Part shown: positions 1 to 64,000 of the stretch, piece by piece
How positions within the stretch are numbered: the stretch's first letter is position 1
Layout: the number at the start of each line of letters is the position of its first letter
Origin: Owenia fusiformis
Lineage: Eukaryota; Annelida; Polychaeta; Sabellida; Oweniidae
Assembly (NCBI GenBank): GCA_903813345.2
Contig: CAIIXF020000009.1
Location: 27,688,740 to 27,752,739, forward strand
Reading direction: 5' to 3'
Length of the DNA: 64,000 nt
Made by a program: the position numbers and the translations under genes
The notes under the pieces: model-generated
What the model was told of the DNA's origin: nothing
Seen by the model: only the letters and a program-made list of their open reading frames with translations
The model's database searches: none

Positions 1-2311
1 ACCCGGCTTTTATAAGCAGTCCAGACTCTCGCCTGCTTTCATGCTATTGCAGGGGATTTAAGCAGAGTTTATTCCCTGATAGAAGTTTCTTCAAGATTAT
101 AGGGTCTAGACTCTTGATAAATAACTTGGCCAATACTTTTGATGAGTTTAATTTCTTTTTTTATAGTATAAACTTTATTGAGGTAAAGTCAACACATTTT
201 CGGCCACCAATCGCCGTATTGGCATTATAGGTTGGCCATCACTTTCATGTAAGAAATTAAGTATAATATTTAGCTGTTTGAGGACGTCTGCATCAAAGGG
301 TATCCCAGGGACCAGAGGGGTTGGTGCCAAGTAGATGTGTTAAAAACAAAATAAATATATTATGGGTTCTCCAGGGCTTAGATGAGACCTCTTTGCTATG
401 TCTTGCTGTCATGGAGAAAATTGAGTTTAATACTCATCCAATGTGTGGCACATACTGTTGATTACTTATTTTGATGCTACTTAATTTGGCGGATTTGCTC
501 AATTTCAAATATTGGTGGCTATTTAATTTGGCGGATTCAGGACTGAAGTTTAATTTTTGTAGATGTTTATGTCATTAGGACAGGTGTTTACTAAGACATT
601 TTCTGTATTTCGTTTAGAATAATGTAGAATTGATGACATGTTAACAGGAAAAGGGGCCCCTGGAGTTCAATTTCTGAAGTGCACTGGACAAAAATTCCAA
701 ACTGAAATTTGATAGATTTTTAATTTGGCAGATTTTCTGAATCCGCCAATCCGTCAAACTAAAACGGGTATCTACAGTAGTATACAATGTAGGCATCTAC
801 GCATCTATGCTAGAGTAGTAGAGTATAAAGAATATAGAATCTAACTTATTTTCCAATTGCTTATTTATTCAATTATACAATATAGATAGTCTACAGTGTA
901 AAATGTATATCATTATAATAAATGTACATAATTTCTCAATCGTGCATTTTAAACATTTATGCCTAGTATTTATAGCTTTATAATGTACAAATCTGAGATG
1001 AATATACCACTACTGTATGATATTTAGAATGTTAATCTCAGGTGCAAATAATTAGATACTTTTAGCCAATGATTTAATTAAATAAAATAACATGGAAAAA
1101 ACTACATGTATTACTAAATCATGTAATTTATAAAGATATATACAGACAGCTTGGAGGAAAACAGACACACAATTCCATGGACTAAATAGGCACATAAGTT
1201 AGTTGGGAAAAAAGTACCCCTTGATATTTTACTTTGGGAGATTTATATAGAAACATACAAACTGCCTGATTCAAATGTTCAAGGTGATGATTTGTTGACT
1301 TTTTAATCTTGTATGCAGGTAATTAAATATCAATGCAGATTAGAAATTTTGCAATGAAATGAATTAAATCTTGGCAATGCCCTTTAAAATATTTTGACTA
1401 TCAAATGGGAAAACATTCAGATAATGGTGAATGCTAGTGACAGTTGTCACACTAATCTTACAATATTCCTATAATGGGTGCTTAAAAAAGTTAATTTTGT
1501 GCACAAACTACTGGTATATACAATCTGATTATCACATGATAAATTGCCCAATCTTTACATATTTTATCAACAACCACATTATAAAATATCCTACAAAAAT
1601 AACATCTGAAAACATGGAGGCTGCAAGGCCCATTAATCTTATTTTACAATTAAAATAATAAGAACTATGGTTTCATTAATTCATTGCACGAATCAACTCA
1701 AAACTACAAAGTGCAATGTATATATGTATACAATCTATAGAGGGTATTCAGTTAAAAGGTCTAAATACCATTAAATACCTTTGAGGCATTATTTTCAATT
1801 TGTATAATTTATAATGAAGGTTACACAAAATCATTCTTAATGGAATATCACAAATGGATCAAAGTGATCCATTTTTGATATTGATTAGAAGTAGCTGACA
1901 GGTGTGATATACATGTATTTCAACTATAGGAAACAGATATGGAACAATGATACACATAAGATGTCATTCCCGTTGTTTGGTATCGCCAGTTCATGTCTAT
2001 TATATTTTGAGGTCTTTACTTATCCAATTCTATCCTTAATGCTTTAATGTAGTGAGTGTTTCTTCCAACTTTCTCATCAAGGGTGTACATAATAATGTAA
2101 TATGTCCTTAATATTATACAGAGCAGTGACTGAATACCACTGTCTATTCTCTGATCTTATTTATATGAGAGTTGATGACATCACAATATGTGGAACTGAT
2201 GATGATTGCACAATTGAGTGTATCATCACAATGATCTTTGTTTCTTTGTTGATACACTAGGCAACGTGAAGTCCAACATAATATCTATCAAATGCCCGTG
2301 TAGAAAGTACA
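1..2311. other. Peflin 3' UTR and flanking AT-rich sequence
   Basis: No convincing coding exon is visible. The part nearest 2311 should be the peflin 3' UTR. A minus-strand AATAAA lies at 864-869 and could mark its end, but I cannot confirm this. Between about 478 and 770 the words TTAATTTGGCGGATT and their complement recur, suggesting an old degenerate inverted-repeat element. Confidence 0.4.
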
Positions 2312-9823
<7,512 letters not shown>

Positions 9824-10149
9824 GGTATAATATCAAATTGCAAGACAAAAAGAGATCCAAAGTGAGAACAACTTTTCTTTAAAAAATGCGGAAGTGATCT
9901 ATTTCAAGTCTCTACATTAAATTCATACACACTTTTTTGCTAAATTAGGTATCATAATTCTCTTAGTTATACTATTAATCCCATTTAAGGTGTGATTCTA
10001 AATTTATTAATTAGCTAATGAATTAATTGAAAATGAAGTTTTGTTACAAGGCTGTTGATTGGCTACTTTTATTCACTTCCTCAAAAATAAACAGCAGTCA
10101 TAAATTTTCATTTTTGGATCATTTTGAGTTTGTTAGTGTATAGAGTGAG
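9824..10149. promoter_or_regulatory. Probable divergent promoter between PEF1 and TEX2
   Basis: The peflin ATG (9823, minus) and TEX2 (plus) are head to head. A strong donor GAG|GTAAGA at 10149/10150 could end a noncoding first exon of TEX2, with a matching acceptor TTTTTATAG at 11864 just upstream of the TEX2 start codon. No TATA box is clear. Placement is inferred from gene orientation and splice signals only. Confidence 0.35.
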
Positions 10150-10533
10150 GTAAGATAGGTAAGCATAACATTTCCTTGTATTTGAATATCATGTTTCCAT
10201 GTTTGTTAATTTTGAAATAGATTCAGTTTCTGACGATGCTGCTATTAGAGTTGCAATCTGGGCAAAGTTTTTGTAAAATCTGATTATGATGTCAGAGCTA
10301 AATTTTTCACATATGAACAAAAAGAGCGAAACCCACTTTAGCGATGACAGACATAAAGCCTAACGTCTCTTGCGTACGACCTTTCTTTGTGCAAATTCTC
10401 ATCAGTTAGTTTTCGAATATAACATCTCGTTTTACTTCCTGCGAAAGCTATGTGGATTTTGATATAATAACTTTCCCACAGCGCACTTGGACAGCTGAAT
10501 AACAGTGACCTTTAAAACATAAATAATGAGATC

Positions 10534-10915
10534 CGGGGCTTACTTTTGGTCTCTAACTATGTCTTACATCAGTATCATCAATCCGTGCAAGTATTGGAGC
10601 GCTGAAATACTTCTTTTTCGATCAAGACTTGTAAATTGTTCATCGAGTGAATGTTTTTTCGACCCATTTCCAATATGGCGGTTTGCTAGGAGCGAGATAC
10701 ACAATGAACAAAATTAATTTTGAGAATGAGTTAGGTTCGGTCAACCTCCGGAGATTTACGAAAATGTCCAAGCAGAAAACGCCATATTGGAATTTGGCAG
10801 AAAAAACATTCACTCGACTAACAATTACAAGTCTTGATCGAAAAGGAAGTACTTCAGCGCTCCAATACTTGCACGGAAGGATGATAATGTAGTTAGAGAA
10901 CAAAAGTAAGCCCCT
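10534..10915. mobile_element. Foldback element with about 150-bp inverted arms
   Basis: The arm at 10534-10690 reappears inverted at about 10775-10915, including the terminal GGGGCTTACTTTTG and the words TATTGGAGCGCTGAA and ACTTGTAA. A GATC repeat at both edges (10530-10533, 10916-10919) could be a short target duplication. The ORFs read across it are products of the inverted repeat. Confidence 0.75.
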
Positions 10916-11069
10916 GATCAACTTAATTCGTGTTTCAGAGGTCACTATTATACAGTTGTCCATTTCTCCGTTGGAGAGCCATAAGTTTTAAAATCTAACA
11001 TGGCTCTCGAAGTGAGTAAATCTCATTGTGAGCATAATCCATCTTTGTTTATCTTGATGTGAAAAAACA

Positions 11070-11314
11070 TGGGCTTTCAAACATTTTGATACCTCGTTTT
11101 CTTATTGGTCTTTTTTGTTTACTTTTACATAAGATTAAACACGGTTTATGCTTTAATCATATTACAAATTGATTTTAATTAAAGATAATAACTAAAACAT
11201 ATACATTATCTAATACTTTTTGAATTATTATCATAAAAAGGGAAGCATGGCACTGCTCATTTGAAGTTCTGATGTATATAACACAGAGTTGCATACCCTT
11301 CTCTTGAAAGCCCA
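11070..11314. mobile_element. 245-bp element ending in TGGGCTTTCAA inverted repeats
   Basis: Left end TGGGCTTTCAA (11070-11080) and right end TTGAAAGCCCA (11304-11314) are perfect complements around AT-rich sequence. The same end word occurs alone or in small hairpins elsewhere in the window, so this looks like the fullest copy of a short MITE family. I see no clear target duplication. Confidence 0.6.
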
Positions 11315-11966
11315 TAACAAGCTATGATATTGGTTAACACGCCAGAAATTAACATATAATATTATTCAAAGCGTTATTAGAGAAATTCGAATCCACCATT
11401 TGGATTTGGACCAATCAGGATCAGGTCATCTCTCAATACAGATTTGCATCATAAATGTACGTCATCTTTGAACCCTGGGGTTTCTCCCCCTCTTCATATG
11501 AACTGAAGGTTTACATAATATGTATTAATATGAAACATGAGTAACAATACCATGCCATCTGAAAATCTTCTGAAAAATACAGAAGGCACACCTCTGTTGT
11601 TTACATCTCAGTTTGATATTTTGAATCATTTGCAGTTCATCTTCACTTCTGTTTGGCCAGTAACGCTACATGTAGGAGCATGGGCTTTCAATAGAGTCCA
11701 TGCTCAGAGAAAAGGCATGTTCAGTGCGAAGTACTCTCATACCCTACATATAGTCTCTAATGGAATATTTACTACTCACTGCGAGTAAAAACCATTGAAA
11801 ATGGCTTACACACTAAGTGTAGGTTTATTCATATATAACTAAGTCAATGTACTTGTTTTTATAGGGCTACATTTCCTGGAAAATGGAGTCCAAAATCGAA
11901 TAACTAGGAGCTCATACTTGTGATGCCTTATATGTAATCCAGTGCAGCCCTCACTCAAGGTCAACA

Positions 11967-13016
11967 ATGTCAAAACGAGGCACTCCACCACGACCTCCTG
12001 CTCCAAAAATTTCAAGTGACAAAAAAAGTAGCAGTTTGTCCTCAATGACAATCAGATTCAATGCAGCAGCATATGAGGATGATGTTGATGATTTTAACAC
12101 AGAAACCCCTGGTTTGATCGAAATAGCCACTGCTGCATCCGAATCAGATGATCTGATTGCAAAGGAATCCAAAGGGAGCTCTCCAGAAAAAGAGGAGAAA
12201 TCTTTCTTCGATGGAATCAAAGAACGGATCACTGATGCACCCCTTTATAGTGTCATAACTAAGAAATTAGAAGAAATTTCTGGAGATTCAAGTTCAAGCC
12301 CGGAAGAGGAAAAAACAAATTCTGATCAACAAAAAGATTTTGAAACTGCAGTAAAGGCTCCTCCTATCTCTAAAGCACAGTCTGTGGATATAGACCATCC
12401 TTCAATAAAAGGTAACATTGAAAAACCACTGAAAAAAACTCGAGCTCTGTCATTTGAATCAAGTGGTCACGACAGTTTCAGTTCATTCACTGATGTAGAG
12501 AAATCATTTGAAATAGTGGATGATTTCTTCGCCACTGATACTAAGGAGTCCACTTTACATAAACGATCTTACAGTGGAGACCATATTTCTAAATTTAAAA
12601 CTCCCGTGAGAACTGAAATTTCAATGTCTTCTTTGACATCTCAAGAAAGTATGGAAGAAACTGGAGAAGTTTTTTATGAATTAGATTCAGGTCTAAAACA
12701 GGATGTGCCAAAACCAGACATTCCGAAAGAGATTGACGTAAAAAAAGAAAATACAGATTTACCGCAAGCAGTTCCAATACAAAAAGCCATAGGTGTTGTG
12801 ATATGTTTATTTGTCTATTATATCGTACCATTCCCAACATTCCTGTCTGGTGCAATATTTGGTGCCTTTTTGGTTTGGTGTGCCTGGTGCATTCATGCAT
12901 GGCTGAATCAAGCTTCCACCCCTAAGGAGAAGTACGAACTTCCAGATCTTAGAACCCTGCCTCCCCTTCAAGTTCCTGAGATGAAACATGCCAAGAATAA
13001 TGATGGAAAATTTAAG
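11967..13016 (+). CDS. TEX2: TEX2 exon: disordered N-terminus and two membrane segments
   Basis: 350 codons beginning MSKRGTPPRPPAPK. Long Ser/Glu/Lys-rich low-complexity sequence is followed by a hydrophobic stretch at residues 274-313 (AIGVVICLFVYYIVPFP, then SGAIFGAFLVWCAWCI). That stretch is long enough for a helical hairpin, as expected for ER-anchored TEX2. The segment near residue 185 (EIVDDFFATDTKES) loosely resembles an FFAT-type VAP-binding tract, but the key positions do not fit well. The exon ends TTTAAG|GTGAGC. Confidence 0.9.
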
Positions 13017-16000
13017 GTGAGCCCCAATATTTTAATTTAATTTCTAACAGATTTTACTCTTTAATTAGATAACAAAACATGTTTTTGTAAATCTGAAAAG
13101 CTTTCCCAGGTTTTTTAATGAATAAAAGAGTTGTCCCAAGTGTATGGATTTGGAATTGGAGCTATGAATTTTAACTATTCAGAAAATTATAGAAACAGCT
13201 TGTGTGTCACTTTCAATCGTCTCACCACCATGATTCTCAAACAAACCAACTTCAGTAATTCAGCACTTGGAAGTGTAATTGGCAATTGATTTCTTGTCTA
13301 TTTGGCAGTATGTTTTTCTAATTGATGTCTTTTGAGGAATCTTAAACATATTTAGGCAGCTACATTACTAAGTATTTCCTTTTTCATATAGTTTTAGCTT
13401 GCTAAGAAACAAAATGAAAGTGCCATATATGAGAAATAATTATGACTCAAGAATATTTTTCGTTTGTCATTTGTTGCCCTCATATTTGAAAGAGGATTTG
13501 AAACAATGATATTGGAAACTTGGTGTATCTAAGACTGGGCTCAAATCTCACAGCTGCCTGAGTGCCAATGCTGATGTTTTATTACTCATGGCAAAAGACT
13601 CTGAAAACTGGTTGCCTATTAGAAAGTAGAAAAGAATACCATATTCATGGGGAATTGTGGCATTCATGTTTTTAACCTTAGTATTGAACCATGTTCTTAG
13701 TTTGATGGGTTTTACATTCTCTTGTACTCGCCAAATTTTGTGTAAGTTTTCCCCTCACCCTGTCACCCTCTCCCTCTCGTGATAGAGAGAATAAGCCTCT
13801 GTAGAGGAGAACTCGATGTACGTCTCTTTTGTCTCAATTTTCGTTCAGCGAATCTTCCATTATTCAAGCCCAACAAAATGATCTTGTATTTTTCAGTGTC
13901 TCCGGTCATCCTGTTGAATGACTTATATCACATAATCAGGAAGAAATTGCCTTACTGGGAAATTTGATTTGGGCTCTTTGATGTTCATAAATACATTAGC
14001 TGAATTATTCTGTCATTGATGATTGGTGGAGCATGGGCTTATTTAGCTATCTCTGGGTTATCTGTCAAGTAAACGATGTCAAGATGCCAAGACTGCATAT
14101 TTGATTCGATTCAATTTCTCTCCAATTTTCTTTTATTAGTTCTATTGTATAACTGATTCCTTGACTTAACCCTTTTCATGAGAATCTATACACCAATATG
14201 AAGAATTGTGGTCCTCTGAGGATAAGTTCTCCCTTTTGTAGTATCTACTTGCCCAATTGAGTATAAAGGTCTGAGGGAAATAGTCGTAATTAGGTCTTGT
14301 AAAAATGGTAAAAATTATGGTGCATGGCATCAATGTTTTAGATTCTAATCAGAGAAAGATCTGGTGTTGTTCCAAAGTTCAAATATGGTTTAATTTTAAT
14401 TATGAATACAGTCATATAGCAATGCATAAATGATAGATCTATGTGGTGAAATAGTTTGATAAAATACATACGAGGGGTGATTCATAAGTTGTGAGAGAAA
14501 TACTGCCTCAAAAAAACTCATTATTTCTGAATCACTCCTCACATATATATTTTTTGTTTGTAATTTGATTAGAAATGTTAAAGGTTAATGTGATGTTATC
14601 AATACCTGTAATTGTCACCTGACTAAATGCTCTTGATTAGCTCTTAACATTTAGTGAATCATGTACAGTGTAAAGATTGTGAACTGTGTTTGTTACAAAT
14701 GTTGTACAATGATGCCGTACAATTATAAAGTACAATATGGTATACAGGTTAATACAATGGTTAGCAGAATTTTTCGAGGAGACTAGTCAACCAGGATTTC
14801 TATTTATCAAATCATTTGATTACACAAAAGGTCCTGAACCAAGTTATGATTTATTAATTTATGTGACCATAACTCAGTTGTCCTGGTTACAGAGTTATCT
14901 AGTGATGATAACATTATGTTTTTCTTCCTTGTAGAACATGTGTCCTTTTAGCTTGAATTCCCACTGGAGGAGATAACCCACAGTTTACCTTATTTACTAC
15001 CTGTTTGTTTCATGCAAAATTTTCACCATGTATTATCTGATTACTTCCTATCAGTGAGATATTTAACGGCAGAATCTGATCTATAGGGGGTGACAAAATT
15101 ACAAGCAACATGTATAATTGACCAACCAATCTATTCCTTACAATATCAAATACAATATCTCCCAAAAGATTCACGATATGTTATAAATTGGTGAAGTTAT
15201 TAATGATTCAAAGTGCAAAAATGAGTGATAAATGTTTAAATTCTCCCAAATAATAAGAATGGTAACCATTCTTATAGAAAAATGATACATTAATGTAAAA
15301 TGTTTTAGTTTTCCTGGAATAAAGTATGCACTTTTGTGATTTTTAGAAAATAGACATGACAAGGAATGACATGAACCCAAAATATTCTAAAATTGGAACA
15401 ATTTTTTGTTTAGCCTGCTCGCTATATCTGATTCTCTCTTTAATTAACTTTTACTTATTTCTTGTATCTTTCTAAATCTTGGCGTAGAAAAGCAAGTCAT
15501 GATATTGCTTAGGAGTACACGATGTTGCATATTATCAACATTTTGCGACCGGCTGTTCTTGGAATATTAGTACTTGTTTAGAAGGCTCATATATTTTACT
15601 ATATTGACTTTAGTAATTGTGGTGAGCCATAGTGGTCATTATCCAAGTTTACACTTAGTTTTCAATAGGTGATGATAATAGTAATAATCTCATTTTAGCA
15701 GGTAACATAGTAGAATTCATGACCCTTGGTCAAAATACGCCTTCTTTTCAAGATTTTTTTCTCATCTTCAAATAGGTGCAATTTGATTTTGAGGGTGCAA
15801 GCCTACTTTCAAAACTTCAACTGGGTGCAGGACCTACTTGCATATAAGGACATGTGCTCAGTAATAATATATTCAGTAGATATGGGTCATCATACAACGG
15901 ATCAGTAATTTTTGCCGCTGAAAAAGTACAAAATTGATATACAGGTCATTCTGATTCTCATAGCATCTTTCTGTTTCACCTGAAACATATTAGGGCTGGG

Positions 16001-19000
16001 AAGAAATGAGATGTCATGGTTTATCATGATGTACCTAGGTTGACATGCTCTGATTATGTGTTAATCAATGGAGTCAGTGGAAATATGTTTTCCATAGACC
16101 AATTCTGAAATGTCTGAAAGTTTCTACTTGAGATGTCAATTGCAGAGCATGAGAGAGTTGCTAATTAATTGAGAGGGGAAGATGTTCATTGGAGAGACTT
16201 TATTATGTGCCAGAGACATCCGCCTCAGAATATAGGGTTTTAGACATCATCTACTTGATGGAATAAAGTAAATGATATCTGCCCCATGTACCAGAGAAGG
16301 AGGGTGGGCTATATTTCATTGTAGGCAGTGTACGAATAAGGCCTCAAGTTTGAATAATTGTGTCAGATAAATAAAGACTAGTCCAGTAATTTCAAAATGT
16401 GTGAAGACAAATTGCTTGGTGATATTTCATCAGTAATGCTTTGACTATAAAACTATGACCAGTTTGGAAGTATTTGTCCAAATTTGGATAATTTTTTTCT
16501 AAAGTTGGACAAATACTTCTAAACTGGTCAAAATTTTATATTGCCCTTTTTAAAAGTGGTTCAATATGTATAGACAACTGAACCAGGATGCTTGTTACCC
16601 TTGATAGTGTGCCAGTCTGTGGACAGATAGGCAATCTCATGACTAACATCCATGGCAAACAGGCAATCTGTTGGCTCACTGTTTTCATCATTAAAAACTT
16701 TGCCATCAACAACATTTTCACAAATCAACTTGTTTGTATCATCACTGGCATTGGCAGTGACATATACAAACTAATATCATGTTGAAAAATCAATACGAAT
16801 GAGCAATATACTTTATATATGCCTTATCTCTCGCATACTGATCTTTAGCTTGAAGTGTAGTACATAATACTGTAGGTTTAACGCTAGCTAGTACCATCCT
16901 CTACCGTTTTCAGTGCACTTGATCATATATGATTTAATGATAATTTATGACATAATGATGAATATTACATCAATGAGATATTTACACAAGAAGTTGAGAC
17001 TTACAGCTTGACTTTTATGTTTTCTAGGACCAGCCATTCTGATACTCATAGCATCTTTCTGTTTCACCTGAAACATCTCAGGGCTGAGAAGAAATAAGAT
17101 GTCATGGTGTATCATGATGAGGACCAGCATCTTTCAAAATTATTGCTATACATCGTATATAATAGTACAAAAACGTCATTTCTAAGGGCGATATAATGAA
17201 ATATTGGACCGAGGGCTGAAGGCCCAAGGTCCAATATTTCACTATATCGCTCGCAGAAATGACGTTATTAGTATTATTACCACCGTTAACGACCAGGACT
17301 GAAACAGCAAGAAAATCTTACACATTGAACGATATCTAATTTCCCGGGGAAAATTGCCGGTCCAGAATATATTCTAGACTGGTCCATATGGACCACCACT
17401 ATGACGTCACACATTTCTCAGGTCGATATAGTAAAATAAACGCCTTCTAAACTAGCACTAAAACCCCTAGAACTGGCCCGGTAAGGTGGTAATAATGCTC
17501 ATTATTACCACCTTACCGGGCCAGTTCTAGGGGTTTTAGTGCTAGTTTAGAAGGCATTCATTTTACTATATCGACCTGAGAAATGTGTGATGTCATAGTG
17601 GTGGTCCATATGGACCGGTCTAGAATATATTCTGGAGTGGCAATTTTTTCCCGGGAAATTAGATATCGTTCAGTGTGTAAGATTTTCTTGCTATTTCAGC
17701 CCTGGTCGTTAACGGTGGTAATAATACTAATAACGTCATTTCTGCGAGCAATATAGTGAAATATTGGACCTTCGGCCCTCGGTCCAATATTTCACTATAT
17801 TGCCCTTAGAAATGACGTTATTGTACTATTATATGAAATGTTTTACATAAATTGTCAAAAGTGCTAAGGTATGATAGATTGGGGGTGTCAGTGGCCTTAT
17901 TGAAAATATTAGAAATGAGAAAGCTTTTAATTGATTCCTGCTTTATGAGACTTCTGATATGTATTTTGCAGCTCTCATAAGCCTTTAACATTTTCTGTAT
18001 TAACATTAAATGAATCCTTTCCTCTTCACTAATATCAGAGATCTCCAGCACTACCTTTGAGTGCAGTTGCACCACTATATACAAGTGGTCACTCAATGGC
18101 GGATCTGGGGGGAGGGGCCCGGGTTGCGGCATTCAGCGTTTGGCTAACAGCATCTGTTACAAATGGCAGGTGGTGATATTTGCATGTCTAATGCCTCGTC
18201 TTCTTTTATTAAGGCATATACATTATACACTTTTATTCATCGAACAGTGAAATAGTCTACAAAATATCATTCAAAACAGATAGATGCTCTTACAAGTTAT
18301 AGGTCTAACATGAGTTCTATGGGATTTATCTAAAGTATATTACCTGCAGGATGAACGAGAGCATACATCTTCAAGTAATAAATACCTTTCATTGCATCTA
18401 GACTTTGAGTGGCTGAACACTGGTAATTTGCGTTATAAATTCTATGTGATATAGAAATAATCTAGCCTCATGAAATGGATCTGTAAAGAAATATTGAGAA
18501 AGTAAGATGATACTTATTCAAAACCTATTTACTGGTTTTACAGTAAGCTCCGTGTTTATATTATATCTGGTTAAAAACTGAATGAACCCCTATAAAACAT
18601 ATGAAATCATACTGAATGATGAGAATTGGACTGTCAGTAATTGTGTTGAATTAAAATTGCAAAGAAGACACTCAAGGGTTAATGATACCCATTTGATCAA
18701 ACTAGGTTGTAGCCAAATAAGCTACTTTCATTTCTAACCTTAGGCTATCTCTGTGATCAGACTGATCCTTTATTGGGATTCATGATTGGATTCTGTCCTT
18801 GCAGAAAACTATGCTCAGCTTTTATATTAGACTACATCTACAGGAATTTTATTTCATGTGAAGCATTGGTTTTGATTTGTTGAAGGTTGAAGGGAAGAGT
18901 AAAATAAATTCTTCTACTTTCTCTTTTGGCTGGTTGTGCAGAATACTTGTGAGTCACCGTTCTCAGAAAAATGTATATATGCTAGAACCATGGCTTAATT

Positions 19001-22000
19001 TAAGTCATATGTGCAGTATCTCTATAGGATTTTGTCTTAACCTTCTTTTACCTAATTTGACCAGAATATCTCAAAATGCAGTCATTGCAAAGCATTCAGT
19101 TCATGTATACATATATCCTTTGATAGTTTATAGCGTGGAAGTTTTTTTTCTCCGACCTGAAAATTGGCCCCCCCCCCCTTGTTGGTTCCCGGATCCGCCC
19201 CTGCATATGTGACCAAATTGAATTAGCTGCAAAAACAATTCCAAATGATTTTATTATGTACCCTTTATGCACTAAGTTATCCAGGGTTGTTACTAGAGAA
19301 TATTTATTGATATTTAATTACAGTCATCAATGTCTTTATCTGATTTCCAGTTTCCTCAGTACTGTAATCAAAGTAACAATATGAACAATAAGAATATTTG
19401 CGTGCTCACAATATTCAATAATAATAGGAACTCCTGTTTAGTTTCTTAAAACACTTCAACTCTTGTCAGATTTTTGTATTTTGTTTTAAAAGCAATTATC
19501 GAACTTCTTTATGTTAATTTATCATTTCAAAGTTTTTTTTCAATCCAGTCTCTTAAAGTACAGTATATTACTGTTTTGGCTACAGTACTGTACATTTCCG
19601 TAAAATGTGGTATTGTACGGTACTGTAGACTAAAGCAGTACCGATACAGTACCGTTAACATTGAACAGTACCATACTTGAACAGCACCATACTTGAACAG
19701 TACCATAGGGTACCAAGATTTCAGAATGCTGATTGGGAGTGTATGAATATTCAATGTCATTATCATTGCTTTGCCTAAAAAAGACCATCATACTCCAAAC
19801 TGCGTAATTTAGGTTGTTAAATATAATGCTATTTATAGTTAACTACATCCTTGAACTTTTCTTTTTGATTTGGAGAAAATGTCACATTTTTTATATATAA
19901 ACATTATTTAATGGCTAAAGGTTAGGTTAGTTTTAACTGCAAAAAATAGTTTCTTTTGTGTATTTTAGTTGACAAATAACCTCATCCGTAAGGCTTCATA
20001 TTTAAACATTATGTTTTTTATTTATCATTTTATAAACATACATACACACTATGTTAATACTGACTATATTTATGCTATAGTAGTTTTCTCTAGAATGCCC
20101 ATTTTGTGTTAAGTTTACAGGGCTGATTTAGGTTTCTGTATTAAGTTTGCAGGGCTGATTTATGTCAGAATGCAGGAATATCCTATGGTGTAATTATTAG
20201 GTTTTGCCTAAAACAAACTGAAGGTAATAGACCATTATGATAAACTCTGCCACCTTTTGGTATTTCAAAGAAGCAAGGATATATTGGCTTTATTGATGAT
20301 GTCATTGGTTGTAACATGGGCTTTCAAGAGACAATCTGTCCAAAAAAAGTGCAAGCAACTTGCAAGAAAATCACTCTCTCTTTGGTTCTAGAATTGTCAG
20401 TCATCTTTGGTTCTAGAATTGTCAGTCATGTACTGTGTTTATAGAAGGATTTAGTGTTGAAGCTCTGGCAATGATCATGGAGAATATAACTTTTATTGAC
20501 ATATTGTATCATATGATTAGACAAATATCAATAGTCAATACTTTGTGGTTATAAATGATGTATACATGTCGTAAAAATGTTGATTTGGAAAAAGGATTCT
20601 GTTTGCAAGAACTTCATTTTCGCCATTTAGAGACAACAAAATTTTATTTAAATCTGTATCAAATCAGTATAATGTGGTTAGAAAATAATGTCACCATTAC
20701 TGCTTAACACTGCTAATTCATGTCATATTCACATCATATTCAGTCTTGTTATATCACCAGAAGTGATGAAATATTGTTAATGTTGTAACTTTTTTGTAGA
20801 CAGTGTTTGCCATTTTGGGGTCATAATTCAGCATCTGTAACAAATGGCAGGTGGTGACATTTTGCACCTTGATACCTTGTGCTAATTAGCATTCAAAGAT
20901 GTAAAATTATTTGTTTACAGTCAGTAGACCAATTGTGCATCAGGGTTTACTTTTATCACTAGTCTTGCAAATATAATTGACTTTTCCTCCCCATTTATTT
21001 TTCTTTTTAAAATATGATGTTCAATGTAATATGTCTTTTTGTATTTCCAGGGATGGATGAATGAGCTGTCCAGCTATACAATGGAGGATTACCACATCAA
21101 TCAAACCAACTCTGTTTTTGTCTCAATAGAGGGCACTGCCCTCCGACTCCAGCGCCCGCGTCACAATGTCCCAAAACGTGCAATGTGGGATGAGGAACAT
21201 TACAACCCAGTGTTTATTCATCAACGATTTTATGATTTAAAAAATTCAAAAATTACTTTATTGCCACCCGGTTTAGTAAAAAAGCGAATCTGGAGTAAGA
21301 AATACCCGATTGTTTTAACAATACCAGTGGTGCCCTCACATCAGGGTACATCTGTTGACAGTGATGAAAATAATGATGCTTCCAGAACTGATGTGACATT
21401 GTATTTATTTGCCCGAACTGGTCGAGAGAAAGAATTATGGTATAGGAGGCTTGAGGCAGCCTCTATGAGTTCACCTCTTCCTACATGTCTTCCATCTTTA
21501 AAACAGCTGTCTTTCATGCATACTAGTCATTCAGATCCTCGGTTCAACCATGCAACACCATATAAGCATAAGCGGCAAGGTTCTACAGATTCTACCACCT
21601 CGGTAGGTTCTGGAGGTACGGAAGAGACACTTGAAGTTGAAAACAAGATACCTCCTGCCCCCGAGGATCCAAATAAGCTCCTGACAGAATATCTAAGGTA
21701 TATGTCGAAAGTGATGCCGTCTGATGAATCCAAAGTGCTCAGTGAATGGAAGGCGCAGATGCTTGGCTGTGAACCTAACATGTTCTGCTTCAATGCTCTT
21801 ATTTATAGAACATTCTGGGACTTTCTTCGTGACGGCTACTGGCAGGAGAAAATGAAGGATAAGATAATCAGGAAGCTTGACAAGATCCATGTAAGTATGA
21901 AATATGATTTGCAAGAAAAAACATTGTTGAAACAATGATGTCACAGAAAGGTTGAAGTGTCAATATTAAAATGGGACTTCTAGATCAAAGGAAGTAATGA

Positions 22001-25000
22001 AGGCCAAACTTTGCCCACATTTGAAATAAAAATGAATCCTTCTGGTCATTGGTCAAATTCATTTTTTGACTTGTAAAAATTGCAGCAATTTCTGCATAGA
22101 TCTTCAATGTTGAGGTCGAAAGCAATTAAAGGCCTTAATGGAAATTACTTGAGTTGCCTAATGTGATCAATATAATCTAATAGATTCCCATGAATGATGA
22201 TCATATAATACTAATCATGAATCATGATAATTAGATATATTTAGAAAATGCCATCAGAGAATATGTCTACAGAATATTAGAAATACAATCAGATATGTAT
22301 TGATTCCTATCCACATACAGAATCATAAGCCGCTTTAGTGCCCGTTAAAGACACCATTGTGGTTAAGGGTCACATTTTAATGTAACACAGTCTATATCTG
22401 TATACATAACTGTATCCAGTATTTGCCGCAGGCCATTTGTACCAGATTGTGTTGGTCTTAACTGTAATTCTCAACATATAGTGGATCTGTCAATTATTCT
22501 AGACATTTTTCAGTTTCTTTTGACAAAGAATTTTACTTTATTTCATTGTTTTATTTGCATTTCTGTTTAATACTGTATCTTGGAATTGACCTCTTTTCAA
22601 ATCATCGATAAATCATATGTATAAACTGTACTTTGACAAATCACACATTTGAGAATATAATCAACAAATAAATGGGTCAATTATTTCCAAATGGCATATT
22701 CTATAAAATGAATTGGTGATCTGGGTTTTGCTTCTAATCTTCTGATCTCATCACTTTTTCATAATGAGGTTGGATCTACCAGTAATATAAGACAGCATAG
22801 CTGTATACAGTATTAACATCTTTTAGTATATTTTGTGAATGGTGTTAAGCAATTGGTGTTCAGTGGTCAGCATCTGTAGCAAATGGCAGGTAGTGAAATT
22901 TTGTCTTAATGGATTATAAAGGATTTTGTCAAAAAATATTTTTAAAAACAATATTTAAAAAAATATTTAGGCTGATCTTGACTATGGGGCTGATATGTAT
23001 AATTGAGAATATGGGAAATCAGACTTGAACATAAAAATGCTTTGTGTTGAGAATATTGTTGATCAAAAATTCTTCAATAACAAAATCAGCTATATTAATT
23101 CCATTCATCTTGTGATCTCTTAAAAGATAAATATCCTGACTTAGCAATTTTAGAATCCTGTTTAGTCTGAAATATTTCAGATAATTTCCTGAATAACATA
23201 ATTTCCTTGTTATTCCCTTTACTGAGTATTTTCATTGCTATTTCGAAAGTAACACGATCACTTTGACATTCAAAGGGCTATAAATTTAGCGAGATAATTG
23301 GAAAATTTCTCATTATTTCTCACCATGTCATAAGTCAGTGATGTCATCAGAGACAAACATATTTATTATATCTTCATTATTTTATGGAATTGGATATGAG
23401 ACCCTTGAGGGTATTATTCTTGTTTTTCTTGAAATACTGAATATCAAGGCACTGAGAAGGTTGTGTAGGTTGATTGGTTGTTTGGTTGGTTTGGTTGGCT
23501 GGCTGGTTGGTTGATTGGTTATTTAGCTGGTCTTTTGGCTGGTTGTTTGGTTTGTTGTTTATTTTGTTGTTTGTTTAATTGAGAGGTTGGTTTGTTTGTT
23601 TGATCGGTCGGCTAGTTGGTTGTTTGGTTGGTTGCTTGGTTGGTTGTTTGTTTGTTTAATTGATTGGTTGGTTGGTTGTTTGGTTGATCGGTTAGTTGGT
23701 CCATTTTTACGCTCATTTGTTCAGGTCTCATCCTCTATTTGTAACACTCCTTTATCACAAAACTAATGACAAATTTAATCAAGTGTGGGATACCATTCGA
23801 AAAAAACATGAAAGTTACATTAATTTGGCAAGTTGCATGACTTTTCAATTCAAGTTCTGTATATATCCAATATATTTCAATGCTTTTTATCGTACCTAAC
23901 AAGAGGTACGATATTGTAGTCAGCTTGACGGGCAGAGGGTGGGCGGGCGGGCGGGCGGCGTCTCACTTTTCAGCTTGTCTACAGGTTTCCAGCCAAATCA
24001 TTTCAGGGATTCATCTGAAATTTTCAGGGATGTTTCTACATATCAACGTCAAGAACTGATTAGTTTTTGGGCATTCTGGGTAAATCTTAAGGTGGCCATT
24101 TTGGATTTTCCGTCCTAAAATCTTCACTTTCAAGACTTGTCTACAGGTTTCCAGCCAAACCATTTGAGGGATTCATCTGAAATTTTCAGGGATGTTTCTA
24201 CATATCAACATCAAGAACTGATTAGTTTTTGGGCATTCTGGGTAAATTTTAAGGTGGCCATTTTGGATTTTCCGTCCTAAAATTTTCACTTTCAAGACTT
24301 GTCTACAGGTTTTCAGCCAAACCATTTGAGGGATTCATCTGAAATTTTCAGGGATGTTGCTACATATCAACGTCAAGAACTGATTAGTTTTTGGGCATTC
24401 TGGGTAAATTTTAAGGTGGCCATTTTGGATTTTCCGTCCTAAAATCTTTACTTTCAAGACTTGTCTACAGGTTTCCAGCCAGACCTTTTGAGGGATTCAT
24501 CTGAAATTTTCAGGGATGTTTCTACATATCAACGTCAAGAACTGATTAGTTTTTGGGCATTCTGGTTAAATTTTAAGGTGGCCATTTTGGATTTTCTGTC
24601 CTAAAATCTTCACTTTCAAGACTTGTCTACAGATTTTCAGCCAAACCATTTGAGGGATTCATCTGAAATTTTCAGGGATGTTTCTACATATCAACGTCAA
24701 GAACTGATTGGTTTTTGGGAATTCTGGGTAAATTTTAAGGTGGCCATTTTGGATTTTCCGTCCTAAAATCTTGTCTATCGAGGCTTATCTACAGGTTTCC
24801 AGCCAAACCGTTCAAATTTTTACATATGTTACACAGTGATAAGTTCTAGAGCTGATTAACTTTTCTGCGGCCATCTTGCTTTCTTGGTCAACAAGACCAC
24901 AATGCTGTGTTTTAGGTACGATATTGTTCACGTCTGTGCCTTGTTATTTGATTAATATTAGGTCTCCATAGTGATAAGCATTATCCTGGAGTATCCTTTC

Positions 25001-28000
25001 TTTTATACATGTTAAAAGTGAAAGGTCTTCTTAGAAGTATTGCTCATGATGAATTGTTTAGCTTTGTGCTAATCCAGTGCTAATAGATCATGTACAGTAA
25101 AGTGGTATGTTCCTATCTAAGTGTCCATAATGTTATCCCACCGAACGAAGTTCGAGGGGGATATAGAAAAGCCGTCCGTCCGTCCGTCTGTTCGTTCGTT
25201 CGTTCGTCCGTTCGTCCGTCCGTCCGTCCGTCCATTCGTCCATCCATTCGTCCGTCCGTTCGTCCGTCCGTTCGTGTGTCCGGGGAATAACTCAAATACC
25301 GGTTGATGGATTTCATTCAAATTTTATAGGCTTATGCCTTATGGGTGTAGGACCTCTTCTCGAGAAGGAATCTTCAATGTGGCTGCTTAATTCAAAATGG
25401 CGGCCAATTTTCGGAAAAAATATAATCTTTAATAACTCAAATATTAGTGGATGGATTTGGTTCAAATTTTATATGCTGTTGCCTTGGTGCAAAGGAGCCT
25501 TGCTCAAGAAGACATTGTCAAGATGGCCACCAAATTTCAAAATGGTGGCCATTTTTCGTAAAAAAACGTTATCTTTGATAACTCAAAGACCATTGAATGG
25601 ATTTGGTTCAAATTTTAGATGCTGATGCCTAGGGACATAGGAGCTCTGCTCGAGAAAGGATTTTCAAGATGGCAGCTAAATTTCAAAATGGCGGCCATTT
25701 TTCGTAAAAAACGTTATCTTTGATAACTCAAATACCATTGAATGGATTTGGTTTAAATTTTAGATGCTGATGCCTAGGGACATAGGAGCTCTGCTCAAGA
25801 AGGGATGTTCAAGGTTGTAGCTAAATTCAAAATGGCCACCATTTTTCATAAAAGAACGTAACCTTTGATAACTCAAATACCAGTTGACGGATTTGGTTCA
25901 AATTCTATATGCTGATGCCTAGAGACAAAGAAGTTCTGCTCAAAAATAAATTTTCAAGATGGCCACTGAATTTCAAAATGGCCGCCATTTTTCGTAAAAA
26001 ACGTAATTAATGATAACTCAAATACTAGTTGATGGATTTGGTTCCAATTTTATATGCTGATGTTTAGGGAAAAATGAGATCTGCTTCAGAAGAAATTTCA
26101 AAGTCAATAGCTCAATTTCAAAATGGCTGCCATTTTTCATTAAAAAAGTAATCTTTGATAACCCAGATACCATTGGACGGACATTCTCTGCTAAAGAAGA
26201 AATCTAAAGATGACAGCTGAATTTCAAAATGGCAACCATGTTTCATAAAGACATAATCTTTGATAATTCAAATACCAGTGGATGAATTTGGCTCAATTTT
26301 TTTTGTCAAAACATATTTTGTTCGGTGGGATTTGCTACTTGGGAGTTGCTGTTTTTCTAGTTTAGTGTGTTGTATATTTTAATATAATTCTTTTCTGAAT
26401 AAGTTTTAATTTCTGCCTCTTTTTAATGTGGTTTTTATGGCACAACCACTTAAGTTGTTGGCATTCAGAGAAACAATGGCAGGTGGTGACATTTTCAATG
26501 TTAATGCCTTTTCTGATGGGAAAGGGTAGATCAAAGATTTTTTTTATTTAAAGTGTCATATTGACAAATTCATCATGTCGAGATCCAAAGTCAAATGTTA
26601 TCCAAAGGGTAGGTGTTCCTTATGCTGTGGTCACATTTGCTCCGATTTTTACTACGGCGCCTGGCCGATTGAGTATTTTGTTCAAAATTGTATTCAATTT
26701 TGAACAGAATACTCATCGGCCGGGCGCCGTTGCTGAGGTGTTCCACTTATAGAGGTTAATTGAACATTAAGTCAGTTGGTCTTGGTAGTCTGAAAAGTGT
26801 TCCACTAACAGAGGTGTTCTTCCTCTAGAGGTGTTCTATTTTGCAGATTTTACTGTACATTTTCATATGAAACTAGAATTAAGCTAAGCATGAAAATCAC
26901 GAAGATGCCACCTCAGTGACGCTGACGCAACTGCAAATATATATCCATTCAAACAAATACCAACATCCAACCAATATCATTGATTTTTATCATTAAGAAG
27001 TGTCACCATAACATCTAATGCAACAGATTACTACAAATTGATTGTTATTTTATAAGTAGTTATTAATGAAGTAGAATAAATTGAGAATTCTCTGGTTACA
27101 TTTATAATATCACAGCTATAATTTTCAACAGTGATTGATAACAGTTATAATTTCGATTACCTCATTACGTTTTTATTAGCTCACATGGCTTTAATACCTG
27201 GATCTAGTGAACAAAACATGACTCCATTTTGCATCTGTTATCACTCTATATCAAGTCTTGTGAACAACATTGAGTAAATGTGCCTATCATATGTAGATAT
27301 GAACAAGACACAAACTTCTACCTATGAGAGACTCGGACAGAAAGTCTGCAATTTGCGATCACCATGTATATCAGTGTAAGAATAGTTGGACTTCAAAAAA
27401 GTTGGTACTATTGGAAAGCTGAGATTTTCAGCTTTTTGGATCTACCAGCTTTTGTTAAGATTTTGGGGTAAAAAATGTTTAAAATACTAATTTGGGAGGT
27501 GTTCCACTTATAGAAGTTAATTGAACATTAAGTCAATTGGTCTTGGTAGTCTGAATAATGTTCCACTAACAGAGGTGTTCCACTTTGCAGATTTTACTGT
27601 ACATTTTTATATGAAACTAGAATTAAACTTATTATAAATGTCATGAAGATGCCACCTCAGTGATGTAACTGCAACTCGTATATCCATTCAAACAAATACC
27701 AACATCCAACCAACCAATATCATTGATTTTTTATCATTAAGAAGTGTCACCATAACATCTAATGCAACAGATTACTACAGATTGATTGTTATTGTATTAG
27801 TAGTGAAGTAAAATAAATTGAGAATACTCTGGTTACATTCATAATATCACAGCTTTAATTTCTCAATGGTGATTGATAACAGTTATAATTTCGATTACCT
27901 CATTACGTTTTTATTAGCTCACATGGCTTTAATACCTGGATCTAGTGAACAAAACATGACTCCATTTTGCATTTGTTATCACTCTATATAAAGTCTTGTG

Positions 28001-31000
28001 AACAAAATTGAGTAAATGTGCCTATGTATGTAGATACAGTAGAACTTGTGTATGTGGAATACTCTGTACTGGCCCAAAATTACCATCATTTTTAACATAG
28101 AAAGACGTGTTTTACATTTCCTGGAAGAACTTGTTTCATTTAACATTTCATGAACAAGACACAAACTTCTACCAATAAGAGACTTAGACAGAAAGTCTGT
28201 AGTTTGTGATCACCATGTATATCAGTGTAAGAATAGTTGGATTTCAAAAAGTTGGTACAATTGGAAAGTTGACATTTTCAGCTTTTCAGATCTACCAGCT
28301 TTTATTAAGATTTTTGGGTAAAAAAATGTTTAAAATGGTAATTTCCATAGTCACGATTTATATTTCTGATTAGTGCTAATTTTCCTATTTTCAGCTACCA
28401 TTTTTTATTGACAAGCTCCTAGTAACAGATATCAACCTTGGTCACGAAATGCCAATTATACGACGAATGTCCAAGCCTTATATAGATGAGCAGGGTCTTT
28501 GGATTGACCTTGACCTTGCTTATAGCGGGGGATTCCAGATGACATTAGAGACAAAGGTGAACCTGATGAAGCTAAAGAAACAGCCAGGAAGTGTCCCTGA
28601 AGATGATGAGGTTGGTACACCATTGGACAAAAGGTAAGATTTCATTTTTTACCGAAAAAAAGTTCTATGTATTCTACCATATCATAAAAATATGAAAAAT
28701 ATTATCTAATTTATTACATTTTTAAGAGAGCAATGTGTTTGATGTCTCAGCTTTTAATAGCAAAACACCATGGCAATCTTAAAGCCGCCAGCCTTTTAAT
28801 CTAAGCAATAGGGTGATCGTGTAGTTGCTCAGGTAAAACAATAACCACTTTACCTTTCAAGCGACATATTATGTTGTTAAAGCCTCTTGTTAATATCAAC
28901 TCTGCTACATTTAGTATATCATTTAAAGGCTGTATGTCATTTTAATTGAGCTTATTGGTAATGTTTGTTCAAATGCAGAGATTGTCACAAACTTAGAACA
29001 GCTGTTAGAAATCAATGTCATACCAGGAATGCTTGTGGTTAAGAAAAGCAATTCTATCAATAATTTTTGAATATTCCTGAAATGTATCTTTCTGCAATGT
29101 GTGAGTTATTTGTGAAACTGACTTTAAATCGATAAATGTACTGTATTATGACTAATGATTTATGTAAAGAAATCCACACATTTAAATCACATTTCTCATA
29201 TTGCTTTAAGTTATGTTCTTTTAAGAGGTCTCGCAATCAAATCTATTTTGAATAATTGTCAAGTTTCAATATTTTGCAAGTTCATTTAAATTTTAAGGGA
29301 TGTGGGATCAGAAGCAAAACTTGTTAGATTTCTAAAATGGCATTAAACTCACTTTGATTCATAAGGTTTCAGTTACTCCAACTTCACCTTGATAATCCAA
29401 GAATGAATCCACATTTACTGAGTAAACAAAACAAAATGTTACTAGTGTTCTAAACCGAGGCCCAGGAATATGTTAAAAATGTTTAAAATGTCCGCTAGTG
29501 TACTGAGTTGTTAATGCGTTTTTTTTACATGTATAAGGATAAGACTGATTTTTATAAGCTTAATGGATAAGAATAAGACTGATTTTTTTATTAATGACAG
29601 TATACCCGGGCCTTGTTATGATTATGTAAGATAAACATCAATTCAGGGCATCTTTCTTAAGAAACTCTATTAAGGCCAATTAAGGCCCATAAAATGAAAA
29701 AGTGTAACTTGGTGAAATAAATATTTGGAAACTTTTGATTGGTTCCCTGATGATCTTTATGGCCATCCACATAGTAACAGAACAGAAAAATAACCATTTG
29801 CATATCCGTGGTGTGTTATAATACCTTCATTCTGATTCTCATAGCATCTTTCTGTTTCACTTGAAACATTTCAGGGCTGAGAAGAATTGAGATGTCATGG
29901 TTTATCATGATGTAACACCTTGGGAGTGTGGAAGTCCATGATGATTAAACTTTTGGCTCTAGCCTCCTTTTGCAAGCTATTTCCAAATCATACTCTCATT
30001 TTCATGTCATGATAAACTTTTATTTTATTTCAAGTCTAGTGGTTTTCTGCTATTAATAGTCACACTGACTTTAAGATGAAATACACCCTAGATCTTGTGA
30101 CATTGAAAGATGTTTTCGTTAAATAATGTTGATTAAATGGGAAAATCTGAAATAGAAACATGATTTAGTTTGAAAAACATTATGATTGATATAACTAGTC
30201 AATTTATATTATGATTTATTTCACGATTTTATAGTTGCTAGCAATCGGATTCATATGATGTCAATTTATTATCCCATCGAACGAAGTTCGGAGGGATATA
30301 GGGAACGCCTCCGTCCGTCCGTCCGTACGTACGTACGTCCGTCCGTCCGTACGTACGTCCGTCCGTACGTCCGTCCGTCCGTCCGTCCGGGCAATAACTC
30401 AAATACCGTTGGCCTGATTTTATTCATATTTTGTACACATATACCCTATGGGGGTAGAAGTTCTGCTCGAAAGCCGATTTTCAAAATGGCCGCTCATTTA
30501 AAAATGGCGGCCATTTTAGTGCCGATTTTACAGTAATTTAGGTGCAATATGTAAAACTGTAATAGCAATATGTTTTAAATGTAAAAAAATTATATAGGAC
30601 ATTAATAAAGCTAGAAATGTAGATATTAAAAAAGCACATGGCAGCCATCTTGAAAAATGGCGGCCTTTACTCGTTATTTTACGATTTTTGCTGTAACTCG
30701 AAAAGTAGTGGAGCGATTTTGTTCATATTTGGTATGTGAATACTATAGGCATGGCACACTGTCTAATGACACTTTTGGTAGAAGGCGGCCATTTTGAAAA
30801 ATGGCGGACAGTTTAAAAAAATGCCGCCATTTTAACTTATTTTACTAAAACTCGAAAAGTAGTGGAGCAATTTTGTTCATATTTGGTATGTGAATACGTA
30901 TAAGCATGGCACACTGTCTAATGACACTTTTGGTAGAGGGCGATCATTTTTCAAAATGGCCGCCATTTTAACGTATTTTACTATAACTCGAAAAGTAGTG

Positions 31001-34000
31001 GAGCGATTTTGTTCATATTCGGTATGTGAATACTGTAAGCATGGCACACTGTCTAATGACACTTTTGGTAGAAGGCGGCCATTTTGAAAAATGGCGGACA
31101 TTTTGAAAAATGGCTGCCATTTTAACTTATTTTACTATTATTCGAAAAGTAGTGGAGCGATTTTGTTCATATTTGGTACGTGAATACGTATCAGCATGGC
31201 ACACTGTTTAATGACACTTTTGGTAGAAGGTGGCCATTTTTCAAAATGGTGGCCATTTTAACGTTTTTTACTATAGCTCAAAAAGTAGTGGAGCGATTTT
31301 GTTCATATTTGGTATGTGAATATTATAAGCATGGCACACTGTCTAATGACACTTTTGGTAGAAGGTGCCCGTTTTGAAAAATGTTCGATGGGATTCGCTA
31401 CGCTTTGGCGTTGCCGTTGTTCTGGTTCTATTTGCAGATGTCTAATCTGACATCATCGGGTGTTACATGCTGACATCAACAATGTATTTTCATTAAACAA
31501 CTATAAAGATAACATATACAGCATCCTAAGAAATGTCTCTGGCATATTATTTTTTCTCTATTTCACTTGAATCATGACCTGTAGTATTTGTATTAGGAAG
31601 GTTAACTACACATTTTTAAGAGACCTTATAATATGATGACCCCCCAGAGATTACTGTCCCACTCTCTATTGATTTTCCCCATAGGCAAAGGCCAAGAGGA
31701 ATAATTTTTTTAGTTCCATATTTTTTATTTTATAATGCTGCTGATTATGCAATATCTTAATCCTACCCTGAGTCTACATCATCTCAACATATTACACTCT
31801 CATAATAATGATTTTGCAGAACTTGTGATTTTGATCTTGATGATCCCAATAGTAGCTTTCATTAGTTTTTATGTCACCACCACAAGTGACATATTGTTAT
31901 AGTCTCTAAATTTTATGTGGACAGTGTTCGGTTGTTGGCAGTTGGTATTCAGCAGTCAGTGTTAGGCATCTGTAACAGATGGCAAGTGGTGATATTTTGC
32001 GAGTTAATGCCTTGTGAAATGCTTGACTTCATAATGAATTTCAGCTATTTAGAGACAGAAAATATGCTATCTGGTAACGTATCCTGATCGGATCAAAATT
32101 ATCTCAATTTAAAGAATGTTGCTGAAGTTCTCGTAAAGGGTTGTAATAACAGTGGGACATTTTGATAAATTAATATTCATGTTGCCAGTTGCCACTTATA
32201 TACATTGTCATACATACAGTTTTATACTTATACACCATGATTGTTGCAGGTCTCCTATCACTGATTCAGAAGAAGAGGATTCTGCTGAAAGCTCAACTGA
32301 TGAAGAGGAGGAAGAAAATACAATAGAACAGCCAGTAGACAAGTAAGAGCCACCCTCCCCCTTTCTATAACTATTCAAATAATATTGCACACTGAATACT
32401 TTTCACTGCTTTTAATCCTGCACATTGCCCTAGAACGCAATCTTGGGTTGTTCCACGGCCATCTGTAAGATTTTGATCTATAATCAAAGAATATACGATG
32501 GTGAACAAATGGGACAAATCTTGTGTACAGATACTCACGATGAATGTGTCATTGTGACTATGTTCCTTCAATTGCTTGGATTGTCGGCGACAGTTTGATT
32601 TTTAGAAGGTTTCTAAATTTAGAATATGACGTCACTACTGAATAAGAGCGTTTGAAGTAATACGCATGAATTTTCCTAAGCTACTGTACAAGTCAGTGGT
32701 CCAGGGGTAGAAAGCTTGATCGTCAGGCATATTGCCATGGTTAAAATCCCTGCATGGTATTTTTTCAAACGTTTTTAACTAAATGGTTGTGCTCTGACAT
32801 TACCCAGAAAAAGCAGATTATTACCAACTCAACTTTATAGTTGGGCGATTATAATCTTGTTTGCTGTATCAAAAATGGAAAAATGATTTATGTTTACATA
32901 TTGGGTTTTGAGGCAATGTGCAGGTTTCATCAATTGGAGTTTTCTTCGATATTAACTTATTATTCATGTGTAATGTGTAACAGATTTGCATTTAATCCTT
33001 GAGCTGTAGAAAGCTTCTGCCATGGCTCTATTCATCATTAGTAATTACATGTACCCTTTGCAGAGATGTCTCTTAAGTAATATATAGATGCAGTCCCACC
33101 CTGTTTTCATTGCGTGATGGAACAATATTGTGAAAAAGTTTGACCATCGTTTTGATTCTTTCTTGGAAAAAGATAAAACCTTGTGATTATCTTTAACTTA
33201 ATCGGATCCTCATACAGGGTGAGTCAAAAAAGGTAGCCTTAACAAATATTGATATGAAGCATGGGTTTGAAATCATATTTCGCGCAACAGCTCTCAGATA
33301 TCTTGTGTAATGGCGCAAATCATCCTTTTTATCTCTTAGTCTCTGATGGTTGTAATGTGGATTTATCAAGGGGGGGTTCAATTTTTTCCCCAGATTGGTG
33401 GTTCGTTTTATAAAGAAAGGGGGTCTTCAAGGCGACGCAGAAATGGTTTCAACAAACCAATTTAATTGCAGAGTATAGTGCACACATCATCAAATAGCAA
33501 GTATAAATATGTGATTCATTGTTTGCGCAAAATAGTCATCTTTCTGAGAGTGTGGTTCATTCTTGTGGTTTGTTGATATTTCAGAAAAGGGTTGTTCCCG
33601 GCTGGTGGTTCATTTTATAACAAAAGGGGGGTTCGAAGGGATTCATTTTGGGCGATTTTCCACATTTGGATCTTGTTTTGTAAAATGGCTCTAACATTGT
33701 GATCATTAGGAATTGAACAATGAAACTTAGTAGAATGAAGGAACATTGAACAAGGTTTAATTTTGTCAATTATAATTTGAAATCCATGCTGGAAGACGGA
33801 GTTATTAACATTTGTTTGGGTTACCTTTTTGGCTCACTCTGTACTTAAGCATTTTGAACTTGAGTGCCATACATGAACCACTTTGCCAGTTGATAGAACA
33901 GTTGATGATTATAATCATAAGGAAATAAAGCTACATGTACATGTAAGGCTTAAGCCATTTTAAAAAATATATTTAAGGTAGGGTTGCATCTTTAAGTGTT

Positions 34001-37000
34001 GTGTTTTCATAAAACATAGCTAGAATCCTTGCCACTGTTCTGTTGTTTTCTTTGTTTATTTCTCAAAATTGTATTCTCTTAGACCTTTAAAATTTATTGT
34101 CTGTTTAGCATCTTAGCTTTTTAGTTATCCAAGTGCATAATTGAATCCTGTGCTTAGGACTGATGTGGAAAAGTTAGTCTACTCCAGTAAGTCTTTAACA
34201 CACTGCCCTTACATCACATGTTCTGTCAGAGCTTTAGGATAGACCGACTTTTCCATATCGACATGGCAAAAATTGTTAAGGATTTTTTGGCGTGACCTAT
34301 ATCCCCATTTTCCCGGACCTTCCGTTACCAAGATTGTCATTTTCCAGTCTCTTTTTCCAAACTTATTTGATATTTTACCATTTTGGCCAAATATACCATA
34401 GCATGCCTGGTAGTTTGGGATTTTCATAAGCATGTTGCTAAATAGATAAGTTCTACATGTCTAACAATGCTAACATGTCTTTCTAATCTTAAACTATATT
34501 GTAGTGGGATAGTATTTGCACAGCCTGGCTCACCCATTAAGGGGATGTGGCAACGCATCACAAGAAACAAACTGCACGCCAACAACACAGATTCTACAAT
34601 GCATGCTGGGTAGATTTTCTTTCTGCTATAAGGGTGAATCATTGAGATTTGAGGGACATCTGAAATCTGATTCATTCAATTGGGCTTAGTTTATTTGAAA
34701 AATTAAGAGTTGCATTTGGAAAACTAAGAAGAGTTTAAAAATGAAAATTAGAATTGGTATATTAAAAAGACTTTCTGACATGTACAAAGCACAAATGGGT
34801 GATTTAAAATTAATCTTTAATTCACAACATTTACAAGAAACTGGAAACCTGAGCAACCAAAAAATTATTCACTGGGGATTTCTAGGTGGATTTCCAAATT
34901 GTGTAAAATCGCAAATAGTTGTCCTTCAGATATCAATAGATTCATTCCAAATCTTTTTTTCCTGCATTTAGTTTTTGTTTGTTTTGAATTCTTGCTTTTC
35001 TTGATAGAAGTTTCTGACTCTCTCGTGAGCTTATTAAGAGTACAGTTACTGCAAAACCTCTGCATTGAACATTTTTTGCCAAGAAAAAACGTTCAGTATT
35101 TGTAAGTGAACAATTATTGAACAAGTCTATAGAGAGGGAATAGTCAATCTAATAGACACAAGATATATATGTTATTATGCAAATACATTTGACATTTGAG
35201 AACCTTTATCAACTAGAATGGCCTTATAAGGTAATATGATGTACATGTATCTGAATCAAGATCCTAAATCATGTTTGCTCATTTTTGTTCTAATATATTG
35301 AACTAAAAAACAAAAAAACATAATTGAATTTCAGACCATAAAATCGTTTAATGATTTTGGCATCATGTATCTTATTGAAACTAAGTTAATTGAACAAAGA
35401 GTGACATTTTAGAAATGCGTAATATTCTTGATATATCTGACATGTCTAATTTGCCAAGTATGAATGGTAATAACTTCCATGTACAGTGTATGATTTGTGA
35501 CTTTCTATTGACAGAAATGTCAATGCAAACATCTTATAATAATACATGTATGTATATGATACTTGGCATTTGTGTAATTATCAGAATGTAAGGTCAGAAT
35601 GTCACATCTAGAATTTGGGTTTACATATTTCTTATTAGTTACTATTTTTTATTTCTGGTAGTGATATATTGTTATATTTTCCAAATTTTTTGTTGATGGT
35701 GTTTGGCAATTGGCATTCAGTAGACAGGAGACAACATTCAGCATGTTTTTTCATTATTTCTTCAAACTCTGATGAACCTTGTTGAAGATGCCTTAGGCTT
35801 GTGAAGCATTTTCGACCATGAATGTTAGTGATCTGTTCGTCATTTATGAATTTGTATTGTATTGAATGCAAGGGGAGGAAATTCCCCAGAATTCCTAGAG
35901 GTTCATCTTTACATGGGGATAGATTCACCTATTAATCCTGGGATTTTTCCCTCTTTCCCAAGTTAAACATTTACTAGTAAACGTCATGTACTATATTTTC
36001 TCTCTTACAGTACAGCCAACAATGAGAGAACGAGTAAAAAACTGCTCCGTATCGTCGACAAAGTGACCGCATCGAAGTACTTCCAACAGGTCACGGACAA
36101 CAAGTACATCAAACGTGCGATGGAGAGTGTTTCGAATACGCCTCTCATAATGACAGTGGAGTTAAAGAGCCTGGTTGGGAATCTAGCAATCAATATACCC
36201 CCTCCACCATCTGATCGCTTGTGGTGAGCTTTAATTTGATGTTGATTTGGCCAGACCTATCAAAGAGCTTATCTTCTTCAACGGTCTTTATATGAGAGAA
36301 AATAGATCTGGCCTACCTGCAGTCAAACACAATTTATAAAATAAAAAAAATTCATATTCAATCTGTACCAAAGAAACACTGTGGCATGATTTATTACAAT
36401 CTAGTATATTTGGCTGAAACGTGCTATATGGAAATTGTAAATATAATGAGATATGCACTGAAACAGCATTTATTTGGTGTTCAAATAGTTTTCTGAGTGA
36501 TTTTTTTATTTTTCAATTTTTCACTATATCTAATGCCTTGGTCACATTTGCTCCGATTTTCACAACAGCGCCCAGCCGATTGAGTATTTTGTTCAAAATT
36601 GAATACAATATTGAGCTAAACACTCAATCGGCCGGGCGCCGGCCGATGGATCAGAGCAAATGTGACCCAGGCATTAATGACATATTTTTTATTCAAGTAG
36701 CTTTTCATACCAAGACCAATATCAGATTCTTGTCAACTTCTTTTCACATTTGAATTCAAAAATTTCCTTTTCATGACAGGTATGGATTCCGCACAAATCC
36801 TCGTCTCTGGCTGTCAGCAAAACCGAAGGTTGGAGAGCGTCAGATATCTGTTTCTCATGTAACTGATTGGATCGAGAAGAAACTGGCCACAGAATTTCAG
36901 GTATATATTGCAGTATTACACTTAAAAAATGACAGCTCAATTGAATGTTAGTCCAGTGCTAAATTCTAGATTCTAGACTCTCATTGTTTTAATACATTTT

Positions 37001-39194
37001 CACAAATGAGGACTTAATATAATAAGGTTTTTGTCTTTTACTTTCATTTTAAAATATGGCCTATAGAGATTTTTGCACTCGTGATATGGTATATAGACAT
37101 AACATGTACAAGGTGATTAAAAAAATAGGCCACAAATTATGGTATTTTTCATGATGCTTTGGACTTAAAGAAATCAGACATGTATATTGTGAAAACTCCT
37201 CATTCTGATCATATGTTTGTGACTATTTTAAAGGTCCCAAATATATTGACCTAATATAATGGCAATTAACTTTCATATTATCTAAAATAGAGACTACTAA
37301 TTTGTCACAAATGTGGTTCACTCACTACATAACCATTTCTGAGTATTTCATACAAAAGTGATGGGTGGGAAGTAAATGCTACACAGAAATGCAGGTTAAA
37401 CCTATTCTAGCAATTTTATTTTGATATACTTTTCAACAATATATGTCCATTGTCATTTTTATCATTGTTCATTGCATCATAAAAATATTCTTATTGTAAG
37501 TTTCAAAACTAGTTAATACCCCGTATAGCCTAAATTATGGTGCTATTTATAGTATAATGCCAAAATTAATATTGATTAACTTTTTGATTTATTCAAAGTA
37601 ACAAGAGGTAAAAAGACACAGCTCTGAGGTTGATGTCACCCCATTGGCATAATATCCACAGAAAATCCAAATAAAGTATTCATATAAGGCACACGTGTTA
37701 TTATTTGAATTGTAGAGACTGGTAGTTATGCCTAACATGGATGACCTGGCGATCCCTCTGCTTGTGTCTGGCCAACCCAATGTGCCTCCTGCAGTGAACA
37801 ATGATGCTTCAACACCAACAGAATCTATTGCATCATGATAGACATTTATCAGTGCTATGTTATGAACTTAAGGGTATAGTAATGTAAATATGAATTACTA
37901 TGCCTCTGTGAGATGCAGTCTATTGGGGGATGAACTTGCAGGCTCCTGTAGCATGCCCTTCTGGAAAAAAATTTGCTTCTGCTTTGGGAAATCTGACTAT
38001 TTCTGGTTTCATAGGTACATCCTTTCGTACTTGGTATATCTCTGGTGCCACGCTCACACATGTTCTAGATACAAAGGTGTGAAGAACCCACTTTTAATAA
38101 GAGAGTCCATCAGTTTTACATGAGCAATGTTCAACTAAGAGAATGCACATAACATGGTGCGCCATAAAAATAGCACACATAATGTTAATACCAGGGTGTT
38201 TGATAAGCACCAGAACAGATACACCGAGCCAAGTCATTTTCACATTTATAGAAATTATTACATCGTTCTGGTTCCTTTACAATTTTGTCCAGTAGATTCG
38301 GAATTTTATAAAGCAAAATGATGTCACAATGTCTTAAATAAAATCCAGTGCTGTTGTTTACTCCGGAGACACCTGGTGTCAGTCCAGTCTAAGCTTCAGC
38401 TATTGTTGATTTACTCAAAGCTCTTAAGTTTGAGCCTAGAAGCCAATTAATTGTGATTCCTTAGAAAGAGTTTTCTCATTTTTCACATTTTTTTTCACTT
38501 GCAGTTACATTTTGCACTCCTACAGTTACACTCTGCATTCTCATAATTATTACACTTTATATTTAGTTCCACTTTGCACTCCTGTAGTTACTCGTTGTTC
38601 TTATAAAGTTCCACTTTGTTAACTAAATGGGCATCATAAAGGACACTCAACATTTTTGATGATGTAAGATCCATTCAATTGTTAATTGAAGACAACGTTT
38701 CAAGAAAAGTTTTAATTAGAGTGTTGTTTTAAATGACTACATATTGTAGGCCAGTTTGAGACTGAGGAATACCATCTGTGGCTCATCAAAACGTTGAGTG
38801 TCACATTTTGATGAAAACCCTTTTAGTTTACATAATACATGCAATAATACAAGTGCATGTACAATAATAATGCATACTTTTTGCCAAATTCATTGCTTAA
38901 TCTTAACTTCTAATTTAGCTCTTTCTTAATTTGTAGATGGTAGATTTACTTGGGAATCCTTATCCTAATCCTAGCTTCATTCTCTTGTTTTGTGTATGGC
39001 ACTGTATGTTATGTTCTTTCAATAGTTTCTTATTTCTGCATTTTGGTTCTTGAAGTGATATATCAATTTAAAGCATTGCCTTATTTTATTGTTTATTAAT
39101 ATATTTACAGCGTATTGTGGTAATGCCAAATATGGATGACATTGTTATTCCATTACTGCGCACAACACCATCTAATGGCACGGGTGTGGACTAA
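11967..39194 (+). CDS. TEX2: TEX2-like SMP-domain lipid-transfer protein, two alternative last exons
   Basis: TEX2 (yeast Nvj2 relative) is an ER membrane protein whose SMP domain moves lipids at membrane contact sites. Coding exons: 11967-13016, 21051-21890, 28395-28633, 32250-32342, 36011-36223, 36780-36900, then either 37716-37838 or 39111-39194. The two products are 892 and 879 residues, and every junction is in phase. Order: disordered acidic/Ser-rich N-terminus (1-270), two-pass hydrophobic hairpin (about 274-313), PH-like domain with GWMNE...TGREKELWYRR (about 351-495), and an SMP domain from about 550 to the end that includes GLWIDLDLAYSG and VMPNMDD. An acidic Ser linker interrupts the SMP region, as in vertebrate TEX2. 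Human TEX2 is longer (about 1,130 aa), mainly at the N-terminus. The start ATG has A at -3 and lies about 100 bases after a good acceptor. Identification is confident. Confidence 0.93.
15946..16032 (-). pseudogene. Copy of the antisense LSPEMF-like exon
   Basis: The minus strand reads IMINHDISFLPSPNMFQVKQ then KDAMRIRMT, about 90% identical in DNA to the exon at 17005-17122, with the frame open. No second exon is seen next to it. Confidence 0.5.
16441..16541. repeat. 100-bp hairpin-forming inverted repeat
   Basis: ACCAGTTTGGAAGTATTTGT at about 16457 is followed by its complement (ACAAATACTTCTAAACTGGT) ending near 16529, about 35-bp arms with a short loop. It lies just beyond the stop codon of the antisense exon pair. 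Confidence 0.75.
16561..17130 (-). CDS. Putative two-exon antisense gene or element, function unknown
   Basis: Two minus-strand stretches look coding and join in phase 0. The exon from about 17130 to 17005 reads MLVLIMIHHDILFLLSPEMF, then QVKQKDAMSIRMAGPRKHKSQA, and ends at GCT|GTAAGT. The exon 16770-16561 follows acceptor ATATTAG and encodes 69 residues, including TNKLICENVVDGKVFNDENS, CLFAMDVSHEIAYLSTDW and a terminal GSVVYTY then TGA. Residue composition looks like real protein, not AT-rich noise. I do not recognise the family. The first ATG sits right after a possible acceptor (TTTTGAAAG), so more 5' exons may exist. Close copies of the first exon occur at 15946-16032 and 29825-29913, so it could be part of a repeated element and not a host gene. 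Confidence 0.45.
17157..17834. repeat. 680-bp near-perfect palindrome (about 339-bp arms)
   Basis: The two arms are almost exact complements meeting at AATAATG-CT-CATTATT (17491-17506), with essentially no spacer. Each arm holds its own smaller inverted repeat (GAAATATTGGACC...GGTCCAATATTTC), so a cruciform with side arms is possible. The outer edges read TATAATAGTACAA. It may be a foldback transposon; no transposase or clear target duplication is visible. Transcribed within TEX2 pre-mRNA it would make a long double-stranded hairpin. Confidence 0.9.
18130..18195 (+). repeat. Dispersed repeat, copy 1 (GCATCTGTTACAAATGGCAGG type)
   Basis: Part of a family sharing GCATCTGTAACAAATGGCAG then GTGGTGACATTTTGC. 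Other plus-strand copies: 20752-20880, 22834-22905, 26428-26510, 31869-32020, 35655-35725. Minus-strand copies: 50113-50180 and 55511-55630. Length about 70-150 bp; looks SINE- or MITE-like. Confidence 0.7.
20752..20880 (+). repeat. Dispersed repeat, copy 2
   Basis: One of the longer members. It starts with CACCAGAAGTGATGAAATAT and continues through GACAGTGTTTGCCATT and CATCTGTAACAAATGGCAGG. Confidence 0.7.
21051..21890 (+). CDS. TEX2: TEX2 exon: PH-like domain and start of SMP domain
   Basis: 280 codons from acceptor TATTTCCAG. The start GWMNELSSYTMEDYH and the basic LVKKRIWSKKYPI patch, followed by LYLFARTGREKELWYRR, are close to vertebrate TEX2 and form a PH-like fold with an insertion. 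The SMP domain begins near PNKLLTEYLRYMS, and the exon ends KLDKIH|GTAAGT. A reading frame open further upstream is intronic. Confidence 0.93.
23895..24930. repeat. 162-bp tandem array framed by GGTACGATATTGT
   Basis: CTTGTCTACAGGTTTCCAGC and equivalents start at 23974, 24136, 24298, 24460, 24622 and 24784, an exact 162-bp period with high identity (GGTGGCCATTTTGGATTTTC in each unit). The array is preceded by GAGGTACGATATTGTAGTC plus a (GCGG)n run and closed by TTTAGGTACGATATTGTTC, direct repeats that may mark element ends. Confidence 0.88.
25135..26331. mobile_element. Inverted-end element with (CCGT)n and tandem repeats, copy 1
   Basis: Bounded by ATCCCACCGAAC and GTTCGGTGGGAT. After GAAGTTCGAGGGGGATATAG comes a CCGT/CGTT simple repeat (about 25171-25280). 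Then come degenerate tandem units of roughly 120-150 bp, each with TCAAAATGGCGGCCATTTTTCG and TGATAACTCAAATACC-type words. ORFs of Arg-Pro-Ser type across the CCGT run are artefacts of the simple repeat. Confidence 0.8.
26621..26732. mobile_element. Palindromic MITE, copy 1 (right end lost)
   Basis: Shares GTCACATTTGCTCCGAT, GGCGCCTGGCCGATTGAGTA and TTTGTTCAAAATTG with the copies at 36531 and 43402. The right terminus is missing where the 761-bp duplication begins. Confidence 0.78.
26735..28345. repeat. Direct tandem duplication, period 761 bp
   Basis: Sequence beginning GAGGTGTTCCACTTATAG at 26735 restarts at 27496 and runs in parallel through ATGAAACTAGAATTAA, GATGCCACCTCAGTGA, CATGGCTTTAATACCTGG and GGTACTATTGGAAAG. 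The second unit has an extra segment of about 120 bases near 28037-28155. Identity is high, so the duplication is fairly young. Confidence 0.88.
28395..28633 (+). CDS. TEX2: TEX2 exon: SMP core
   Basis: Encodes LPFFIDKLLVTDINLGHEMP...PYIDEQGLWIDLDLAYSGGFQMTLETKVNLMKLKK, the most conserved SMP segment of TEX2/Nvj2. It has phase-0 entry and ends two bases into an Arg codon (AAAAG|GTAAGA). Confidence 0.93.
29825..29913 (-). pseudogene. Second copy of the antisense LSPEMF-like exon
   Basis: The minus strand reads IMINHDISILLSPEMFQVKQ then KDAMRIRMK, again frame-open and about 90% identical. It lies 13 kb away in TEX2 intron 3 with unrelated flanks. Confidence 0.5.
30271..31394. mobile_element. 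Inverted-end element with (CCGT)n and tandem repeats, copy 2
   Basis: Bounded by ATCCCATCGAAC and GTTCGATGGGAT, the same architecture as the element at 25135. The interior tandem units contain TTCATATTTGGTATGTGAAT at 30721, 30875, 31011, 31165 and 31301. Spacing alternates 154 and 136 bp, which gives a 290-bp higher-order unit. Confidence 0.82.
31869..32020 (+). repeat. Dispersed repeat, copy 5 (longest)
   Basis: Begins TTTTATGTCACCACCACAAG and ends near GCGAGTTAATGCC. Lies about 230 bases upstream of the acidic-linker exon of TEX2. Confidence 0.7.
32250..32342 (+). CDS. TEX2: TEX2 exon: 31-codon acidic Ser linker cassette
   Basis: 93 nt reading SPITDSEEEDSAESSTDEEEEE, followed by NTIEQPVD. 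Its length is a multiple of three and both edges share the same phase, so skipping it would keep the frame. Vertebrate TEX2 has a comparable Asp/Glu/Ser stretch inside the SMP region. Casein-kinase-type sites are dense. Confidence 0.9.
32343..36010 (+). other. TEX2 intron 4
   Basis: Contains the mariner-like MITE at 33215-33841 and a short dispersed-repeat copy at 35655-35725. A minus-strand ORF at 35635-35928 overlaps the repeat and has no recognisable family. Confidence 0.5.
33215..33841. mobile_element. Mariner-like MITE, TA flanked
   Basis: Left end CAGGGTGAGTCAAAAAAGGT and right end ACCTTTTTGGCTCACTCTG are inverted complements with few mismatches. TA flanks both sides (33213-33214, 33842-33843). 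The CAGGGTGAGTCAAAAA end style is typical of mariner transposons. The 627-bp interior repeats the words GGTGGTTCGTTTTATAA and GGTGGTTCATTTTATAA and has no transposase. Confidence 0.75.
36011..36223 (+). CDS. TEX2: TEX2 exon: SMP second half
   Basis: Encodes ERTSKKLLRIVDKVTASKYF...ESVSNTPLIMTVELKSLVGNLAINIPPPPSDRLW. The IPPPP(S/T)DR(L/V)W motif is diagnostic of TEX2-type SMP domains. The preceding acceptor is TCTCTTACAG. Confidence 0.93.
36531..36676. mobile_element. Palindromic MITE, copy 2 (complete)
   Basis: Ends TAATGCCTTGGTCACATTTG and CAAATGTGACCCAGGCATTA. Nearly the whole 146 bp folds on itself, with GC-rich CCGGCC-type shoulders around an AT-rich loop. It lies 100 bases before the last common TEX2 exon. 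Confidence 0.85.
36780..36900 (+). CDS. TEX2: TEX2 exon: last common exon
   Basis: Encodes YGFRTNPRLWLSAKPKVGERQ...VTDWIEKKLATEFQ and ends in phase 0 at CAG|GTATAT, so either downstream terminal exon can be joined. Confidence 0.93.
37716..37838 (+). CDS. TEX2: TEX2 proximal terminal exon (A)
   Basis: After acceptor TTGTAG it encodes RLVVMPNMDDLAIPLLVSG and then a 22-residue Pro/Asn/Thr tail ending ESIAS, stop at 37836-37838. An AATAAA at 38337-38342 gives this form its own likely polyadenylation site. Conserved VMPNMDD identifies it as the end of the SMP domain. Confidence 0.88.
   Translation, partial: RLVVMPNMDDLAIPLLVSGQPNVPPAVNNDASTPTESIAS
37839..39110 (+). other. 3' UTR of TEX2 form A and intron before exon B
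   Basis: AATAAA at 38337-38342 probably ends the form-A transcript. Downstream are short degenerate repeats of CACTTTGCACTCCT (38500-38600) and an imperfect hairpin using GGACACTCAACATTTTTGA and its near complement (38640-38805). Confidence 0.45.
39111..39194 (+). CDS. TEX2: TEX2 distal terminal exon (B), paralog of exon A
   Basis: After acceptor ATATTTACAG it encodes RIVVMPNMDDIVIPLLRTT, then SNGTGVD and TAA. The first 16 residues match exon A at 13 positions while the DNA has drifted, so this is an old tandem exon duplication kept under protein-level constraint. It is mutually exclusive with exon A because each ends in a stop. AATAAA at 42196-42201 is its likely polyA signal. Confidence 0.86.
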   Translation, partial: RIVVMPNMDDIVIPLLRTTPSNGTGVD

Positions 39195-42100
39195 ATAGTT
39201 TATGGAGATTAAAGTCTTTGAATAACACTTGAAAGCTGTCTCAAGTATTTTTCCACTCTTTGCTTTAACCTTAAAACCTTAATACTGGTACTTAAAACTT
39301 TTTGTAGTTATATTTCATGGCAGCCATTTTGACAAATCTGAAGTTTGTAAAATAAACTACCGAGAAAAGTAGTACTGAACGTATATAGACTAAAGTCCCC
39401 GTTTTTTTGGTACAGAAATGACATTTTAGAAAAACTATTGTAATTGCACAGATAATAGTGAAAACTATAACAACCCTTTTGACCAATCAAAATTGAGTAT
39501 CAAGATTGTTGTTATCTAAAAACCTGATTGCCATGGAATATTCTAACTTCCTCAGTGTGGTAGCACAACCTAGTTAAGAGTCAAGTCAAAAAATTACGGA
39601 TAATTTTCATGAAAAGTGCTTTTACCTCATTGCCAAAACATAATTTTTTGTCTATTGACGAAAGTCATTTTTGACTTGACACTTTGGCATATGCTTTTTT
39701 CATATCATGTAGCAGATTTATTACTAAAACACAGCCCCAAATGCTTGGATTGCACTGTTAATATAACAAATGTCTCATCAAACATATTTATATATGATAA
39801 TATTCTGGAAAAATTGAATATGATTCATGATCTGCAATAAGAATGTGATATCAGTTCTTTATTTTGTATATTTGAGATACACAAGGAGGGACTGAAGTTC
39901 CCATGAATATGTTATCTTTTTCTAAATGCTTTTTAGTCTTAATTGTACAGTAAAACCTGTATATCTGAATCCCTCTGTAATCTGAATACCTCTCAATATG
40001 AACACTTTCCAGTCCCCCATTGACTCCTCTGTTGAGGAAACCTTGATTGTGAACATATGCTATTCTTGACACTTGCGGTCGGTGGCGGTGATGTTCGGAT
40101 AGACAGGTTTTACTGTATCTCCAATTTACGTTAAAAATCATATCAAACACATGTAAATTATAAAGGGCCTCGTACAAGCTTGAACGAGGCTTGAAAATTA
40201 AAAGTAAGTATGGGCAAAAAGAGCATACTCCTCGTATGGGCCCTGATGTAATTCGCCTGTGTAGAATTGTTTACATTACATTTTTGTAGTAAGAAATAAT
40301 AAAAAATAATATTTTATGGATGGTGCAAGAAAGACCATGTTGCAATAAACCATTTGTGCCATCTATTGGTGATGATGTCATTCTTAGTTTAGGGGCAGAA
40401 ATATGATGAACTAACTGTTATTTTGTTAAATAATTTCGTTAAAAATTGCTACCATCAAAGTATGACATCATCAATCCAACCAATAATATACCTTTGTTTC
40501 CTTGGTTGACCAAAGTAGGTCAGGATTTATTGGAAAGGTCTTTTCAATAACTGGTTGTGCAGTAAGATATACATGTATAATGTACCATAAAGAGTGACAT
40601 GTATGGTATTTCTCTAAATGTTACATGGATAGTTAAGGTAGATCAGTATGATGAGATTCATGATAAAATTTAACCATAATTGATGAAAATTTTGGCCCTA
40701 AATCTCTCTAAGCATGCTCCAAATTATGAAAAACTGCATGATTTTGAAAGAATTTTTGGCTATGGGTCAGTTTTGTAGAATTAAATCAGAATATTTCAAT
40801 TAGATGTTGACATTTCCCCAATGTTTGAGAAAATGTTGCCAAATGTTGAAGGTGTAAAAGTAATCAACCTTGAATACTGACACCATACACGATTTTGATA
40901 AAATTGTCTTGCCTTCTGCTAATTAATGAAACCTGAGAATATGTAATGCAAAAAGATATTTACTTTTTGGTTGGTCCAAGTGGCATTCAGATGAGACAGG
41001 CTTTACTGTATGTTGCTTTACTGTTATACATATTGTATATATTATGATTGTTAAAAGCTTAAAAAGTATGAGTGGCTACTTTATATAAAAATAAATTCAA
41101 GTTGTATATGTTACGATATGTTATAGATTTATATATTATATATATATTACAAGGTAATAGAGAATAGTATACAGGTATACAGATTATTTATGAGATTTAG
41201 TTTCCTAGCTTATTTAAGAAAAAAAATACATGTATTGTATTGCAAACATTCAAAGTAGATTTTTCTTTATTACCAGTATATTATTTGCATTTGAAAAATC
41301 ATGTATTTTCTTTGTTGTGTACTGTGTAGACCCAGTGAATGTGTATTAACTGAAAAGCTATGACATCCTTTCAAACATAATTTATGTAGACATAAGTCTT
41401 GTTCTATGAATTGGTAAATATAGTGTATGTTTTACTGCGAATTGCATAGAACCAAATTGGATAAAATGGAGATATTCATCTGAAAAGTAATGTTGAATCC
41501 ATTAATTCATGTTATGATATAAGATTGATATTCAGTATTTACACCATATCAACAGGGTACAAGGTTGGCATTCAAGCATTTTTGGATGTTTTAAAAGCTT
41601 TCTAACTTTAATCAAGCTGTTCAACATTTAGCTGTATGTTTTTCATTTAGCTGTATGTTCTACAGTTAGGTTTATGCTTTACATATATTGCTGTATGTTC
41701 TTCATTTACCTTCATGTTCCGCATTTAGCTGTATGTTCTACATTTTCTGTAAACTGGTTGCATTACTGAGGGACATCTTGTAAAGTGAGTTTATACTTCT
41801 AATGAGAGAATGTAATGAGATAATATGTAAAAATGTAAAAGGATTAACTAGGCTCGCATCAAGTCTCTGGCACCCCCCCCCCCCCCCTTATCAACATCCC
41901 ATTCTTGAGTAAGGTTGAGGTGAATGCATGTGGGAGGGGGTCACAAGGACATGGTGCAAGACTATAACCAGACTTTAAAAACACATATTGTGATAAAGAG
42001 TGCTTTCTTATAAGTTCCAATTGGTGATTAATTTAATATATATGAGATAGGCATACATGTATAGGTCTTTTCAACAATATAATACTGTATCATCAGATTA

Positions 42101-42215
42101 CTTAGATGTGCAATTGCCGCTTTTTGTAGACTATTTACAATGCTTCATTATACATGTTATATATTTACTTGGGTATGGTTCTTTGTATTATGCTCAATAA
42201 ACTTTGTAAAAAATG
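39195..42215 (+). other. 3' UTR of TEX2 form B
   Basis: AT-rich with no coding signal. AATAAA at 42196-42201 is followed by GT-rich sequence, a good polyadenylation context. It includes the pogo-like MITE at 39948-40115, a poly-C run at 41872-41887 and a degenerate array of about 22 bp (ATTTAGCTGTATGTTC) at 41610-41750. Confidence 0.45.
39948..40115. mobile_element. Pogo/Tigger-like MITE, TA flanked
   Basis: 168 bp with ends CAGTAAAACCTGTATATCTG and (inverted) CAGTAAAACCTGTCTATCCG, flanked by TA at both sides. This end sequence strongly resembles pogo-class transposon termini. No coding capacity. Confidence 0.78.
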
Positions 42216-43119
42216 AATTGAAGTTTTGTGTGTTAATTTATGTATTGTTGGTTTGAAAGACATCCTTTGTAGAAAGGGCAGAATGACATCTAAGAATATT
42301 GTAAATAGTAATTCAACATCTCAAAAGATGGCGACTTTGAGCTGGGTTTTAACAATCTTCATGTTGAAAACCCACAATCCAAGATATCAGTCTGAAATAG
42401 TTTGCCTAATCGTACAGGGCTCTGTCAGTGTACACACATACTATTCGTCTCTAAATTTAGTTCTCCAAGATTTAAAAATTTCTGTAGTGTACTTGAAGTA
42501 CATTGAGGTTTTAAATAGGGAGGGACTGTTTATTGCGTTTATCCAGAGAGATAGGACATCTTCACAAGGGACCTGGGCGAGGTATCATATCCCTCTGGAT
42601 AAACACAATGTACAATCCTTCTTTAGGTATAATATATGACAATGTATACAGGGTATCAGCTTCAGATTAATATTTTCATTAATTGGATGATACTCAGACA
42701 GCCATACAAAAATATTGGTGTTGTAAAGCAAATATCCATCTTTAAAAGGTCAGTTTCTTCATACATCATGATAATAGGGTACTTTCCAGATTATATTGCT
42801 ATCAGATTGCATGCGATATTAATTCAACAAAAGGAAGTACTTCTAAAGGAAGTAGTCTCTTATGCTATGATAAAAGCTTCTAATCAGACCTGACAATACT
42901 GAGTTTGCTTGATGTTATAGCTGAGGGAAGGGGCTATAATGCTTTGTAAAATGTCATAATCATGTGGCATGTATTCATCTTTGCCAGTGTTCAGTTCTCT
43001 TCGAATATTTTCAAGAATTTATAATTCTCATCCTAATTAATCATTTTACTTTATTCAGTATATATGTATAGCTTTCATATTTTCAGATATTTGTGTTCAA
43101 GTCTACCGATTGTTTAATC

Positions 43120-43845
43120 TCTTGACTACCCAGAGTGATGAGATATCTCTTGACTACCCAGAGTGATGAGATATCTCATCACCTTAGAAATGACCTTGAA
43201 ACCTTGAGTGTTGAGAAACTCAGTCACAAAATTTTTCACAAAAATTGCTCTAATTTGGACAAATCAAAGTGTTTTAAAAAGTGTAGAAATGATCCCTGCC
43301 AACTAATAGCACTAAATTGAGCATCACCTGTTGAATATGTATGAAGTAAAATCAAATGTTGGCAAAAATGAGAAATTCCCTGGTTTTAAACCCAATTTTA
43401 TAATGCCTGGGTCACATATGCTTCGATCCATCGGCCGGCGCCTGGCCGATTGAGTGTTTTGTTCAATATCGTATTCAATTTTGAACAAAATACTCAATCG
43501 CCCAGGCGCCGTAGTGTAAATCGGAGCAAAGGTGACCAAGGCATAACCTGGGATTCAAGAGGTAAAGTAACATACCATTATGAATCAAAAAATATTTCTG
43601 GTTATTAACCTCTTGAATTCCAGTCTCTAAAATCTGTTTGAAACCAGTGCTCAATTTAGTGTTGGCAGAGATCACTTCTATACATTTTAAAATATTTTTT
43701 TATGTAAATTGGATGAAAATGAAAATAACAACAGCAATTTTATCAAGTAGCCAACATTTTTGTGACAGATTATCTCGTCAATCTAGGTTTCAAGGTCATT
43801 TCTTAGGGAACTAAAAATTTTGTCACTCCGAGTGGTCTTGATAAG
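43120..43845. mobile_element. Foldback element interrupted by a MITE
   Basis: The left half (TAGAAATGACCTTGAAACC at 43185; CCTGCCAACTAATAGCACTA then AATTGAGCA near 43296-43325) reappears inverted on the right (TGCTCAATTTAGTGTTGGCA at about 43649; GGTTTCAAGGTCATTTCTTA at 43786). A 28-bp tandem duplication (CTTGACTACCCAGAGTGATG) starts the left arm. The palindromic MITE occupies the loop. Confidence 0.7.
43402..43545. mobile_element. Palindromic MITE, copy 3
   Basis: Ends AATGCCTGGGTCACAT and GGTGACCAAGGCATA. It occupies the centre of a larger foldback structure (43120-43845), apparently inserted into its loop. Confidence 0.82.
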
Positions 43846-45035
43846 GACGAGGACTTCAGCTAAAAACCCTATAAGGTATTGGATCTGAAAATCAATTGTT
43901 TTGCTTAGATTTATGGAGTTCTCACAATATATTAAGCAATTGACTCATTTGGAGAAATGGACCCCAGACCAAATCTTCATCCTCCAAATGCAGGGCTTCA
44001 AATACAGGTACATCCAGGGGTCAGTTTTTGGAATTGCATAACTTACAATTTGTTCAACACATCTTTATGAAACATTTAACACAACTCATAATATGATTTT
44101 TAAGTAGTACAGCTTGAAACCAAAAACGGTTCCTAGTGCTTATTTTATTTGATATTTACTTTTTTCCACTAGGTAGTATACATTGTCATTGCTATTTATA
44201 TCACACTGGATAAAGACTTAAGACACGAGAGGCATATAGAACACTGCCCCCTGAGCACTCTAGTACACATTGTGGAAGAGATAGGTACCCATATGGGACA
44301 TTAAAAACATGATACAGATCATATGTTTCCAATTACATGGTACATACATGTACATCATTGCATTTGACTACTACATACTAATAATAACTCTGCTACTACA
44401 CCATGGCAACTGTGCATGCTTCAATATGTATTCCACACCCACTCATATGAGAGCACTGGACATTTAGTGTATTTTTTTCGATTTTTTTCAGTTTTATATT
44501 AATAATATTTTTTGGTATATATCATATCATGGTGAATGGAGGTGTTGCATCTCGCAAGTAAAACAGCTCCGTTAATTATTTTAATAATAATAAGTAAAGC
44601 ATACACTTGAAAGACTCACTATCGCCGACACTTCCACATGAAGTTTGAATTAAAAATATACAATACAATGTGTGCCTGGCTTCTTTGAAGCAAATAGCAC
44701 CATAAAATTAGCCTTGCATTCAGATTATTATGTCATATTATATTTACGTACTTGGAATGCTGCGTCTCTCAGCCGTAAGCTCCAACAATACTGCCCCGTA
44801 GACCGGGATCAGAGATCAAACAGATTGCATGGGATAATGACCCTTTAAATGCTAAGTTATAATAAAAAGTTGCTCATCATTACATGTTAATGTTATAAAC
44901 GACATACATTATTGTTTTTGTTTGTTTTGTAGTTTTTTTATTGTTTATTTGTGTTCCGTCGGCTTGGTAGTCCGATAGATGAATAGTTGAATGTTTCTAC
45001 TGTATTAGAGTTCAGTTGTCAGCAGTGATATAAGA

Positions 45036-45464
45036 CTACATAGACTGCCCTCCTAAAAGGTTTTCTGTCAAGAGGTTGTGGTGGTTATCATCCCAGAGAC
45101 CACCTCCCCCCATACTCCCTCCCCACATACCCCCCTGAAGCCCAAAGCTGCTGCCGTTCCACTGGCCAGGATCCTTGCCTCCACCCCACATGCTGTTCCG
45201 ACCAGCATTAATCGCTGATGGCGCTGTAGCGGTGGGGGCAAGGGAATTCTGCATCTCAACATATTTCTGAGCATCTCCTTCCGTCACAACCTCTGCCTGG
45301 ATACTACTGCCTCCAAGTGGACAATTATTTAATGCTTTTTGTGCCTTCATAGCCTCATCCAGTGAAGCGTAGCACACGAGTGCGTGCCCATAACTCAAAT
45401 TGGGGAAAAATTGGCGTACTAGACCGTGTTGTGCACATAATGCCTTCAGTGTGTTGCCATCGAA
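45036..45464 (-). CDS. TNRC6: TNRC6 last exon: RRM and C-terminal silencing tail
   Basis: After acceptor CTGTTTCAG it encodes FDGNTLKALCAQHG...YGHALVCYASLDEAMKAQKAL, the RRM as in vertebrate TNRC6. Then comes a Gly/Trp/Met tail (MWGGGKDPGQWNGSSFG, WGGSMGGGGLWDD) and LLGGQSM, stop TAG. The terminal LLGG-S matches the family end. Confidence 0.93.
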   Translation of the reverse strand, partial: FDGNTLKALCAQHGLVRQFFPNLSYGHALVCYASLDEAMKAQKALNNCPLGGSSIQAEVVTEGDAQKYVEMQNSLAPTATAPSAINAGRNSMWGGGKDPGQWNGSSFGLQGGMWGGSMGGGGLWDDNHHNLLTENLLGGQSM

Positions 45465-48400
45465 CTGAAACAGATCAGACATAACAGATAATCACAAAGG
45501 TTAATATACATTGAATAAGGACACATGAATCAGGATTGTGACGCATGAATAAGGACTTCTTGCACTTAGGCGACATACATCTCATACATTTCACTCAAAA
45601 TTCTACACACAATTGTTTTCATTCACTGGGTGCAATAATTCTTCAAAGATTCTCCACCTCTACAATGACCATTTTGCCAAGAAAGTTGAATCAGTGAGTG
45701 ATCTCTGTGAAGCAATTAACAAAATGAATTAACACACACATACAGAGAACTATAGCATAAAGCCATCTTTTGTGCAGAAAGTGTAGAAAGTAATTGTGAA
45801 ATATTTGAGGGACACATGAATAAAGCAACCAACTATTTAATATATTCAATTGTTTGACATTGACTTACAACATGTAAAATAAGAGTTCAATGAAATGTCA
45901 ATCACAAAACTACAGATACAGGCAATGACATAATAATACAATACATAAAAATTTTACAATCTTCTTTTTTGATTCTAAAACTGTTGTGTGTTGAGGATGA
46001 GGTAATAATTCAGACTCATAATAATAAAGGCAACAAACACTCCATTTAAACATTTACTGAATGCGTTTAATAAACTTCAACATACTGTTGTGCTTTAGAT
46101 TGAGTGATAAGTACTGCAACAACTGATGCAATTGAGAAAATGAGTCTTAACACTACAAGTGATTGCATTAAGTTTTTATTCAGTATTTTCAAAATCTACG
46201 TCATATTTAACAAACATATCTTATCCTGGCAGTCAACTTTTCGTATTTTACATATCTACATTATGTAAAATTATAAATGAAAGTTCACATATTCAGGTTT
46301 TTAAGGGCCTTGTGCCAGAAGTCAAACTAAACTACCTTTACTAAGCGTATTGCATAATATAAAGCAGGCAAGTGTATTTCAAGACAAGACCCTAGAAAAA
46401 CACTAAATTAGAAACAATGACTGCCAAGATCCCGTAAGATTCTACGCAAAGTGGGCATTAGTGACAGAAGCACCCTAAAATTAGCTACCAAGCCAAAGTT
46501 CAGGACTCGTGTACAATCGGTGTTTGAATAATAAATGCATGAAAATATGCTCATTAGTCAAGATTGCAAACCCGCCTAGAAAGATGGTTAGCACACAGCA
46601 TAATTTCTAGCAAATCTCTACAACCATTTTTAGGTACAATTACAATCTGCGGTGAAAAGTAAGGCAGTATTAAGAAAACACGAATTTCGTATGAACTAGG
46701 TTAGAATTTCTCTAATAGAGCGTTAGAAATGAATTCACTCTATAGTTAAAAAGAGCAGAAATCAGAAATAGGATAAATCCACGTGATAGATCAATTAGCG
46801 TAAATCAAGCTGAAGAAATTAAAGGGGAGTAAAATGGGTGAGAGTATTTGCTAGAAGAGCTGTATGAGACTGCGAAGTGAGTAAGCTCTCACATTGTAGT
46901 CTGTAACGTCATCTTTAGGGGCTGTTCAGTCATTGCCAGTTGTTTGGTGAATTAGGGCTTACTTGAGCTGACAGGTTGCTCATCACCATCCAGCCAAGAT
47001 TGTTGTTATTATACATTGAACCAGAGCTGCTCACTAAAAGTACAAATAAGAACAAATAAGGAATACAGAATGAGAAAAAATAAACAGAACAGAATACATG
47101 AACAAACGAAAATCTTTGTAATGGCTATTGTATTTCTCTCTGTAACATTCAATGTAAAAATCTTATAATTAAGATCTCATTTATAAAATATCTTAATATC
47201 TTATATTTATTTAAGAGTATGTTCAATTTCTATTAAGTTTAAAACGGTAATTATAAGCATAACATTAGAATAAAGGGATCTAATATAGTGAATACCTGGT
47301 TGGAAAGCAGATCTTTCTCCTGGAGCCCAAGATTCGCTGCGATTCAAACCAGGGCGACTATTCTTGCCCCCAAGTCCTGGAGGTGGGCGGGCTGGAGCAG
47401 CGCTTGCTTTGCTAGTAGCATTCCAGGGAGATGTAGATGAAGGTGCATCTCCTGTGCTCCAAGATGTTGCAGAAGATGTGCTTAGTGAGCGCCCACTGCT
47501 AAATGACTGCGTGGCAGAGGTGCCCATGGTGGTCTTGTTTAGTAGAGACTGGATCGATTCTTCTTTGGGTGTAGCAACACTGTAGCTACTTGCGATACTT
47601 CCTGGTGTCATGTTTGGGTCATCCTCAATCGTCTTAAAGCCTGCCCATGGCTTCCCTGGAACAAACTCTGCTATCATGTCATCTGCTTCCGCGTTGGCGG
47701 GAGATTCAAGTTTGGGATCTGTTTCTGATTGGCTGGTACTTGTAATGGCACTAGATGTTGGCCAATTAGAACTGCTGCTGGTCGATGTCGACCAAGGGTT
47801 ATCGCCCCCGACAGAGGGCAGCTCCGGAATCTTGGACTGCAAATTAGGTGTGGAATGCGATTGATGGATTGGTAGTTTTGATCCGGGTGCTTTATTGAGG
47901 CCGGCACCTTCGTCTTTCTCTGGAGATGGGAGCTTCCACATCTCCAGCCGAGATTTACTTTTTGGCTGAATATCGGCACCTATCTTGAGTTGAGATAGGT
48001 CTGATGGCAAGTTGGTGAGCACATCTTGCTTCATGGCTTGATTGCCCTGAGGCCCTTCTGGCTGTTGGGCCTGCGCAATGCTCTGTTGCTGACTGAGGAT
48101 CTGCTGTTTGATCTTCTGGATCATCAACATGATCTCCCCCAGCTGTTGTCGCTGCTGTTGCGGATTTGCATTCTTCTGCTGTTGCAGTATCTGCTGCTGT
48201 TGCAACAACCTCTGCAGAACAGCCTGCAGCTGTAACAGATGTTGCAGCATGGTTAACATCTGTGGAGTCAGCTGTTGATTCAACAGTGACTGGTTAATAA
48301 GGCCGGCCTGTACGGCCATACGTAGCTGCTGAACGATTTGGTTCTGCAGCTGTTGGTGAACCATTTGTGGGTTATTAAGTGGCGGTGGTTGCTGCATCTG

Positions 48401-51400
48401 GTTGCGCATGGCTGCCTGTTGCTGCTGTTGATTCTGAGGGGGGTTGTTGGCAGTGGGTTGCTGCTGCTGTTGCTGTTGAGCAAGTATCAACTTCTGCTGG
48501 AGGGAGGGATTAATACTGTGATTGGTGGGCATACTGAGACTAGGGTTCAGACTAGGACCTTTGACGGAATTGGCTTGTAGGTTGGTGAGTTGAGCATTGG
48601 TGGTTGTAGGAGTATTGTGCATAGAGCCAGGGATGACAGGCACATTGAACGAGTTGGCGTCGGTCTGAGTATCGGATATGTGATCGGCCAGTTGGTCCTG
48701 GAATGAAGTTGGCCGGCGTCCCGGAAGACCACCCAGCCCAGTCAAGTTTATTTCATCCTTGTTAGCACCGTGGAGTAAGTCAGCTAAAAAACAACAATAA
48801 TTACATTCTTATTTTCTGATGCTGATGTTTTATAAGTCCTTGTGTTTTTTTCGTATTCAAACAGTTTCCTTACACTTTCTCCTTTTTCATATATTGCACA
48901 AAAAATTTAAAGTGAAAAAATTGGCCTCATGGAATCAGCTTATAAAATTTGAGCAAAATCAGACAAATAATATTTGAGTTATCAATAATTTCTTTTAATA
49001 TTAATGACTATCAATTGAGCGGCTACATTGAAAAATTCTTCTCCAACATAAGTCCTTTGCCTCCAAGGTCTGCATATTTAAATTTTTTTAACTGAACAAC
49101 TGGTATTTGATTTACCGCCTGGACATGAATGAACAGATATACAGAAGGATAATTAACTTATTAAGTATAATATAAATTCAACTTACCAATGGCACTCTCC
49201 AGGTTAAGATTATTGTTGATCAAAGCATGCTGGGCCTCATCTTTCTTAAAGCCCATCTCCATCAATTGCTGCAGCAGTTTTACTCTCATTTGAGGCTGTT
49301 TATTGTATGTCATAGCACCACCAGTCTGGAAAGTCAAAGCATTTATACATGAAAATGAGTGTTCTGTTCTGAATACTCTCATTTGAGGCTGTTTATTGTA
49401 TGTCATAGCACCACCAGTCTGGAAAGTCAAAGCATTTATACATGAAAATGAGTGTTCTGTTCTGAATACTCTCATTTGAGGCTGTTTATTGTATGTCATA
49501 GCACCACCAGTCTGGAAAGTCAAAGCATTTATACATGAAAATGAGTGTTCTGTTCTGAATACTCTCATTTGAGGCTGTTTATTGTATGTCATAGCACCAC
49601 CAGTCTGGAAAGTCAAAGCATTTATACATGAAAATGAGTGTTCTGTTCTGAATACTCTCATTTGAGGCTGTCTATTGTACGTCATAGCACCACCAGTCTG
49701 AAAAGTCAAAGCATTTATACATGAAAATGAGTGTTCTGTTCTGAATACTCTCATTTGAGGTTGTTTATTGTATGTCATAGCACCACCAGTCTGGAAAGTC
49801 AAAGCATTTATACATGAAATTGATTGTCATGAATATGATACTCTATTTTGTATTTCATTCCATTTTTTTGAAAAACTACAATAGTCTACAAAGGAATAAA
49901 CATGTTTAGTTTTTCACAAAAAAACAACATTTTATTAGTCTTCATATTTAATTCAGCAAATTGAGTATGTATTCAGGAAAGACTTAAACCAAGCATTTGA
50001 TTTAAGTATAAGACTAACTAATGTATCTTATTCATCCACATAAATTGCATCTAAATGTACATGTAGATGTAAATTCATGCATATACTGCAAATACATCCA
50101 ATTTATTGCAAATTGTTACAGATGCTGAACAAAAACTGCTAGACGCCAACTGTCGAACACCATCAACAAAAACAGTTGGGAGCAGGTACTTACAGGAAAT
50201 GAAGGCTTTCTGACTGGATTATTATCTCTGTTGTCCCAATTTGAGTTTGTGTTTGGTCTAGGACCAGGGGCACTGCTCCAGAGAGCAGACTTCTCAGCAT
50301 CACTGGTCCATTCACCCATGTCTGTGTCCTCATTCCAAGCTTTAGAACCACCCTCATTCCAGGAATTATTCTGAAGAAACAAATACAGAGCATGTTTTGA
50401 TTGGAGGAGAAAACCAGTCAACATTCAAAATCTTTAGTCTACTAGTCTGGCCAAAATTATTATTGAATTTCTACAAGACTCCTGGTACATTCAATCACGA
50501 TCGTTTTTTGTTTAGACTAAATTAAATGCTTTTTAAAATCATATCTCAAAATAGACATCATTGCCAATATTTGGTCAAGGACATTAGTTACTGAGTATTG
50601 ATAGTTCTATATTTTCAATGTTTAATTTCCAAACTTGTTTGAAATAACAAACTGAATTCTTAAGTTTAACTTACGCGCTTCTGGCCTGGGGCATTCCAAG
50701 ATCCATTGTCATTATCTCCCCATCCCTGAGGCTTGGGTCCTGAGGGTGCAGACTGCTGTCCTCCTGGCCCCCCAGTCCAGTGATTGTCCCCCCAGCCTCC
50801 TCCCTGGCCTGGTGCACCTTTCTGCTGAAATATGCACATTAAGGCTCTCAATATGTATATATAGAAACATGTTTTTAAGGGGAGACAAAAGTGTTAAAAC
50901 AATTACAAAATGGAGAATTCTAGAGTACAACTAGTCCCCAAAAAGTTATCTTACTTTTGAGGGAATCTTCACAAAAATAATAACATTAAATCAGTTCCAC
51001 AAGAATGAATCTGATAAATTGATGGTTCCACAGGCCATAAATGACATTCAAGATCTTAAATATATTGGTAACAAGTTTGTGGTTATGTTAGATATATGTC
51101 ATCCAATCAATCTCATATAAACATCAGATGCTAATGAATTACGTCGAATAATTCCAACAAATATGAGAATGTATTGTTGGAGCTACTAAGGGTTATGAGA
51201 ACAGCCATAAGTGTCTCACCTGCTGCCCTGTGGAGCCCCAGAGGGAGCCAGCCGCATCATTTGTTGGATTGTCTGGTCCAGTAGCATCACCCCAACCTCC
51301 ATTAGGTTTCTGTCCATTCATCCTATTATAATCCTCCATCTTACGGCCTGCCCCTGGTGGGCCTGGGGTCTGTGGGGTGGTAGGGGCACTGCTTTGACTT

Positions 51401-54400
51401 CCCCAACCTTGGGGCTTTTGAGACTTAGGGTCACCCCAGAATGATGTTCCAGCATCTATATTAGAGCCGTTCTTGCGAGATGACGGTGGACTGGCATCAC
51501 CCCATCCAGTAGGCTCAATCTTCTTCACATCAGGAATTGCCTGTGGTGGTCCTGCGGTCCATCCTGTGGGCTGAGGCCCTGGGGTGGTGGGAGTGTTGCT
51601 GCCGTCACCCCAGCTAGATGTGGAGCCTCTAGCGGTGCTGTCCCAACTGGAGCTGGACATCTTGGGTCCTGGAGCCTGTTGGGCTGGTTGTTGAGGAGTG
51701 CCTCCCCATCCTGATGTGTCAGCCTTGCTCTGACCCCATTCATTGTTGCTGTTAGCCTGCTGGGGGTTGCTGCCTCCCCAGTTGTTCTGTTGAGGTGGTG
51801 GCTGTTGAGGGGGTGCTTGCTGGTTCCCCCACTGGTTGTTACTGGTGGGTCCATTAGGTTGGCTACCTCCCCATCCACTATTTTGGCTGTTTACTGCAGG
51901 TGGAGGATTGTTCCAGTCTGAGCCACCAGCGTTGGGTTTGCTGTCCCAGCCACTGTTACTAGGACGCCCTTGATTATTACCAGCACTGTTCCAGCCATTG
52001 GGTGGAGGCCCTCCTGGTGCTCTATTTGGGGGTGGTCCCTGTTGGCCTCCCCAGGACTGGTTGCCAGGTGGAGGCTGGTTGTTAGGAGGTGGTTGGTTAC
52101 TAGGGTTACCATTCCATTGATTACTGTTAGGTGCTCCTCCCCATTCCTTGTTAGGTCGGCTATTGACACTGTTAGTTGTCCCTCCCCATTCATTGCTACG
52201 TCCCTGTCCATTGTTCCAGCTCTCTGGGTTGTTTCTACGGCCTTCCCAGTCTGAATTGGCACTTTGTGTTGGAGGCTTGTTGTTCCAGCCATCAGTGGCT
52301 GGCTGTGGCGGTGGGTTGTCCCAGTTGGGGCAATCACCAGGTCGAGGCCCTGGTGGCTCCTTGTTCACTTTGGATGATTCCCATATTGCAGTTCCATCAT
52401 TTGGTTGATGCCAAACCGAATCATCTTCTGGATTTTTGCGTTTGGACTTTGGTGAGAGTGCACAGTCCCATTGGCTGTCTTGCTTGACGCCGCGTCCCCA
52501 GCCAGTGGGGTCATTGATGGCTGCCTCAATCTCCTCTCTTTGGCTGCGCGCTTGCAGCTGAGCAGGCGTCTGTTGTTGCTGGGCAGCTAAATTCAGGCCC
52601 TTGGCTGCAGCATTGGCGAATGATGCCGGCTGCTGTTGCTTCTCAGTGGCAGGATTTGGGTTGGCAGGATTTTGGCCCCATTGGCCTGACTGGGAGTTGA
52701 CGGCGCTCCCCCCTGGGGTAGAACCCCACTGACCAGCAGCTGATGATGGTGTCGGGTTACCCCAGCCTGCACTGTTAGGATTGGGACTTGCATTGGGACT
52801 AGGATCCCCCCAGCCTGTGGAGCTGGTGGCAGAAGCTTTGCTGTCCTGACGTTGCGGGGCACTGGTGGTGGGTGGCACACCCCATCCAGATGACCCTCCT
52901 GAGAATACTCCAAACTGTTGATTGTTAGCACTTCCCCCATCAGCCTTTATTGCAGCATTATTGACATTGGACTCGGCACCATTGCTGGAAATACTGAGAC
53001 CAGAATTCATATTCCAGCCTGATTCTTTCGCTCCACCTGGGTTCTGGAGCCCAGGCAGACTACCCGGATTAAAATTAATACCCTGGAAAAGGCCCCCTAT
53101 GGCGCTAGTGGGGCCTGACTCCCCTCCTTGAGCACCAGTGTTGCTTAAAATACTGCCAGGTGGTCTGCTGCTACCTGGGGCCACACTGGTGCCCCATCCG
53201 AGACTACTAGAGACATCTATACCTGATGTAGCAGGCGTAACTTGTGTGTCTGGGGCACTGCTTCCGCTGCTACTACTGGATGCAGGCGCAGACACTGGTG
53301 GATTCGACTGTTGCATATTGACTGTGGCCTGCTGGTTAGTGGAGTTGCTGGAATTCCAGCCTCCTACTGTATTAGAGTTCTGACTGGTAGGAACGTCTCC
53401 CCACCCACTATCCTCCTCTGTACTTCCCCAGCCGCTAGAGGCTGCGACCTGAATGGCACTCGACCCTTGACCTAAGTCGATACTTCCCGTCACACCGGGA
53501 TTACTTGAGCTTGATATCACAGATCCTGATTTGACTGACGCGTTGTCAGCGTCGCCTGCTTCTGAGGCACTTTCTGATTGGTTGCCGATACTCGGCCACT
53601 GCTCCTTGTCCTTTGTGTCTATAACGATACTGTTTTGTTTGAGTGAGGTTCCTAAACCTCCCCAATTGGCTTCAGTTGTGCTGCTTACACCCCAGCCACT
53701 GTCGGCACCTTCCACTTGTGGATCACTCTCTGGAACATTAATCATATTATCATCAGTATTATTCATGATAATTAATGATGTCTACAATCTCATCTTTTAT
53801 TGCTACAATCATTGCATTTTACATTTCATACTTTCATACTGAAATCCCAATCATAACACTCTACCATAAGATTCAAATCATTTCTCACAAATTTTGTTTT
53901 TCAACTGGTCAGGAAAGGTATATTAAAAATGTTATAGTTAACCAAGATCATGTAATCTACTACTATTCAGTATTCACCTCCTCCTCCTATATCAGTCCAC
54001 CCACTTCCTGAAGTGTGTGCACCACTGCTCCAACCACCGTCACCTGGTTCCTCGTTTCCCCAACCAGTGGCAGCACTAGTACTTCCTGTTCCCGCAGACC
54101 ACTGATCTGATACACCTGACACGTTTTGTTTCACAGCTACAAGCACAATCAAAGGGTAGCTATAGAACGTGCAAGGTTGTAATGGGGGTGGGGGTGGGGG
54201 TAGGGGTGGGGGTGGGGGATTGTAGATCAAGAGTGATCATCCTCTTATGATAAATAGTAACTGTATGACTGCTTTGACGATAAGTTGACCAATGTTTCCA
54301 AAGAACATTTACCCCAGTTAAGGAAATGTAATAAAATAGAAAAGGAAATTTTATGGCAAATAGTTTAAGAAAAAAGTATCAAAGTAAGGTCCTTATCCAT

Positions 54401-57400
54401 GGATTATTAGAAACTGGTTGATATATTTATCATCCTGATAACTTGAATTGGGTGAAAACTAATTATTTTAATGAAACATGAATTACTCTCAAATAGTGCC
54501 ATGGTGGTTCATTACCATGATATAGAAATAAGGAAAATGTCTGCATTAAACTGAAACATTGAGAGCTTTTTGCAATCAAATCTTTGAATATTATTTATAA
54601 TTATATTTCTTAATTTAAAATCTTGAACAAGAGGTTTAACTGCATTATCACTATATTAACAAAACTGTTTTCATAAAAATATAGAACCAGGCACTTTTGC
54701 ATTAACAATCATGTAAACCAGTTTACATGGAACGTTAGTATTAAATGACAATTACTAGTATTCATGAAATGTTGGTATTAATGTTGGATTTACTGATATG
54801 CTTATTGTGTGTAATGATGAATTGTTTTGCACTGTCTGCCCAGGTCATCTCAGCACAACCAATTGTTATGTCTTACTTTCCAATTATTTTTTCACATCTC
54901 CAATATGATGACAGCATTTGATTTGAGTGGTAACGAGCACAAAAACAAAACATTTAACACTGAAGAAGAACACATAGTACTAAGACAGCCATACAATAGA
55001 TTATGAAATTATAATTTAGGAAATCTTATGGCTGAAACAAAATGTAGCATATCTATCCTTACCTGTATTATTTTGTTTCTTTGTATTTTGTTGCATGTTT
55101 TGTACTGTTTGTGACGCTATTTTTTGCGCTGACGACGTATTAGACGAAGTCGTTGACTGTGGTGACAATTGAGGGGTCACCTGACCCGAACTTGGTGACT
55201 TCTTCTGTTGTTGGGTTTGTTGCTTTTGAGCAAATCTTGGCGGCACCTCTCTTGGGGGATAATTGCGCTGTTGTGCAGCTAATTGCGCAGCTTGGCTAGC
55301 TGCTAGTTGCTGCTTGGCTTTCTCTTTCTTCTTGCGCTCTTCGTCTTCTTTAGCTTTTTGTTCTTGTTGCTACAACATTCAATAATAATTATCTTCAAAT
55401 GTAATCTCAGACATCATATTCTGTACAAAATTGAGTAGTGATCTCCAAAGCATATAAATGTAATACACAACCAACTGTGATATGGAAAATTAGAGCAAAA
55501 AAATAAACAAGGCTTTATGATGCAAAATGTCACCACCACCTGCCTTTTGTTACAGAGGTCGAATGCCAAACACCATCCACAAAAAAGTTGGAGACTATAT
55601 CAATGTCACCACTTTTGATGGCGACATAAAAATGAGTTTTAATGTGACATTGTGTTAAAAGGAAATAAATGGCACTTCATGCATCTTATTGAAGAAAGGG
55701 TTTTTATGCAAATTCTTATTTAAATACTAATTTAAAACGCCACCTTCTGTTTGGCTGCTGTAGCCTTTTGTTTCTTTTTCTCCTCTTTCTCACGTTCTCG
55801 TTTACGTTTTTCCTCTTCTTCAGCGAGACGTTGATGCTCTTCGAGCTTGTCGCGTTTCTCGCGCTCTAAACGCTCTTTCTCCTCCCTGAATTAAAAATGT
55901 AAATCAATGCAATGCCATTTCATCTTTTCTCAAAAATTCTCCATAAAACTTCTAGCTTCTTGGCCAAAATGTGTTTTTTAACACTAAGTGAGGATTTTTA
56001 AATGCATATGCCTGAGTTTAGGGAATTCAGCAATTTGAAGTTCTGAGAGATATTTCACCTCATCTTCTAAACATTATCTTAACCTGTCAACTAAGGCACC
56101 TACTCAGTTTCAGCTAAATTGATAGAAAACTTTTATGTACCTTTCTTTTTGTTTCTTGTCTTCAGCTAATTGTTTTATCCTTTCTTCTTCGTTGCGTTTT
56201 TGTTTTTCAATTTCTGCCTGGAGAAAATCAAAAATTTAAATACTGCAACTTGACTTTAATTTGGCAATTTAAAAAGTCACTTAATTATGATTTACAATTA
56301 CTCAACTCATGTTGTGATGTGCCCAATGAAATCTTTATGCCATTCCAAATTAGAACAATTATATTTGAATAACCAATTTAAAATACAATGAGAGCCCATA
56401 CTACTTCTCTGTCATTTTGTTGTATGTCACCAACAATATACTCATTCCTACAATTCCCACCCCTGTTAAATATCCAACCAATGTCACATAATATTGGTCC
56501 GTGGGTGCTCTGAACTTACTTTCTTCTTCTTCTCTGCACGAACTTCCTCAAGTTTTTGTTTCTCGGCAAGTTCGTCAGCAATCTTTTCCATTTCCCGCTC
56601 CCGCCTCTTTTGTTCGGCGGCTTTTTGTTTCTTCGACTTGGGTTTAGGTTTTAAAACCTGCACCTGAGTAGAAGGCTTTGATTTGCTACTAGAGTCTCTT
56701 TCCTCTAAATCAGCTTTATATATTTCTCTTTCTTCGTTAAATTGTTCTCTTAAAATATCCAACTGGAAAGAAAATAAATAACATGTGAAAAAGTTGTTTT
56801 GTATTCTTATAAGAAACAATTTCCTTATACTTCTCAGAAACCTCAAGATATCTTCATCAAGATATCAAATATATATGAATCTAGATATGAATAAAGTTTA
56901 CAGCATCACTTGTAAATAATATTATATTCTGGGAAAAGGGTACAAGAAAAATTTAATCATATTCAATACTACATATACATTTACGTTTCTGAGCAAATTC
57001 AATTTATTTAGATACAATCCCAATCGGCAATCCTTCCAAAAATATTATTTATTTGCGCTGTTTTTTCCAGTGTTTTGTTTTTCTTCATTTCTATATACAG
57101 TAATGTCACATATATATATAAAATGCATACTTGGCTTATACTTATGTTTGTTTAATGTATTTCTTCCTAATTTCATTTTCCATCCTGTGAAAGTGAGAAT
57201 ATTAACCACAAAATTGTCACAATATGAAGGGCTATAAAGTGTGCAATAAACTAAGTTAATGAATATGGAGGTTATAATGACCCGATCTCTTTATGAAAAA
57301 CACTTCAATGGAAAATGATAAAGCCTGTTATTACATGACTTAAAACAATACTCTCAATCACAGACATAACTTCAAGCATGATACTGTATATACAAGACTA

Positions 57401-60400
57401 TATGGACTAATTATAAAATCCCTGAGAAGACTCGACTTCCTGTGATGATACTTCTCCACTTAGGCTCGATATGAGAATTGACAAGTAATAAAGTTCACTG
57501 ACATGGAATCTTAATCAAAAAGTTGTGAGTTCAACTACTGCTGGAATTTTCATAAATTTGCATAAAATTCCTTGTTATTTTCTCTATGAATTTCTATATG
57601 TTCATGCATGATAAAACAGTAACGTCATAAAGAAAGGGGACTATAAACACTGGGGATCATAATTTCTTTTACATCATCGACAGATGGAGGACCTACTCAC
57701 CTTATCATTGGTAAACTCGTCTGGAACTGGTTTTCCCTTATTGCGACTGTTATTAATGATTTCTACAAATTTATCAAACTCTGATGATTGTTCAACATCT
57801 TCAATGTACATGTCATCCGCATTGGGGGTAGCACCTGGAAATAACAAAGAAAATATAATTATAAACATAATAAAAAGCAGAAAAATGAAATATGGATTTC
57901 AACAATGCGCTAAACAAAGGACAAAGTAGTGTCTACGTCTATGTCTACAAAACAAGCAATTTGAGACTTCACGTATCTCATAATATGTAGTCATGTCACG
58001 AGCAGGCCTTTCAAATTACGATTCTGTCTACTCTATCTATCTATTCCCAAATGCCATAAGAATAATAGAAAAAATGCTTACATTTAAAAAATTTTTTACC
58101 TGCGTGAAATGCACTCCCCATTTTTATTCATATTTTAGTTCATAAACAAAAATATGTAATAATCAAAAACAGTTTTTTCTATATTCCATATATATTAAGA
58201 AGAAAATCAATATTGTCTCGAATCATGGCAGTCTATTTGTCAACTGGTTGAGCTTCATATACCACATAATGTATCTTAAGTTAAGCATTAATGACAGTGC
58301 AACACCTCTATAACTATAGTAATAATCAACATAATAACAGTTCACCTTAAGTTCAGGTATATTGCATTACCATTTCCTTTAATATGTGAATGAATTCTCC
58401 GATCTGTCGCATTTCTGGATAATAACTATTGAATTTAGAATGTAACGATCAAATATCTATTATTACCCTATCCAGTTCTTTACTTTTCTATCAAGAATTG
58501 TGATCTTGTATTTTAAGCTATTGATCAATATGATATTTTACTTAAAGAGTTCTCAACTATACAACATAACAATACATAGTCATTAACACATAATTTTCTT
58601 CGAAGCTAGCTTAAGTCATCAACATTAATAATATGTTTGATGTATCATATTAACTGCGCATGAAAGCATCCATCTGGTAATGCAGGATTTGAAAGAACCT
58701 TAGACATGATGTTTGATAAGGCAACCAATTTCAATCACGGATCTTTTTTGTAAAATTACTTCCAAAGTTTGACAAACCAGACAAATGAATACTGTCAAAT
58801 GTAAGCATTAACACGACTGCTCATTATCTGATATTTATTTAATTTTTTGTTAGCATGTCCATGTTTCTATAGCAACCAATTTTCTAAACCATTATAGCCA
58901 GAATAATGATATTTTACCAAAATTTTTATTCTCATATTATTACATAAATCATAAAAAGTCTTACCTAATGTAATACTTGAGAAGAATGTATAAACACCCA
59001 ATTCTGAAAGAAAGGGAACACAATTTATATTTCTACATTTCAATTTTCAGTATAGGAACATGCCTCAGAAGTGTCTCAAAATTATGTTCTACTTGGTAAG
59101 AGCTTCACTGAAAGAGACCATCTTAAATTACTCAGATGCGAGTAGGTAGTTACCAGTTTCGCCACCAGGTGGCTGATTCGGGGGAAATTACATGGCAGGG
59201 TATTACAAAATTCCTTTAAACTTGAATATTCATCAGTTTTAGTGGTTCACTTTTCACATTACCCCTATGTATCTGATAGTTATACAAATTGAAATAAATC
59301 CAGTAAAAGAAAATATTATCTGCCCAACACAGGAAAAGATATTTCCATTTTTGTGATTTTACAACATGGGGTCTATGGGGAATCTCCCCGACCTAGAAGT
59401 CACATTTTCAAAGAAAATTAAATTTTCAAAGTTGATAAACTCTTTTCAAAACCATATTCCTAGATGTACATTTACATGTAGATTCCAAATATGAGATTAG
59501 TTTGACTGAATTTTGAATAATGACGTAAATCAAGATTATTTCTACTCGCATCTAGGATATTATTAGTTAATGGTTTAAGCCTCAGTAACATTTGCTCTAC
59601 GACAGCCTTAGCTTCACAAAATTGATTTAGACAATCTACATCATACTGCTTGTCCCGATATTCTAAGCTACATATATTCTCATAATTTTGGGAAGCTACA
59701 TCCGCTGTATGGTTGCCATGAATCAAATTTGACTGAGGCATAACTGGACCGTGAAAAGTGTTCTACTTATGGGGGTGTTACATTTATACTATGTTCCACT
59801 TTACTGTACTACAAATACATAAATATTCAGGATTTTCATTCAAAACATTAGGCTGCGGCAGAATGGATTATTCTTATATTCTTAGAGCTTCACTAATTAT
59901 TATTCAGAATGGAACAGCAACACATTTGCTTCTATCGGAGACTACCATGATCATTCGAGACATTTGGTCAATTTTAAATGAGAGGATGGACTTGTTATAA
60001 TATACATTTCTTTTACTGACTCCTCATATCTCCAGCATGGGTCAATATACAAGGAAAAAATCATTTAACATGTGTTTTGTATACAAGTTTGTCACCTTGC
60101 CTAGGTGAAAACTAACTGGCTCAATCCTTATGTTGTCCAAGCTACTTGCTTCTTAAGCAGATTCAAATTGAGAAAGAGAGATTTATTTTTTGTTGGTTCA
60201 ACTCATTCGAGGATAGGAACAAACATGACAAAATATTGATCCAGGCAATCTAAATTACCCTCCCACTCTCAAATATAAAGTCAAACTGACTTAAGACGGC
60301 AGATTGGAATTAGGTGATACCTTACCATATAACGATATAAGAGCTACTGCCTGAACAAACACTTTCATGATAGAGCATATTTTACTCTGACAGAAATAAC

Positions 60401-63371
60401 ACTAAAGTACACTTCCTTCATTCTTACCACCAATATTTATCACAGTATTATAATCTTTTAGATGTTCTCAGATCTGAATTTGGGAACAAGTGGGAGACAG
60501 ATTTTAGCCAAATCATAAGATCAACAATTTCAAAATAAAGCCTGGAACTGAAATAATGCATTTCTGTAAAACATTGCTTGATCATGGATCTAACTCAAAG
60601 CCTGAAGGATCAAGATATAATAGATTTCAAATATTAATTTTTTGACTCACCTCTTTTATTAGATAGAAGGACATCTTGGAATAAGTTAAAGAATATCTGA
60701 AAAACACAAAAAACACAAAATTAACTATTATCAAACAGCATTGATGTCACAGAGTATTCCATGCTACAAAAAGATCTACATTTATATACAATTAAGTTTC
60801 ATCTTAATAACTTAATCATTGCCCTCTCCTATTTATAAGATTATGGCTTAAAATATATATAATTCCTCAATTGCTAAGATGCTATGGTATAGTTACTAGT
60901 TTCACCGACAGGTAGCTAATTGGGGTCAGATAACATGGTAGAAATAGAAAAGGAAAAATAAAAATTTCTAAGTTAATCAAACAATATTTCAAACTTTATT
61001 TCTAAATGTTATTCCAGTTGTAAAGTCAATTATGATACCACTTTGACTTTATTTTGAATATTAAATGATGAAAATCAAAATTAATTTTACTTCCTTTGCA
61101 TCAATCTTAATTGTACTTTCACTTTTTATGTAATTTCATATTTCTGAAGTTTCATAATTTTCACTTTCAGCTTTCACTTATTACATAGATTATGAAATGT
61201 TATGGTATATAAACAATCGTCTAATTGTGAATGAGAACCCCTCCTTACATGAATAACTTAACTGGGAAAGATGACTACTCAGGTTGCAAAATCAGGAGAT
61301 TATGAGGCATGGCTGATATATGTCAGGTCATATATAGTTGACATTTAGATGTATAGGGATGTCATATCATACATGAGTGACATCTCAATGATGTAAGAGC
61401 ATAAACAGAGTAATGGCAGACACTAAGATGATTCAAAGATTTAAGCCTCAGTCGTTAGCTTCCCAAAATGAATAGAAATATGCAGCATGTCACAAAGGGA
61501 TAAGCAATACGAGATAGATTCTCTATATTAATTTTGTGAAGTTACGGCCACCATATAGTAAATGTGACTGGGGCTTCAGGCCGAGACCTGATAATTACAT
61601 GATGGTGTAACTTAGCTAACCGAGGCGTCAGTATGAGATGAGCATACAGATCATTATTTTTATATACCCGGAATGAAATACAAACATAACAGCGATAACA
61701 ATCTACATATAAAAAAGAATACTGCCAACAAAGTTCAGAATTTGGCAGGATGTATCATGGTTTGAATTTTCTTGTAAAAATAATTGCAGTTATGGGGATT
61801 AAACAACTCACCTAGATGCTTATTTTACGGGGTGACAAAAAAATCTCTTAACAATACTAAAACAAAATCTGTGTTAAGTATAAAGATATTTTATGGTTAC
61901 CCTGTGTTGTTTATATACCCTTTCTATCTTTCTGTCATTATGATCATTGTTAATTAAAACAAGTAATTATAATTCTTTTAATCAAATGTTTTGTGGTAAT
62001 ACATAAGTGTTGCTAAGTGTGCTACTTTTTCCATGTAACAATCAACATGATTCTTTGGTATCATTTTCACTTTAAATGAACTCATGAAAGGGTTAATAGG
62101 TTAATGTTTCCATTTTTATCTTCATCTTTAAAATTACATTAGGTCTCTTGTCATTTACAGGCAACTAAAAGCAAATGAAAAAGCGCACCTTTAATTAAAT
62201 CTCTGTGAATCGATATACATAGCCCATTTACTAAAGCTTATTGTTCTTAAACTTAACAAATACCACAAAACATAGAAGACTTTATATCAATAACTTATAC
62301 TGAATCTGATTATAAACTATAAATAATGATAGCATATCACCAATCAAGGCCTAAAAAGATCATAGATCATAAAGTTGCTAAGATTAAAACAAATTAAAGA
62401 AGATTCAATCTCAGATTGTCTCTTTAAGCACTTGTATCAAGAGTACGAATCAATAGAACACCCTTGGTATATGCAGCAAGTGATGATGGACCAGACAGGT
62501 TCAACAGAGTGACTGGTCTTAGGTTCAACGGTTATTTTTGAATTTAAATTACTCATATACACTGTAACTTGCTGAGTATCTACTTATTTGTAAAATTTGA
62601 TATTCATGATATATTGGAATGTTTATAAGCTCCCACATTTTTTTATAAATCTTTTTATTCAAAAATCAATTATTTTTTATGTTTCCAAGCTCCCAAATTT
62701 TTTATAAATTTTTAGATTTCCAACTTCTTATTACAGAATGCCATTTCGTTATATTACAAAGTCTTTCAATTGTTGTAGAATATCCTTGCTCAAATAGTTC
62801 TATTTATTATTTAGATCTGTCATAGATATATGTAGTCTTACCTGTTCATTGTCCAAACTATCATCTATATCATCTGAAAGAACACAAATAAAATTCAAAT
62901 TTTATAATATGTTATGTCATGTCAAACACTGTCAGTCTAAGAGTAAAACCTGTCAGGGAGTAAACTTCCCAAACATTTTCACAACTCCACGCATTTAGAC
63001 AGGTCCTAGTGTCTATTTATGAATGGTATGCCTGAGAAAAGTTGGTTCTCAATTAGAAGTCAATGTTTCCTGCCCGAGTGTTAATGTCTGTAGAAAAGAG
63101 TGGCCATGAATGACAAGAGACGAGACAAGACACTCTTCATTAAGTAAAACTGGAGAAAGGAAGCTCCGTAGGGAATCTTGAAAAATATGTATTATTATAT
63201 TAAGTTCAAAAGTTGAGAAAAAAGCCAGACATATTAAAGGACATGCTTATGCTCTGGGCGCAGAGTTGAGTTTTTATCCAACCTCTAATTGGTTTAGATA
63301 ATTTTGCTGTTTAGCAGCTCCACACCTTACTGTTAATGGCCAACATACCTGGGTCAAAAATCAATTCAAAC
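45036..63371 (-). CDS. TNRC6: TNRC6/GW182 microRNA-silencing scaffold, 17 exons, 5' end outside window
   Basis: GW182 proteins bind Argonaute through GW motifs and recruit PABP and the CCR4-NOT deadenylase to silence mRNAs in the cytoplasm. Exons (minus): 63371-63349, 62873-62842, 60696-60651, 59003-58965, 57834-57701, 56762-56520, 56217-56141, 55885-55744, 55369-55063, 54136-53978, 53729-51220, 50824-50675, 50370-50194, 49325-49187 (or longer), 48783-47296, 47033-46963, 45464-45036. All splice phases agree: 6,165 nt after the first partial codon, about 2,054 residues. Order: acidic N-terminus, Lys/Glu coiled coil, YPPREVPPRF motif, about 30 GW/WG motifs, UBA, Gln-rich region, PAM2 (EFVPGKPW), Pro-Pro-Gly-Leu motif, RRM and a Trp-rich C-terminus ending LLGGQSM. 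Vertebrate TNRC6 proteins run about 1,700-1,960 aa. Exons upstream of 55885 are not recognised family parts. Confidence 0.93.
45465..46962 (-). other. TNRC6 intron before last exon
   Basis: 1.5 kb, AT-rich; I see no genes, MITEs or arrays. Confidence 0.5.
46963..47033 (-). CDS. TNRC6: TNRC6 exon: start of RRM
   Basis: 71 nt encoding SSSGSMYNNNNLGWMVMSNL, then SAQ, up to GTAAGC. GWMVMSNLSAQ corresponds to the first RRM strand (WLVLRNLTPQ in vertebrates). Confidence 0.88.
47296..48783 (-). CDS. TNRC6: TNRC6 exon: Gln-rich and PAM2 silencing region
   Basis: 496 codons. After DLLHGANKDEINLTGLGG comes a long Gln-rich stretch (LQQKLILAQQQQQQQ, QQQRQQLGEIMLMIQKIKQQ), then SRLEMWKLPSPEK. Next are the PAM2 motif IAEFVPGKPWAGF, which binds the MLLE domain of PABP, a Ser/Trp-rich M2-like segment (ATSWSTG, STSPWNA) and ARPPPGLGG. 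The order matches the GW182 silencing domain. Confidence 0.93.
49187..49790 (-). CDS. TNRC6: TNRC6 UBA exon with six tandem 3' splice sites
   Basis: The 3' part encodes VKLLQQLMEMGFKKDEAQHA...NNNLNLESAI, a UBA domain like that of TNRC6C. Upstream, a 93-bp unit repeats so that AG|ACTGGTGGTGC acceptors occur at 49325, 49418, 49511, 49604, 49697 and 49790. Each unit is 45 nt of exon (TGGAMTYNKQPQMRV) plus 48 nt of copied intron end, which also reads open (FRTEHSFSCINALTFQ). The previous exon ends in phase 0, so every acceptor gives an in-frame protein, from 139 nt up to 604 nt of exon. The innermost acceptor is the parsimonious minimum. Confidence 0.85.
49282..49816. repeat. 93-bp tandem array, six copies of an intron-exon junction
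   Basis: Period exactly 93 bp with only a handful of substitutions (for example in the unit ending at 49697). Low divergence implies recent expansion. The outermost copy keeps the native upstream intron sequence; the innermost keeps the native UBA exon. Confidence 0.92.
50194..50370 (-). CDS. TNRC6: TNRC6 exon: GW-type linker
   Basis: 59 codons: NNSWNEGGSKAWNEDTDMGEW, then SALWSSAPGPRPNTNSNWDN and RKPSFP, before GTAAGT. It has Trp-rich, disordered composition like the region before the UBA domain in vertebrate TNRC6. Confidence 0.88.
50675..50824 (-). CDS. TNRC6: TNRC6 exon: GW-rich, NAGNAG acceptor
   Basis: 50 codons (QKGAPGQGGGWGDNHWTGG, then PKPQGWGDNDNGSWNAPGQK). The acceptor is TTTCAGCAG, so splicing at either AG includes or drops one Gln. 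Confidence 0.88.
51220..53729 (-). CDS. TNRC6: TNRC6 large exon: Argonaute-binding GW repeats
   Basis: 2,510 nt with about 30 GW/WG motifs in Ser/Asn/Pro/Gln-rich disordered sequence. Recognisable family blocks are DPTGWGRGVKQDSQWD (an Ago-binding motif; vertebrate form GWGQ-(T/I)-(P/Q)-(I/V)-KQ) and EPTGWGDASPPSSRKN, followed by AGTSFWGDP. The exon starts at acceptor GTTCCAG (AGAGTGATCC); reading further 5' into MNNTDDNMINVP is intronic. Many large ORFs on the opposite strand are shadows of this biased composition. Confidence 0.93.
53978..54136 (-). CDS. TNRC6: TNRC6 exon: first GW motifs
   Basis: Encodes VKQNVSGVSDQWSAGTG...ATGWGNEEPGDGGWSSGAHT and GWTDIG, joining in phase on both sides. 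The intron just upstream carries a long C-rich run (sense of the transcript) at 54182-54221. Confidence 0.85.
54137..55062 (-). other. TNRC6 intron with G/C-strand-asymmetric run
   Basis: Contains GGGGGTGGGGGTGGGGGTA-type repeats at 54182-54221 on the plus strand (C-rich in the transcript), about 45 bases upstream of the 54136 acceptor. The rest is AT-rich and featureless. Confidence 0.6.
55063..55369 (-). CDS. TNRC6: TNRC6 exon: YPPREVPPRF motif and Lys/Gln coil
   Basis: Starts QQEQKAKEDEERKKKEKAKQ, then NYPPREVPPRFAQKQQ and a Gln/Ser/Thr tail. The (Y/M)P-REVPPRF motif is shared with the N-termini of TNRC6A and TNRC6B, so this anchors the family N-terminus here. Confidence 0.9.
55511..55630 (-). 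repeat. Dispersed repeat, inverted copy in a TNRC6 intron
   Basis: The complement of the family consensus: TGCAAAATGTCACCACCACC at one end and GGCGACATAAAAATGA at the other. It occupies much of the intron between two lysine-rich TNRC6 exons. Confidence 0.7.
55744..55885 (-). CDS. TNRC6: TNRC6 exon: charged coiled coil
   Basis: Encodes EEKERLEREKRDKLEEHQRL, then AEEEEKRKREREKEEKKKQK. It resembles the EEKKKKKDDKKKKE stretch near the vertebrate TNRC6A start. The donor is GTGGCG, weaker than its neighbours. Confidence 0.75.
56141..56217 (-). CDS. TNRC6: TNRC6 upstream exon: charged coil
   Basis: 77 nt: AEIEKQKRNEEERIKQLAED then KKQKER. It joins both neighbours in phase (0 in, 2 out). Confidence 0.72.
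56520..56762 (-). CDS. TNRC6: TNRC6 upstream exon: Lys/Glu coil with Ser/Pro linker
   Basis: 81 codons: LDILREQFNEEREIYKADLE, SSSKSKPSTQVQVLKPKPKS and a long KQKAAEQKRREREMEKIADE helix. The exon ends AEKKKK|GTAAGT. No Met-initiated alternative is needed, because the frame continues into the exon at 57701. Confidence 0.72.
56763..58964 (-). other. TNRC6 introns flanking the 57701-57834 exon
   Basis: Two AT-rich introns with no recognisable repeat or gene. Confidence 0.45.
57701..57834 (-). CDS. Upstream exon: acidic segment of unknown family
   Basis: Encodes ATPNADDMYIEDVEQSSEFD, then KFVEIINNSRNKGKPVPDEF and TNDK. Phases match the neighbours (1 in, 0 out). I do not recognise the domain. Confidence 0.68.
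58965..59003 (-). CDS. Upstream 39-nt exon
   Basis: Encodes LGVYTFFSSITLG between good splice signals (CTTTCAG and GTAAGA). Short, so it rests on phase agreement with both neighbours. Confidence 0.55.
   Translation of the reverse strand, partial: NWVFIHSSQVLH
59004..60650 (-). other. TNRC6 intron with inverted-end element
   Basis: Holds the element at 59134-59553. An 89-codon minus ORF across its right end and an 80-codon plus ORF at 59758 show no recognisable family. Confidence 0.45.
59134..59553. mobile_element. 420-bp element with AGATGCGAGTAG inverted ends
   Basis: AGATGCGAGTAG (59134-59145) and CTACTCGCATCT (59542-59553) are perfect complements. A diverged relative without intact ends runs at about 60865-61110 (TAGTTACTAGTTTCACC against TAGTTACCAGTTTCGCC here). 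Confidence 0.62.
60651..60696 (-). CDS. Upstream 46-nt exon
   Basis: Encodes IFFNLFQDVLLSNKR between TTTTTCAG and GTGAGT, in phase. Confidence 0.58.
60697..62841 (-). other. TNRC6 intron, 2.1 kb
   Basis: AT-rich. Apart from the diverged repeat near 60865-61110, I see nothing. Confidence 0.45.
62842..62873 (-). CDS. Upstream 32-nt microexon
   Basis: Encodes DDIDDSLDNEQ between CTTTCAG and GTAAGA. Phase 1 in, 0 out. Confidence 0.58.
63349..63371 (-). CDS. Upstream 23-nt microexon
   Basis: Encodes FELIFDP between GTGATAG and GTATGT. It fits the phase of the next microexon, giving FELIFDPDDIDDSLDNEQ across the junction. The acceptor has a weak pyrimidine tract, so the 5' boundary is uncertain. 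Confidence 0.45.
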
Positions 63372-64000
63372 CTATCACACTGTCATTTTTTTGGTCTAGC
63401 AAATTCAGACTTTCTCTTATACTGAAATAATATAGACGAAGCTATCTTTTAAGAAGCTAAGTCAAACGATTGCAAATGGCAACATTATTCACGTTTGACT
63501 TTTGATTGAATATCCTGAATTGGGATTATTAAAATATAATACTTTGACCTTTTCCTATCTATCTTGTATAAATCATGTACAGAATTATATTTTAACCTGG
63601 AAAGGAGGACAACAAAACAGGAATTGTCTCGTCTCCATAGTGATATCCAGGTCTTTGTTAAATAACCTACATGTTGTGATACATTCTTGAAAAAGACTAC
63701 AGGATATGAAAATTAATTACACGTCTTATGTTATTACCCTTGAACGTGATGTGATCATGGCTGACTATCATGCCATCGCTTGGTTCAAATTCAATTTATA
63801 TTTAATTGTATAAAGGTGACTGATCTGAGTGAGAAACAATGAGATTTATTTGGCAAAATAAGATTTTAACCTTCAAGAAATATTCTAAGCTAATAAATGC
63901 CTTACTCTGTTGATGTAACCATGGAGATATTATCACTTCATATTTTTTTAACAGAATGAGTTTTCTTATGTTCATTATGTTTCATGCAATGTTCCATTTA
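63372..64000. other. Window end, upstream TNRC6 intron
   Basis: No further exon that joins in phase was found in the last 630 bases. A 62-codon plus-strand ORF at 63502 looks random. Confidence 0.4.

Follow-up and report, generated by a model that had tools for sequence, protein, structure and literature searches.

In the 64,000-nt stretch of DNA analysed here (the window), a TNRC6 gene contains a 93-bp unit, made of 48 nt of intron-like sequence and the first 45 nt of the UBA exon, six times in a row. In each unit there is a strong 3' splice site that keeps the phase of the preceding exon, and the array has the look of a young minisatellite. With moderate confidence, we interpret it as an expressed minisatellite in which the first acceptor (49790) would be dominant and the later acceptors would have minor in-frame use. 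Upon use of 49790, the copied intron ends would become coding and place five 31-residue blocks (155 aa) before the UBA domain. Because the unit is 93 nt long and open, every acceptor yields an in-frame TNRC6, and six protein lengths could arise from the gene. Acceptor choice, translation of the blocks and any effect on TNRC6 we infer from the sequence. The gene and the array are on the minus strand, with the following features (each acceptor is named by its first exon base; a slash marks a splice junction).

50194 to 50370, minus strand: exon upstream of the array, 177 nt, phase 0 end at CCT/GTAAGT, from translation and splice sites
49791 to 50193, minus strand: intron to the first acceptor, 403 nt, with an in-frame TGA (49829-49827) just upstream of the shared block
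49839 to 49850, minus strand: intronic CAAAATAGAGTA, 10 of 12 positions like the exonic CAAATGAGAGTA, which lies downstream by exactly 93 nt; the first duplication was probably seeded here
49698 to 49790, minus strand: copy 1, acceptor 49790, 45 nt of exon and 48 nt of copied intron-like part
49743 to 49748, minus strand: GTATTC of AGA/GTATTC in copy 1, proposed donor of background strength, recurring every 93 nt through copy 5
49605 to 49697, minus strand: copy 2, acceptor 49697 (TTTTCAG), departs from the consensus at three positions, including -4, immediately before the acceptor
49512 to 49604, minus strand: copy 3, acceptor 49604
49419 to 49511, minus strand: copy 4, acceptor 49511
49326 to 49418, minus strand: copy 5, acceptor 49418
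49187 to 49325, minus strand: copy 6, the native UBA exon, acceptor 49325, 139 nt, donor TTG/GTAAGT at 49186

Tandem Repeats Finder places the 93-bp head-to-tail array at 49281-49827 (5.9 copies, 98% matches, 0% indels), a minisatellite in the sense of near-identical head-to-tail units of tens of bases. A search of the whole window found CAG/ACTGGTGGTGC exactly six times on the minus strand, with the first exon bases spaced by exactly 93 bp. These results bear out the first-pass annotation, which had described a six-fold 93-bp unit spanning an intron end and the first 45 nt of an exon; the strand was missing there, and its coordinates fit the minus strand. It had also called the six acceptors identical. 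This holds for CAG/ACTGGTGGTGC and not wholly for the surrounding text, which reads TTTTCAG in copy 2 versus TTTCCAG in the other five copies. Four of the six copies (3-6) show no differences over 93 nt, and the 58 nt located 5' of acceptor 6 have the same text as in copies 3-5. The copy number is taken from the assembly, where the distinguishable units are 1, 2 and 6.

The region is rich in tandem repeats. Further minisatellites are found at 23963-24809, 25287-26181 and 30686-31383, with periods of 162, 145 and 290 and stops in all six frames, together with several tetranucleotide arrays, including 23459-23700, 25172-25275 and 30310-30389 (Tandem Repeats Finder). A 24-bp repeat at 8268-8639 (15.5 copies) has four of six frames stop-free over its length; its consensus could encode a PPAGQYGA-type repeat on the minus strand, in a frame with one stop. 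On the plus strand there are long open frames at 11904-13040 and 21030-21938, which we take to be reminiscent of TEX2. Pfam matched PH_SMPa in the latter (E 0.00032, below the curated cut-off) and no family in the former.

The UBA exon (46 aa) matches Pfam UBA_7 (E 1.6e-07) and UBA (E 3.8e-07), both above the cut-off. In a PDB search, residues 2-45 of this exon aligned with the human TNRC6C structure 2dkl (E 2.3e-05), and the aligned stretch includes what corresponds to most of the 15 residues that are repeated. Two designed PPR proteins ranked above 2dkl, neither with a stretch passing singly. The earlier assignment of the exon to a TNRC6 UBA domain is supported by these matches. An excerpt of PMC5570423 gives a UBA, a Q-rich part and an RRM as parts of GW182/TNRC6 proteins. 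The upstream ORF (53781-51193) is GW-rich and the downstream ORF (48808-47207) is Q-rich by eye, a predicted arrangement that fits the GW182/TNRC6 layout. Beyond the UBA, Pfam weakly backs the putative TNRC6 parts. RRM_1 on 45036-45488 (E 0.0085) and TNRC6-PABC_bdg on 47207-48805 (E 0.0075) are below the Pfam cut-off, and the GW-rich frame (51193-53778) matched no Pfam family at E 0.1, as was the case for four of the eight pieces searched overall.

The preceding exon (50370-50194) ends in phase 0, and all six acceptors are in phase with it. We joined five pieces into one frame. They are an open stretch of 2.5 kb, a pair of small exons, the UBA exon and, from the next frame, its first 600 nt. 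The first and last exons were cut short, and the exon borders outside the array are our own assignment from the sequence. The joined frame has 0 stops in 1363 codons with the first acceptor and 0 stops in 1208 codons with the last. The initial observations that the acceptors share the phase of the previous exon, and that the 604 nt are stop-free with every copied intron end open, are thereby upheld. In the 600 nt that begin at the first acceptor, there is no stop in frame 0, against 25 and 10 in the remaining two sense frames; within the array, all five frames other than the open one contain stops. One added unit reads TGGAMTYNKQPQMRVFRTEHSFSCINALTFQ (31 aa, with R instead of K in copy 2), and five such blocks are the maximum insertion.

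On its own, the open frame carries little weight. Among 48-nt pieces, 361 of 1289 (0.28) are open in four neighbouring introns, compared with 0.37 of random window pieces and 0.31 of shuffles, and the terminal 48 nt are open in two of the four neighbouring introns (A and B). The chance that a single unit is open and has a length divisible by three is about 0.09-0.12, including a factor of 1/3 for the length. Since the copies descend from one unit, their openness is weak and non-independent evidence. We rejected the open frame as proof of coding at this chance of about 0.1; it is compatible with selection and does not demonstrate selection. The copies differ by four substitutions outside the junction block (one in copy 1, three in copy 2, none in copies 3-6), three synonymous and one changing K to R. 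In this comparison, the copy-1 differences upstream of -33 were left out and position -30 was assigned to the junction block. The synonymous excess may be counted for the expressed-minisatellite reading, though it is not significant (P 0.09 for at least three of four; null of transitions, 29 of 93 synonymous), and it becomes weaker (three of five) if the non-synonymous copy-1 difference at -30 is counted. The native intron flank has an in-frame TGA that the matching block of the repeated units does not contain. The difference could mean that a stop was lost under selection, or it could be due to chance.

Splice sites were scored with generic metazoan matrices, used for ranking only. The six acceptors score 4.43-4.69, and 2.1-2.5% of the 3673 AGs on the strand score higher. 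They are inside the range of the other three assigned acceptors of the gene (1.32, 7.52 and 5.50). With six acceptor-like sites after one donor, the array is a candidate set of tandem alternative 3' splice sites. Being coarse, the rankings have no power to separate equal acceptors. Branch-like yUnAy motifs are present at -25 and -9 in the copies checked (1, 2 and 6); copies 2 and 6 have another at -31, and copy 1 has another at -40.

The intron is 403 nt long with the first acceptor versus 868 nt with the last, and the neighbouring introns are 395, 304 and 403 nt long. A first-acceptor intron would thus be like its neighbours in length, which we count for the first acceptor. The resulting 604-nt exon seems tolerable in this gene, where an open stretch of about 2.5 kb is read as one exon. 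By analogy, a human BRCA1 duplication, whose cDNA contains a duplicated intron part according to an excerpt of PMC11839443, may also be counted for the first acceptor. On the other side, the copied stretch is intron-derived and has no domain of its own passing singly, which argues against an expressed block. Exon definition would favour the last acceptor and its 139-nt exon.

The predicted protein of the repeat was modelled with AlphaFold2 without an alignment. The result has many strands that recur in a repetitive pattern (the best of five models has a mean pLDDT of 70.4 and the other four 57.2-64.5, with the UBA end under 50). Foldseek of this model against the PDB returned 178 matches at E values up to 10, all of them above 0.001. 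Because AlphaFold2 reportedly yields unrealistic beta-solenoids when given repeat proteins (excerpt of PMC11795689), we give the model no weight. In the repeat part, Pfam matches such as Adeno_shaft and SH3_5 had 0 stretches passing singly and were set aside.

The unit length sets a single register, in which the intronic CAAAATAGAGTA (49850-49839) faces the exonic CAAATGAGAGTA (49757-49746). Of 63,239 window positions, a fraction of 9.5e-05 match the exon 12-mer as well as this, and none of 331 upstream-intron windows do. The 27-nt block before the shared region agrees at 16 of 27 positions in register, which a fraction of 6.0e-04 of 63,122 positions reach, and not one random window piece out of 19,716 reaches the gapped alignment score of the flanking 30 nt. 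As the unit length equals the distance between the two similar 12-nt stretches, short intron-exon homology is suggested as the seed of the first duplication. We infer the following order of events. The short homology, 93 nt apart, would have led to a tandem duplication of a segment carrying the branch region, the pyrimidine tract, the acceptor and 45 nt of exon. After the duplication, the junction block would have changed, and unequal exchange would then have raised the number of units to six and made them alike.

A search for decayed older copies in the upstream intron gave no signal. In a local comparison, this intron scored 52 against the unit (equalled or exceeded by 167 of the 500 shuffles and by 119 of the 493 window pieces), and 42 without the junction block (295 of 500 and 279 of 493). 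The local gap costs were permissive, and the result is an absence of signal, not a proof of absence. In a global comparison of the presumed copy 0, 92 of 1000 shuffles scored as high when the junction block was included, and 454 of 1000 when the last 28 nt of this block were taken away. For the junction block and its edges, the rest of the window (both strands, without 49187-49830) contains no template match of at least 13 nt; there is one 12-nt match at 29995 and nine 10-nt matches, the nearest at 47085.

An unlikely but credible alternative is that only 49325 is used, so that the five upstream units are intronic and the protein is normal. The last acceptor yields an ordinary 139-nt UBA exon matching TNRC6C, and since there are other minisatellites in the window, the array need have no role. 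However, the five upstream acceptors are equally strong or nearly so (4.43-4.69) and come earlier in the transcript, and the stretch of 58 nt before acceptor 6 does not distinguish it from acceptors 3-5. The first-pass annotation had proposed instead a generator of graded isoforms, with all six acceptors in comparable or regulated use, which we consider unlikely. The near equality of the six acceptors and their common phase favour it, as do the branch-like TTCAT at -25 in the three checked copies and CTCAT at -31 in copies 2 and 6, with the same text in copies 3-5 as in copy 6. Splice-site competition, however, usually gives dominant sites, and proximity should favour one end. Of that proposal, a series of isoforms in 31-residue steps is possible, given six strong, nearly equivalent, in-phase acceptors; the openness of the units adds no independent support. 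The accompanying idea of tuning presumes a regulatory purpose, and a neutral or nearly neutral minisatellite would account for the DNA equally well. A stronger version, which we think doubtful, is that the acceptor minisatellite would be a length dial for a core microRNA-silencing scaffold. Individual copy number and tissue acceptor choice would set the number of 31-residue, partly intron-derived blocks before the TNRC6 UBA, and openness would be held by selection since the blocks are translated.

The array may also be real with a copy number that is partly an assembly artefact, which is improbable and compatible with the other readings. Copies 3-6 are identical over their full length, and the count of consensus units is therefore not anchored by sequence. 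Against an artefact, copy 1 can be told apart by its native flank, copy 2 by its three differences and copy 6 by its continuation into the native exon, so at least three units are supported. Splicing within the array, either as 42-nt micro-exons with a GTATTC donor and 51-nt introns or as recursive splicing, is highly improbable. The arithmetic works, with GT at 49748 giving 42-nt in-frame exons. However, the AGA/GTATTC donor scores -5.41, at the background of all GTs (57% of 3149 on the strand are higher), and lacks a G at +5, whereas the four assigned donors of the gene score 2.08 to 6.89 and are exceeded by 0.2-3.1% of GTs. The earlier suggestion that GTATTC could act as a weak donor is thus disfavoured. 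The best GT in copies 1-5, CTG/GTGGTG, is 4 nt into the exon and scores -1.43, exceeded by 18% of GTs; by sequence scores, the duplicated exon part contains no functional donor. A recursive splice site requires an AG/GT motif, and the acceptors here read CAG/ACTG. A similar duplication in potato RdRp created an intron, with a GTAAG donor there, according to an excerpt of PMC4974935.

The array amounts to a competition experiment set up by nature. One donor in a conserved gene is followed by six 3' splice sites that are nearly identical, each having an upstream region of its own, and RNA from the locus would reveal how an animal spliceosome chooses among equal acceptors in steps of 93 nt. Should the upstream acceptors be used, the array would be a clear case of intron sequence turned into coding repeats in a conserved silencing protein, and copy number would be a simple source of protein-length variation.

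Among known systems, NAGNAG tandem acceptors are 3 nt apart and share a common branch point. Several in-frame acceptors compete there after one donor, as those of the array would, whereas the acceptors here are 93 nt apart with their own upstream regions. In searches of open-licence papers, the titles and starts of abstracts among the matches listed gave no description of a many-copy acceptor array, which leaves novelty unproven, and nothing was found in the open-licence literature on alternative splicing isoforms of the GW182/TNRC6 UBA domain. Tandem repeat number can affect splicing, as in splicing VNTRs such as the intronic VNTR of ABCA7 (excerpt of PMC5954066); here, in contrast, the repeat unit itself holds the acceptor and part of the exon. 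The excerpt of PMC4974935 describes for potato RdRp (RNA-dependent RNA polymerase) a tandem duplication of the same geometry, which made a new intron by activating the GTAAG donor, with RNA-seq support. That was a single duplication, whereas here there are six in-phase copies, no good donor and an open copied intron end. Since no donor here is comparable to the potato GTAAG, intron gain is unlikely. The human BRCA1 variant c.671-395_2287dup is likewise a tandem duplication across an intron-exon border, including the acceptor and 395 bp of intron, and its cDNA retains the duplicated intron part (excerpt of PMC11839443). The inner acceptor would therefore have been passed over in that product; the assay primers were specific to the duplication, and thus blind to transcripts skipping it. 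The BRCA1 duplication is a single one of 2012 bp, out of frame and with a premature stop, whereas the present unit is 93 bp, in frame and in six copies. Tandem duplication across an intron-exon border is thus known from potato RdRp and human BRCA1, and what is different here is the copy number, the exact phase and the gene.
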